Assembly: GCA_963681505.1 (NCBI GenBank)
Contig: OY811979.1
Location: 2,325,414-2,389,413 of the forward strand
Reading direction: 5' to 3'
Length of the DNA: 64,000 bases
From: Eunapius fragilis
Lineage: Eukaryota; Porifera; Demospongiae; Spongillida; Spongillidae
Below the pieces are notes generated by a model. The model was given only the letters and a program-made list of their open reading frames with translations. It did no database searches and had not been told where the DNA came from. A program made the position numbers and the translations under genes. Positions 1-64,000 of the stretch are shown piece by piece; the first letter of the stretch is position 1, and each line of letters starts with the position of its first letter.

Positions 1-1655
1 GTTCACATTCTTTGCCATCAATGGAGCTGGGAATGGGGATGTGGCAAAATATATTTATAGAAATGATACAGGTAAGCATGGACATTATTTATATTACAAT
101 ATTACCGATTACTAATGTATATGTTTTGTCCCTAATCACACATGCATGTTCATGTTTCCCCATTCAGTGTTGCACATTGTGGTTTTCATACATTAATCAA
201 AATATGCTCTTTTATTACAAGACATGGAGCGTAGAATTGCAGCAGCCTAAATGGGGTGGGTACAAGGTGAGAAAAGGTCTTTGTCAAAACACCCTTTTGG
301 CCCCTGATTAATTAGATTATGTGGCATTCGAGGTTAATCAATTATTGCTAATAGAAGCGATCCAATGGCTCCATACTACAATATTTTACAGGATGTAAAA
401 ATTCTAAAAATCAGCCACACAGTGATATTCTAAATGTGGTGCTGTGCTGAGGGTGGAGATGGTGAAACAGTTCCTGAGGAGCAAGATGGCATCTTGGGGC
501 ATAGAGCCTCTGTATTCTACCTCCCAGCCAATCACAAGTGATATGGGATGGGACCTACATGTAGAATTGTGCCCAAAATGATGTTACTCTGGGCCTCAGT
601 TTGGCTCTTACTGGCCCTGTGGTTAGGGCACACACCACGATAAATGAAACCCTATTCAGGACAAGTTAGCTTATCAGGTCATCTTATCCAGTGGGGATGG
701 CATGACTTTCAGATAACGCACAGTTGGGAGGTATAGATCGAAGTACATTATGCATATTCTAACAACACTTTACCTTTTACAATAGCCTATCCGTTCATCG
801 GCAGTAAGTTGCTGTAAAAGCATGAAATAAAGTCAAATTGTAAACAAAATGGCGACTTTTAGAAACGGGCTTCATAAAATTCGTGGCCACACACATTGGC
901 AAAAGATCTAAGTAGTGCATGAATGTTGTGTTCCATATAGGAGAATATACTCGTCCCCATCGTCCGTACCCAGTCCCACCTAAAGTTTCTCCTTCTTCAT
1001 CTTTTATCTTTCTTCTTCTTTCTTCTTTCTTCTTTCTTCTTCCTATTCCTATTCCTCTTCCTGTACCTCTTCCTCTTCCTCTTCCTCTTCCTCCCTCCTC
1101 CTCCTCCTCTTCCTCTCCCTCTTCCTCCTCCTCCTCTATATTAGCACGCACATTTTAATATGACAACATGCTGCTACTATAGGCCTTTTTCATTTTTCTT
1201 TTTCAATCTGAAGCCTTGTTCCCTTGCTTTTTTCACCACATTACCTTTGATTACTATATACCACCTACCTTCTCGTATAGACAACGTTTTTTATTATTAG
1301 TATTCATTAGAAATCATGCACGAGTTCCAAGTTTGCTGAATGAATTCATTGTCTTAAACTGGTACGTTTTAGTATGGTAAGGCCACGTGATTAATGATCA
1401 CATGAAGATCAGATCAGCGGTTTTTCTTGAGATTATTGGTGTTCATTGTATTCCGTATGCTTTGTGTATAGCTGTTGTGTTTCTCGTTAGAAAATACTCA
1501 GGATGTCCAAAGATTATAATATTGCAGGGAAATCACAGTGATACAAAATAATACAGCCTATGGCAAAACTACAGTAGAGCACAAACAGAATGCACACTGA
1601 CGTCTATTCCTGTCTAAAATCCCAAATCATACACATGGTGATATGCTTAAACAGC
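1..1655. other. Intergenic stretch, no gene recognised
   Basis: Both strands were read for domain-like peptides, TIRs and splice-bounded exons and none is convincing. The only structured part is the pyrimidine tract listed separately. A 99-residue open frame near the left edge has no recognisable motif and looks like chance coding. Confidence 0.6.
994..1138 (+). repeat. Pyrimidine-rich (CTT/CCT) microsatellite
   Basis: About 145 bases of almost pure C and T on the plus strand, grading from CTT-type to CCT-type triplets. It produces low-complexity open frames on both strands (Ser/Pro-rich one way, Glu-rich the other), which I do not treat as genes. Such tracts can form triplex or act as polypyrimidine signals, but nothing nearby shows a function. 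Confidence 0.85.
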
Positions 1656-1899
1656 CAATAGAAAGTTCTGGAACATGCGTGCCCAACACATGTATAATTA
1701 ACACCTAAAGCAAGCCAGGTCATGCCAGAGCATGCTCTTTAACACCTCCCCCACTGGTCTCAGAGGCCATGTTCACTTTTAAATCCTGATTGACCTCCGT
1801 AGATTTTCTGGACCATAGTCTCCTCCAGTAAGCAAACGTGGATTGTGAGGTTTGGGGTTTGGTGGTTGCTTAGGTTCTGGAATAGAGGGCTCCTGAGGT

Positions 1900-2220
1900 G
1901 TTGGCATTGGTTTTTGGGCTTACTGAGAGCATGCCTTGACCAGACAAAGTGTCTGAGTAATGCTCTTCAAGTGATGAATAGGAGGAATTAGAATCATGTG
2001 TGGAAGTATTCCCTGGATCATCATCTTCTTGAATGCCATGCCTTGGCCTCAGCGGTTCAAGATGTCGCCGCCATGTGACTCCTTTAGGAAATACACGAAC
2101 ATTGAATGAACAAGAGCCAAAGACTTTTGTGACAACAACAGGGACCCATCTTGGCTCCTTCTTCCTCCTTGGACCACAGTATAGGGCATAACAGGGAGAT
2201 CCTATCTTGAATGTCTGGGT
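1900..2220 (-). pseudogene. Gypsy pol C-terminal tail
   Basis: A basic stretch containing PRRKKEPRWVPVVVTKV followed by a WRRHLEPLRPRH-like segment. In many animal Ty3/gypsy elements this peptide follows the integrase core and ends pol. It lies at the downstream (low-coordinate) end of the element, as expected. It is part of the fossil and has no independent function. Confidence 0.75.
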
Positions 2221-2239
2221 CACGTTTTCAACATGCTGG

Positions 2240-2960
2240 TGTCTCTCACTTCAACTGGGACTTGGTAGCACTCTTTGCTTGTTTGGGTGAGAGTGTTGAC
2301 TTGCTGAGGGCCTGTTTTAAAGTTTGTACCATGCGCTCAGCTGCTCCATTAGTGGCTGGATGGTATGGCGCCCCAGTAAGATGCACTATACCACGCTCAC
2401 GGCACCAAGTCTGAAATTCTTCGATAGGAAAGATGTAGAAATTGTCTGTTACATTTGTTTGAGGGTATCCAAAGTGTGCAAAGTTCTGCTCTAGTTGGTC
2501 AGTAGTAGCTTTGCTTGAGTTAGATGTTGCGGGATGAATGCAAGGGTTCTTCCATAACTAACCAGTTACTGCCCAAGAAATGGATAGCATGATCAACGTA
2601 GAGTCTGCTCCACGGCTTTTCAGGTAGCATCCAGGGATGGTTGGCAGGTTTGGCTACTTTGTTCTGGTGTTTCCCACATGTGCTGCATTGCTGACATTGA
2701 TCCATAATGTCCTTTCAATTCCTGGCCAGTATACTGCTGTACGGGCTAACTGCTTAATTCTTTGGATGCCAAAATGCCCTACAGTACTTGAGGCTGCAGG
2801 CTGGAAGGAATGACTACCCTGGATCCATATAGAATACAGCCATGAGCTACAGAGAGTGACATGGAAATCTTTCTGAAGTTTTCCAAAGAATAGTCCGTTG
2901 TTTGAATCTCTGGGACTCTCTCAGGCCATCTTTCTCTGGAACAATGAATCACATTTGAAA
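2240..2960 (-). pseudogene. Gypsy integrase region (fossil)
   Basis: The peptide pattern with paired CxxC cysteines followed by HPW, PW and VDHAIHFLGS is typical of the junction between the zinc-binding and catalytic parts of gypsy integrases, where the VDHA-type segment bears the first catalytic aspartate. In life the protein would insert element cDNA into the host chromosome. Here the region is fragmentary and inactive. Confidence 0.75.
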
Positions 2961-2964
2961 TCAC

Positions 2965-3620
2965 TGGGTCGTTTGCTGACTGACTTGCTAGAACAACCAG
3001 GGTCTGTGGGGTTGAGCTGCTGACCTATTGTGCGGATAGCACAGACCACATCTACATCTGCCTCATCCTCCTCCCCATCAAAACTGGTATCTGCTTCCGC
3101 TGGAAGGCGGCTAAGGGCATCTGCGTTCCCATGCTCCGATGTCTTCCAATATTCAATGCTGTATTGATACTGGTTGAGCATCAGTGCCCATCGAGCCAAT
3201 CTGTTAGCAGCTAACACCGGGGCTGCTCTGTGTGGACCAAATAAAGCAATGAGAGGCTTATGGTCCATCACCAAAATGACGCTGCGACCATACAGAAACT
3301 GGTGGAACTTCTATAATGCAAATATAATGGCTTGCGCTTCTTTTTGAATTTGGCTGTATCTGTGTTGAGTCTCTGTAAGCATCTTGGAGACATTTGCAAT
3401 CAGCTGTTCGCTGCCATCTGGATATCGGTAAAAAAGGACTGCTCCAATACCAACCTCTGATGCATCACAAAAGATTCCGATGGGAACGGAAGATTGAAAA
3501 TGAGCCAACACGGTATCTGCACATAAGCTCTTCTTCAGCTCCCTAAAGGCTGCTTCTTCAGTAGAATCCCTTTTCCACTTGGTGTCCTTCTTAGTGAGCT
3601 GATGCAATGGTGCTAACACT
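2965..3620 (-). pseudogene. Gypsy RNase H region (fossil)
   Basis: The segment shows features of the Ty3/gypsy RNase H domain that follows RT: a GIFCDASEVGIGAVL segment with the first acidic residue, a QIQKEAQAI helix, and the later VMDHKPL and NADALSRLP motifs. The NADALSRLP segment is a well-known family signature that closes RNase H. It is broken, as is the rest of the element. Confidence 0.85.
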
Positions 3621-3624
3621 GTAG

Positions 3625-4404
3625 CTAGATTGGGCAAGAACTTGCTATAAAACTGTACTGAACCCAGAAAAGAACGAAGACTGCTGACGTTTGTAGGAGG
3701 AGGCATCTGTACCAGTGCATTAACCTTCGATCCTTTAGCAATTCCCTTTTGAGAGAGAGTATGCACCAAGTACTCGATGGATGGTTCTGCAAACTGCATT
3801 TTTCCAAGCGGCATCGGAGACCTTTGTCCTGTAGACGTTGTAGAAGGGCACAGAGGTTCTCCAGATGTTCTGAAGCATTCATACCACTAACCAGGATGTC
3901 ATCAAAGTAGATGCATACTCCTTTGAGGTCTCCTGTCAGCTGATCCATGATTTCTTGGAAATAGCCTGGGGCAGAGCTAATGCCAAATGGAAGTCGAAGT
4001 TGGAGCAGAACCCCACGATGGGTACTCAGTGCAAGCCTCTTCTGGCTTTCTGGACCAAGCATTACAGGCATCTGCTAGATCTATCTTGGAGAAACCGTAT
4101 CCACCGCTGAGTTTTCGCATCAAGTCTTCAGGACGGGGAATTGGATAACAGTGAGTTCTAACTGAGCATTGACAGCCACTGAATAATCACCACAAACTCG
4201 TAGCTTGCCATTAGCTTGACCTGGTAGAACCTTTTTACGAATCGGGACAACTGGAGTTCCATATGCATTGAATTGGGTTGGTTTCCAGACGCCCTTTGCA
4301 ATACCCGCATTGTAAGCTTGGTTTAAGTCATCCAGAATAGCAAAAGGTACTGGACGAGGTTTACAGAAGGTGGGATTGGACTCTGCCTTGAATTTGATCT
4401 CCAA
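3625..4404 (-). pseudogene. Gypsy reverse transcriptase region (fossil)
   Basis: Recognisable RT blocks occur in family order: KPRPVPFAI, RKKVLPGQANGKLRVCGDY, RLPFGISSAPGYFQ and the catalytic-loop motif YFDDILV, followed by the thumb segment with LEKC. These are diagnostic for Ty3/gypsy RT. The block is interrupted and cannot encode a working enzyme. Confidence 0.88.
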
Positions 4405-5100
4405 TTAAAAATCCTTCAAGCACCCCAGCTTAGATTTGAAAAGTTCTGTAAAAACTCCACACAGCTTATGGCAAGCTAGCTGTAACTCCTCATCTGGCTT
4501 GGGTTCCTTTGTGTCAGTGATACTCTGAAGATTCTGAATTGTTTTTTTGCCTGGAGTTGAAGACACCCCTAGTAAAGCAGAAACGTTAACCCCAAGTTTA
4601 ACAATGGCATCATGACCAAGGAGATTGAGTTTTGGAACATCAGTGACGGTGAACGCTAATGTTACTGGTTCCTGGTCCTTTAGAAGAGAAGCTGAAGCTC
4701 TGAAGGTGCCAAGTACTGGGAGAGGTTGCCCAATAGCCACTTGATAGCAACTGGAGACTTGAGCGAGTGCAGGTTCTCCAAGTTTCTTCCAAAAGTCCTT
4801 GGAACAGAAGTTGTCGCCAGCTCCAGTATCAACTTCGAAAGTGAGTTGCTGGCCACTAACCCAGACTGACTGTTTCAGTTGCAGAATAGAGTTAATGCTT
4901 TTGACTATTGTCAATGCATGCCTAGAGATTATCTTGACAGACCCCCCATCGTCCTTTTTCTTCTGATTGAAGGTGTCCCATCTTCTGACAGAAATGGCAG
5001 GTGCTTTTAATGTGAGGACAGTCCTTAATTAATTAGATAAGTGCTCAGTCTTTCCACACCTCGGGCAAACTCCTTTGGCAAAATCCCTCCTTTTCTGATC
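4405..5100 (-). pseudogene. Gypsy protease and zinc-knuckle region (fossil)
   Basis: The protease part carries the active-site-like FEVDTGAGDNF segment (D-T/S-G signature of retropepsins) and a later LLGHDAI flap-distal motif. Upstream in coding order, around 4960-5100, lie two Cys/His clusters with CxxC spacing that look like the gag zinc knuckles. Most of gag is not visible beyond that point, where the end repeat begins. Confidence 0.8.
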
Positions 5101-5162
5101 CTTGCTCTTGAACTTCGGTTTCAACACAGAGAGCCCAACACATGTATAATTTTCACCTAAAA

Positions 5163-5390
5163 GTCACACGCCCAGACAGTAGCCAATGCTTCTTTCTCGA
5201 TTTGTGCGTACCGTTTTTCAGTATCTGACATAGACCGGATGCATATGCCACAGGTTTCCATTCCCCATCACTTCTCTGTAGCAATACTGCCCCCAACCCA
5301 TGTGATGATGCCTAACTTAGCACAGGTAACGCAGCCTCTTCGAGAACTCTTGATCAAAACTGCACTTGGCAATGGGGTTGGGCTCAAGAA
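5163..5390 (-). pseudogene. Second gypsy RNase H scrap
   Basis: Minus-strand reading gives a KRYAQIEKEALATVWACDF peptide, the conserved RNase H helix of Ty3/gypsy pol, preceded by an AYASRSMS-like segment. Because the main element already has its own RNase H at 2965-3620, this is a fragment of a different gypsy copy abutting the first. It is a fossil scrap only. Confidence 0.75.
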
Positions 5391-5575
5391 GAAGCCTTTG
5401 CTTAGGTTAAAGCCGAGCTTTGCAAACCAACAGTGCTTACCTTCAATACCCCAGATGCACCAACCAAACTTTCGGCAGATGCGGCATCTGCCGAAAGTTT
5501 GGTTGGTGCATCTGGGGTATTGAAGGTAAGCCCTGTTGGTTTGCAAAGCTCGGCTTTAACCTAAGCAAAGGCTTC
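5391..5575. repeat. 185-bp near-perfect palindrome (foldback)
   Basis: Arms 5391-5482 and 5484-5575 are reverse complements over 92 bases with one mismatch that I can find, separated by a single G at 5483. The inner ends read GCAGATGC and GCATCTGC. There is no target-site duplication, and no protein is recognised in the arms. It could be a fold-back insertion, an inverted tandem duplication from a replication error, or an assembly artefact; the almost absent spacer argues for the last two. Confidence 0.95.
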
Positions 5576-6387
5576 CATCAAATGATTTAACCGTACATTG
5601 ATCAGAATGCTAGTTACATGTGCCCAAGACTGAATGTAAGGAAAATTTGTATGGCTTATAATACGGTTTTCTCCCCATGTCCAGGCAGCAGGCTAAGTTG
5701 TCAGTAGTCTATGGGTCCATTTTCTAATTTTTCTTTTCAGTTATTTTACACCACATAGCCTTCCATTCCTATCTTGTAGAAACTGTTATTATCACTTGTG
5801 ACATTAGAACTGTGCAATAAACTCGCACTTCAAAATGTTTATTCCTTTTGTATAACAAACCAAATTGAGACCTTGCTATGTAAAAATCTACGCTCTGTCA
5901 GGGACTGTTTTTTAAAACTGTAGCTAATGAAGAGTGCTAAAAGCTCTGTCTTTTTCATTTGAGCCAATTTCTTACTAGGACAGCATTAGTTCGCTTGGTT
6001 CGAGCTGGGCCTGTCACGGCTGATTTTGTCCTATCCTGAAATGGTCCTAGGACCGTTTCAGACAGCCTATTTTGGTCCGGCAGACTGATACAGGCTCTGC
6101 CTGAAACGGTCCTTTAGGCTGCTTATATTGGTCCTACTCTGCTCATTTTGGTCCTATACATCCGGACAGCCTGAAACAGTCCCAGCCCAAATCAGGCTGC
6201 CTACACGGCACGTTGGTTCTCCGGTGGGCTAAACAGTTTGTAGTTTTTGCTTAGGGTCCAGTATAGTCCAAGAATGAACATGCCAGGTTTTAAATGGTTA
6301 AAGTAATCAGTCGTATAAAGAATTAAGTCTCGTACACACAACAAGAACAAGAAAGTCCATTTTATGAGCTATCGCTAAATGCACATG
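5576..6387. other. Gene-poor stretch with GGTCC motif cluster
   Basis: No gene is seen. Between about 6025 and 6185 the short motifs TTTGGTCC and GAAACGGTCC recur several times in both orientations, including the palindrome GGTCCTAGGACC. It looks like a degenerate short repeat and not a coding region. A B-box-like GGTTCGAG at 5997 has no tRNA fold around it. Confidence 0.5.
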
Positions 6388-6396
6388 CGCATCGCA

Positions 6397-6505
6397 TAGT
6401 CTCGTCCCCAGACCCAGATTCCCAACAGCTGCGGGTGGATTACATCACCGCTACGTGGAAAGTGGGTCTGGGAAATAAGAACGACGCACTTGTTCCGAGC
6501 GTTCC
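6397..6505 (+). repeat. Left TIR of the 6.4-8.2 kb transposon
   Basis: This arm is the reverse complement of 8134-8241 apart from very few mismatches, for example one in the GTGGGTCTGGG segment. It starts TAGTCTCGTCCCC. A second GGGTCTGGG lies about 80 bases in, giving the arm some internal inverted symmetry. Confidence 0.9.
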
Positions 6506-6705
6506 AAAACATTGGGACGGATGTGTACATACGTAATGACGCTGACGTAACCAAAACAATACATGCTAGTTGCTGATTACCTGATTTCAAGTGGAAGGTG
6601 TGGTTCAATTAGACATCGAAGTGGGAATGTGCGAGCATAATACACGTATTGAGGAGGTTTTTTTGCGTGCGGTTCAAAGGCTAGGATGAGCTAGGCTGGC
6701 GCACA

Positions 6706-6950
6706 ACATGACAAGGGCGCCACGCACAACGTGGACATGGGCGCCATTGTGGGCGCACAACGTGGGCAGCCATTGTGGGCGCACAACGTGGACAGCCGGT
6801 GTGGGCGCACAACGTGGACAGCCATTGTGGGCGCACAAGGATGCATTGCCATTGTGGGCGCACAACGTGGACAGCCATTGTGGGCGCACAACATGGACAA
6901 GGATGCCATTGTGGGCGCACAACGTGGAAAGGATGCCATTCTGGGTGCAC
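6706..6950 (+). repeat. 26-bp GC-rich minisatellite
   Basis: About nine units built on CATTGTGGGCGCACAACGTG plus six more bases, with spacers of varying length. One more unit appears at 7168-7192, beyond the nested palindrome at 6963-7149, so that palindrome appears to have split the array. All long open frames here come from the repeat being open in several frames. Confidence 0.9.
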
Positions 6951-6962
6951 AATTAATTAATT

Positions 6963-7149
6963 TCCAGCAAAAAGTTCTTGGGCAAGAGATCTTGCCCAAG
7001 ACTTGCCCTAACTTGCCCAAGACTTGCCCAAGATCTTGTCCAAGATACCAAGATTGGCTGCCAGGATCTTGCCTAAGATCTTGGCCAAGATCCTGCGCAA
7101 GATCTTGGCCATCTTGCCCAATAATCTTGTGCAAGAACTTTTTGCTGGG
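6963..7149. repeat. Nested palindromic insertion of CTTGCCCAAGA motifs
   Basis: The segment starts CCAGCAAAAAGTTCTTG and ends with its reverse complement CAAGAACTTTTTGCTGG. Between them, CTTGCCCAAGA/CAAGATCTTG-type motifs are repeated about ten times in degenerate form. It lies inside the 26-bp minisatellite, suggesting a small foldback inserted into the array. Confidence 0.75.
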
Positions 7150-7646
7150 AACGTGGACAAGGGTGCCATTGTGGGCGCACAACGTGGAGAAGGATGCCTT
7201 TGGTGCCATATTTTGCACCATATAAATGGTCACATGTGAGTGGTTTGCACCCATGTGACTGGTTTATACTATACATGGCCATTTTCTAATGCCCGGAACT
7301 GGAGCGATCTCAGCAGACCTATGGACTGGCCACACCCAAGGAATTCACCATGCGTCTCCCAACCCTCTATGGACTGAATCAAGAAATGTTCACAGCTTTC
7401 CAAGCGAGCAGTGAAGCAGATGGAACCTATGAGAGAAAGGTGTATTAAGCGAGATGGTAGTGTGTGTTGTGCTGCTATGGTCATAAGCATAATGTGCCAT
7501 CCTGTAATCCTATTTAGTCGGCCGCTTCACATGAAGAGATAACACCAGTCCCTGAGCCTGATATGGATATAAGGAATCACATCCCCAGACTGCATCAGAG
7601 GGAGGAAAAGGTTGTGTGTAGGCACAATATGTGTGCAGCCTTAACT

Positions 7647-7667
7647 ATGTGTGTGTGTGTAGTGTGT

Positions 7668-7702
<35 letters not shown>
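7647..7702 (+). repeat. GT dinucleotide microsatellite
   Basis: A run of GTGTGT with a few interruptions, inside the non-autonomous transposon. It can adopt left-handed DNA and commonly expands; nothing here indicates a specific role. Confidence 0.9.
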
Positions 7703-7707
<5 letters not shown>

Positions 7708-8133
7708 TGTGGGTTATGCATAGAGATAATAAAATGTTGTCATGGAGCTGTTCGTTATTGCACTTGGAGTTGGAAAGGGTTAAAGTGACATACTGTTTCA
7801 GCTGTCTTCTCCAAACACTTCCACGGGCTGTGATACAGAAAGCTTGTTCACAAGCTGATATATGCATTACATATCTGCTGACTGCTCGAAAACAGCTAAT
7901 ACAGGCGTAACCTTACGAGACTTCATCGGAGTTTTTGCCTTGCTTACAAGCTAGTTCTGCAATACCCTGCCTGAAAAAGGGAGAGGAGAGCACACCCAGT
8001 CCTCCGAAGCAGCACGGCCAAAAGCATATCTTGCAACGATAGATAACACGCTCATGCGGAAATGATAGCGCTTATTGCTTTTTAATTGTGCTAAATTTAG
8101 ATTGCCGTGCTATTTTTGGACATAAACATTGAA

Positions 8134-8241
8134 GGACGCTCGGAACAAGTGCGTCGTTCTTATTTCCCAGACTCACTTTCCACGTAGCGGTGATGTAATC
8201 CACCCGCAGCTGTTGGGAATCTGGGTCTGGGGACGAGACTA
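8134..8241 (-). repeat. Right TIR of the 6.4-8.2 kb transposon
   Basis: Inverted partner of 6397-6505, ending GGGGACGAGACTA just before the right copy of the CGCATCGC duplication. Open frames that run through either arm are shadows of this repeat. Confidence 0.9.
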
Positions 8242-8619
8242 CGCATCGCGAACAATCATGATATTTGGGGTCGAGGGAACACACCAGCGGTGGATGCACT
8301 TTGTTTACGCAGCCGTCGATACTGATGCGAAGAAGAGAGTATGCATGTATTATGTGGAATTGTATCTCTAGCCGGAAGACCCATGAAGTTTGCAATGCAA
8401 TCGTATGTAGTATGGCTCTTATCTGGCAGAGCTCGGCAATGTTTTGATCTCCCATTCAGCTTGCTTTCAGACAATCTTTTTCTGGCTCCGAATCGCTGGA
8501 CGTAGATGGGACCAAAGAGTGACGCATAGGACCTAATCGAGCACTCAATTCAGTCCGGCCAGACCACAATCGGACGCGGACCGAAGTATTCGTGACAGAC
8601 CTAGTTAGGTTCAGATAGT

Positions 8620-8810
8620 CTAATCATATTCATACATTTATTGCAAGAGGCTATGCGCGGAAGGAGCAGCTGAGCTGTGGATGATAGCAGACCCTGAACA
8701 AATTGGTTGCGTACAAACCTTTCCCGCTGTCCGCCGTCCAGGTCCGGGTACGCCTTTTCCGCCAGTCTCTGCAGGTCTCCCGCTACGTATGTATACATGT
8801 AAGTCCTGAC
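8620..8810 (-). pseudogene. Gypsy-type gag scrap (fossil)
   Basis: Minus-strand reading contains LQRLAEKAYPDLDGGQRER followed by FVRNQFVQGL, which matches the capsid-region pattern (A-Y-P ... F..GL) of Ty3/gypsy gag proteins. No other element parts accompany it, so it is an isolated old fragment. Confidence 0.65.
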
Positions 8811-9170
8811 ACTCAGCCGAACGTCAGCCCAGGCTCCGCCTGTGACCTGAGGGTCAGGCCAGGGCTCCGGCCTGTGACCTGAAAGGTCGACCCAATAAAC
8901 TACAATTATTAATATCAAGTTACATAATCATTAATTGGATACAATTATTAAGAGATTATTTGTTAACTGCGCTAGCCATCATGTACCCCTCTTAAGTGTC
9001 AGATACCTTCCTTGTGTGTCGTACAAATCCGGACCTCTGGAATGTCGCGTACAGAGGCCTTCTATTTTGGGAAAATTGGCCTCGTATTGCTTTTGGAGGT
9101 ATTCCGCTCGTTGCTTAGATCTCTTCTTTTGCATTTTTAGAAACAGTACTTCACTAATATTAGCCAAACT

Positions 9171-9326
9171 AATTACCGAGCCAGCACGTAGAATGTTGTT
9201 TATGCCATTATCTACTTAGTGCTTTGGAGGGTGTCTGGGTTCCGCCCCCTTTTCGCCACCGTGGGGGTGTGACGAAGATCCGCCCCTCGGGCGACGAGGT
9301 CGACAGGTGGGCGGATTAGCTTCCCA
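9171..9326 (-). repeat. Split direct repeat B2 of the Ngaro-type element
   Basis: Direct copy of 9559-9714 (both contain AATTACCGAGCCAGCACGTA and end in GCTTCCCA) with a handful of differences. In coding orientation it is the outermost downstream repeat. Confidence 0.9.
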
Positions 9327-9385
9327 GACTAGATCACATCACATAGGTGATGGAGTGAGGCAGCAGAGGTCGGGGTGGGTGGTGG

Positions 9386-9557
9386 ACAGATTTCGAATCC
9401 GTTGACCGCCTACACGTGGCACGACTAAGCCCTTGTGAGGCCGATGCGTGTATTATATCGTAGTATACGAGAGGCTTACATGTAGTTCGGGGGCGCCTGC
9501 GCGGGCCGGGGCTGCCGGCCTTTAATTAACTGCGTTTAGCTATGCACTAAACTTCAT
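9386..9557 (-). repeat. Split direct repeat A2 of the Ngaro-type element
   Basis: Direct copy of 14573-14734; both start ACAGATTTCGAATCCGTTGA and end CACTAAACTTCAT. The GC-rich block GGGGGCGCCTGCGCGGGCC is conserved in both. Only about two differences are visible over 162 comparable bases. Confidence 0.92.
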
Positions 9558-9558
9558 T

Positions 9559-9714
9559 TAATTACCGAGCCAGCACGTAGAATGTCGTTTATGCCATTAT
9601 CTACTTAGTGCTTTGGAGGGTGTCTGGGTTCCGCCCCATTTTAGCCACCGTGGGGGTGTGACGAAGATCCGCCCCTCGGGCGACGAGTCGACAGGTGGGC
9701 GGATCAGCTTCCCA
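9559..9714 (-). repeat. Split direct repeat B1 of the Ngaro-type element
   Basis: Partner of 9171-9326. It lies immediately beside A2 with a one-base gap, giving the abutting B1-A2 arrangement the family uses to rebuild a circular intermediate. Confidence 0.9.
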
Positions 9715-9822
9715 ATGGTCGAGGGGAACCCGAGACACACACCTCCAAGGTAACTACTACTATTTAGAGTGTGTGTGTGTTGCTTTAAAGTAATACAATT
9801 GCACCAAACAACGGCCACACTG

Positions 9823-10791
9823 TTACTGCCGCTTTGCCAGTCTGGCCGTGTGAGCCGCCAGCTGGATACCCGGCGTCCTGATGTAGGCCAGGAATGCTGC
9901 GCTGTTCCACCTCCCTAGCAGCTGGATGGTTGAGTCCTCCAAACCCGCCGCCGCTGCCGTCGTGGCCGCGCCGATTCGAAAGCTATGGCCCGCATACGTC
10001 TCCTGGTGCAAGCCGATGGCCGCAAGAGCCTTCCTCATCTCGGAGATGAAGCGGGGTTTCAGCAACCACTTGCCCTCCCTGTCCCTGAAAAAGTAGCCGG
10101 GGTCCGACCCTCGAACGGCGATGTAAGCCAGGCAGGCCTCCACTGGGCAGATGGAGTCCTTGGACCGGCCGATGAAGATGTTCACTCCCTTACCAAACTG
10201 GTCGCATTTGGAGGTCTTCAAGTGGACTTTCATGATAGATGGGTGGGGGGCGCGGTCGAATGACACGTCGCCCCACGACAGATACAACAGCTTATCGGCA
10301 CTGGGTGCCAGGAGCTCCCCGAGACGAAAGAAGCCAAAGAAGCAGAGAGACGCCACCGCCCAGAATAGGCCCCCGTCTCTGTCGGACGACCAGTGGACTC
10401 GCAGCCGCTCCAAAATTGCTGGGGTTATAGGAAGGCGGACCCTCTTGGGTTGATTCTTGAGGGCTTGAACTCGGCGGATCCCCGCTTGGATCTTTGTTAG
10501 CCGCGGAAGATTGTCAGACGATCGGAGATCGGGGAACCCCAACGAAACGTGCGTGTCTCGTACCGCCGCCAAGTATGTCTTCACAGTTTGGTACGCCAGC
10601 CCCTCCTCCGCCAGGTGTGCAACGAAATAACACAACAGCCTTTCCGTTACAGGAAACGGGTTGAACACCGAGTACATAGTGCAAAACCTATAGAACCGTT
10701 TCATCCCCGAGCTGTATGTACGGTGGGTCGACTCGGCTAGGCCTTGATGGAAATAAAACCGAACAGTCTTCTCCAAGTCGGTGAGAGCCAA
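9823..10791 (-). CDS. Tyrosine recombinase of the Ngaro-type element
   Basis: A 322-residue protein of the phage-integrase (tyrosine recombinase) fold, expected to join the circular cDNA to the chromosome. The N-terminal half (residues ~1-110) is the helical core-binding domain. The catalytic half shows the conserved arginine in FFGFFRLGELL, a lysine-bearing LKTSK segment, the box-II HSFRIGAATTAA (HxxR) and a LGRWNSAAFLAYIRTP block with tryptophan and the nucleophile tyrosine. All expected catalytic positions are visible. It is the last coding region before the B1 repeat, as in Ngaro elements. As part of an old-type element it is listed as a fossil whose frame looks whole. Confidence 0.9.
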   Translation of the reverse strand: MALTDLEKTVRFYFHQGLAESTHRTYSSGMKRFYRFCTMYSVFNPFPVTERLLCYFVAHLAEEGLAYQTVKTYLAAVRDTHVSLGFPDLRSSDNLPRLTKIQAGIRRVQALKNQPKRVRLPITPAILERLRVHWSSDRDGGLFWAVASLCFFGFFRLGELLAPSADKLLYLSWGDVSFDRAPHPSIMKVHLKTSKCDQFGKGVNIFIGRSKDSICPVEACLAYIAVRGSDPGYFFRDREGKWLLKPRFISEMRKALAAIGLHQETYAGHSFRIGAATTAAAAGLEDSTIQLLGRWNSAAFLAYIRTPGIQLAAHTARLAKRQ

Positions 10792-12390
10792 TCCTGGTCG
10801 AATAGGAGTAGCGCCTCCACCAACGACTCGGGCAGAACCTGCGGGTCCCGGTCGGTTTCGGGAGCCTGTGAACGGAACGAGACTAAGTCATTACGGGAGA
10901 GGGCATCCGCAACCGTGTTCTCCACACCCGGCAGGTGGACACAGTGGAGTGCGAACTGCATGCGGGCCTCGATGAAGAAGAGACACCGGAGGAGGTGCAT
11001 TATCTCTGCATTGCGACTGGACCGAGATGCAAGTACCGACACCACGGTCTGATTGTCACACCGGCACGTGACAGATCCGCCCCGCCACTCCTTCCCCCAC
11101 ACAGCGGCAGCCAATACGATCGGAATGAGTTCATTAACCGCGATGGGGGAGGGGTTAGACTTAGCATCCCACGCCAGCTGAAACCAATGGGTCCCCCATC
11201 GAGCGCCACATCCCCACGCGCCTGAGGCGTCCGTGACGAACGTCACCCGATGCTCGCCATCCATGTTAACCCGCGGAAAGAATCCAACGCCGTTCCACTC
11301 CACGCCACCAGGCAATATCCGATCTAAATGCCCGATTAAGCCGGATGCTATGGTGTGGCCTTCTAGCAAACGTAACTCGCGATTCTGCCAGCAGGTCGAT
11401 TAGCCGCCGCAAGAACGAACGACCGGGTCTCACCACCTTGCAGGCGTGGTTGAGCACCCCGATGAGTGACTCTAGTTCTCTTCTTGAGCATACCTTCTTA
11501 TCACCCCATTCGTTCAGCAGGTCGCAGATTCGCTGGAGTTTCGCTGGTGGAAGGGCAAGTGTACCCGATTCGGTGTCCAGTTGGATGCCAAGAAATGTGA
11601 TGGAGGTTGAGGGGCCTTCGGACTTTTCCTTTGCGAGCGGAACGCCCAGGATCGCGCACAACTCCGTCATCCTCCGTAGGCTCTCCGCACACTCGTCAGA
11701 GGCCGGTCGCCCGATGACCACGAAGTCATCGAGGTAGTGAGCAATCTGCCGGACCCCTGCCTTGCGGACTACCCATTCGAGAGCGTCGGCTATCAGTGTG
11801 AATATCTTAGGTGCCGAACGGAGGCCGAAGGGGAGCATGCCATCGACCACAATCTTGCCCTTCCATCGAACCCCCAACAAGTAACGGTCGTCAGGGTGGA
11901 CTGGGACCAGACGGTACGCCGACTCTATATCTATCTTGGCCAACAGCGCCCCTCGGCCTAGCCCAGCAGCAGTAGCTGCCACTTCGTCGACCGAAACATA
12001 CGACAGAGAGCACAGCAAGGGATCGATCCCATCGTTGACACTCCCCCCCGTGGGGAACGATAAGTATCCTCCACTTCCCGGGGGTGTGGCCTTTGGGGAT
12101 AACACCAATTCTGTTACTGTGTCCCCCGGCAAACTCCTCCGTGGAGTACGGGCCGAGGAAGTGCCTCTTCCGCAGCTCAGTGTCGACATATTCTGACACG
12201 GCATCGTCGTGTTCCACTGCGGACGGCATGTTGTTGTCCGCAGAGACTAGGGGGCTTGCCCTGTCAAAGCCGATCCGAATCCCGTCTCTCAAGCCCCGCA
12301 CAATTGCTTCAACGAACTCCGGGTCGGGGTGGCCACACAATGCTATCGCCCATGCCGGTACCCGAAGTGGGGAGAAACAATCCCCCCGGT
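10741..12390 (-). pseudogene. RT and RNase H region of the Ngaro-type element
   Basis: RT signatures include KIDIESAYRLVPVHPDD, LPFGLRSAPKIFT and the catalytic LDDFVVIG block, characteristic of DIRS/Ngaro RTs. An RNase H-like segment follows (VTFVTDASGAWGCGARWG, CDNQTVVSVLAS, ADALSRNDL) in the order expected. The enzymes would copy element RNA to cDNA and remove the RNA strand. The region carries a few breaks, so it is listed as a fossil. The DIRS family is known to use overlapping frames between RT/RNase H and recombinase. Confidence 0.88.
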
Positions 12391-12522
12391 CGCCCAACAC
12401 AACGCCGCGGGTAGTGGTGGGAGGGGGTTGCTGCAGCTGCCGGAGGTGTTCGGCGTATGCGTAAGGGTAGCGACCACCGATCTCTATATGATAGATAAAT
12501 TACAAGTCATGCATGTGCCAGC

Positions 12523-13055
12523 GTAGCCTCGTCCCCAGGCCGTCAATTAAAGTTTGAGAAAAAAGACGGCCTGGTCTCCATTGCAACACCGTTAATGCGC
12601 ATGCGCTGGCCATTACCAGAAAAAGTGGTAATCGTATATTTTGCTTGTAAACCTTTCCGTAAACTAACTCGTTATCGGTCTGCCTCGTTCTAAGTGCCAG
12701 GCTTTTTCAATTAAAAACACATCGCGCACGTGCACAAAATACATAGCTACGCGTAGTATGGCAACGACGTCAAAGTCTTGCAGGATTAGTGGCAGTGTTG
12801 TGTCTCCTACACATTGTATTGCACATACTACGGGTAGCTATGTATTTTTTGCACGTGCGCGATGTGTTTTTAATTGAAAAAGACTGGCACTTAGAACGAG
12901 GCAGACCGATAACGAGTTAGTTTACGGAAAGGTTTACAAGCAAATATACGATTACCACTTTTTCTGGTAATGGCCAGCGCATGCGCACTAACGGTGTTGC
13001 AATGGAGACCAGGCCGTCTTTTTTCACTTTAATTGACGGCCTGGGGACGAGGCTA
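12523..13055. mobile_element. 533-bp foldback MITE inside the Ngaro-type element
   Basis: The two halves are reverse complements for roughly 220 bp each. The ends read TAGCCTCGTCCCCAGGCC, and the arms are separated by about 90 bp of less symmetric sequence. The same 8 bases GTGCCAGC stand at 12515-12522 and 13056-13063, a clear 8-bp target duplication. The end sequence matches those at 6396 and 20360. No coding capacity. It must be younger than the Ngaro-type element it interrupts. Confidence 0.92.
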
Positions 13056-13404
13056 GTGCCAGCCCACCCATGAATGACGTGTATGCCTATTATCGTACCC
13101 GGTGCAGTATCACACCCTTGGGGGCGGAACCAGGACGACAACACGAAATGACAGATTGACTCTCAAATGAATAGATATGACAATTGAGCATGAAGAGTGA
13201 CAACGAACATGGCCTAGTTGATCCCCCCCAAAATCACGTTAGGAGACAAACGGATGACACCCTGGCGATTACAGTGGCCCCGCCGGCTTGGGGTCCGTTC
13301 GTGGGTAAGGGTCGCCACGACGGCACGATTCCGCTGGGTGCGGGCCATTGCACACGCTGCATGCATGGGTGTGTTTACATTGCCGGTAAAAACACCGGTT
13401 CTCG

Positions 13405-14436
13405 TTAAACTTCCGGCAGAGCTCCCCCACTGCGAGCCGGCGGCGGGCGCATCTGAGTCATGTTCCCCATCGGTGCCGCCGATGTCATCGATAACTGAGG
13501 GAAGGCGAACGGGAAGACGGGGGTGTCCGGGCACGTTTCGGTGGCATGGTGTTCACTCAGGCAGTGCCGGCACCGCGTGCACTGCCTCGCCCGGCCCGCG
13601 AATACTTCATTGTATAGGGCCTGGTCTTCCTGGGACCAGTCCAAGGTTCCCCTCGCGGCCGCCTGCCTTCGGAACACCCTGTCGTAAGTTACCCAGGCAG
13701 CTCCCTCGTACTTTCGGGCCGCGTTTATTATCCTCCGAAGGTAGGCAAAGAGCTCCGGGGCCTTCTGAGGGTACCTTCGGGCCAGGATGGCCGCCATACT
13801 CGAGTAGCATTCGGTCCACACCAGGATGTCAGTGACCGGTGCCCTGCGGCCGTGGAGTTTCAGCAACGGATTTGCATCGGTGCACTCGACTGCCCATGCC
13901 TCCTGAAGGAGCTCGGACATCTCGACGTATTCGAGGCCTTCAATGCGGGCCACAACCTTCGCGGGGAACCTCGCTGCCGGGTTGAAGGCGTTCGACAGCA
14001 CAACAGTACCGCTCGCCCCTTGCCGCCCCATGTCCGTCAACGTGGCCACGGAGTGCACATCCGCGCCCGCCAGTGCCTCCGACGGCGCAAACAGTGGAAT
14101 TTGCAGACCCGACGACCCCGACAGATTCGCTCGAGCACCTCCTACGGAGGGAGGGGGGGGGGGGGGGGGGGGGGGAAGAAGGTTTGAGAGTTCGATCGAC
14201 ACAACCGCAACATGCACGGTTACGGCTATCACGCCCCGATTGGCGTCCGCCCGTCGTCCGATGCCCGAATACCGAGTCCGTCCGTCGCCGTCCGCTCCGA
14301 TGCGATCTACGACTAATGCATGCCTGTAATAATTCGCGCATAACACTGGTCGGCTACGACGACTACGGCCTAGTGACATGGAGCAGGACTCGCTTACCAC
14401 TAGGCCCTTGGGCTTGGCTTCGAACCTCTCCCGCAC
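13405..14436 (-). pseudogene. Gag-like region of the Ngaro-type element
   Basis: An open region upstream of RT in coding order, where the family carries its gag-like protein. Near its C-terminal part a CTRCRHCLSEHHATETCP segment gives a CxxC...H...C cluster resembling a zinc-binding knuckle. An aromatic, Arg-rich block (LAYLRRIINAARKYEGAAWVTYDRVFRRQ-like, split here) precedes it. A long G run at about 14152-14175 lies within the region. I would not claim function for this copy. Confidence 0.7.
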
Positions 14437-14572
14437 TAGTTTGTGGATCAGACGATGGGCCCTCTACCCCACTCGCTGCCGTCTCCTGGGGCTGAACCAT
14501 TCCAAAAATCTGCAGCAGCTGTCGTTCAAGATGCTGCCGTTGCTCCTCTGCGAGATCCATCTACAGATTTCG

Positions 14573-14734
14573 AATCCGTTGACCGCCTACACGTGGCACG
14601 ACTAAGCCCTTGTGAGGCCGATGCGTGTATTATATCGTAGTATACGAGAGGCTTACATGTAGTTCGGGGGCGCCTGCGCGGGCCGGGGCTGCCGGCCTTT
14701 AATTAACTGTGTTTAGCTAAGCACTAAACTTCAT
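14573..14734 (-). repeat. Split direct repeat A1 of the Ngaro-type element
   Basis: Upstream terminal repeat in coding orientation, nearly identical to 9386-9557. It marks the right-hand boundary of the element in this window. Confidence 0.92.
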
Positions 14735-14835
14735 GTAACAACTAATATATTAAACTGGAACACCAAATAAATTTAGTGCAGGTTAGAGTATTTATAACTG
14801 CCTAAAATTATTAATAAATAGAACTTGATATATGT

Positions 14836-15150
14836 ATGTCTATATGACATATAGCGGCGACAACTGCAAGGCCGATCCTGAAAAGAAGAAGGCCTCTGTA
14901 CGTGACAGCTACAAGGCCGATCCCGAAATGAAGAAGGCCTCTGTACGCGACAGCTACAAGGCCGATATTGAATCTAAGCGATCTGCTAAAAGGTGGCGAT
15001 ACGAAGAGGACCCCAAGGAGAACCGTGCTGCTCAAAGGCGGCGATATGAAGAACCTCGAGGAGAACCGTGCTGCTAAAACTAAAGGCGGCGATATGAAGA
15101 GGACCTCGAGGGAAATCGCGATGCTAATAGGGAGAAATATCAGCTACCAT
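14836..15150 (+). CDS. Lys/Arg-rich 16-residue repeat peptide (Helitron-associated type)
   Basis: The plus strand encodes a tandem peptide repeat built on KADPEKKKASVRDSY, with three well-kept 16-residue units followed by degenerate RRRYEED/EENRAA-type units. Highly charged repeats of this kind occur near the N-terminus of Helitron or PIF1-type helicase proteins and their captured fragments in several invertebrates; this link is from memory and needs a search. The open frame is broken after about 75 residues and continues in another frame, so this is a partial or decayed exon. No helicase domain follows within reach. It begins directly after the Ngaro-type boundary. Confidence 0.5.
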
Positions 15151-15284
15151 TAAAGGATCTGAAAGGAGTCGGTATTGGAATGATCCCGCTGTCTGATTGG
15201 CTAAATGTGCTGCTGAGAGGACGCGGTACCGCAGGGGTCACAGAACTACCACTACCACCCAAAGGTATGTTATGGCATGTTGTA

Positions 15285-16066
15285 TTAACATTAAAAAGCT
15301 GTGCATGCAGCATTTGTACAGCATGGTCGGGCGGCCCTACTACCGCGTTTGGTCGGGTTTGTCACTCTACTACCTGTGGGTAGTAGGGCCCGCCCGACTA
15401 TGTACAGCACGGATCTGCACAAAACCATTCACTTCACATGTAAAGCATGCATGGTGACTCAACTGTGTGTACAGTAGTGTCTATTGTTTTAATCTGATAA
15501 AGCTTCCTTATCTGAAGACTTCCTTGACTAGCCATGTACTGTATGAATATAGTTACAGTTGCAAGGGCTGAGAACTAAATATGTAGCTGCAACTATATCC
15601 TTTTCCCATATAGCTACTCCTTATATGAACCCAAATCTCATGCACCAATGGAGTATAATGGTGGTCTTGTAAAAGCTATTCCTAGGGGTAGTGATCTGCC
15701 TGTGCAGCAGTAAGTAAGATAAGCCACCATCAGGTACTTCTAGCAGCACACTCACATTTATGTAGTGAAATAAAAACAGACCTTCTGCCCACACTTATAA
15801 AGCTGCAGATCCTGTCCACAGATATGACCTCACCTGAGAACATATCCTTATCGATCGATCTACATGCTGCCATGTACTGCCATGTAGTTCACTTCCTTAG
15901 TTCCCACACTACCCATCTATACAACTTAACTACATGTAAGCTACACCTCCATGTTTAGATGGGACCATTTTTACTGGATCAAATTTGACCAATAGAATGT
16001 TAGCACAATTGACACGCATACACCCCTTCCCTCCCTGTCATTAATATGATGGAATTGGACTAATTA
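15285..16066 (+). repeat. ~780-bp direct repeat, copy 1
   Basis: Starts TTAACATTAAAAAGCTGTGC and matches 16884-17669 over nearly the whole length with scattered differences and small indels. Near its start it contains an imperfect hairpin (GTCGGGCGGCCCTACTACC ... GTAGTAGGGCCCGCCCGAC). No protein-coding signal. It is probably a copy of an uncharacterised repeat family. Confidence 0.85.
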
Positions 16067-16238
16067 TAGCACAGTCTGCACACGTGTTAAGGCTTTGCAG
16101 GTATAAAAGCCACTCATCCGCTAGCAAAAAGAGGTAAAAATTTAATAATACTCTATGTGGATGTGTAAAGGCTTTGCACTTTGCTTTAAAAAATAAAGAA
16201 GTAAAAATTTATTCATACTCTCTGTTACGTATATGTAG

Positions 16239-16526
16239 ATGGCTGACGACCTTCACGGGTTTTTCACCAACGAGGGGTCGGAGGAGGAAGAGTACATTCA
16301 TCCTCCAACTCCTCTCCCCTTCACCCCACCACCTCCAGAAGCCCCGCTTCTGCCACCACCACCAGCAGCACTTCCCACACCACTACCAGCAGCTACTCCC
16401 GCCGGCACCACCAGCGCTGCCCCCATTGGCGCTCCTGCCTGCATCACCAGCCCTGCCTGCACCATCAGCCCTGCCCCCACCACCAGCAGTACTATTAAAG
16501 TTATTTGTTCTTGCATTAAGAGATAA
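16239..16526 (+). CDS. Small Pro/Thr/Ala-rich open frame, unknown
   Basis: A 95-residue frame beginning MADDLHGFFTNEGSEEEEY and then becoming almost entirely Pro, Thr and Ala with CCACCACCAGC-type DNA. The acidic N-terminus looks like real coding, the rest like expanded minisatellite related to that at 33437-33722. No domain is recognised. It could be a first exon truncated by repeats. A TATA-like ATAATACTC is not convincing as a promoter. Confidence 0.3.
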   Translation: MADDLHGFFTNEGSEEEEYIHPPTPLPFTPPPPEAPLLPPPPAALPTPLPAATPAGTTSAAPIGAPACITSPACTISPAPTTSSTIKVICSCIKR

Positions 16527-16603
16527 AGGGGATCGTCCATCCTCTTCCTACATTTGATTATTGACTATGATACTGCTATGACAGGGTGAAAAAAAACTTA
16601 TAA

Positions 16604-16885
16604 AACAAGTAAATAGAAACATTCTCTAACGAGAGAGTTGTTGGTATATAGGATTGACCAATGGTGGTGTAAAAAGCATGGAAACAAGAGTGACAGAAAT
16701 ATTATTGGAAAATTGAAATAGGCCTATATTTAGCCCATTACTCAGGCATGTGTGGTGTATTATGTGCTAAATATAGGCCTATTTCAATTTTTCTGTCACT
16801 CTTGTTTCCATGCTTTTTACACCACCATTGGTCATTCCTATATACCAACAACTCTCTCGTTAGAGAATGTTTTTATTTACTTGTT
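16604..16885. repeat. 282-bp foldback MITE
   Basis: Arms 16604-16737 and 16769-16885 are inverted copies (AACAAGTAAATAGAAAC ... and its complement at the right end). The inner arms meet at AGGCCTATATTTAGC. Arms differ by a small indel. It abuts copy 2 of the 780-bp repeat exactly, so the two may have inserted side by side. No target duplication is obvious. Confidence 0.88.
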
Positions 16886-17669
16886 AACATTAAAAAGCTG
16901 TGCATGCAACATTTGTAGAGCATAGTCGGGCGGTGTTTGGTCGGGTTTGTCACCCTACTACCTGACCAAACGCGGTAGTAGGGCCCACACAACTATGTAC
17001 AGCACGGATCTGCACAAAACCATTCACTTCACATGCAAAGCATGCAACTGTGTGTACAGTAGTAGTGTCTATTGTTTTAATCTGATGTATAAAAAGACTT
17101 CCTTATTTGAAGGCTTCCTTATCTGTCTAGCCATGTACATATGTTGCAACTGTATTAAAATCATTACAGTTGCAAGGGCTGAGAACTATAGGTGAAATGA
17201 AAATAACTGCAACCATATCCTTCTCCCATATAACTACTCCTTGTATGAACCCAAATCTCATGCACTAATGGAGTATAATGGTGGTCTTGAAAAAGCTATT
17301 CTTAGGGATAGTGAGCTACCACATGCCGCCAATTGTCTTGTACTTTTTCAAATCAACTTGTTATAGCTACCATAAGGTACTTCTACTCTCACATTTATGT
17401 AGTGAAAAAATCAGACATTCTGCCTACTCTCATAACACTGCAGACCCTGTCCACAGATATAACTCACCTGAAAACATATCCTTATCAATCTACAAGGTGC
17501 CATGTTATCCCAGATCTACATGCAGTCATGTAGTTCGCTTCCTGAGTTCCCACACTATCCAGCTTTACTTCATGTAGGCTGCACCTCCATGTTTAGATTG
17601 GAGCCTTTTCAAATTTGACCAATAAAATTTTAGCACATGCCATTAATTTTATGGAATTGGACTAAGACC
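16884..17669 (+). repeat. ~780-bp direct repeat, copy 2
   Basis: Partner of 15285-16066. The hairpin region near its start is shortened. The copy ends at ATGGAATTGGACTAA, exactly where the LINE fragment begins, which suggests the LINE inserted into or beside it. Confidence 0.85.
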
Positions 17670-17768
17670 AATTGCTGTGGGTGAGGTCCTGAGAAGATTG
17701 ACAGGGAAATGCTTGTGTGCTGTCATTAAACATAGGGTTGTTGACTTTTTGAGCCAATACAGTTTGGT

Positions 17769-18530
17769 GTGGCTTGTCCAATGGGTTCAGAAAAGGTTAT
17801 TCATGGAATAAGGGCCTGTGTGGATAAACATTGGAATGATTTGGACTTTTCTGTTCTCAAGGTGGATTTCAAGAATGCATTCAATTTAGTCTCCAGAGAT
17901 GCTGTTTTACAGGAATGCGCGAAGCATTTCCCAGATTTGCTTCCTTGGGTGGCATGGTGTTATGGCTCTCACCCTTTTCTGTGGCACCCTATGGGTCAGC
18001 TAACATCACAATCAGGTGTGCAGCAGGGAGACCCACTGGGTCCTTTTCTGTTTGCTTTGGTCCTGCATAAGGTTGCTGGAGCTATTAAAGACGATACTGA
18101 GTGCAACCATCTATTATATCAAGCTTGGTATCTGGATGATGGCATATTAGCAGGCAAGAAGTCTTCAATTTGTAGATCTTTGACCCTTATACAGGAGTTA
18201 GGACCCCCTCTTGGCCTACATATCAATATCTCTAAATGTGAGCTGTACTGCCCAAGTGATGCCTCCCCTTTCCCACCAGAGCTCAAAGTTTTCCAATTGC
18301 CTCATTTTGAGATATTAGGATGCCCAATTGGTGACTACATATACTGTGCAAATTTTATTGCCTCAAAACGGCTTGAAGCTCGCAAGCTTTTGCACTGCTT
18401 GATAGAGGTTTCTGTCATAGATCCTCAAGTAGCTTTAACATTACTTCGTCTATGTGGTAGTTTTTGCAAGTTAATTAAGCTACTTGGCTCGCTCAATTCC
18501 AACCAACTTGGTATCAGATGCTTTCAAGCT
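17769..18530 (+). pseudogene. LINE reverse transcriptase domain
   Basis: The domain would copy element RNA at a nicked target. Visible blocks are KVDFKNAFNLVSRD (first catalytic Asp), SGVQQGDPLGPFLFAL (RT block 4), AWYLDDGILAG (YLDD catalytic pair, LINE form of YxDD) and GLHINISKCEL (thumb). The true upstream reading frame lies one base off and joins near 17760, and a second frame change occurs between about 18484 and 18530, so this copy is dead. Length and block spacing are normal for RLE LINEs. Confidence 0.88.
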
Positions 18531-19599
18531 CTTCGATGATGACATCCACCACTGTTTCATGGACTGCATAGGTTTTGAAATGTCAGATGAGGCATGGTGT
18601 CAGGCCCAACTTGGCCTTAACAGTGGTGGTCTTGGGTTGCGCTCACTGTCCCTACACTCCAGCTCAGCTTTTATTGCTTCCTTCTGCTCCTCTGGGGTGT
18701 ATGATACAGATGACATACACCTTACAAATGCCTTGGAACACTTCAATTCTACTGTTGCTCCAATTGAGAAACTATCTGTCAATTCTGTGGTTTCCTCACC
18801 TGTCAGTCAGAAGCTTCTGTCTTCAAAAGTAAACGACTATTGCTTTCAAGTCCTCTTTGATGAATCCTCCCCTGCTAACAAGGCTCGGTTGCTATCAGTT
18901 TCAGCCCCCCACGCGACATCCTGGTTATCAGTTATTCCCTCCACATCCCTAGCTCTCCATCTTGACCCAATTGAATTCAGGGTAGCTGTCAAGTGGTGGC
19001 TAGGCCAAGATACCTCCCAGGGCTCTCAGTGTGCTTTCTGCCCTGCCCACAGTCTGGACCCTCTTGGACACCATGCATTAACATGCAAATGTGGGGGTGA
19101 TGTTATTACACGCCATAATGCTCTCAGGGACACTTTAGCGCACTTTCTTCACCGTGCACATGCTTCAATCGAAGTTGAAGCTGGTGCTGGGCTCTTTCCT
19201 GACCATTCACAGTCACGGCCTGCTGATATTCTCGTGAAGCATTGGAACCATGGAAGGCCCGTTGCCCTGGACATCTCCGTTGTCTCACCGCTAAATCCTT
19301 CAACTTTAGCTGAAGCGGGAGCAACGGTTGGTGCAGTCCTTGACGCAACGGAGAGGAGGAAACACCAGGCCAATGATGTAAAGTGTTTAGCTTTAGGGTG
19401 GGTCTCAATCCCTCTAGTAGTTGACTCCTATGGGGCTTGGGGTAACGAAGCTTCAATATTTCTGGCTCAGATAATTGCTAGGCTTGCGATCCACAAGTCT
19501 CTGCCAAAGGCACAGATATCTTTTGAGCTTTTCGCAAGCTTGAGCATTTGCCTAACAAGAGCGAATGCCAGAGCCATCCTCCGTAGAATCCCATCTTAA
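18500..19599 (+). pseudogene. LINE thumb, zinc motif and RLE endonuclease
   Basis: Follows the RT in a different frame. After a thumb/linker region with GLNSGGLGLRS comes a CAFC...GHHALTCKCGG cluster, the CCHC zinc motif that precedes the restriction-like endonuclease. The endonuclease itself shows RPADILVKHW followed by GRPVALDISVV, consistent with the PD..D core of this fold. It would nick the target for target-primed reverse transcription. The reading ends at a natural-looking stop, AILRRIPS. The same terminal peptide type recurs at 19708-19875. Confidence 0.82.
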
Positions 19600-19707
19600 C
19601 TGTAGTGTGTTTATATATAGCAAGTGTTGTGTGTATGAGCTATCATCTAATTGTATGTATTTCATGTGTAATTTTTAATGTATAATAATTATTATTAAAG
19701 TTATCGT

Positions 19708-19930
19708 ATGGGCGATGAGGCCTCTTCTATCATTTCATCAATTGCCTCCAGACTCGCAACCTCTACATGCAAGTCCAAGTCAGTTGTGCTGAATGACATC
19801 TATGGCCGGCTTAATGTCCATCTAGTTGGTGCCAATGCTACAGCCATCCTCTCTAGAATTATCCCACTTTCATAGAGCTAGATCCGTTTGTGTGCGTAAT
19901 GTGTTATATTAATGAAATTATTATTTTTAA
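19708..19930 (+). mobile_element. Second RLE-LINE 3' end fragment
   Basis: A 55-residue frame at 19708-19875 (MGDEASSIISSIASRLAT... ending AILSRIIPLS) is homologous to the last ~55 residues of the LINE just upstream (GNEASIFLAQIIARLA ... AILRRIPS). It is therefore the severely 5'-truncated end of a related but diverged LINE, followed by an AT-rich tail with ATTATTATTTTTAAGG. The two copies lie head to tail. The frame is in itself open, but it is only a terminal scrap. Confidence 0.8.
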
Positions 19931-20359
19931 GGTAGGAAATCCTATGTTTCAAAAACAAATAGTAATACCATGGTTGGATAGGTGACAATGTGGCGATTTC
20001 AAATGTGCTTTTGTTTTTGTCTAAATGTTAACGGAGGACAAGTTATGGGGCGTTTCGCAAATAAATTATGACCGCCATTTGTTCCGTATATCTAATTATT
20101 AGCATTTTTTTGGTAGGTTATAGGTTATTAACAGTTAAGGGTGGGCTATATTAATTGGCAGGTAAATTATTTTTAAGGTGTGTCCGTATTCTTAGCCGGA
20201 CTCTACATAAAATGTTGTATATATAATGCGCGGTAAATGTGCGATCGATTGTATATGCGCGCGTTTCAATGTGTGCGCGCGTGTTGTTTATATGTCCTTG
20301 TGTTATGTATGTACGCATTGTGTCTGCGCGTAAGAAGTTACGTTGCTGACGGACAACTT

Positions 20360-20449
20360 TAGTCTCGTACCCAGACCGTCTATGACGTAAGCGATTATCG
20401 CTGTAAACAGTATAATCATTACGTCATAGACGGTCTGGGTACGAGACTA
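20360..20449. mobile_element. 90-bp palindromic MITE
   Basis: Perfect 30-base inverted ends (AGTCTCGTACCCAGACCGTC and its complement) around about 28 bases of spacer. The terminal sequence is shared with elements at 6396-8241 and 12523-13055. No clear 8-bp target duplication is visible at this copy. Non-coding. Confidence 0.92.
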
Positions 20450-20667
20450 CTACTGCTTGGCATGTCCGAGTTCATTAGATTATACTACCTCGTGCACTGT
20501 AAGGGTTAAGCTCATCTGTAGGCGCTTTCTCAACTATGGATTGTATATAGTAAGGGGGCGTCTCCAAACTATTTTGGAAAAGATAACGTCATTTTGTCAA
20601 CCAAATAATTATTAAGATACAATATAACATGTATACACACATATAATGCATACAACGAGCCGCTTGA

Positions 20668-20890
20668 GACATGACAATGTGCATTTTCCAGGGGTCTCCT
20701 GTGTAAGAAGATAATCATAATGGACTGTCTGCGGGTATCCTGGGGTGAGCATCCAGGGTACTGTAGGGGTACAGGGACGTGAGCCGGTGGGAGAGACGTG
20801 AGCCGTCGAGAGATGTGAGCCATCCGATGTACTGTAGGGGAACAGGTGTGTGTCCTGGGGACTGAGGGTTGTCTGTTCAGTCAGTACTTC
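20668..20890 (-). repeat. GTCC/TACAGT minisatellite, inverted copy 1
   Basis: Partner in inverted orientation of 22990-23230. Both contain units of about 50-57 bp based on CTACAGTACCCC, GGCTCACGTCTC and CCCCAGGACACACACCTGT, and both share the outer flank GACATGACAATG..CATTTTCCAGG. The pair therefore brackets 20.9-23.0 kb with inverted repeats. Open frames here are repeat shadows. Confidence 0.8.
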
Positions 20891-21574
20891 TTGAAATGTA
20901 TGACTGCAATGACTTGATGCCTGCATGAGGATTTATAGCCTGACAAACAAGCAAAATATTTTTATGCACACTGAATAGACCCATTGTTAGTAGTAGGGGT
21001 GCATGGATCACGTGTAATGTACATACAAGGCACCCACCACTGGATCAGCAAACATAGTGGAGGCAGGCAAGGCTGTAGTGGTGAAGCAGGGGGTGGCTGC
21101 AGCGCCAGTAGTTGCCATGACAACAGCAGCTGCTTCATTGATATTGGACACCAGTGGCAAAGGGCTTGCCACCTTGGATGATTGGACAGTATGAACAAGG
21201 TAGTACATGGACTCCGGCCGGGGGGGGCTGCTGTCTCCATATAGATAACAAGGTCATCACAGAACACAACGAGTAGGGCCATCAACTCATCTGCCACCCC
21301 CATTGATGGAATGCTCCAGGCTTGTGTGCTGTAGACTGGGGAGAGAGACTGCTGGAGGTCTTGAGATTGGGTCCGCTCTGGGCTTTGATGGTAGAGGTCC
21401 TCGCGTCTCCCTCTCCATGTGCTAGGACTTCTGGATGGGGACTGCTGGTGGGTCATGGGTGAGGATACCATTGGCTGCTATCTGGGGAGTGAGGTTCCTG
21501 AAGGAAGGGACATGGAGATCAGAGGGGGATGGAAGGTGAAAGAGGGAGTGAGGGGAATGGAGAAAAGGGAACAG

Positions 21575-21575
21575 G

Positions 21576-21617
<42 letters not shown>
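21575..21617 (+). repeat. GA dinucleotide microsatellite
   Basis: About 20 uninterrupted GA units. The surrounding 20960-21660 stretch is G-rich and open in long frames on both strands but contains no recognisable domain. Confidence 0.95.
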
Positions 21618-21620
<3 letters not shown>

Positions 21621-22063
21621 GTGATTCCTCCCTGCCATGCAAGTGTACCATTGTACACATAAACTCAGCTATGATGTATCATGAGAACAAACAGGAGAGA
21701 TGTTTAACAAGCGGTTTACAACAGATGCAGGGTAATCGGGGGAATAGTCCTAGTGGAGTTACGAGTTTTTGTAGCCTATATAAAGCATCTGTAATTCCAA
21801 TAACCCCCCCCCCCCTTCCTCCCATCCCTCTTCACACTATGTTTGTCACAAAGAAAATAACACCACAATAACCCCCAAGGCTGATCAATGAGATAATGAA
21901 CAGGTAATCCAAGACACAGGTATTTGTATGCGTCAACTGAAGGGGACAGTAGCCATCTCGGATGTACGTATGTTGGTAAACATTGGGCTATTACATTTAA
22001 TAATTGTACACCCCACAAATTATAAAATGCTGGACAGCTCATGTGAGCACACAACCTTCTGAA

Positions 22064-22147
22064 CAGTACGTTGCACCCCCCCCCCCCCCCCCCCAAGGAC
22101 AGCTTTGATTAGAAATTTGTCCAGGAATTTGTCCCAGGACAAATTCA
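22064..22147. repeat. Poly-C run and perfect small hairpin
   Basis: A run of about 18 C (22077-22094) is followed by GAATTTGTCC-CA-GGACAAATTC at 22126-22147, a perfect 10-bp stem with a 2-base loop. A related half-site (AATTTGTCCAGG) lies just before it. Another poly-C run of 17-18 bases stands at 22358-22376. Confidence 0.8.
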
Positions 22148-22199
22148 CACGACTACTTGATACGGAGGCTCCCTCACGATTTTCTTCAACTCACCCAGG

Positions 22200-22308
22200 C
22201 AGTGGCAGATCCAGCATATTTTAGGTTCATTGTAACGGGGCAATTATGGGCCCATGCCCGCAATTGCCCGGTTTTAATGAGCCTAAAATATGCCTGGATC
22301 CGCCACTG
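22200..22308. mobile_element. 109-bp hAT-like palindromic MITE
   Basis: The ends are CAGTGGCAGATCCAGCATAT and the complement of CAGTGGCGGATCCAGGCATAT, with arms of about 50 bp joined through ATGGGCCCAT. CAGTGGCGGATCCAGG is a terminal type widely seen in hAT MITEs. The flanking 8-mers are only partly alike, so the target duplication is not proven. Confidence 0.8.
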
Positions 22309-22989
22309 TCCCCAGAACCTGACAGACGTAGTGGACACTGGTCACCCCTTGGAAAACCCCCCCCCCCCCCCCCCCAGGACACAAAAATTAATTCATTATA
22401 GTTCTTCAACTAATCAATACTTCTCCCCACACCATAGGATACAATTGCTTAAACACTGGTTCTCCTTGGACTTCACTCCTATTAAATAAAGTAAAAGGCC
22501 CTTGGATGCCTCCCAAATGTATCTCTATTTTTAAAAATCTGATTTACACGTAGTGGATAATGATCTTTGTGTTATTTTAATTTTATTGTAAATATCTCAT
22601 AGTTCTCTTTCAAGATGGCAACCGTTTTACAATTTGCACACTCTGTCAAGATGGAGATTGTGATGTCAAATATTGTGCGTGATTTAGAGACCAATTATAA
22701 TAATGCTTCAGATTAGTAATCACGTGCGAATCAAAGCATGAATAAATTAGATGCGATTAGCTTTGCAAAGGACGTTAATTAAAGGAACATGAAAACACAT
22801 GATCATGCAAAGTGGCAAGTTTCTTTGTTGTATTCTTCTGTGTGTTTGCCTTCAGAAATAACATGTTCAGTTGCTTCTTCTATACTAGAAACATGGTGAC
22901 CTAGCTGCGTTACTTAGAAGATGGACGTGCACCGGCACAAGCCTTTGTTAAGAGTTCATCCGTTTTTCGTTTTTACCCATACATATCAC

Positions 22990-23230
22990 GCAGGAAACAT
23001 ACCTGTTTCCCTACAGTACCCCGGACGGCTCACGTCTCTCCCCCCAGGACACACACCTGTATTCCTGCAGTACCTCAGACGGCTCACGTCTCCCCCCAGG
23101 ACACACACCTGTACCCCTATAGTACCCCAGACGCTCACCCCAGGACACACACCTATACCCATAGAGTATCTCAGACAGTCCATAATGATTATCTTATTAC
23201 ACAGGAGACCCCCTGGAAAATGAACATTGT
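22990..23230 (+). repeat. GTCC/TACAGT minisatellite, inverted copy 2
   Basis: About four units containing CCCCCCAGGACACACACCTGT and GTACCCCAGACGGCTCACGT. Each unit holds a C/T-rich run ending in CAG on the plus strand. It is the inverted counterpart of 20668-20890, including the flank CACAGGAGACCCCCTGGAAA. Confidence 0.8.
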
Positions 23231-23239
23231 CATGTCACA

Positions 23240-25270
23240 AGCCCCCTCAAACATTGGACATGCCCCCAGGACACTAATTCTTGTCTTCTGTGGGGGGTGT
23301 ACGATTAAATAATGAAATAGCCCATTGTTACACTAGTTAGTAACAGGGACAAATGAGAAGTTGGTCGCACCTACCCCACCAAAACAAAAGGTTACACACA
23401 CCACACAACCTCCTCACCTTATCTCATCCTTCAGGTCTGGCTGCTCCAGAATGTTAGCACTACTGGCTTTGGGTGCACCCCTGGTGAAAACTGCCTTCTA
23501 CCATGTAGTTCACTAGCACTAGTCCTCCTACAACCACACAACACAATGTGTCAATATTGCACCCATACTACATACAGGCATACATATGTACAAGAGGTTC
23601 ATTGAACCTTACCTATGTGTGCTAATGCAAATGGCAATGCATAACATCAGCTGATTACTGTTCAATCCACTGAAGGTGATGGTGACTGTTGATGCTGGGG
23701 GAAAAGGTGGGGATAAATGCTTGCATATGTTGCACTTGTCCCTTGGCACTGGGCATACACAATGGTCAGCAAATGAATAGGTAAACAATTTAAGGCACAA
23801 ATATACACACACTCAAGCACACACACACAATTGTACCTTGATCTCCTTCTGGTACCAGCAGGGATGAGGCCAACCAGCTCATTCAGTCCTCGCTCAACTG
23901 CTCATAGACACAAAGACATCTTCCACTAAGTAACTGGCTTTATATCACCTTGTGTGTTCAATGTATTGATGATCATCACTGACTCCAACAATGCATTTCA
24001 TCATCTATTTCAGCTGCTAAGTAAATTTTAATCATAGATCAGCAAGCCACTTACAATCTGATACTTGTCTTTTCCATTTCATTCTTTACAGAACCAACGG
24101 AAGTCCACTAGGTGATTCTATGTTTGAGCAAAGTAGTATGATATTCAAATTTAGTTTTAAATAAGCAACCATCTATAAGAACTGTGGGCTATCAAGCAAA
24201 AACTGTCCTATGACGTGACAAACTCAAACATGCAAAAAACAAACTCTGAAGAAAGATGAATGCATCTGGATCAATGATGACATAGTTAAACAGATAGTAA
24301 CACCACCAGTACTAAAAGAGAACAAACGGAGAGCTAAAAAGGAAGGTACACAGTTCTAGTGACTTCTGCAACCTATGCTGCTTCATACTTGGTTAAGGAA
24401 TCCTTTTTCTGACCGGTACTGTGAATTCAATACTCATTAACACCAAACTACGGAGACTGGAGTAGCTTCCTTGGCGGAGCACAGAACTATTGGCCTAACC
24501 AACTGTCGTAGATTAAGGTGACCATGACTGACTACTACTACTGGTAACTGCTTGAGGCATGAACACCTTTTCTTATTGAAAGTGTTTGCTAGAAAGTTGC
24601 TTCAAGTGATCTACAATCCACAAACTATCAGACATAAACAAAAATAGCTTTTTTGATGACTAGAATAGGTTACTTACATAAACAAAAATAGCTTTTTTGA
24701 TGACTAGAATAGGTTACTTAAAAGCGTTAAAGAGTGCACAAGGTACCCAAAAATCTATTTGAGAAATTCCATACTCCTCCCCCTCACTACCCTTCCCCCA
24801 AACCCCAGGGCGAGAGTATGCCCACTTCCATGACACAACCACAGTTCAAGATATAATGACTAGGACCGTTTTCGAGTGGGTCAGATACATGGGTAGCCAG
24901 TCTATTGCGAGTGATACTATGTTTTAAATGGCACGTACTGTACAATCTTAATCAATATGGTGGAAGTTTGAATAAGTGGAACCACACTGCAGTGCACAGA
25001 GGCCCTCTCTGTATAAATATGGATGCTACTAAGATGCACCCTGAGGTACCGAGGTTTATAGGGCTGCCAACATGAACTTGGAAGACAGAGGTGAGTACAT
25101 TTGTACAGGACCCAGAGTAAAGTAGAGGCTTATGTAAAACTTCTGCTAACAAGCTCCATGCAGCTAGATGCTAAAAAGAAGCTGCTGAAAAAAGATTCAC
25201 TGAGCTCGAAGCAGTCCAAAGAGGCACAGAAGAAGTGCTGTTAATCAAAAGTGTACACTTTTTCTTTCCC
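23240..25270. other. AT-rich stretch without recognisable gene
   Basis: No domain, TIR or splice-bounded exon with convincing coding content is seen. The only structured item is an exact 44-bp tandem duplication (24633-24676 and 24677-24720), beginning CATAAACAAAAATAGC, which looks recent. Confidence 0.5.
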
Positions 25271-25279
25271 ACTCCCGTA

Positions 25280-25490
25280 GCTTGCTAATATTGCTAAGTT
25301 GTGGTATCCCATGCCTAATACAAGGACACTGAGTGCAACAAGAGAGGATGAAGGAGGCAGTTCAGCTGAACGTTTCAGAAAGGTTCCATTGGTTCAAATA
25401 ACAGATGTTCGGTCCAATGTGAAGTTACTAAGTTCTAGTAGTAAGTTCAACGTACTGGAGTCATTGATAGCTGGAGAGTATAAACGATAA
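25280..25490 (+). CDS. Possible last exon of an unknown gene
   Basis: A polypyrimidine stretch ending in CCCGTAG at about 25279 is followed by an open frame (LANIAKLWYPMPNTRTL ..., ending IAGEYKR and a stop at 25490). The composition is mixed and charged, unlike the low-complexity frames around it, so it may be a true 3' exon of about 70 residues. I do not recognise the family. No upstream exon could be tied to it. Confidence 0.35.
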
Positions 25491-27861
25491 CACTGTGTAA
25501 ATAGGCTTTTTATACGTGATATGGATACATTGGTGGTTGCTTGCATTTAATTTACTCTGAAATCCAATCGTAAAATCCAAGACAACAAATTAAATTAAAT
25601 CATTAAGGGCTCGTGAGGACTCCGACAAAAAAAACAGCCTGAGAGCTTGATAAACTAAAAAAGAGGAACGAGGTACTCAGGCAAACACGAACCGATCTTG
25701 ATAAAAAGAAATGCCAATGACCCTGAAATGAAAGTAATGCCAACGACCCTGTTGAGCTTGACTCAAGTCTGCTTGTGATGAAAATGTGTACCTTGTTTGC
25801 AAAGGGACAATAAAAGGACTCCACCACCATGGCAAACACCCCACGAAATGTGGAAGCAAAGAAACAATGAGTGTGGTATGTCCCTACAAAGTTTATGCAG
25901 TACTCTAATCGGTAGTGGCCGACAACAGCAGAGATCAGCCTAACATCAGCATAAGTAAACTAAAAATTTTCCCGGCAAAAAGCCAAAGCGTGCACTCGCA
26001 TGCTTCTAATAAGTAATGAATGTGTCACCACATTTATTCGACAGCTTGCCTATCAATTGATTAATAATGAATTTCTGGATGTTGAAGAGTGCCATGGGAG
26101 CCAGGATATATATACATATATATATATATGTAGTAGCACACCTCTTTTGTTATTTCTTCGTGCAGGCTGTACATAAATGCTCATTGTTGAGTTCATTACC
26201 ACAATACCAGGAGACTACTGGGAGATGCCAACAGATGTGTGCGGATGAAAATGAAGATCTGGTCGAAAACTATGAAATACAGTTACCCATAATAGACTAG
26301 CATGCCATCTAAAGCAGTTCAAAGGGCGCTGTGACCTGGGATGTCTGACTCAATAACAAGATGAGTCATTGGAGACACCAAAATGGCCTGAAGCAAGGGC
26401 ACACGAAGCCTTCATACAGGAAAGGGGGGGTTGAATTTTGTTAATGTCTTACAGTAATAATACTTTGAGTATGGTGAGGGGGGGGGGGAGGTACATTGGA
26501 TCAGTTAAATTCTTTACATACGTTCATACGTTCCATGAACAAAAAAAATCAGCGCGGAACAAAAAATAATATTGAACCACTAAACATTCCTCATTGAAAT
26601 TTTAAAAAAAATCACTAGTGCGCTGATCGTAATAATTTTACCATCATTATGTGTAGACTCTAAATTGCAGTAGGCTTCAGTTCTCGGTTCTGTTCCGCAT
26701 TCGCGCTAGCTTTACCATCGTCATGTCGCTGCATTCATTAATTCAAACATCACTGCGTTCATGCAAAGATCACTGCGAATGTTGGATGACCGATCGAAAT
26801 CAAAATATCGAATTTTGAAAGGTTTGACATTCCATACACAACGATCCAACAAACATCACGATGGCAATAAGAAAAATCTGGGGTAAAAGAAAGAGGGTCA
26901 TGTCACGAAAAATTTGGTCCAGGGAAAAAATAGGTCAGGCCAGACCAATTTTGGCGACCAAAAGTTTGGTAAGAAATGTACCCGGAGGGTGCAAACATAG
27001 CATGCAAGTGATGCATTTCAAGGAAAGGCTCAGAAGTTTTTGCTGTGAAAGGTTATTTAACAGCGTAGCTAAACGAGAAACTAGCTTTCATGGATTTTCG
27101 CTCTTGCCACACAGGCCAAACCGGTCCCCCCCCCCCCGACTGATGGGGATTCAACATTGGCCATTCAAGGTCCGTGTCACCAACATCACCTCTGGGACCA
27201 CAGTGGAATGTGGCTAATGAATCATGGTTGACAATTGGACATCACTCCTGGGGGCTAACTACGCAGTTAGTGCACGATCTATTAACTGTGTTGGAAAAAG
27301 CAACAGCAGTAGTGTTAGTATAGAAGCTTGATGACTCAGTTGTATCAACCAGGCTGTCAAACTCTTAACAATAATCAAAAATATGCAAAAATTTAAACGA
27401 ACTCACAAAGATGTGAAGCCACCGAACATAGTCTATACTATCGTGACTCAAGGGCAACTGTCAAATAGGTCTTACGTGTGGTAGAAGTGGATGACTAACC
27501 AATGCACCTATTTATCTATATATTGGTGACACTTGAGGGTGTTTTAAAGCTAGCATGCCATGACCATGCAATACTGAACACATTGGATGGAATTGGGGAA
27601 GATGAGAGGGTAGTCCTGGTAAGGTACATGAAAATGACAGTGAGTTGGTGCTTGCGGTATCAGTTACTGTCCTGCAATGTAGTATCTCAGCTTGATGCTG
27701 CATGGTACCCAAAGGAGAAGGTCCAACAGGCCAAAAAAAAACTGGTTACAACTACCCAGGGTGAACCTTCGACTAAAGAAGGGTGACTATCCGACTCACT
27801 ACATCGTTTGGAATCACACTAAGGGATTATCGCTGAACCTTTTTTTTACCAACAGGCATAA

Positions 27862-27990
27862 TAATTTTTCAAGTTATAGAGGACAATGTGTCCCTTAAAT
27901 GTGAGGGAAATGAGACAACCTTGAGCAGGACCACCTCCACCACCAATGCTGCCCCCGCCACCATCACCAGTGCTGCGCCCACCATGCCCC
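27862..27990 (+). pseudogene. Decayed Ig-like/Thr-rich receptor exon, copy 1
   Basis: The plus strand reads EDNVSLKCEGNETTLSR followed by Thr/Ala/Pro-rich sequence and a stop. The V-S-L-x-C pattern is the B-strand cysteine segment of an Ig-like domain. It is a paralogue of 28975-29165 (GDNVSLTCDGNETTLSR). The partner cysteine and rest of the domain are missing, so I treat it as an exon relic of a cell-surface receptor type. Confidence 0.5.
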
Positions 27991-28732
27991 CATAATGGAG
28001 TATCTCTAAATGAATGTAGAATTACCACGAGGCTAAAACGAACGGCATTATTTGAAATCGATTATCTATTACACAAATTCCTTTCTACGGACCTGAGAAT
28101 GGAGAAATCCTCAAGCCACAGGGGGTAGGTTATCCCAATTTGTATCATAATAAATTTGGTGGCAGCGGTGGGATCTTGAACGATCGAATTGAGTCTCGAT
28201 CTTGACCAGTCTGCCCCCGCCACCACCACCACCACCAGTGCTGCCCCCACCACCACCACCAGTGCTGCCCGTGCCACCATCACCAGTGCTGCCCCCCCCC
28301 CCATCAGATTGATAGCGATACCTACTGTACTTGTACATATGCATAATGAAACCATCTACCCATGCAGGTGGTACAGGCCACATCTTCAACTGCAACACTA
28401 TAGACCAGCCCCTGTGCACACTGTTACTAGGTGTTTTTTTGATTGCCAGGGGTCAAATGAGACGACTAAGTTATTTTGTATCCCCCACTACCATCACCAC
28501 TAGTACTCGAAGGCGGAACAGTTTTTCAGCTGTACACTGCATACCTGAGGGTGTGTGCAATGTCACGTTCACAATTGTAAATGTGCTGTGGAGGACAGTG
28601 GGAAACACATGTGCACCAATGTGTCACAATGATTCTTTCAAATGTCTTTTTCATTTTGCTGGCCCGTAAACTGTTTACATGAAGAACTGTGATGATGATG
28701 TCCCCTCTCCACACACACTCTCTCCCTCTCCA

Positions 28733-28863
28733 GGTTGCAGCATGGATCCGGACATTCCCCTCAGCTCACACCAACCTTTGCTTGCTCCTCTTACCACAAA
28801 TCAAAAATATGCACACAAAAAATGGACTCACAAAGATGTGAAGCCACCCAACAGTCAATACAA
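28733..28863 (+). CDS. Possible exon, MDPD-type start
   Basis: Follows a clean acceptor-like CTCTCCCTCTCCAG at 28732 and reads GCSMDPDIPLSSHQP ... KDVKPPNSQYND before running into a poly-C tract. Part of it (TNQKYA ... HKDVKPPN) is duplicated in decayed form at about 27368-27442. Function unknown. It may belong to the same gene as the neighbouring Ig-like relics. Confidence 0.35.
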
Positions 28864-28974
28864 TGACTCACTTCCCCCCCCCCCCCCCCCCCCCCGCCGT
28901 GGAAGGACAGACAAAATTGGATAAATTCCTTTCTACGGACCTGCCTGCCTGCCTGCAAACAGAGACCATCACAC

Positions 28975-29165
28975 TGTACAAATGCATAGGTGACAACGTG
29001 TCCCTAACCTGTGACGGCAACGAGACGACCCTGAGCAGGGTCGTAAATACCACCACCACCACCACTACCACCACCTCCACGCGTGACATACAGCCATCTG
29101 TTCTTAACCAGGGGGTTACCGCTCCCACCCCCTATCCACCCCCTACCCACCTCCTGGTTTGCCCC
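28975..29165 (+). pseudogene. Ig-like/Thr-rich receptor exon, copy 2
   Basis: Reads YKCIGDNVSLTCDGNETTLS and then a run of Thr residues from ACC repeats, ending LLVCP and a stop at about 29167. It resembles copy 1 at 27862. Upstream, the shared segment AATTCCTTTCTACGGACCTG occurs before both copies, showing that a larger block was duplicated. The Thr-rich stalk suggests an O-glycosylated linker. No transmembrane segment is seen. Confidence 0.5.
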
Positions 29166-29171
29166 TAATTT

Positions 29172-29312
29172 GTTGGAATTTGTCATTGGCTCGGTGACCC
29201 AAATACCGTGAGAGGAGCTATTGAGCTTCATACCATACAAAGCTGCACCCAAGGCCTTTTGGAAGCATTTTCAGCACTTGATAAGGGCAACGATGAGGCC
29301 AAACCTGTTTCC
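29172..29312 (-). pseudogene. Inverted hAT transposase fragment
   Basis: Reverse complement of parts of 29628-29850, including the MKLNSSSHGIWVTEPMTNSN peptide. Relative to the plus-strand copy it lacks two internal segments (about 25 and 50 bases). The two copies form an inverted pair around 29.3-29.6 kb. It is a scrap without function. Confidence 0.75.
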
Positions 29313-29627
29313 AAGTCTTGCAACGATGAGGTGAGTTATGCCATAGGGGTTGACGCTGATGACAGTTCGAAAGGTCTTTTCGAAGCCGATGATGAACTGG
29401 CATCCGGTGAAAAGTATTGCAGAATGCCTCTTTCACGACCAGCCATTGCTGTTTTAATAATGCTATACACTAGTTGGGCGTAGCCCGACCGGAATTGAAG
29501 GTCAGGTATGTGGGCTATTAACACTTCATTTATCTGACCTACGATTGAGTGATAATTGCGTAACTGGCACAGATAACGCATACACTCACCTACTATGCAC
29601 AATGCCAGTTTTTAACATGGCACGTGT

Positions 29628-30470
29628 AAACCAGGTTTGGCCTCATCGTTGCCCTTATCAAGTGCTGAAAATGCTTCCAAAAGGCCTAAGTCTGCCATCA
29701 GCTGTTATAAATGGGTGCAGCTTTGTAGTAGTAGTGGTTGATATAAGTGCAGCGTGTGTGTGGACGCTTACTTGAAAGGTATGAAGCTCAATAGCTCCTC
29801 TCACGGTATTTGGGTCACCGAGCCAATGACAAATTCCAACAGGTTAATGGAAAAAGCAAAGAAGCAAGGTGGAGAGAAATTTTTCCCCTCCATGTTGAAT
29901 ACCGCCTACACGCTCTTTAAGCAAGAGATTCCACACACTACAAACTGGCAGGCTGCTATTCTTTAGCAATTCTGAGTTCTTGACCTGGTATAAATCTCTT
30001 CCGAACTATGCTTGTTACCATTCAACCACCGCCGTGACTTCCATGCTGAAAGCATTTGCTGATGAAACACGAGAATTTGTTTATTCGAAAATTCGTAGAT
30101 CTGTTAGTAAGTATGGAGGTTATTCTTTTATCGGTGATGAAGCAGAGGACAAGTCTGGAGTTGAGCGAACTACCCACATTGTGAGATACCTAAATGATGA
30201 TGGTCGAGCGATTGAGGCTTTCGTAGGTCTAGAAAAGCTTGCTACAACCGATGTGGCTGCCTTTTTGGTGGCCACGAAGAGAGTGCTGTGCGAAAAGATT
30301 GGTTTGAAAATTTCCCAAATGGTTGCTGTTGGTTTTGATGGTGGCAGTCAGTATCGAGGGGAAAATGCAGGTTTGCAAGCAAAACTACGCACAGAGAGCC
30401 CAAACCTGGTGCAACAACCATAAGCTGCAGTTGAGTTGTGTTTATGCTACTAAACACAACTCAACTGATA
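29628..30470 (+). pseudogene. hAT (DUF4371-like) transposase fragment
   Basis: In two main frames the plus strand reads an N-terminal part (SSSHGIWVTEPMTNSNRLME ...) and a catalytic part with FIGDEAEDKSGVERTTHIVRY, then GFDGGSQYRGENAGL and a CNNHKLQLSCVYA segment. This corresponds to the hAT/DUF4371 pattern in which D-x-S...E, FDGA..M.G and C..H.L.L follow each other. There is a stop and frame change near 29963-29975 and another frame change near 30405. The C-terminal half with the last catalytic Glu and dimerisation region is missing. A dead DNA-transposon relic. Confidence 0.78.
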
Positions 30471-30702
30471 ATGGTTCCAGCGAGTACCAATACTCCGGAT
30501 CCATTATCTACCGTTCCCAAGCAGCCAGTTCAAAAAACGTCAGGTGAGCAAACAAACGCATTCTAAAATCAGTTTGAGCTGTTGAACTTCGAGCTGGACT
30601 TTGAGCTGGACTTTGACCTAGACTTTTAGAGTTGCATGTAGTAATTGGTATGATTTTCACATCTTCATTTTCTGGCAAGACACAAATTCGTCGAGAACTG
30701 CT

Positions 30703-31431
30703 TTGTTTAGGATGCCAGGACCACCTCATCATCTGATGCCAGGGCCACCTCATCATCTGATGCCAGGACCACATCATCATCTGATGCCAGGACCACCTCA
30801 TCATCTGATGCCAGGGCCACCTCATCATCTGATGCCAGGACCACCTCATCATCTGATGCCAGGACCACCTCATCATTTGATGCCAGGGCCACCTCATCAT
30901 CTGATGCCAGGACCACCTCATCATCTGATGCCAGGGCCACCTCATCATCTGATGCCAGGACCACCTCATCATCTGATGCCAGGACCACCTTATCATCTGA
31001 TGCCAGGACCACATCATCTGATGCCAGGACCACCTCATCATCTGATGCCAGGACCACCTTATCATCTGATGCCAGGACCACATCATCTGATGCCAGGACC
31101 ACCTCATCATCTGATGCCAGGGCCACCTCATCATCTGATGCCAGGACCACCTCATCATCTGATGCCAGGACCACCTCATCATCTGATGCCAGGGCCACCT
31201 CATCATCTGATGCCAGGACCACCTCATCATCTGATGCCAGGACCACCTCATCATCTGATGCCAGGGCCACCTCATCATCTGATGCCAGGACCACCTCATC
31301 ATCTGATGCCAGGGCCACCTCATCATCTGATGCCAGGACCACCTCATCATCTGATGCCAGGACCACCTTATCATCTGATGCCAGGACCACATCATCTGAT
31401 GCCAGGACCACCTCATCATCTGACGCCAGGT
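30703..31431 (+). repeat. 24-bp minisatellite (MPGPPHHL-coding)
   Basis: About 30 units of ATGCCAGGACCACCTCATCA+TCTG, with GGA/GGG, CTC/CTT and 21-bp (one codon shorter) variants. It is open in several frames on both strands, giving long artefactual proteins. The variants follow a recurring order, suggesting multi-unit duplications. The array is followed by mixed-composition sequence to 31536, which may or may not be coding. Confidence 0.95.
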
Positions 31432-31680
31432 GACAAATGTAATGCTTTCAGTGCTTACTTTGCCTCAGTTTTCACTACAAACAATGGTGTTACCTGTCTT
31501 TCACCCAAAGAAATCTTGTCTTCAAGAATAACATGATTAAGTGTTTGTGCTCTGAGTATCCTTCTAAGTATTCCAGACTCCAGATGGCTTTCCCTCACAA
31601 CCTAAAACCCCCTCCCCCACTTTTTCGTCCTTCGTCCATGCGTGTTCGTGAGTTGGTGTAGACGTGCGTGCATTAGTGGC

Positions 31681-31683
31681 GTG

Positions 31684-31720
<37 letters not shown>
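31681..31720 (+). repeat. GT dinucleotide microsatellite
   Basis: A run of roughly 18 TG units in a region (31432-32040) with no other recognised feature apart from a short CTAA tetranucleotide repeat near 31830. Confidence 0.9.
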
Positions 31721-32045
31721 GAGTTGGAGTTGCTGTACTGATTTGGAAGAGGAGGAAGACCAGGAAGATGATGTCCAGGAAGTGGTAATGTGTGTGTCAA
31801 ACTACATATAGGTTGGGTTGGGGCAGCTAACTAACTAACTAACTAACTATGTTGAGAGTTTGGGGAAATGAAGCGTTTTTATGCTTGGCAACATCTCCGT
31901 TATCTCACCTTTCATGAATCATGTGGGTATATGGGTACATGATTATGGGATCATTTCATGACCACTTGTGTTACACTATGTGACAGGTGCTGGGATAAAT
32001 TCATTATTACGTGTGTACACACTTGTCCTTTTTGTATTTCATTAG

Positions 32046-32388
32046 CAGGATGCATCCATGGATCCTGATGGGAGAGCTAGAAGTGATGTAGCAGATGCTA
32101 AAAAGGATTAAGCAGATGCTGAACAGAGAGTAGATGCTGCTGCATTGAGAGTAGCAGATGCTGAAAAGAATTCAGCAGTTGCTAAAAAGGATTTAGCAGA
32201 TGCTAAAAAGGATTTAGCAGATGCTAAAAGTAAAGAGAACAAACCGGATATAGAGGAATGCAAGCAAGTTGTATCCAGTGCTCGGAAGTGTCTAATTGCT
32301 GCTCAAGATACTCTATTTGCTGCTCAAAGGACTTTAAAGGTTGCTAACGTAGGTTTAGCAGAAATAGCAGAAATATTGATACCGTCAA
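32046..32388 (+). pseudogene. Coiled-coil repeat exon, unknown gene
   Basis: An acceptor-like AG at 32047-32048 precedes an open frame reading SMDPDGRARSDVADAKKD, then heptad-like ADAKKDLADAKKDLADAK and SSARKCLIAAQDTLFAAQRT. This is an Ala/Lys/Asp coiled coil of a type common among sponge lineage-specific proteins (memory, unverified). A stop codon TAA stands at about 32108 where the other repeat units have TTA. Translation from the Met at 32145 would avoid it. The exon ends at a good donor, CAACAT|GTAAGT (32389), in frame with the next exon at 32562. Confidence 0.5.
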
Positions 32389-32561
32389 CATGTAAGTTCA
32401 TGTTTGTCATCTTCAGTTTAAGAATATGTATGTGTAACTCACTACAGAAAATAATAACGTCTGTGCATAGTTCTCCCATTCACTCTGACTCTGGTACATA
32501 ATTCGAGTCTGATGTTGAAATTGTTTTGTACATTATTTACTTGCAACTTTCAATTTCCAGC

Positions 32562-32609
32562 TGCCAAGAGGTTAAAGATAGAGCGATTTGATGATGCTTA
32601 TAGAGGTAT
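32562..32609 (+). CDS. Second exon of the coiled-coil gene
   Basis: Acceptor TTTCCAG just before 32562. Joined to the previous exon it reads PSTSAKRLKIERFDDAYRG, and it ends at a donor-like GAG|GTATGT. The two junctions keep one reading frame, which supports real splicing. Later exons are not identified, because LINE and minisatellite sequence follows. Confidence 0.45.
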
Positions 32610-32779
32610 GTTGGATTTTTAAAATTGGACTCAACAGAAAAGGATTAGACCGTGTTTGTCTTGTGTCGCTGTCGATGCATACGAGACTGAATGCTCTGTT
32701 CTTTTTACACTGTCACTGTCTCCTATTGTCTTTAGCTTGGTTTTTTGTCATTTCGTCCTTTTTTCGGGCATTAATTAGA

Positions 32780-33436
32780 ATGCCTGCCTGTTGTCGTTGT
32801 AACAAGAAAGGTGTCTGTCGAGGATGTGAGTGTGCTCGGTTGGGAAAGGTGTGTACCTCATGTCTCCCATTGCGTCTCGGTCAGTGTACTAATACTAGAA
32901 CGAAGTATCAACATCAACCTCCGGCTCCAGCGTCAGGTGAGCAAACGTCGGATGATTTATTGAACCAGAAGATGCAACAAGCGTATGGAGCTAAGATGTA
33001 TACTTCTTTTGACACTTTTGACACTTTTCTATGGGAAATTATGTGGAAACGTGTTGTACGCATGTCAAATGTGCAGTATTCCCTACCTGATGGAGTAGTC
33101 GGTCGTGAAATTGTTCAGTTATTGACAGATGAATTAGATTTGTTAGCTGACGGCAAAAGTGTTTCAGAAAGACTCATGTGCCTCACCCCAATGCTGTTGG
33201 GCAGGGATGATATGATAAGGAAGTCCTGTGACATTAGGCGCCTAGTTGCAAAGCGTATGGAATTGTGGAAATCTGACCATTTTGATGCACTAGCGTCTAA
33301 ACTGGAACGTTGTGCTGGCCATCTAACCAGACGGTCAAAGCAAAAGATGGATGATACTCACACTATACGGGTATTCTCACGACTCATGCTTTGTGGTAAA
33401 GTCAAAGATGCCACCCGTTGGATCACAGGTAGAACT
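32780..33436 (+). pseudogene. N-terminal part of an RLE-type LINE
   Basis: From the Met of MPACCRCNKKGVCRGCECAR the frame shows a compact Cys-rich domain (CxxC...C..C.C......C..C, 10 cysteines in ~40 residues). This kind of domain begins RT proteins of the RLE-LINE type seen at 17.7-19.6 kb in sponge-like genomes. A helical region with FLWEIMWKRVVRMSN and FSRLMLCGKVKDATRWITG follows, matching the segment that precedes RT in those proteins. RT itself is absent: the frame runs straight into a Pro-rich minisatellite. Family assignment is by recollection of the protein layout. Confidence 0.6.
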
Positions 33437-33722
33437 GCCGCCGTCACCACCACCACCACCAGTCTGCCCCCGCCACCACCACCACCACCAGTGCTGCCCC
33501 CACCACCACCACCAGTGTTGCCCCCACCACCACCACCAGTGCTGCCCCCACCACCACCACCAGTGCTGCCCCCACCACCACCACCAGTGCTGCCCCCACC
33601 ACCACCACCAGTGCTGCCCCCACCACCACCACCAGTGCTGCCCCCACCACCACCACCAGTGCTGCCCCCACCACCACCACCAGTGCTGCCCCCACCACCA
33701 CCACCACCAGTCTGCCCCTGCC
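33437..33722 (+). repeat. 24-bp Pro-rich (PPPPPPVL) minisatellite
   Basis: About eleven units of CCACCACCACCACCAGTGCTG+CCC. Shorter relatives occur at 27930-27980 and 28215-28300, inside the receptor-like exons, and a looser one at 16380-16490. The motif seems to be dispersed and locally expanded. Confidence 0.95.
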
Positions 33723-34359
33723 ACCTCCACCACCTGTGAAATAGAAAACTTCAAGGGCTTCGGGCCCACGAACGAGCCGGTTCGACAATCAATTAACTTC
33801 CAGTAGAAGCTGCGACACAAATGACAATATTATAGATGGAATACTGACTAAACAATTCTAGAATAATTATAGATCAGTTTAAAATAGCTTCTAGTTCATG
33901 ATGTAACAATGTTTCGTGAGTAAAATCCCACAAAAAGTGATCACTTGTAGTACAGAAAACACCCATTTTTGAATGTAACTTCGTATGCGAAGGCTTTCAA
34001 GCCTTAAAAATACCACAGGGCAATACATCTTGTGCAGCAGCAAGTAATAGGCCATAAAAAATCTAGCAGAGTTGTTACGTTCAATGTGGAAAAGTACACA
34101 ACCAAAACTAGGCTCAACTATGGCCTTCTGGCCTATACCTTATGTAGAAGTACAATACAACACACGTACCTTCCATTTGTTGTGCCAGAAAAGCTATCTG
34201 AAGTATTAGTACGTTTGGAATCACGAAAAAAAAAACTCACCTGACAAAGACTCCAGGGAATTTCAAGTACCTCGAAAAACGAGTAACGAACTGTACGCGG
34301 GAAATGACGTCACGTACGTATTTAGGTATAGCGTTTCCAATCCATGTATAATACAATCT

Positions 34360-34770
34360 ATGGTGGTACATATATCAGTAGTGGGGGGTGGGGAACAAAA
34401 CGGATTAATCAAATGTGGTATCTCTTTGCCCTGCGATCGCTCTCTTCATTCCCAGCCACTCTGCCCTGGAGCTGTCGTCCAGTGTACCTGTGTGGTCACT
34501 AGGACGGCATCAATCACACATTGGGAAGTTGGGGGGATGTGTGACGGAGGTTTGCTGAGCCTCGCCCAGTACCCCCCATGTGCTGGCAGGGAACTCCTCT
34601 CCTCAATGGACTCGTGTGGTTCCCTGGTGGCCTACAACCCAGGGGGCGGGGTACTGTCAATCCTCCACACTTCACACACCATAGTCCAGGGAGTAGAGGC
34701 ACATTGCGAGCTCCTCATCGTGATAGGAAGTGGGACCTTCGACATGGCTGGTAAGTGCCTTCAAAGTTAG
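34360..34770 (+). CDS. Ig-like receptor exon, unknown gene
   Basis: A 136-residue frame. Its middle reads PLCPGAVVQCTCVVTRTASITHW, a B-strand/C-strand Ig-like pattern with conserved Cys and Trp, and further on GVEAHCELLIVIGS supplies a possible second Cys near the F strand. Extracellular Ig/FN3-type proteins of this style are abundant in sponges. A donor-like GCTG|GTAAGT stands at 34749. A decayed copy of the middle part lies at 38855-38985. No signal peptide or membrane segment is in this exon. Confidence 0.5.
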   Translation: MVVHISVVGGGEQNGLIKCGISLPCDRSLHSQPLCPGAVVQCTCVVTRTASITHWEVGGMCDGGLLSLAQYPPCAGRELLSSMDSCGSLVAYNPGGGVLSILHTSHTIVQGVEAHCELLIVIGSGTFDMAGKCLQS

Positions 34771-35460
34771 GCAAGCTCAGGCCTGGGGAATTATTTGCTG
34801 CTACACCTTTAGCGGAAGTAGGAAGCACTCTGATTGCGTGGTCTCCCGCTCCTGCTCTAGTAGTCTCACCACACCCCCAGTGCACCTTCTGGAGTGAGAG
34901 GACAATCGCGAAATAGAAATGAGATGGTGACAGTGGCTACAGATGAAGGAGTCTTGCTCCAGAAGCCAGGTTCTGGGAACTTCAGTGGGATAAACTCACT
35001 GGGCGTGGACTAGCATATGGGCTCGCCACATTGTTGGGGCATTGTGCATCCTTCGACAATGCAATGCTGGTGGTGTCGCCGGTTAAAGGCTTCTCTGTTT
35101 ACTGGAATCTGTTGTGGGCAGGTTGTTGGGTAGAGGACCAGCAGTGGGAGATGCAGATGGCTGAGTATCATTTAGCATATGCAGGGTTCTAAAGCAGACA
35201 AAGCAGGTGATGATGATGTGGGCAGCTTGCTGTGAGAGGGCTGGGGGGCAAAGGGAGATCAGGCAGGAGCTGTGAATATGGCACTGGACGATCGGGCGAT
35301 GATGAAGAAGATTGCGAAGAAGAAGGTAGTGTCTGCACGAGTGGTGACATGAAAGTCCAACAAGTGCACATCCTAGAAGATATGAATGACCACTTGAGTG
35401 TATCCACTGACTCAGCGCTCATGAAATTAACCAAAGGAAACGATCCATCAAGTAAAGCAA

Positions 35461-35587
35461 TATGAAAATGACTTACATAGTGTACTACAGAGCCGAACAC
35501 CGCAAAGATGAGATAAGGGAAACCCTCAATGCCATAAAACGCCACCCGCCCGAGAATGCAAGGACCCAAGTCCATAAAGAATGCCAG
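35461..35587 (+). CDS. Possible internal exon, unknown
   Basis: The frame MKMTYIVYYRAEHRKDEIRE ... THPPENARTQ-type, ending HKECQ, has mixed charged composition and stops at a strong donor, CCA|GTAAGTG. No acceptor is obvious. I do not recognise it. Confidence 0.25.
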
Positions 35588-35924
35588 TAAGTGCTCACGT
35601 GTACATAAATTCCATGATCTTTGGAGAGAAGACAACTCTTCGTCACATGATCAAATACATTGTTCTCACTGAAGCAGTACAAAATGTGGAGTGTATTGTT
35701 AAAGCAGAAAGCCACAACAGCTTTGACACCAAGTCGCTTATCATAGTCATCTAAATCTAGTTGCTTCAAGCGCAAGAATTTTGTAACCTATATTATGAGA
35801 TTGAGTTGAGAAAACTGCAGGAAAGGTATGTAAGAACCAAAACAGTTATTTCATCAACAGCAGCCATGCTTGGTATTGAATCGTACTGCCGAGGTGACAT
35901 CCCCTAAGAAGGCAAGAACACGAA

Positions 35925-36559
35925 TTAACTCTTTGAGCGTCACTATTGCAATACGGGTGACGTCGTTAATTGCCAGCGATGTTTTTAATTATGGTTACCC
36001 GTAGCTTATTCTTATTAGTCGCCGTTCTCGAAAAATTACACGGTTAGCTTACTTGGATATATTACTATGATATAAAAGAGTTTTATGATGTTTATTTTGA
36101 TATTTTGGTGTAGTAACAAAAAAACAATGGTTGCTAACAACACTCGATATAGGCGGAGCCAAGTGGGCCGGGACTTGAAGCTTTCGTATCGTGTAAACTG
36201 TAAAACAGAAGACGAAAACACGTTATTTTTATTCCCTGGTGTTATTTCTAAGGTCCAGGTGTTTAAAAAGGCTTCGCTCTCCCCTATTTTAGAAGAACAA
36301 GCGGGTGCGTATTCAAAGCCGCTAGTACGATAGAGGCGCCATTACACGTACACCTGCAGCTGTTAGTTCCCGCTTTCTATTAGTTAAAACCAACCCTCCA
36401 GTCATAGCTCCATGTCCTTAGGGCTTTTTGGTGCACAAAGTGCGTAACCATGCGACAATAGTTGGTTTTCAAATACGTGTGCACATAAATGTGCACTTGG
36501 CGGTGAACGCGGGGTGCAATAATTGCACATAAATGTGCACTTGGCGGTCAAAGAGTTAA
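35925..36559. mobile_element. TTAA-flanked MITE, copy 1
   Basis: Begins TTAACTCTTTGAGCGTCAC and ends GGCGGTCAAAGAGTTAA, so it has short inverted ends bounded by TTAA, the piggyBac-type target site. About 635 bp. Near-identical copies are at 43018-43651 and, truncated, at 62541-63034. It contains tandem ATAAATGTGCACTTGGCGGT motifs near the right end. An ~80-residue open frame (RDLKLSYRVN...) is shared by all copies, but its start differs and no domain is recognised. Confidence 0.92.
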
Positions 36560-36970
36560 CGATCACTTAGATAGATAGCACTCGAGCACTTGAAGCTCGA
36601 CAAAAGCAGACTTAACTTATTTCAGAACTGTCAGAATTATAGTCTTGAAAACCCTTGTGGAGAGAATGGGGAACTTGCCATGACAGCTCCGATACAAGAA
36701 TAGAAAATGAATTAGTATATGATCACCACAAATACCAAGCATCAGGAGCCAAGCATTGCCAGTACCATTACCAATGGAAGGAGAATCAGTCATCTGTACC
36801 AGTCAAAGAACAAAAGAACCAGGAAGTAGGTCCACCAATGGAGTGAGATCAAGTGGTTCAAGGAACAGGAGATACCAGCTATTCATGCCTTTGTCCCCAC
36901 AACAAAGACTGAACTCAAGAAGCCTATGCCAGTGGAGATCATTGCATCAGTTAGAGCCATATTGTCTATT

Positions 36971-38297
36971 TGCATCCGTGTGTACACCTGTACACATATT
37001 GGGTAATATGTGTACAGGGGGAGCACAAATTACTTACCCTACCTTATCTTTGTAAGTAATCACATTTGTCATTCAAAAATTAATATCTGAGTACACAACA
37101 GATTATTAATTGATGGTCACTATTAATTCAAATAATTTGATTGTTATCTAACAAATAAACCACATTAGAAAAACAAAGAAAACTTTGCGCATGTTACTGA
37201 GGTGTACGTGTATGCAGAGCAAGACTGAAGGCTCGAATAGTGGAGGTGCAAATAGTGGAGGCGCGAATAGTGGAGGCGCGAGTAGAGGAGGCATGAGCAC
37301 TGAAGGCTCGAATAGTGGAGGCACAAATGGAGGAGGCGCGAGCAGAGGAGGCACGATCGAGCTGACGGCTCGAATAGCGGAGGCACAAATTGTGGAGGCA
37401 CAAATGGCGGAGGCGCGAATAGTGGAGGCACGAGCACTGAAGGGTCGAATAGTGGAGGCACAAATGGTGGAGGTGCAAATAGTGGAGGCGCAAGCACTGA
37501 AGGTGCAAGTAGTGGAAGAGTCATGGTAGGGAAGTGCAAGTAGAGGTAGAGGAAGTGCAAGTAGAGCTTGAGGAAGTGAAAGTAGAGGTAGAGGAAGTGC
37601 AAGTAGAGGTAGAGGAAAAGCAAGTAGGAGTGAAGGAGTAAAACCTCAAAACCTAAAGCAGCAGTCTGCCCTGAGATGATGGAGTGATACTAACATGAAC
37701 ATTTAGCATTGTTGCTGTTTTTTGATACACAAGTGATTGAATTTGCAAGATTCTTTTGCAATGAACATCATTTTCCTACATAGACTAATTTGTGTACACC
37801 TGTACACATTTTACTGCAAAACTTTACTGATACAACCACATGAATAATTTCATATTATATAGTTACTACATCATGCCCTCTATCACTTTCAACACTCATT
37901 TGAAAACAGTATACTACTATAGTGAAGCAATGTAATATGTGTACAGGCGTACACAAATTAGAGCATATGACTGTAAAAGTGATTACCAAATAGGAACAGC
38001 ATTTGTTTGATGTACATAAAAAACCAACTATGTGGATAAAATTTGACTTATTGAGAATGTTCCCATGTTTGTTTTAATCTCTAACTTTTGCAGTGTTCTG
38101 CAGTGCTATAGATAACAGAATTAAGAGTTGTTATTGAAATTAGCCAAAATTAGCATATTCATGACACACTTAACCACAAGTTAACACCACCATAGGGGGT
38201 ATAGATTTTCACAAGTTGTGTAAAATGCTCACTGCTGGTATGAGATATAATGCAGTAAAATGAAAGGAGTAATTTGTGTACCACTGTACACATTTTA
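36971..38297. promoter_or_regulatory. Four GTGTACACCTGTACAC-like palindromic sites
   Basis: Near-palindromes of TTTGTGTACACCTGTACACA type occur at about 36979-36996, 37791-37810, 37936-37956 (inverted) and 38271-38292, three with flanking AATTTG or ATTTTA. The spacing is 130-800 bp. Repeated inverted half-sites can be transcription-factor sites, but they might equally be relics of a short repeat. No gene is evident nearby. Confidence 0.35.
37215..37620 (+). repeat. 15-bp minisatellite (NSGGA-coding) and AGAGGAAGTGCAAGT tail
   Basis: About twenty units of GGAGGCGCGAATAGT with substitutions, then a second section of AGTAGAGGTAGAGGAAGTGCA type. The plus-strand reading is Asn/Ser/Gly-rich. It is open in three frames because the unit is a multiple of three. 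Confidence 0.9.
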
Positions 38298-38854
38298 GGA
38301 AGCAAATAGACAATATGCTAAAAACAAACTTTCAAGTAAAAGTGTGTGTTCTGTCGCAACGAGCGGAAATCCCAGAATATTACAAATACCTTGAGACAAC
38401 AACTACAATAACCCCACCTTCACACAAGTTTGGAAACTAAATGGAGTACAGGACATCAATGTGAATGCCAAGATTATGTGAAATTGGAAGGTTGAAGAAT
38501 GTTCTACCCTGTTGAATTCTGATATATAAATATCCAGAGTATACACCCAAAGCAAGCTAGCGGAACAATATGAAAGCAAAGAGAACAACTATTAATAAGG
38601 TCAAGTAGACACAGTACATCAATCTCACTGCTCAACCTAACAATACTCTACACCAGCAGAATACAAAAGGGAGACCCAGCCATAACAAAAGTGAAAATTG
38701 CTAACATACCACAGGTCACAGGTACCTACAACGCATCCCTCTAGCAAAGTACTAGCAGTGCAGCCATGACAACTAAACAAGAGCAATGCACCACTCAAGC
38801 AAACAGTGGAAAGAAAGCACCTACACAGCCAACTCCTCCAAATCAGGACAGCCT

Positions 38855-38985
38855 CGCCCAGTACCCTCCATGTGCTGGGAGGGGAGTCCCCTCCTCCATG
38901 GACTGATGTGGTTTTCTGGTGGCCTACAACGAGGTAGACCCCAGGAGGCTAGGTACTGTCAGAAGTCCATACTTGTTGTCACTGG
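38855..38985 (+). pseudogene. Decayed copy of the 34.4-kb Ig-like exon
   Basis: CTCGCCCAGTACCCTCCATG and following bases match 34561-34670 (GGCCTACAAC, GTACTGTCA blocks) with several substitutions and indels. The frame is not maintained. It ends just before the TTAA element at 39004. Confidence 0.7.
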
Positions 38986-39529
38986 GAACCAATAAAGTGA
39001 CCATTAACTGATTACCAGCCAAACTGATTATTAAGAATAACCGCTTCCAGCCGAATTAATTTCGTTCGGTTTTCAAATTTGACGCTTGTCAGTTAACTAT
39101 GCGCAGCGGTTCAACGGAACGAGATTTGTATGGGCAAGTTGAGTTTTTCTTGTTCAGTGTTTCATTTTCTATCGTATTTTTGTTAGATCGCTGTAATATT
39201 TTCGGATTTTGTATTGTGCTACCCGTAGGTAGTGTTACGATAGCGCAGTATGAGGCGATGTGATGTCACTAACGTAGTTAGGTGTTTGAGCGGCGTATCC
39301 TTGTAAGACATCCTTTTAGCTTCAGAAATATATATATAGGTACCGCTGCAATGTGTTCCGTACTATAAAACTCATCGTTAGTTCATACATGTATTTTATT
39401 CTAATTAGTGCTCGACTGGTACTTTATATTGTTGAGCCTTGTTTCACTCGCTGCACCGATTGGATGCCGTTATTAAGATCTGTTTGGACCACTGGATTGT
39501 TGCAACTTCCTAGCTCTCTCAATTCTTGC

Positions 39530-41940
39530 CTGTCTGACTGTCTCCTCCCCAGGTCACTGAGTAGTACTGGCCAGTGCCTTGACTGTCTCCTTCCAAGGTC
39601 CCTGTATGTACTCCCACATCTCCGGGCCAGTGCTCTGACTGTCTCCTCCCCAGGTCCCTGTGAGTACTCCCACATCTCCGGGCCAGTGCCCTGACTGTCT
39701 CCTCCCCAGGTCCCCGTGAGTACTCCCACATCTCCGGGCCAGTGCCCTGACTGTCTCCTCCCCTGCTTCCTGTGAGTACTGCCACATCTCCGGGCCAGTG
39801 CCCTGACTGTCTCCTCCCCAGGTCCCTGTGAGTACCCCACATCTCCGGGCCAGTGCCCTGACTGTCTCCTCCCCAGGTCCCAGTGAGTACTGCCACATCT
39901 CCGGGCCAGTGCCCTGACTGTCTCCTCCCCTGCTCCCTGTGAGTACTGCCACATCTCCGGGCCAGTGCCCTGACTGTCTCCTCCCCAGGTCCCAGTGAGT
40001 ACTGCCACATCTCCGGGCCAGTGCCCTGACTGTCTCCTCCCCTGCTCCCTGTGAGTACTGCCACATCTCCGGGCCAGTGCCCTGACTGTCTCCTCCCCTG
40101 CTTCCTGTGAGTACTGCCACATCTCCGGGCCAGTGCCCTGACTGTCTCCTCCCCAGGTCCCTGTGAGTACCCCACATCTCCGGGCCAGTGCCCTGACTGT
40201 CTCCTCCCCAGGTCCCAGTGAGTACTGCCACATCTCCGGGCCAGTGCCCTGACTGTCTCCTCCCCTGCTCCCTGTGAGTACTGCCACATCTCCGGGCCAG
40301 TGCCCTGACTGTCTCCTCATCAGGTCCCTGTGAGTACCCCACATCTCCGGGCCAGTGCCCTGACTGTCTCCTCCCCAGGTCCCTGTGAGTACTGCCACAT
40401 CTCCGGGCCAGTGCTCTGACTGTCTCCTCCCCAGGTCCCTGATAGTACTCCCACATCTCCGGGCCAGTGCCCTGACTGTCTCCTCCCCAGGTCCCCGTGA
40501 GTACTCCCACATCTCCGGGCCAGTGCCCTGACTGTCTCCTCCCCTGCTCCCAGTGAGTACTGCCACATCTCCGGGCCAGTGCCCTGACTGTCTCCTCCCC
40601 AGGTCCCTGTGAGTACCCCACATCTCCGGGCCAGTGCCCTGACTGTCTCCTCCCCAGGTCCCAGTGAGTACTGCCACATCTCCGGGCGAGTGTCCTGACT
40701 GTCTCCTCCCCAGGTCCCTGTGAGTACTGCCACATCTCCTGGCCAGTGCCCTGACCGTCTCCTCCCCAGGTCCCAGTGAGTACTGCCACATCTCCGGGCC
40801 AGTGCCCTGACTGTCTCCTCCCCTGCTCCCTGTGAGTACTGCCACATCTCCGGGCCAGTGCCCTGACTGTCTCCTCATCAGGTCCCTGTGAGTACCCCAC
40901 ATCTCCGGGCCAGTGCCCTGACTGTCTCCTCCCCAGGTCCCTGTGAGTACTGCCACATCTCCGGGCCAGTGCTCTGACTGTCTCCTCCCCAGGTCCCTGT
41001 GAGTACTCCCACATCTCCGGGCCAGTGCCCTGACTGTCTCCTCCCCAGGTCCCCGTGAGTACTCCCACATCTCCGGGCCAGTGCCCTGACTGTCTCCTCC
41101 CCTGCTCCCTGTGAGTACTGCCACATCTCCGGGCGAGTGTCCTGACTGTCTCCTCCCCAGGTCCCTGTGAGTACTGCCACATCTCCTGGCCAGTGCCCTG
41201 ACTGTCTCCTCCGCAGGTCGCAGTGAGTACTGCCACATCTCCTGGCAAGTGCCCTGACTGTTCTCCTCCCCTGAGTACTGCCACATCTCCTGGCCAGAGC
41301 CCTGACTGTCTCCTCCCCAGGTCCCTGTCAGTGCTGCCACATCTCCGGGCCAGTACCCTGACTGTTCTCCTCCCCAGGTCCCAGTGAGTACTGCCACATC
41401 TCCTGGCCAGTGTCCTGACTGTCTCCTCCCCAGGTCCCTGTCCATACTGCCACATCTCCTGGCCAGTGCCCTGACTGTCTCCTCCCCAGGTCCCAGTGAG
41501 TACTGCCACATCTCCTGGCCAGTGCCCTGACTGTCTCCTCCCCAGGTCCCTGTGAGTACTCCCACATCTCCGGGCCAGTGCCCTGACCGTCTCCTCCCCA
41601 CATCTCCTGGCCAGTACCCTGACTGTCTCCTCCCCAGGTCCCTGTCCATACTGCCACATCTCCTGGCCAGTGCCCTGACTGTCTTCTCCCCAGGTCCCTG
41701 TGAGTACTCCCACATCTCCGGGCCAGTGCCCTGACCGTCTCCTCCCCACATCTCCTGGCCAGTACCCTGACTGTCTCCTCCCCAGGTCCCTGTCCATACT
41801 GCCACATCTCCTGGCCAGTGCCCTGACTGTCTCCTCCCCAGGTCCCAGTGAGTACTGCCACATCTCCGGGCCAGTGCCCTGACTGTCTCCTCCCCAGGTC
41901 CCAGTGAGTATTCCCACATCTCCGGGCCAGTGCCCTTGTT
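39530..41940 (+). repeat. 56-bp minisatellite with splice-like signals
   Basis: About 43 units. On the plus strand each unit reads CTGAC, TGTCTCCTCCCCAG, GTCCCT, GTGAGTAC, CACATCTCCGGGCCAGTGCC. That is a branch-point-like CTGAC, a pyrimidine tract with CAG, six bases, and a consensus donor GTGAGT. Because 56 is not a multiple of three, an array-long open frame on the minus strand cycles through all frames; it is not a gene. Confidence 0.95.
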
Positions 41941-41964
41941 ACTTTTAAATCTCTTGTTCCACCA

Positions 41965-42057
41965 TCAGGTCTTCAAAGTCCTACCGTATGTCGTTGGTTC
42001 AGCATTATCATCTATCATTTCCAGCACCTGATCCAGCATATAGTGCTCATCAGCCAT
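41965..42057 (-). CDS. Short acidic frame at the end of element D
   Basis: Thirty residues, MADEHYMLDQVLEMIDDNAE and ten more. It sits between the palindrome-bearing TTAA end and the minisatellite, the same place where elements A and C have MAKR-type frames. piggyBac transposases begin with an acidic, poorly conserved segment, so this may be a remnant first exon, with a possible donor TACG|GTAGGA inside its end. Too short to prove. Confidence 0.4.
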   Translation of the reverse strand: MADEHYMLDQVLEMIDDNAEPTTYGRTLKT

Positions 42058-43017
42058 CCTACATATACATGTTTTCGTGTTATGTAATCTAATACCGCAT
42101 CTATACCACACACATCAGGCTTCCCTACTACCTGTTCGAACAAGGCAACCAACCCCAAGCTTACGAGAAAAATAGTTCCACCACGGCTAACGATGAAAAG
42201 CGCAATAAAGATAGAACACCTGCCGGTTGCTAAGCAATCCTTTTATCCCCACCATCTCCGTTTTCGACTCGCGCAACCGTATAATCTAACCCGCTAACCT
42301 CCCTCAATCTATGCATAAAATAGAAGGGTAACCCATCAAAAGTTCCAATTAACAAAAAAAACCGTCGATACAAAAGGCGATTGTATTGTTGAATAAACGT
42401 TTCGTGGCAGCGTCTCGTTGCGCCAAATGGCGCTTACGGTCAATTCAATACGTCACGTTATGCGCCAATTGGCGCTTACGGCTGGTAACCAGTTAATCTA
42501 TCTAATATCACATAACGTATCTAACGAGGAATTCCCTTACAATTATCACCTTGAACGAGGAATTCTTAATAAGTGAGGGGAAAATACAATCCCTAATGAG
42601 AGGAATGAGGGAAGAAGAGGGAAGGAGGTTAAGAGGGAATCCCTCTTCCCCAGACCTGCAACCCATCCACAGTGAGAGTCCACTGTCAAGGCAGCAGGAC
42701 AAATCTCTGTTATTCTCAGTGGTTTCAGTTTCTTGGTTCATACACAGCATGAGGTTTGAAGTCTGGTTTACAAGCATCTCAGAGCTCTTTCGCATACATG
42801 TCAAGTCGCATAGTTATCTACAGTAGAAGGGGGCAGGGGCGGGTAGAAAGTCTAACCTAAAGACACCACTTGCACCTAATGTCACTCACAGGAAAGCTCC
42901 ACTTGTCTCTAACCTGTCTACCTGACACCTACATTTTAATGATAGTCAATTGACTCCACGTTTAAAATGTCACGATACAAGCAAGATAATTTTGACAATG
43001 ACAAATTGGTGAATGCA

Positions 43018-43651
43018 TTAACTCTTTGAGCGTCACTATTGCAATATGGGTGACGTCGTTAATTGCCAGCGATGTTTTTAATTATGGCTACCCGTAGCTT
43101 ATTAGTCGCCGTTCTCGAAGAATAACACGGTTAGCTTACTTAGATATATTACTATGATATAAAAGTGTTTTATTATGTGTATTTTGATATTTTGGTGTAC
43201 TAACTTAAAAAACAATGGTTGCTAACAACACTCGATAATAGGCGGAGCCTAGTGGGCCGAGACTTGAAGCTTTCGTATCGTGTAAACTATAAAACAGAAG
43301 ACGAAAACACGTTATATATATTCCCTGGTGTTATTTCTAAGGTCCAGGTGTTTAAAAAGGCTTCGCTCTCCCCTATTTTAGTTGAACAAGCGGGTGCGTA
43401 TTCAAAGCTGCTAGTAACGATAGAGGCGCTATTACAAGTACACCTGCAGCTGTTAGTTCCCGCTTTCTATTTAGTTAAAAACCAACACTCCAGTCATAGC
43501 TCCATGTCCTTAGGGCATTTTGGTGCACAAAGTGCGTAACCGTGCGACACTAGGTGGTTTTCAAATACGTGTGCACATAAATGTGCACTTGGCGGTGAAC
43601 GCGGGGTGCAATAATTGCACACAAATGTGCACTTGGCGGTTAAAGAGTTAA
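43018..43651. mobile_element. TTAA-flanked MITE, copy 2
   Basis: Same family as 35925-36559, with TTAA at 43018-43021 and 43648-43651 and ends AACTCTTTGAGCGTCAC / GGCGGTTAAAGAGTT. Differences from copy 1 are scattered substitutions and small indels. It lies between unrelated exon scraps. Confidence 0.93.
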
Positions 43652-43831
43652 AGTCTAGATCAATAAGGACTACTTTGTAAGAGCCAGAAGCACAACGAAA
43701 ACATATGTCGAATTCAAGTGCATGAACAGCTTGACTGTCATTTCCGAAGAGCATCAAATGTCCAATGGAATTGTAAAAAGTAAAATCGATGGTACTATGG
43801 CATGGCTTTCTAACAGAGCAAGACGCAGTTA

Positions 43832-44076
43832 TTGCATTTTCTATTAGACAGGCTCAAAGGGCAAAATTGTTGCAACGCACATATTGCTAACATTCAACAG
43901 AAGCGTCATGTAGAAAAAAACCAAAAGAAAGATGCAAGTTTTAGAAGGAAACTCGAGAAAAAATTCAAGCTCATTTTTGAAGGAGAGACTGATTTGTATA
44001 GTGAGTTTCCGGATCTAACTGGAGATCAAGCAAATACAATATCAAAAGCTCTTTCAAGTCAATGCACCATAATGAC
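43832..44076 (+). CDS. Possible exon, charged, unknown
   Basis: Reads QKRHVEKNQKKDASFRRKLE and then KKFKLIFEGETDLYSEF...DQANTISKALSS. Basic then acidic composition of normal protein character. It is followed by a stretch that looks intronic and by the exon at 44118. No domain recognised. Confidence 0.3.
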
Positions 44077-44117
44077 CTATACTTTGCACACATGTGGGTT
44101 TCTCCTCTTCCCCAGGT

Positions 44118-44219
44118 TTCAATTATAGCAACCTTGCTACACGTCCTTCCTCTCCAGACCTGGAGCCTTCCCCCACACAGATGAGTGGGATAAATGAGAG
44201 GCAGCAGGAATCTAATGGT
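44118..44219 (+). CDS. Possible exon (SSPDLEPSPTQ type)
   Basis: Acceptor TCTCCTCTTCCCCAG at 44117 and donor GGT|GTGCGT-like at 44219 bound a frame FNYSNLATRPSSPDLEPSPT...ESNG. A similar NPSSPDLQPIHSESPLSRQQ peptide occurs at 42630-42690, which suggests paralogous exons on both sides of the MITE. Function unknown. Confidence 0.35.
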
Positions 44220-44489
44220 GCGTATGTGTGCATGAGTGTGTGCATGTCAGTACCCCTGAAAGCACAGCATCACATGCTACAACAAATCGCCGTCGTTAGG
44301 TAAAGTTATTGTATTGCATGTTTATAATTTATTCTTCACATGCAGTGTATGTATGGGTTTATGCTGCTAACAAGTTGTATGAGCAGCGTTGCAGTGATGT
44401 ACAAGTGGCTTAGGGATTCTGTTTATGCTGAATGTTTTACACCAAACAAGGTGTGAAGGCCGGCTTGCTTAATTGAAGTCGGCGCTGGA

Positions 44490-44759
44490 ATGCTTGGGTT
44501 CCAAGTGGGCCATTCCTTGTTAGCAGAACTGGCGATGCGGAATGACTGGACGCCTGAGGGGACAAACAGTGCTTGTGAAAGACGACACTACCATTGCAGG
44601 CATAAGCTGAAGGTAAGTTATGAAGACCACCAGTTGGCACCGTACATCCTCAAGGAACAGTTGCACACACGTTTATGGCCAAAGAAAGGACAGCCGACCC
44701 GACCAGAAGCACGACGGGAAACAGTTCGGGACAAACCTGTACCTGTCTATCTGAACTAA
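44490..44759 (+). CDS. Unidentified 89-residue open frame
   Basis: Starts MLGFQVGHSLLAELAMRNDW and ends RDKPVPVYLN. The composition is protein-like (mixed charged, His/Tyr/Trp present), but no motif is recognised and no splice sites were tied to it. Possibly a fragment of a transposon-derived protein. Confidence 0.25.
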   Translation: MLGFQVGHSLLAELAMRNDWTPEGTNSACERRHYHCRHKLKVSYEDHQLAPYILKEQLHTRLWPKKGQPTRPEARRETVRDKPVPVYLN

Positions 44760-45689
44760 ACCCTGAGAATGTTGTCTTGGACCTAAGATGGTCTGCCAGT
44801 CAGTCTAACAATGTTCCAGCATAAGTCAAAGAGTTAAGGATGTGGCTTATTTACGTGTACGACAGCATTTATCTGCTGAGCAGAAAAGACACAGTTGTAT
44901 GACACAAAGATTGCAGGTAACACTTTTGTAAAAGGATGACAAGCTTGTTGATAATGTTTCAATCAACTACACACTTTCAAAACAGGTGTTCTGGTAAGGT
45001 GATTAAGTCAGGACGATGAACTGCTTTCTGAGAAGTCCCTCCTGCCTTTGAAGGAGGAGACATTGGTTGGATTTACTACGTTTATCCAATTTATAAATTC
45101 TGTTTTCTATTTCGAAATCATGTCTAATCCTAGAAATGGCTCCACATTCCAAAAAGACAGAGTCCCCCAAGAAAGAGAGCAAAAAAAATGGATTGGAAAA
45201 AAAGTTTTATCTTCAGCATCAAGTGGTGGTAGTGGGGGATATTAAAGTTGTCTCATTTGATCCCTGGCACTCAAAAGAGACATTACCCCCTGTGTATGTT
45301 ATGATTGTGCATTTCAGCTGTACATTGCATACCACGTGAGGGTGTGAGAAAGACCTGCTTCGATGTTGTTACAATTACAGCGCAGTTTCTCCATTGTTCT
45401 TCCTTCAGTACCTACAAGGGGAACAGTGTCTATGCCCATCATGACCATGGTCACCCTTCTCTATAACCACATTGGCCGATCACCGGACATGACATACAGC
45501 CATCTAAGTCAACAGAATACCAGTGGTCTGAACCTTATTACAGCCCTCCGACCAGACAAGTTGGAGGAATTTGGCATAGACTCCGTTCCGCTTCTTGGGT
45601 GGTGAGAGAATTATAACTGTGTGATGGGGGTGAAACAAAGTAATGGTCCGCCAAAAGGCAGGTACTGGACGCCAGCTCTTTTTCTTGGA

Positions 45690-45780
45690 GGCTAGGGCCA
45701 TGCACCTTCTCAGGTGGTACAGGTATCACTTTCACCTGCAATGGTACTCACCATCTCCTATGTCTAGGGACGGTGGTGTC
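45690..45780 (+). pseudogene. Ig-like exon scrap
   Basis: One plus frame reads PCTFSGGTGITFTCNGTHHL, an Ig-like B-strand pattern with Cys, comparable to GTGHIFNCNTIDQPLC at about 28365-28420. Nearby, TTTCAGCTGTACATTGCATACC at 45312 (here given as its first 22-base type only in part: TTTCAGCTGTACATTGC) resembles 28518-28540. These are remnants of the same receptor-like family. Confidence 0.35.
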
Positions 45781-46364
45781 AAATTATCTGGTATTTAATT
45801 TAATGTTATGCTAACAAGATGCACGTGGAGTCAAAACTGACCGCAATTACTCATGTCTGAGATACTAACACTCATTCTTTGTGTGGATAGCAGGGTTCTC
45901 AGTCCTGTCTTGTCCAGTGATGCCAAGGCAGTATGTCCAGGCTTACAGTTTACTTCCACCTGTTAGGTCACGGAAAACGACTCCCTGATATGATGGAGGT
46001 TCGTAGCAGGTGTCACAGAATTGTTTATCCCCCCTATAATTTCATCCCCCTGGAATAGTCTATTTATCCTCCTGGGCTAAAGTATTCTGGGATAGATTAT
46101 CCTACCTTGAAGTATTGCCCCCCCCCCCCCCCCCCAATCCGAACATATATTAACATAACCATGTGAACAGTTATTGTATACCCCACACAAGGCACAGCAG
46201 CTGTCAGATGGATGGCGAAGAACACAGCGATTGGTTCGTTTCCTTTGAGAGCAAAGACGATAAGCACTGAACTTGGCCTCGGAGGGAAGAAGAATCTAAA
46301 GGTAAGGACATATCGCAAGAAATACTGGAGCGTTGTCATCTATGCGAGCTGAGGATCAAAGCAT

Positions 46365-46470
46365 ATACCGAGTGATTAAAATGGATGAAAAGATGCACCT
46401 GCTTGAGAGCATCCACAAAGATCCAGCAGGGTGTCACTATGGTGTTCATAAATGCAATGCATGCACTGCT
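46365..46470 (+). pseudogene. Retroelement integrase zinc-binding scrap (fossil)
   Basis: Reads YRVIKMDEKMHLLESIHKDP and AGCHYGVHKC, close to the H-x-H...C-type zinc-binding segment that precedes gypsy integrases (IH.DP.GGH.GV.KT). No other part of the element is seen. An isolated old fragment. Confidence 0.5.
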
Positions 46471-46747
46471 GCTAGCCCTTTTGATATGACCAATTGCATA
46501 TATTAAGTGCCTGTATATCTAATGTTTACTCTGGGTAGCTTTCTCAATATGATGCTGAAGTTAACTGGTAAATGTACAGTACATTACTACATGTATAGCC
46601 TTCAGCTGAGACATATTATGTGTCACTTATTACCGTGTGGTGAGGCAGGTTGTCAGATTCAATTAGAATGGTTATAAATTTTTTAGGAAATAAACTGGAA
46701 TAGCCATTTTGCAACTAGGAGATTATTTTTGAATGTACTTAGGTCCA

Positions 46748-47125
46748 AGATCTGATAATGGTACTACCAGAAGACACGTGGAACGATGGCTTGGATGATG
46801 AGCTGCTGGAAGGAGGACAAACGCCACGACGAATGATCAGAGCACAGAAACACCAGGAACAGAGGAAAAAATTTAGGATGAAAGGTGAAGGAGATCTGGA
46901 CTTTGGGGCAGTAGCCCCAGCACTAGGACAAGAACGATAGCAAAAGCTGTACAACCCAACCACTACCAGCACACACAAACTTGCGCAATAGTGAGATCCT
47001 CCTAAGGTCATTGATGCAACCTTGAGCAGGATGCACAAAGACCTGGCCATACTTTCGACCAAATTAGAAAGAGCCAAGAACCACATCGATCTTCTCAAAG
47101 CTACAATCAACAAGGTCCAATGGGG
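46748..47125 (+). pseudogene. Unknown reading frame with three stops, cut at TTAA
   Basis: A single frame runs from LPEDTWNDGLDDELLEGGQT through GEGDLDFGAVAPALGQER and YNPTTTSTHKLAQ to VIDATLSRMHKDLAILSTKL and HIDLLKATINKVQ, ending at the TTAA of element A. It contains stop codons at about 46938 and two adjacent ones at about 46990. Its last third is a heptad coiled coil. The protein family is not recognised. Element A appears to have inserted into it at TTAA (47126). Confidence 0.45.
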
Positions 47126-47287
47126 TTAACCGATTAATTGCGAAAGACGCCAATTGGCGTCCGTTAATTGATTCTCGAAATGCGGAAGACGCCAATTGGC
47201 GTCCACTTGGAGACAGACGGTTTAGGCGGTTATAACTAAAAGATGCATCGTCATTTGCACACATCCTGTAACTTTTAGCGTTCTAGA

Positions 47288-47416
47288 ATGGCCAAGCGGG
47301 CGCGAAGGCTACAGACGGACAATAACCTTACAATGCTCGTGAATGCAGACATCGTGTGTAGTGTCAGTAGTGATGACAAGCCTATAGTTGGCAGCGACCG
47401 CCAATTTAGTGACTGA
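47288..47416 (+). CDS. MAKR-type N-terminal exon of element A
   Basis: Forty-two residues starting MAKRARRLQTDNNLTMLVNA and ending GSDRQFSD. It is a paralogue of the element C exon (MAKRSRRINRED ... GSDGEFSDHEQENMDG): the MAKR start and SD..FSD acidic block match. After the stop the DNA still resembles exon C (ATGGAAG|GTATCT against ATGGATG|GTAAGC). Acidic SD-rich starts are typical of piggyBac transposases. The rest of the transposase is absent. Confidence 0.55.
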   Translation: MAKRARRLQTDNNLTMLVNADIVCSVSSDDKPIVGSDRQFSD

Positions 47417-47764
47417 TAGATGGAAGGTATCTCCCTAATTATAGTACAATGGATTCATGAAGGTGGGCGTCTTTCATTACTTCGTATTGGTTCTAAGATG
47501 ACTTCTTCCTTGACAAACTAATGACATGCATGCCCAGACAGCTGACGCCATCTTTTACTGATACGTTCTAAAGAGAAGATGGCTGTGTGTCCTTTCATCT
47601 GTACAGACAGATCCATCCAACAATCAACACATACACATAATGCCAATGCATTACAGACAGGTGACAGTGTAGTGGAACAGCCTGACTTGCCTCCACGTTG
47701 TGCACAGCTGTACAGGGACAGAGATTATGAGTCACAATATGTCACAGCAAACATAAAATAATGC

Positions 47765-48417
47765 TGGTGCTACATACACATCCGCCTTGAAACCCCAATA
47801 GTTACGCACACACCCACCTTGTACCTCTTAACATACACCCCTAGCAATGTACACATCCACCTCGACATTCCAGTGTACACCCATGGCTATGTGCATATCC
47901 CCCTCGACATCCCCAGCGCACACCTGTCGGTATTCACACAGCCCCCTCAACACCCCCAGCGCACACACATAGGTATGTACATCCCCCTCAACACCCCAGC
48001 GCACACACATAGGTATTCACACATCCCCCTCAACACACCCAGCGCACACATAGGTATGCACACATCCCCCTCAACACCCCCAGCGCACACCCATAGGTAC
48101 GCACACATCCCCCTCAACACCCCAGCACACATCCATTGGTATGCACAAACACTCCTCAACACCCCCAGCGCACATATAGGTATGCATACATCCCTCTCAA
48201 CATCCCCAGCGCACAGCCATAGGTATGCACACATCCCCCTCAACAAACCCAGCGCACTCACATAGGTATTCACACATCCCCCTCAACACCCCCAGCGCAC
48301 ACACATAGGTATTCACACATCCCCTCAACACCCCCAGCGCACACCCATAGGTATGCACACATCCCCTCAACACCCCCAGCACACCCATTGTATGCACACA
48401 TCCCCTTCATTGTACTG
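47765..48417 (+). repeat. 43-bp satellite, left part of element A array
   Basis: Units of type ATAGGTATGCACACATCCCC + CTCAACACCCCCAGCGCACACCC, about 14 copies, degenerate at the left edge. This is the same satellite as at 51245-56320 but in the opposite orientation. Each unit contains AG|GTATG and CCCCCAG on the plus strand. Confidence 0.92.
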
Positions 48418-48707
48418 TATCAGTCAATAAAAAGGTAACGCTAGGTAGTACTCTACCTTCGTAACGTAATAACTACGTAGAAAATTGCGTTACGTTGCGG
48501 AGTAATGTTTTGCGTATTTGCGGTAGTACCTTACGGTGCGCAAGTAGAACATACTGTTCAAACAACTAAACATATGTTTCACACTTGTTTATTTCTTTCC
48601 CTGGCCTTAAAGTACCCGCGTTTGTACGACACAATGAACCAATCATTTTTAAGCGCGCCAATCGTTCACTGAGGTTCGCCTGTTCCTTCCCGAATGCGCG
48701 GTTCTTT

Positions 48708-48724
48708 CGACTATAAATAATAAA
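48708..48724 (+). promoter_or_regulatory. TATA-like box upstream of 48777 frame
   Basis: CGACTATAAATAATAAAC lies about 65 bases before the ATG at 48777. The distance suits a TATA box with a short 5' UTR. The upstream 150 bases are free of repeats. Suggestive only. Confidence 0.4.
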
Positions 48725-48776
48725 CTGGAGTGCTACCGCGTTAACGATCGCGCCCTACTCCACTACGTCTAATACG

Positions 48777-49001
48777 ATGTCTTTGCGAACGGCACTCAAG
48801 GAGACAGGTTGGTTTTTTTTTTCATCAGTATTGTTCGAGATCATCCCGCATTCCTTAGAGCTCTACCATCTTTTGCGCTGGCAAAATGAGGACTCGGTGT
48901 CAGTTGTCCCCGATAGTGCCGTAACAATGCTGAGCGAGGGAGGCGTGGGTTGTTCAATGAAGTGGGGAACGAAGCTATACTATGGCGATGTTGTGGCTTC
49001 A
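48777..49001 (+). CDS. First exon of a gene with a Tudor-like small domain
   Basis: The frame MSLRTALKETGWFFFSSVLF... then reads LLRWQNEDSVSVVPDSAV and GVGCSMKWGTKLYYGDVVAS. A W-x-x-(E/D)-x-x-x-S-V-V-P block followed by a G..C.VKWG....YEA.V block is known from N-termini of BEN-domain-type and related invertebrate proteins (recollection). The exon ends at a donor-like TCAG|GTACATG, and a possible following exon starts near 49056. Lys/Ala/Gly-rich peptide (KKLAVKAKTGKARANTG) at 49304 may be a further exon. No later domain is present, so the gene is incomplete here. Confidence 0.5.
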
Positions 49002-50939
49002 GGTACATGTAAAAAAAAAAAACATTATTACCACAAATTACTCAATGATTATAATTAGGAACAAAGTGCGCTATGGAACTGGAAGAAGCGCGGTATCTAA
49101 GGCATGTTGCAGTGACTACCGCCCCAGAACGTTAGTGCTACTCTACAATCTTCAGTTGGTAATGTAGCGCGTTTCCCGTACCCATCAGGAAATGAATTGT
49201 CAGAAGCCACAAATAAAGATGCAGCCTCTACACCTAAACGTTAGTTTGTCATTGATGATTAAATTTATTGCTGATTAGTACCTGTGGCACTTTAAAACTA
49301 TCAGGGAAAAAGTTGGCAGTAAAGGCAAAGACTGGAAAGGCCAGGGCAAATACAGGAAGAGCAAAGGCTGGAAAGGCCAAGTCAAAGCCCATAGGTAGAT
49401 ATTGGTTAAAGAACTGCATGTTAAGCAAAGCATTATTTCAGGGAGGATTCTGGACTATGGAAGTGGAGCAGATGATGATGTCACATCTGATCCTGAAAGT
49501 ATGTCTTGGTTCTGTTAATAGTGGAATTAATTTTTCAGTGGCTGATCTAACACCAGCCACACCCCCTCCACCATCGAGTTGCTGAATATGATTTAACACT
49601 CACTCCAACTACCTGATTAAATATCTTTTTGGCCCTACGTGAATGACTGAAAAGGTTGAGCCACTTACCCCAAAACCTTGTGAGTGTTTCACACTTAAAC
49701 TTATCGCCTACAAGGTCAAGGGTGTGGGAAAAGCATTTTATGTCTTCTGAGCATTGGAAATCCCCTGATAGTCGATCCATTGCAACGTCATTTACTGATG
49801 CTCTGTCACGCATAAACGCTGCGATGTTGTCTTCATCCTCAATACCAAGCTTAACCATTATGATCTTATAAATCTCCCGTGCTGTTGTCACTCCAATAAG
49901 TTGGTCATCGATCATTGACATAGCCACCAACATTTGATGAATGTTGCTCTCTTCATCAATGTAGCGTGCAACTACTGCAAAGGCCTCACAAACTCTGGTT
50001 GTTCCATCAAATATGATGGAAATGCTCCTTCCTTAAAGAGCTTTCTTCACTCTTTCCAGTTCTTGGGCCTGTATGATTGGGATCAGCTGCCTTAGGTGGG
50101 ATGCATCAGGAACCCTCTGAGCATACTTTTCCAGAAATGGAGCGAACACATTAAGGGAATTCAAACTGAGGCCACACTTCATCCACCATGAAACAAGCTC
50201 AATCCGCCAAATCCTTGCCTCTTCACTAGTCCTGCTTCCAAATCCTTTAGGAGGTTGCAGTGCACCACCTGAAGCTCCAGTTACCTCCCCAGCATCTAAC
50301 TTATCCAAGAAGTTAGTGACAGATTTCCCTTGCTGAAGACTTTGCATGTACTTCTCCTTCCTTGTCTGATGTTTTGTAGACTGTATGTGTTGTACAACCC
50401 TGTCCTTCTTGAGGTTAACTTGTTCACGACAACACATACAGAATACATAGGAGGTGAAGCCCTGAAAAGGCTCTTTAGGAAATTCATTTTTCCTAGTGAA
50501 CCCAGTGATACCTTTTAACCGATTATACGCTAAATTATTCGTAACGTAACGTAACCACTAACCGCGGAATTAATTTTTATGGATAATGTCTAATTCGATA
50601 TCGTTTGACTCACGCGCGATAACTTTTTAACGAAACGACTTTTCTATTGGCTACTTTTAGAAATCGGGCTGATGGGTAGACTAGCTATTCGCTAGTGCCT
50701 TCTGATTGGAGATCCGATGTAGGAAACATACAAAGAGCAGGTATCATAATATTCGACAGAGACGGACTGGCTTACAAGGACGTTTTGACGCGAGCAGGAT
50801 GGAACAGTTGTCACACTAATGAAAAGTAAGTATATCAGAGGCATACTAAGTATGTGAGAACCTTTTTGTTCTCTCGACAATATCGGTAAAGGGTGCGTTG
50901 TCATAGACATCTGAGCATAGAAAATTGATAATTCTATTT

Positions 50940-51240
50940 AGTGCCGTCGAAGATGCTACCGCCACAACAGCTTGCTCTGTACTCTTGTAGTGTACGGTTT
51001 TACTTTGTCTTGCGTATATGTGCTTTGATGCCAATAGGGTTGCGGCGTATGGAAGTTGTCAAGCGCATCGACGAAGCTAATGAGACGCAAGCTGTGACCG
51101 GCAGGTGGAGACTTGTAATTCAAATTATCAATGGTAAGCAAGTAGTTTTTAGGCTAGTACTTTGGGGTGGTAAGTACACCAAAACACCATTACGTGCCGT
51201 TGAAGGGTAATTCTATACGTTAGAGTGTCTAGTTCATTGC
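50940..51240 (-). repeat. Conserved ~300-bp end segment of element C
   Basis: Reverse complement of 59820-60110 in element A with about 80-85% apparent identity. Both can be read as ...YKxPPAxHSxRLISFxDALD (LNYKSPPAGHSLRLISF here). It is unclear whether this is coding or a conserved terminal region. It lies directly beyond the satellite in both elements. Confidence 0.75.
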
Positions 51241-51244
51241 TATG

Positions 51245-54200
51245 GATAGGGGTGAGATGTATGTGTGCATTACTATGGGTGTGCACTAGAGTTTTGAGGG
51301 GGATGTGTGCATACCTATGGGTGTGTGCTGGGGTGTTGAGGGGATGTGTACACTGGGGGTGTTGAGGGATATGTGTGTGCTGGGGTGTTGAGGGGGATGT
51401 GTGTGCTGGGGTGTTGAGGGGGATTTGTGGACTTGCATGTTGATGGGGATGTGTGTGCTGGGGTGTTGAGGGGATGTGTGTGCTGGGTGTTGAAGGGGAT
51501 GTGTGTGCTGGGTGTTGAAGGGGATGTGTGTGCTGGGTGTTGAAGGGGATGTGTGTGCTGGGTGTTGAAGGGAATGTGTGCGCTGGGTGTTGAAGGGGAT
51601 GTGTGCGCTGGGTGTTGAGGGGGATGTGTGCGCTGGGTGTTGAGGGGGATGTGTGTCTGCTGGGTGTTGAGGGGGATGTGTGTGCTGGGGATGTTGAGGG
51701 GGATGTGTGTGCTGGGTGTTGAGGGGATGTGTGTGCTGGGTGTTGAGGGGATGTGTGTGCTGGGTGTTGAGGGGGATGTGTGTGCTGGGTGTTGAGATGG
51801 GTGAGTGTGCGCTGGGGGTGTTGAGGGGATGTGTGCGCTGGGGTGTTGAGGGAGATGTGTGCGCTGGGGGTGTTGAGATGAATGTGTACATACCTACGGG
51901 TGTGCGCTGGGGGTGTTGAGGGGGATGTGTGCATACCTATGGGTGTGCACTGGGGGTGTTGAGGGGATGTGTACATACCTATGGGTGTGCACTGGGGGTG
52001 TTGTGGGGGATGTGTACATAGCTATGTGTGTGCACTGGGGGTGTTGAGGGGGATGTGTACATACCTACGGGTGTGCACTGGGGGTGTTGAGGGGGATGTG
52101 TACTTACCTATGGGTGTGCACTGGGGGTGTTGAGGGGGATGTGTACATACCTACGGGTGTGCACTGGGGGTGTTGAGGGGGATGTGTACATACCTATGGG
52201 TGTGCACTGGGGGTGTTGAGGGGATGTGTACATACCTATGGGTGTGCACTGGGGGTGTTGAGGGGGATGTGTACATACCTATGGGTGTGCACTGGGGGTG
52301 TTGTGGGGGATGTGTACATAGCTATGTGTGTGCGCTGGGGGTGTTGAGGGGGGGGTGTACATACCTATGGGTGTGCACTGGGGGTGTTGAGGGGGATGTG
52401 TACATACCTACGGGTGTGCACTGGGGGTGCTGAGGGGGATGTGTGCATACCTATGGGTGTGCACTGGGGGTGTTGAGGGGATGTGTACATACCTATGGGT
52501 GTGCACTGCGGGGTGTTGAGGGGGATGTGTACATACCTACGGGTGTGCACTGGGGGTGTTGAGGGGGATGTTTGCATACCAATGGGTGTGCACTTGGGGT
52601 GTTGAGGGGGATGTGTGCATAGCTATGTGTGTGCGCTGGGGGTGTTGAGGGGGATGTGTGAATACCTACGGGTGTGCGCTGGGGGTGTTGAGGGGGATGT
52701 GTACATAGCTATGTGTGTGCACTGGGGGTGTTGAGGGGGATGTGTGCATACCTATGGGTGTGCACTAGGGGTGTTGAGAGGGTTGTGTACATACCTGTGG
52801 GTGTGCACTGGGGGTGTTGAGGGGGATGTGTGCATAGCTATGTGTGTGCACTGGGGGTGTTGAGGGGGATGTGTACATACCTACGGGTGTGCGCTGGGGG
52901 TGTTGAGGGGGATGTGTGCATACCTATGGGTGTGCGCTGGGGGTGTTGAGGGGATGTGTACATACCTATGGGTGTGCACTGGGGGTGTTGTGGGGGATGT
53001 GTACATAGCTATGTGTGTGCACTGGGGGTGTTGAGGGGGATGTGTACATACCTACGGGTGTGCACTGGGGGTGTTGAGGGGGATGTGTACATACCTATGG
53101 GTGTGCACTGGGGGTGTTGAGGGGGATGTGTACATACCTACGGGTGTGCACTGGGGGTGTTGAGGGGGATGTGTGCATACCTATGGGTGTGCACTGGGGG
53201 TGTTGAGGGGATGTGTACATACCTATGGGTGTGCACTGGGGGTGTTGAGGGGGATGTGTACATACCTACGGGTGTGCACTGGGGGTGTTGAGGGTGATGT
53301 TTGCATACCTATGGGTGTGCACTGGGGGTGTTGAGGGGGATGTGTACATACCTATGGGTGTGCACTGGGGGTGTTGAGGGGATGTGTACATACCTATGGG
53401 TGTGCACTGGGGGTGTTGAGGGGGATGTGTACATACCTATGGGTGTGCACTGGGGGTGTTGAGGGGATGTGTACATACCTATGGGTGTGCACTGGGGGGT
53501 GTTGAGGGGGATGTGTACATACCTACGGGTGTGCACTGGGGGTGTTGAGGGGGATGTTTGCATATCTATGGGTGTGCACTTGGGGTGTTGAGGGGGATGT
53601 GTGCATAGCTATGTGTGTGCGCTGGGGTGTTGAGGGGGATGTGTGAATACCTATGGGTGTGCACTTGGGGTGTTGAGGGGGATGTGTGCATAGCTATGTG
53701 TGTGCGCTGGGGTGTTGAGGGGGATGTGTGAATACCTACGGGTGTGCGCTGGGGGTGTTGAGGGGGATGTGTACATAGCTATGTGTGTGCACTGGGGGTG
53801 TTGAGGGGGGTGTGTGCATACCTATGGGTGTGCACTAGGGGTGTTGAGAGGGATGTGTACATACCTGTGGGTGTGCACTGGGGGTGTTGAGGGGGATGTG
53901 TGCATAGCTATGTGTGTGCGCTGGGGGTGTTGAGGGGGATGTGTGCATACCTACGGGTGTGCACTGGGGGTGTTGAGGCGGATGTGTGCATACCTATGGG
54001 TGTGCACTGGGGGTGTTGAGGTGGATGTGTGCATAGCTATGTGTGTGCGCTGGGGGTGTTGAGGGGGATGTGTATATACCTACGGGTGTGCACTGGGGGG
54101 TGTTGAGGGGGATGTGTGCATAGCTATGTGTGTGCGCTGGGGGTGTTGAGGGGGATGTGTACATACCTACGGGTGTGCACTGGGGGTGTTGAGGGGGATG

Positions 54201-56320
54201 TGTGCATAGCTATGTGTGTGCACTGGGGGTGTTGAGGGAGATGTGTACATATCTATGGGTGTGCGCTGGGGGGTGTTGAGGGGGATGTGTGCATAGCTAT
54301 GTGTGTGCGCTGGGGGTGTTGAGGGGGATGTGTACATACCTACGGGTGTGCACCGGGGGTGTTGAGGCGGATGTTTGCATACCTATGGGTGTGCACTGGG
54401 GGTGTTGAGGGGGATGTGAGCATACCTATGGGTGTGCACTGGGGTGTTGAGGGGGATGTGTACATAGCTATGTGTGTGCACTGGGGGTGTTGAGGGGGAT
54501 GTGTGCATAGCTATGTGTGTGCACTGGGGGTGTTGAGGGGGATGCGTGCATAGCTATGTGTGTGCGCTGGGGGGTGTTGAAGGGGGTGTGTGAATACCTA
54601 TGGGTGTGCGCTGGGGGTGTTGAGGGGGATGTGTACATACCTACGGGTGTGCACTGGGGGTGTTGAGGGGGATGTGTACATACCTATGGGTGTGCACTGG
54701 GGGTGTTGAGGGGGATGTGTACATACCTACGGGTGTGCACTGGGGGTGTTGAGGGGGATGTGTGCATACCTATGGGTGTGCACTGGGGGTGTTGAGGGGA
54801 TGTGTACATACCTATGGGTGTGCACTGGGGGTGTTGAGGGGGATGTGTACATACCTACGGGTGTGCACTGGGGGTGTTGAGGGTGATGTTTGCATACCTA
54901 TGGGTGTGCACTGGGGGTGTTGAGGGGGATGTGTACATACCTATGGGTGTGCACTGGGGGTGTTGAGGGGATGTGTACATACCTATGGGTGTGCACTGGG
55001 GGTGTTGAGGGGGATGTGTACATACCTATGGGTGTGCACAGGGGGTGTTGAGGGGATTTGTACATACCTATGGGTGTGCACTGGGGGGTGTTGAGGGGGA
55101 TGTGTACATACCTACGGGTGTGCACTGGGGGTGTTGAGGGGGATGTTTGCATATCTATGGGTGTGCACTTGGGGTGTTGAGGGGGATGTGTGCATAGCTA
55201 TGTGTGTGCGCTGGGGTGTTGAGGGGGATGTGTGAATACCTACGGGTGTGCGCTGGGGGTGTTGAGGGGGATGTGTACATAGCTATGTGTGTGCACTGGG
55301 GGTGTTGAGGGGGGTGTGTGCATACCTATGGGTGTGCACTAGGGGTGTTGAGAGGGTTGTGTACATACCTGTGGGTGTGCACTGGGGGTGTTGAGGGGGA
55401 TGTGTGCATAGCTATGTGTGTGCGCTGGGGGTGTTGAGGGGGATGTGTGCATACCTACGGGTGTGCACTGGGGGTGTTGAGGCGGATGTGTGCATACCTA
55501 TGGGTGTGCACTGGGGGTGTTGAGGGGGATGTGTGCATAGCTATGTGTGTGCGCTGGGGGTGTTGAGGGTGATGTGTATATACCTACGGGTGTGCACTGG
55601 GGGGTGTTGAGGGGGATGTGTGCATAGCTATGTGTGTGCGCTGGGGGTGTTGAGGGGGATGTGTACATACCTACGGGTGTGCACTGGGGGTGTTGAGGGG
55701 GATGTGTGCATAGCTATGTGTGTGCGCTGGGGGTGTTGAGGGAGATGTGTACATATCTATGGGTGTGCGCTGGGGGGTGTTGAGGGGGATGTGTGCATAG
55801 CTATGTGTGTGCGCTGGGGGTGTTGAGGGGGATGTGTACATACCTACGGGTGTGCACCGGGGGTGTTGAGGCGGATGTTTGCATACCTATGGGTGTGCAC
55901 TGGGGGTGTTGAGGGGGATGTGAGCATACCTATGGGTGTGCACTGGGGTGTTGAGGGGGATGTGTACATAGCTATGTGTGTGCACTGGGGGTGTTGAGGG
56001 GGATGTGTGCATAGCTATGTGTGTGCACTGGGGGTGTTGAGGGGGATGCGTGCATAGCTATGTGTGTGCGCTGGGGGGTGTTGAAGGGGGTGTGTGAATA
56101 CCTATGGGTGTGCGCTGGGGGTGTTGAGGGGGATGTGTACATACCTATGTGCGTGCGCTGGGGGTGTTGAGAGGGATGTGTACATACCTATGTGCGTGCG
56201 CTGGGGGTGTTGAGGGGGATGTGTACATACCTATGGATGTGCACTGGGGGTGTTGAGGGGGTTGTGTACATACCTACGGGTGTGCGCTAGGGGTGTTGAG
56301 GGGGATGTATACCTACTTAT
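51245..56320 (-). repeat. 43-bp satellite, ~118 units, with higher-order duplication
   Basis: Plus-strand unit: GGGTGTGCACTGGGGGTGTT+GAGGGGGATGTGTACATACCTAT. Two main variants alternate (CATACCTATGGGTGTGCAC and CATAGCTATGTGTGTGCGC). Rare variants recur at a fixed offset of 1589 bp (AGGGTGATGTTTGCATACC at 53291 and 54880; CATATCTATGGGTG at 53561 and 55150), so roughly 37 units were duplicated as a block. The later part differs by a two-unit deletion. On the minus strand each unit carries AG|GTATGT and CCCCCAG. Confidence 0.95.
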
Positions 56321-56538
56321 TTCTTCCCTACCACAGGTAGCAATTTGAAGTGGCAACAACTCATCATCTGAATGAATGTTATGTCACACCTATGTTGAAC
56401 CCATGCCATATACTAGCTCCTACCGCTGCTATCAATGTCACTGTCTGGTCTATGCTTCTTTTTGCGTTCAACAATGCACACTGCACCTACATGTATGGTA
56501 TGCTATACGTGTATGTATTGCATATGCTAATAGCTTAC

Positions 56539-56695
56539 CATCCATATTTTCCTGTTCATGGTCGCTGAATTCACCATCACTCCCTGACATATCAGGCTCG
56601 TCAGGGTCACTACAATAGCTCTCCAGGGCATCGTCATCCTTGTCAAAAAGCTCTATAACGTCTTCGCGGTTTATCCTGCGCGAGCGCTTTGCCAT
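56539..56695 (-). CDS. MAKR-type N-terminal exon of element C
   Basis: Starts MAKRSRRINREDVIELFDKD, continues with acidic DDDALESYCSDPDEPDMSG and GSDGEFSDHEQENMDG, and ends at a strong donor ATGGATG|GTAAGC. The acidic SD/DE-rich N-terminus is what piggyBac transposases show before their DDE domain. It is paralogous to 47288-47416. The intended downstream exons are missing; the satellite occupies the intron position in sense orientation. If transcribed, splicing could use satellite-borne sites. Confidence 0.65.
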
Positions 56696-57430
56696 TCTCT
56701 TTATATGTTATCAATTGAATTTTATCGGTGCATGCAATCGATTGTTTACCTTGTACGCTGATTTAGTAGAAACCTACAATAGCAAGCCTACTAGTTCGAT
56801 AATAAACTGAATAGTACAGGAACGGGTGTACACAACTGTGTAAGTTTCAGAACCAAACGTCTCACCGATTGTGGATGGCGCTTCATGTACTGTAGTGTAT
56901 ACAGCTAGACGCAAATTTGCGTCTACCGCGCTTTACATGAAATAATTGTTAGACGCAAATTTGCGTCTACCGCGTATAATCGGTTAAGGTAGATTGCTTG
57001 GCTTTGGTTGAAGATCGTGGGCGTGATTTGGCAGCTATGATTTTTCGTTCTCTTTCAAGGCAAGACCGCTTTGGTGCTTGCACATCACTGTAGGCGCTGG
57101 CCAATTTCTCCTCTCCGTTTAGTTTTACACCTTCCTTTGACGATGAACTCGTGCAAGGCTCACTTGACTCCAATTGTATAGCAATCAACAGGTTAACAGT
57201 ACCAGCTGTCAGCTGGTAACCGGTTGTTCGACTGGAATTACATCATTGTTATCAGTGATAATCAGTCTAAATCATCTATACCTCATGCATAAACGCCTTC
57301 TACTAAATTCATGTTTTGTGCAAAACCAATAATTACATAATGCACGCAATTAATACCGCATTCGGATCATTCGGTTATGGACCCTACATTCGGCTGCCGT
57401 GCCGCGGCATCCGATAGTGCCTAAGCCTAT

Positions 57431-57604
57431 CTATGGGTGTGGTCAGTCAGTGAGAAGTGGTGGGGTTAATGCACTAAGCCACAAACAGGGTCCATGGGTG
57501 TGGTCACAGAGTGAGAAGTGGTGGGGTTAATGCACTAAGCCGCAAACAGGGTCCATGGGTGTGGTCACAGAGTGAGAAGTGGTGGGGTTAATGCACTAAG
57601 CCAA
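57431..57604 (+). repeat. 61-bp tandem repeat, three units
   Basis: Three units containing ATGGGTGTGGTCACAGAGTG and AGAAGTGGTGGGGTTAATGC. The reverse complement family (TTAACCCCACAACTTCTCAC, TGACCACACCCATTGG) reappears at 61690-61900. It lies between the hAT piece and the Tc1 transposase. Confidence 0.9.
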
Positions 57605-57771
57605 GTAGTGAGGTGTGAGTGGATTAGGTGAAATGAACAGCTGCTTAGAGGTTTACTTGTTCACATGAAAACAATTTCCTGCCATATGGACCCCTCCCTC
57701 TTTACTTATGGGCTTGTATATGAAGGTAACAAGAAATAATAAAATTGCTTTACAAACTGAACTTCAAGCAC

Positions 57772-58941
57772 TCAATAACCAGTAGCATCACCCTTCAGTT
57801 CTATAGCTTTAGGGATTACTTTTTTTAAGTGTCCTATGTATTTAGCACACACAGATGGTGTCACTGTCTTCCAAAAGGCCTTGATCCCTCTAATAAGTTC
57901 TTCCTTGTTTTTAGGCTTCACCTCTCTCCGCATATACTCGTTCAATTCATGCCATAGGTTTTCAATAGGATTGAGGTCAGGTGATTCAGCAGGGGTCCTC
58001 CACCAGTTCACTTGCTTCTCCTTCAAAAACTGCTGTGCTAACTTCGATGTGTGCTTTGGATCGTTATCAGCCATGAAACGATGCGAGGTTGGAAAATTGC
58101 GTGCTAGGAACGGCAGCAAGGTCGTCTCCAAGATGTTAACATAGAGCGGAGAATCCATAATCCCGTCAAATATGCACAGTTTAGCTGTTCCTTTCAAGCT
58201 GATTGCCCCCCAAACGTGTACTTTGACAGGATGTTTTGGTCTGTAGCAATACGTGGTTAAAATTGTATTAACCATTTACGTTCAGTAACTCATTACCTCG
58301 GCTTCGGTTTAGGCGGTTGCCCAATCTTTCGACAGCATGTCCTTCGGTGACTTTCTAACTGAATAGAAGACTCATCTGTCCATATTACGTCGGAGAAGTT
58401 GTCCTGCTGATGTTCCTGGCACCATTCAAAGCGTTTGACCTTGTTGCCTTCCCTATCGAACCGCAAGCGGTATAAGACATGTTCGATATGAACCTGTAGC
58501 TAAAGTTGTACCTGATGATTTGGCAATAAGCGCTGCCCCTGAACACCCATCCGAGGCTTCTCCGCGCACGCAAAATGGTGCGAAGCGAAAGTTTATGACC
58601 TATGAAAACTTGGACTATTATAACTCAATCGATGATTAATCCAAATAATACGCACCTTTCTGTGCCAGAAGCGCGCGAAGCTGAACAGCGGTCGTTTCAT
58701 CGTCAAGCTGCATTTGTGCCTCCACGATCCTCTTCACCTCGTCAGTAATCTTTGAAGGTCTACCAGATCCACGGCGGCGCGCCAAAGTTCCACATTTTTC
58801 AAACCTTTTTAGGAATCGATAAATACCTACATGGCTAACGATCAACCCTTCCCCCAACAAAAGATTCCTAATGGTTCTACTCTTACGCCCCTGTTGATGA
58901 TAGAATAAATTCCTTTGCTTCACGTAGTCCGTAAACACCAT
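57772..58941 (-). pseudogene. Tc1-like transposase with two 56-bp introns
   Basis: Cut-and-paste DDE transposase. Exon 1 (58941-58656) begins MVFTDYVKQRNLFYHQQG and holds the paired helix-turn-helix and a GRPSKITDE linker. Intron 1 is 58655-58600 (GTGCGT...CATAG). Exon 2 (58599-58297) has LRARRSLGWVFRGSAYCQII and VIWTDESSIQLES (first Asp). Intron 2 is 58296-58241 (GTAATG...CTACAG). Exon 3 (58240-57772) has VKVHVWGAIS, MADNDPKHTS (second Asp) and SPDLNPIENLW (Glu), a DD34E spacing, and ends GDATGY. Both splices restore the family sequence in frame. A one-base shift remains in exon 2 near 58490-58510, so this copy is inactive. Confidence 0.82.
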
Positions 58942-59189
58942 CGCTACGATCCAAACAGTGGCAGTGTTGTCTGACGCAATGCGTGTGGCGGATATGTACC
59001 CGTGCTTTAGCAGCTGCCCAACCTGACAACTTGTTCTCAATATGTTTTCGTGTTACGTGTTGCCATAAGGTAACGCATTTTTCTACTGATCTACCGCAAC
59101 TTTCTACCTACGTAATTTATTACCTAAATAAGGTATTGCGTTGCAAAGGTAGAGTAGTACGTAGCGTTAACTTTTTATTGACCGATACT

Positions 59190-59815
59190 GTATGCACACA
59201 TCCCCTTCAACACCCCCAGCACACCCATTGGTATGCACACATCCCCCTCAACACCCCCAGCGCACACACATAGGTATGCACACACATCCCTCAACACCCC
59301 CAGCACACACACATTGGTATGCACACATCCCCCTCAACACCCCCAGCACACACACATAGGTATGCACACATCCCCCTCAACACCCCCAGCGCACACACAT
59401 AGGTATTCACACATCCCCCTCAACACCCCCAGCGCACACCCATAGGTATGCACACATCCCCCTCAACACCCCCAGCACACCCATTGTATGCACACATCCC
59501 CCTCAACACCCCCAGCGCACACACATAGGTATGCACCCATCCCCCTCAACACCCCAGCACACACCCATTGGTATGCACACATTCCCCTCAACACCCCCAG
59601 CGCACACCCATAGGTATGCACACATCCCCCTCAACACCCCCAGCACACACCCATTGGTATGCACTCATCCCCCTCCAGCACACACCCATTGGTATGCACA
59701 CATCCCCCTCAACACCCCCAGCGCACACCCATTGGTACAAATGCACACATACATCTCAACACCCCCTGCGCACACCCAATGGTATGCACACATATATCTC
59801 AACACCGCTATCCAT
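59190..59815 (+). repeat. 43-bp satellite, right part of element A array
   Basis: Continuation of 47765-48417 on the other side of element B, about 14 units of CACATCCCCCTCAACACCCC type. The last units vary (CATATATCTCAACACC) before the conserved flank starts at about 59820. Confidence 0.92.
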
Positions 59816-59819
59816 AGCA

Positions 59820-60110
59820 ATGTACTCGACACTCCTACGTATAGAAATACCCTTCAACCATACGAAATGGTGTTCTGGTGTACTTACAACCCCAAAGTAC
59901 TTGCTTACAAACTACTTGCTTACCACTTATTCTTTGAATTACAAGGCTCCACCTGCCAGTCACAGCATGCGTCTCATTAGCTTCATCGATGCGCTTGACA
60001 TCTTCCATATGTCGCACCCCTATTGGCATCGAAGCACATACAGTATGGGACACGAAAAAGGTTACGTTTCGTATTGTTAGCACACCATATGTACGATTGT
60101 ATAGTTCCGT
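59820..60110 (+). repeat. Conserved ~300-bp end segment of element A
   Basis: Inverted counterpart of 50940-51240, containing AAATGGTGTTCTGGTGTACT and LNYKAPPASHSMRLISFIDA-type reading. Homology to element C stops near 60110. Confidence 0.75.
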
Positions 60111-60731
60111 ACTATGCTGGTACACACGGAGTTAACACGATCGAGCGCAGGTACGCTATCAATTATCGTGTATGAATCCGTTTACATCTGTACTATCGTG
60201 CGCATCGTATCTACGCTTACGTAGCTTCTGGAATCAAGCGCAAGAGGAAAAAAACCATCACAACGTTGGTTTCCGTTCGATTTGGAGACACTTACTTTCT
60301 TTTTCTGAAGACTTCAGAACGCATTGCGGCAGCTAAAGCGACTCACGATGAACGCGGCGCACAAACGCAACGGTAGCGTGCAGCCAGGTAGTGCAAACGA
60401 TGGAATGCGTGTACGCAATTAACACCCATCAACACACCTTACAGACGCAATTTGTACTTTGTATAACAGGCTGTAGTCAACACCGCGCAACGATCGTTTT
60501 ATGTAAACGGAACGTAACCTTTTTCGTGTCTCCTAATGTATACGCAACGGTGTTGCCGCGATCCGGAAACGATCTCGTGATCGTCGATGCATATCCGTAT
60601 CGCATCCGGTATCGTTAATCGGCGATGTTTAATACGTAGGTATCGGCGAGGCTCGACGATACTGCCTTTTATTCATAGCAACACTCACTAATTTTACTTA
60701 AAATGACAAAAATGTCTGAAGGGAGTGTGCA

Positions 60732-61163
60732 GTGGATCGTGAGTGTTGTACATGTAGCAGTACGACCACAAGGAATGCGCAAAGCTTTGAGTGGAAGCAC
60801 TTCACAATAGAACGGCAGCCTGCTGCGAGATTCCCCTCCCGCCAAGTAAGCTGTGTCATAACGTTGTGTCACGTGCGCGCGGAACAACACATCCAAAAGA
60901 AACTGCTTGCTATAAGAGTTTGCTGTTATTCCTTCTTGGTGGTGTGTGGTGCACGATTTTTCAGGCCAGAACTTTCAAAGCCTCTCATTGGCAGCCCCGA
61001 GATATGTTTTGGCTTGCCACCTAACTTTAGCAAGGAAAGCGTGAAGGAAGCAAATGACTTATTAGTGAATGCTATTGTGTGGGGTCTTTTCGACAGTTTA
61101 TTCAAAAATCTCACGCACAAGGTTCTTGTACTGCCAGAGTTGAAACTAAATATGAGGAGGTGA
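60732..61163 (+). CDS. Unidentified 143-residue open frame
   Basis: Second half reads SKPLIGSPEICFGLPPNFSK and KEANDLLVNAIVWGLFDSLF, with ordinary composition, and ends LKLNMRR. No family recognised. A competing frame (60791-61024) also has protein-like content (TFKASHWQPRDMFWLAT), so frame choice is uncertain. 60110-60730 shows no feature. Confidence 0.25.
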   Translation: MDRECCTCSSTTTRNAQSFEWKHFTIERQPAARFPSRQVSCVITLCHVRAEQHIQKKLLAIRVCCYSFLVVCGARFFRPELSKPLIGSPEICFGLPPNFSKESVKEANDLLVNAIVWGLFDSLFKNLTHKVLVLPELKLNMRR

Positions 61164-61309
61164 AAGACCTGGTAGATTCATCAGATATCGAACTGATTCT
61201 AATAATAATAACCCGTCCGTGCAGCTAAAGAAAAGTCTTGCACAGGAATTGTACATGTAGACATCTTGTTTAATATGCCAGCTGCAAACATCAACATCTG
61301 CACTCAACA

Positions 61310-61905
61310 CCTCCTCACACTCACAGACAACACCCTCACTGGGACCTTTACTCATTGGCCACTTAGCAGCAGCATCACAACTCCACACTCACTGGCCACA
61401 CCCATCGACCTCACTCACTGGGCCAAACCCAGGACCTTAAAGGCAGCATCACAGCTCCACACTCACTGGCCACACCCAGGACCCTTTAGCACAACTACAC
61501 ACTCACTGGCCACACCCATCGACCCTCACTCACTGGCCACACCCAAGACCCTTAGCGGCAGCATCACAACTCCACACTCACTAGCCACACCCAGGACCCT
61601 TAGCACAACTCTACACTCACTGGCCACACCCATCGACCCTCACCCACTGGCCACACCCAGGACCCTTAGCGGCAGCATCACAACTTCTCACTCGCTGACC
61701 ACACCCATTGCCTCCTAGTGATAGAGTACTTTAACCCCACAACTTCTCACCCACTGACCACACCCATTGGCCCTCATAGCGATAGTGTGGTTTAACCCCA
61801 CAACGTCTCACTAACTGACCACACCCATTGGCCCTCCTAGCAACAGAGTCCATTAACCCCACAATTTCTCACTCATTGGCCACACCCATTAGCCAGATTT
61901 TACTG
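61310..61905 (+). repeat. CACTCACTGGCCACACCC minisatellite
   Basis: About twelve degenerate units of CACTCACTGGCCACACCCA with two linker types (GGACCCTTAGCGGCAGCATC, and TCGACCC). The last part (61690-61900) turns into TTAACCCCACAACTTCTCAC units, the inverse of the repeat at 57431-57604. Confidence 0.85.
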
Positions 61906-62106
61906 CATTACAGTCGCGTTAACGACCAGTTGGGCGTAGCCCAACTTAGCGTTTTGTTCCAAAGTCGGGTATCAAGCCATATCTGGATTTGTACCCATGT
62001 GATAGCGAGTGTGGACTATTATCACATATATAGTTGCCACATACGCTACCAGATGGATACAAATCAAAGTACACATGTATGCGCGCTAAGCCCGACTACG
62101 CAACGA

Positions 62107-62168
62107 CTTCGCACATTGCCTGATTTGCTCTTAGCGAATCCGTGCCTGATTTGCTCTTAGCAAATCCG
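62107..62168 (+). repeat. Short tandem duplication (28-bp unit)
   Basis: CCTGATTTGCTCTTAGCGAA and CCTGATTTGCTCTTAGCAAA stand back to back. Hairpins GTTGGGCGTAGCCCAAC (61929) and GGGGCGTAGCCCC (62219) flank this region; a third relative is at 29473. Confidence 0.7.
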
Positions 62169-62399
62169 TATTGTGCTGCAGCAACTGTCGCCTTTGCGTT
62201 GTGGAAGGTAGCGCTAACGGGGCGTAGCCCCACCTATGCAAAACGATGTGTGTGTTGGCTATTTGTGATAATAACCCACACTCGATATCGGACATTCCAA
62301 AACGTGATTGCGAACAATGCCCAACTATAGGCTAGGCATTGTACATGTATACGTTACGCCCGCTCGATGTAATTCACTTCTGGCAGTACCGTAAATCGT

Positions 62400-62522
62400 T
62401 TTGTCGAGTGAGCGAGTGGCACTCGCAATGTACGCGGACTCGCGCGCGCGTTAATGCACTCGAACATGACTCGAACACGACTCGCACTCGACTCGCACTG
62501 CACTCGCGAGCGAGTGTGAACT
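62400..62522. repeat. ACTCG-rich degenerate repeat
   Basis: The pentamer ACTCG or its complement CGAGT recurs about a dozen times, ending in the palindrome CACTCGCGAGCGAGTG. It directly precedes the truncated TTAA MITE at 62541. Confidence 0.7.
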
Positions 62523-62540
62523 TGTGGGTGGACGGTGCTG

Positions 62541-63034
62541 TATGATATAAAAGCGTTTTATGATGTTTATTTTGATATTTTGGTGTACTAACTTAAAAAA
62601 CAATGGTTGCTAACAACACTCGATAATAGGCGGAGCCAAGTGGGCCGGGACTTGAAGCTTTCGTATCGTGTAAACTATAAAACAGAAGACGAAAACACGT
62701 TATTTTTATTCCCTGGTGTTATTTCTAAGGTCCAGGTGTTTAAAAAGGCTTCGCTCTCCCCTATTTTAGTAGAACAAGCGGGTGCGTATTCAAAGCCGCT
62801 AGTAACGATAGAGGACACGTACACCTGCAGCTGTTAGTTCCCGCTTTCTATTAAGTTAAAAACCAACACTCCAGTCATAGCTCCATGTCCTTAGGGCTTT
62901 TTGGTGCACAAAAAGCGTAACCATGCGACACTAGTTGGTTTTCAAATACGTGTGCACATAAATGTGCACTTGGCAGTGAACGCGGGGGGTGCAATAATTG
63001 CACATAAATGTGCACTTGGCGGTCAAAGAGTTAA
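62541..63034. mobile_element. TTAA-flanked MITE, copy 3, 5' truncated
   Basis: Matches 35925-36559 and 43018-43651 from ATGATATAAAAGCGTTTTAT onward and ends TTGGCGGTCAAAGAGTTAA at 63034. About 140 bases of the left end are missing, replaced by the ACTCG-rich repeat. It also lacks a short internal piece after GATAGAGG. Confidence 0.92.
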
Positions 63035-64000
63035 ATGTCCACGTAAGCTCTCCATTAGTACATGTACCACGATATTGCCAATGAAAGTGACCACCAATTG
63101 CAATATGCTTCCTGGATGAGAATGCAGGCAGTACACTCTGTGCTATAAGCAACGCATACTCAGTGCATGAGAAGCATACTTACACACTTGTAACAACAAG
63201 TATGACCCATACCACACCCTCCCTCTCGCTCTGTAACAAATACACACACATACCAAACCTGATATATGCAGCTCATGTGTCCTTGTGTCAGAATCTTCTG
63301 CCTTATCTTCAGCAGTTATTTGACACCTTCTGCTTGATCACTGACGAGGCCTACTGGGCAGTCGGGGAGAGTCACACCAATGTCTGGCTCCTCAAAGACA
63401 TTGGGCTCCCAAGGATTTCTCCTCTTAAGTCACCTCAGAAGACAACTCAATCCATACACTGATGACATAACAGATGAATATTAATGAAACATTGTCATTC
63501 CCTTCCTCCTAGCATCACATATATTCACACATGCCACACACGTTCATGTTAACATATCATATTAAATTTAGATGTTACGATATCTGTCAAAAGTATGTTC
63601 ATGCTAAATAAAAGTAAGAAAAGCAGGGCTGCAGCTTTGCCCCTAACCACACTGAGGGAGCGTACAGCGCTCCCCCAGACCCCTGGCTGTCTCCCTACCA
63701 TCAGGCAAGCATGCCCAGTGGTTGACATTATTGTAACCTACCACGTGATGTTATCAAAGTTTGCACACGCACAAAAGTAAGCGCAAGTGACCTTCTTAGA
63801 GACAGATGAAGTAACACACCTGTAAAAGAAAAAAGTTAATGACAATGCTATCTAGTGCTCATACCGGCGCACTAATTGGAATAGGGTAGCGTCAGGTATG
63901 GTAGCCAGTGCAGGAGTGCTCGCAACTCTTCCTTTCAAACGTGGCGCTAGGCTTACCTAACATTTGTATGTCTTGGCACAAAACGGAAGCAACACTCCTG
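63035..64000. other. No gene recognised
   Basis: A 99-residue frame (63163-63462) containing FDTFCLITDEAYWAVGESHT has plausible composition but no known motif and no splice signals that I can defend. The rest holds nothing I can identify. Confidence 0.4.

Follow-up and report, generated by a model that had tools for sequence, protein, structure and literature searches.

The window, by which we mean the whole stretch of 64,000 nucleotides analysed here, holds elements of four families (A, C, D and E) that begin at TTAA, three of them associated with long tandem-repeat arrays, together with a Tc1/mariner-type element and a smaller insertion that interrupt one of them.

35925–36559, minus strand: E1, a 635-bp TTAA element with a palindrome end, array-free
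39004–42496, minus strand: element D, complete and TTAA-bounded, palindrome end at 42496 (module scan)
39569–41936, no strand assigned: D array of about 42 copies of a 56-bp unit, 68% of D
41968–42057, minus strand: D frame of 30 aa, weakly acidic, without a database match
42419–42476, minus strand: D palindrome-like 16-mers, at 42461–42476 and 42419–42434, the second with one mismatched pair
43018–43651, minus strand: E2, a 634-bp copy of E with one substitution in the first palindrome
47126–47205, plus strand: palindrome end of A, TTAA with palindromes at 47146–47161 and 47188–47203
47288–47413, plus strand: MAKR frame of A, 42 aa, related to the C frame
47780–48412, plus strand: 43-bp array of A, part 1, degenerate start included
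48413–59192, minus strand: Tc1/mariner-type element within the A array, containing C (62-bp inverted ends, flanking TA, DDE_3)
50515–56987, minus strand: element C, complete and TTAA-bounded, palindrome end at 56987 (TTAA ends, module scan)
51257–56320, minus strand: C array of about 104 copies of a 43-bp unit, 78% of C
56537–56695, minus strand: MAKR frame of C, 53 aa, acidic
56908–56967, minus strand: two identical C palindromes, at 56952–56967 and 56908–56923
59193–59815, plus strand: 43-bp array of A, part 2, past the Tc1/mariner-type element
59815–60042, no strand assigned: array flank of A, matching C 51017–51247
about 60043–60541, no strand assigned: separate TA-flanked insertion in the A flank, with 35-bp inverted ends
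62541–63034, minus strand: E3, a copy of E with the palindrome end kept and the other end lost

How did these sequences come to lie inside one another? C sits in the Tc1/mariner-type element that split the array of A, which makes the insertions of A and C separate events; in order, A came first, then Tc1/mariner, then C. C entered a reading frame cleanly at TTAA, and the flanks, when joined, make one open frame across the site. The sequence-only reading had let A end at about 60110, a position that falls in the separate TA-flanked insertion; a right end of A was not found, the best TTAA candidate between 59801 and 64000 having 11 matches of 16–17 and lying inside that same insertion.

A shared end design

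Six ends (A, C, D and E1–E3) follow one design, in which TTAA is succeeded by 10 bp, a hexamer at bp 11–16 and a palindrome-like 16-mer at bp 17–32, and the same 22-bp module then recurs 42–46 bp further inward. The step from hexamer to hexamer is exactly 44 bp in C, E1 and E2, and in C the hexamer GCGGTA stands at bp 11–16 and again at bp 55–60. The palindromes start directly after the hexamer and are dissimilar to one another in sequence. The repeated module behind TTAA occurs six times in the window and in none of 200 dinucleotide shuffles, so the paired palindromes to which the sequence-only reading had drawn attention are beyond chance; a stricter double-palindrome test, which E2 fails while passing the relaxed module test, found 5 ends, where 300 shuffles averaged 0.03 and never gave more than 1.

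C, D, E1 and E2 each have TTAA at both ends, A and E3 at a single one. The first 16 bp after TTAA agree between the inverted ends at 13 positions in C and D, 12 in E1 and 11 in E2, and the first letters (CCG in A and C, CTG in D, CTC in E) all begin with C. In C, D, E1 and E2 the module is confined to one end and absent from the other. That A, C and D follow one plan from one end, as had been proposed, is right as to the design itself, but the palindrome pair lies at the left in A and at the right in C and D, which run on the minus strand. Family E, which came from an unbiased scan of TTAA sites and which, like the Tc1/mariner-type element, had escaped the sequence-only reading, has the same palindrome end in three copies without an array; the end design thus does not depend on an array.

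Superfamily and transposase

Ends of this kind can be set beside systems already described. In piggyBac, the core domains contact both ends in a symmetric way over the first 16 bp, and a CRD dimer sits on the palindrome at bp 17–33 of one end; in piggyBat, the left end has hexamers at bp 11–16, 55–60 and 99–104 with a palindrome after each, and the right end has none. The elements here resemble piggyBac of Trichoplusia ni in TTAA, in the symmetric first 16 bp and, by position, in the left-end palindrome at bp 17–33, but piggyBac has a palindrome on both ends, differently spaced, whereas here one end has two and the opposite end lacks them. The resemblance to piggyBat of Myotis lucifugus lies in a left-end hexamer at bp 11–16 that returns 44 bp on, in the palindromes that follow and in a right end without them; yet piggyBat has three modules, a palindrome 3 bp past the hexamer and a transposase, whereas here we see two modules, a spacing of 0 bp and no transposase.

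The earlier description of these ends as piggyBac-like therefore holds up, because the 16-bp repeat, the one-sided palindrome at bp 17–32 and its recurrence at 42–46 bp fit the piggyBac and piggyBat sites. The superfamily's duplicated TTAA at both ends and inverted repeats of about 12–19 bp are found in C, D, E1 and E2, and the palindrome beside the first 16 left-end bp of A, C, D and E1–E3 would, by position, be a putative CRD site. Two other features are missing: the terminal motif CC[C/T]T, which piggyBac elements “generally” have according to a coral MITE paper, is absent at the A, C, D and E ends, and a DDE transposase with a C-terminal cysteine-rich domain was not detected, since none of 56 frames (at least 38 aa, in the single-copy parts examined) reached the Pfam cutoff. 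Absence of a transposase is expected of a non-autonomous member, and so we file these elements as piggyBac-type by their ends.

Could they instead belong to Kolobok or to some other TTAA superfamily? We consider this very unlikely. Kolobok T2-MITEs also target TTAA and are known to have internal tandem repeats, and there is no transposase here to decide; but Kolobok ends begin with two purines (AG in 10 of the 10 full-length frog elements tabulated), whereas all ends here have TTAA followed by C, and the position of the palindromes agrees with piggyBac and piggyBat. The end design fits the transposase-binding sites of piggyBac and piggyBat better than it fits Kolobok.

Our reading, to which we give a probability of roughly 0.8, is that all four families, A, C, D and E, belong to the piggyBac superfamily as non-autonomous transposons whose left end resembles that of piggyBat, and that C, D and probably A carry arrays. 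We infer a transposase, encoded elsewhere, that would bind the terminal repeat of about 16 bp at both ends and, at the left end only, would grip the two palindromes 42–46 bp apart with its C-terminal zinc domain; acting in trans, it would shift the element from TTAA site to TTAA site. Slippage or unequal exchange would have expanded a short internal stretch of C, D and probably A into a tandem array, which would then travel along with the element. The array presumably occupies the place of the transposase core, which an ancestor would have lost. The N-terminal frames found nothing useful in Pfam or PDB (for D no PDB match, for C a single one at E 0.51, which we take as chance); five frames had no match in NCBIfam, and the whole window had none in Rfam at gathering thresholds.

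Arrays, kinship and carriage

A tandem-repeat scan of the window confirmed the arrays that had been reported, a 56-bp one in D and an unrelated 43-bp one common to A and C, and placed the latter at 47835–48409, 51857–56320 and 59190–59793, with a short-unit edge of the C array at 51321–51877. In the window this 43-bp array belongs to A and C only, with about 27 units in the one and 104 in the other. The two share a left end, an N-terminal frame, the array and the array flank, and their MAKR-type frames, already noticed from the letters, are related (the score was reached in 0 of 5000 shuffles). That the N-terminal frames are acidic is true of C (net −12), weakly true of D (net −5) and not true of A (net 0). 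Common ancestry stands for A with C and is not supported for D, which beyond the end design has no BLAST match to A or C at E 1e-3, arrays included.

Did the arrays travel, or did they grow in place after insertion, or did the ends land beside arrays that already existed? Either form of this alternative strikes us as unlikely. Expansion after insertion is possible, D has an array unrelated to the one in A and C, and the right end of A is missing; yet A and C differ in site and time and have the same 43-bp unit, their array flanks are 88% identical (199 of 226 aligned bases), and the distances from TTAA to array are nearly equal (654 bp in A, 667 bp in C). Growth in place after the carriage of a smaller array may nonetheless have occurred: A monomers have their nearest neighbour in A in 15.6 of 22 cases, against a mean of 3.7 and a maximum of 9.3 in label shuffles, a comparison that took 126 of 147 inter-anchor intervals (36–47 bases). 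C and D have one feature of satellite-carrying MITEs of the Xstir and miDNA4 kind, an internal tandem array between matched ends.

A and C might also be a mosaic pair whose halves come from different elements, brought together near the shared array by recombination or gene conversion, a possibility that we regard as doubtful. The identity of the array flank can be set against 177 of 227 bases between MAKR frame and array, a value within the range of 100 letter shuffles aligned in the same way (mean 76%, maximum 82%), 60 of 80 in the left end and 88 of 123 in the MAKR exon; but unequal constraint gives the same picture, there is a single pair, and the right end of A is lost. Such a mosaic would supplement the carriage of arrays by piggyBac-type elements, not supplant it. 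Quite tentatively, one might imagine that in this genome piggyBac-type elements repeatedly gain unrelated satellites and that arrays act as recombination points at which backbone halves are swapped, ends and array being separable modules; if so, satellites would spread on changing vehicles.

Precedents and meaning

The sequence-only reading had seen here a new route for satellite dispersal, but the route is already known, as Xenopus Xmix is a TTAA-target MITE with internal tandem amplification. That a MITE can carry and spread tandem repeats is an established principle, and according to a 2025 review satellites are known to arise from arrays borne on MITEs. Xmix, Xstir and T2-MITEs of Xenopus (Kolobok type) are like our elements in being TTAA-target MITEs in which part of the interior was amplified in tandem, but have AG-type ends, whereas here the ends are C-type with paired palindromes; Xenopus miDNA4 is also a MITE with a satellite in its interior, either a single monomer or an array that varies, but it is a Tc1/mariner MITE and not of TTAA/piggyBac type; and the Acropora CMITEs are piggyBac-linked TTAA MITEs of an early-branching animal in which tandem arrays occur, but in those arrays the repeated units are whole MITEs of about 100 bp, whereas here the array lies within the element.

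Because repeat-carrying transposons are known, what deserves attention is their piggyBac-type form. As far as we have searched, the combination of a piggyBac-type end design with two unrelated arrays is new: none of the literature matches listed described an internal array in a piggyBac element, with subscription papers mostly outside reach. Array-carrying elements are thereby tied to the piggyBac superfamily through ends that can be compared with solved transposase–DNA complexes, and a single end design is found on elements without an array, with a 43-bp array and with a 56-bp array, which would let these be compared directly to learn when a transposon acquires a satellite and spreads it.

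Two minor observations concern the array units. Searched against genome contigs, the 20-base core of the 43-bp unit matched three bacterial records once each, which we take as chance, and neither this core nor the E module matched viral contigs. By splice matrices, a donor-like and an acceptor-like site are present in each unit, on the MAKR strand for the 43-bp one and on the plus strand for the 56-bp one, and letter shuffles had both sites as good in 2 of 2000 cases for the C unit, 1 of 2000 for A and 1 of 2000 for D. We keep the idea of mini-introns as a side observation only: among 13 control arrays, hand-picked by score and period from 72 tandem-repeat rows, the one at 24632 was equally good (0 of 600) and the one at 22991 close (3 and 5 of 600 on its two strands), and in D the splice-like strand opposes the left-to-right gene direction that we would assign.

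Elements and their arrays

Three TTAA elements with tandem arrays, A, C and D, are read here as non-autonomous piggyBac-superfamily transposons; a scan of TTAA sites added a fourth family, E, whose copies have no array and are 94–95% identical pairwise.

39004–42496 (−): element D; TTAA at each end, inverted ends matching at 13/16 first bp after TTAA
50515–56987 (−): element C; TTAA at each end, inverted ends matching at 13/16 first bp after TTAA
From 47126 (+): element A, starting at TTAA; left (palindrome-bearing) end similar to those of C and D
35925–36559: E1, 635 bp, TTAA at each end
43018–43651: E2, 634 bp, TTAA at each end
62541–63034: E3, single end kept
~60043–60541: separate insertion, 35-bp inverted ends, TA on its flanks

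The 56-bp array of D (~42 copies) takes up 68% of its length, and the 43-bp array of C (~104 copies), with its short-unit edge, 78%. The sequence-only observation of piggyBac-like TTAA elements that carry repeat arrays is sound, and three additions strengthen it: a quantified end design, the array-less family E and a nested insertion order. Its right end for A, ~60110, is wrong: the position falls in the separate TA-flanked insertion, as does the best of the TTAA candidates examined at 59801–64000, among which no right end was found. The array of C (51857–56320) is strongly strand-asymmetric, with a GC skew of ~0.6 across 5 kb.

The design of the ends

How often would such ends arise by chance? 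The window holds 506 TTAA sites on both strands, and under a strict test (at most one mismatched pair per 14 bp) eight have a palindrome centred 27–29 bp in, against an expected mean of 2.1 in 300 dinucleotide shuffles; five of those eight have a second palindrome at 66–79 (mean 0.03, maximum 1, in 300 such shuffles). Double palindromes behind the other 255 four-letter anchors average 0.26, with 5 behind TAAC, which overlaps the TTAA sites, and 3 behind TTTC. Under a relaxed test, six TTAA sites are followed by a 22-bp module that recurs further in, versus 0 in each of 200 shuffles: one end each of A, C, D and the three E copies. In these ends TTAA is followed by 10 bp, a hexamer (bp 11–16), a palindrome-like 16-mer (bp 17–32) and then a second module, offset from the first by 42 bp (A, D), 44 (C, E1, E2) or 46 (E3). 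Neither the palindrome scan nor the module scan picked up the other end of C, D, E1 or E2.

According to excerpts of Chen et al. 2020 (PMC7351741), the first 16 bp of piggyBac ends are gripped with two-fold symmetry, and a CRD dimer is bound to the palindromic repeat at bp 17–33 of just one end. The piggyBat left end, in excerpts of PMC11707139, has GCGGGA at bp 11–16, 55–60 and 99–104, each with an imperfect palindrome 3 bp past it, a region that the right end lacks; C has GCGGTA at bp 11–16 and 55–60. Kolobok, the one other superfamily with TTAA targets considered here, has a purine pair at its tip (AG in 10/10 frog elements tabulated in the part of PMC6004289 used), whereas the ends in the window begin with C. 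However, they also lack CC[C/T]T, the usual piggyBac terminal motif according to an excerpt of PMC2872659, and this counts against a piggyBac assignment.

With the arrays kept in, BLAST at E 1e-3 matches D to none of A, C and E1, so it is by end design only that D would be kin to A, C and E.

Coding relics

The short N-terminal MAKR frame is 53 aa in C (net charge −12) and 42 aa in A (net charge 0), the two being related (score matched by 0/5000 shuffles); D has just a 30-aa frame (net charge −5). A Pfam search of 56 frames of at least 38 aa, from single-copy stretches of A, C, D and E1 plus 760 bp beyond A, brought none to cutoff and named a piggyBac transposase for none. In their array flank A (59838–60041, −) and C (50932–51207, +) share a second frame, beginning MPIG, which runs opposite to MAKR, is followed by GGTAAGC and has no Pfam match. 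The 43-bp units (47835–48409, 51857–56320, 59190–59793) and the unrelated 56-bp units (39569–41936) contain donor-like and acceptor-like splice sites on one strand; equally good pairs occur in 1/13 control arrays.

Nesting, divergence and precedents

48413–50514 plus 56988–59192: Tc1/mariner-type element, ~4.3 kb excluding C; 62-bp inverted ends with TA

Pfam matches this element to DDE_3 at E 1.1e-17; its HTH_32 score, 33.5 bits, is slightly under the 33.7 cutoff. Because C is situated within it and it interrupts A's array at 48413/59192, the insertion sequence is A first, Tc1/mariner second and C third. Rejoined at TTAA, the flanks of C give a single open frame over the junction (with a stop further along); given this and the nesting, C is no local duplicate of A's surroundings.

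A second long frame of the Tc1/mariner-type element (49547–57190, −), broken by C and one stop, has no Pfam match above cutoff and is either an extra gene or a further insertion. Close to C, at 57190–57240, is a short palindromic stretch with TTAAC and GGTAACCGG, by eye slightly like the D end.

TTAA-to-array distance is 654 bp in A and 667 bp in C. Identity over aligned bases is 60/80 at the left end, 88/123 in the MAKR exon and 199/226 in the array flank; between MAKR and array it is 177/227 (78%), not above chance, since 100 letter shuffles reach a mean of 76% and a maximum of 82%. This unevenness, in a single pair, hints at recombination close to the array. Among 126 monomers (22 from A, 104 from C), 15.6/22 of A's have their nearest neighbour in A (500 label shuffles: mean 3.7, maximum 9.3), and the two arrays have therefore evolved largely apart.

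To call these elements a new route of satellite dispersal, as had been proposed, was an overstatement. A transposon-borne array is already known as such a route: Xmix is a TTAA-target MITE with an internal segment amplified to tandem repeats (in the part of PMC6004289 used), and Xstir and miDNA4 are MITE-borne arrays from which satellites arise (in excerpts of a 2025 review, PMC12628747). No piggyBac element with an internal array turned up among the papers listed, a weak negative.

Across the window as a whole, which looks like DNA of an animal-like eukaryote, frames match reverse transcriptase and RNase H of retrotransposons, the DDE_3 transposase of Tc1/mariner and, mostly under Pfam cutoffs, recombinases. 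At 9823–14463 (−), adjacent frames with weak Pfam phage-integrase matches and, by eye, reverse transcriptase look like a DIRS-like retroelement with a tyrosine recombinase.
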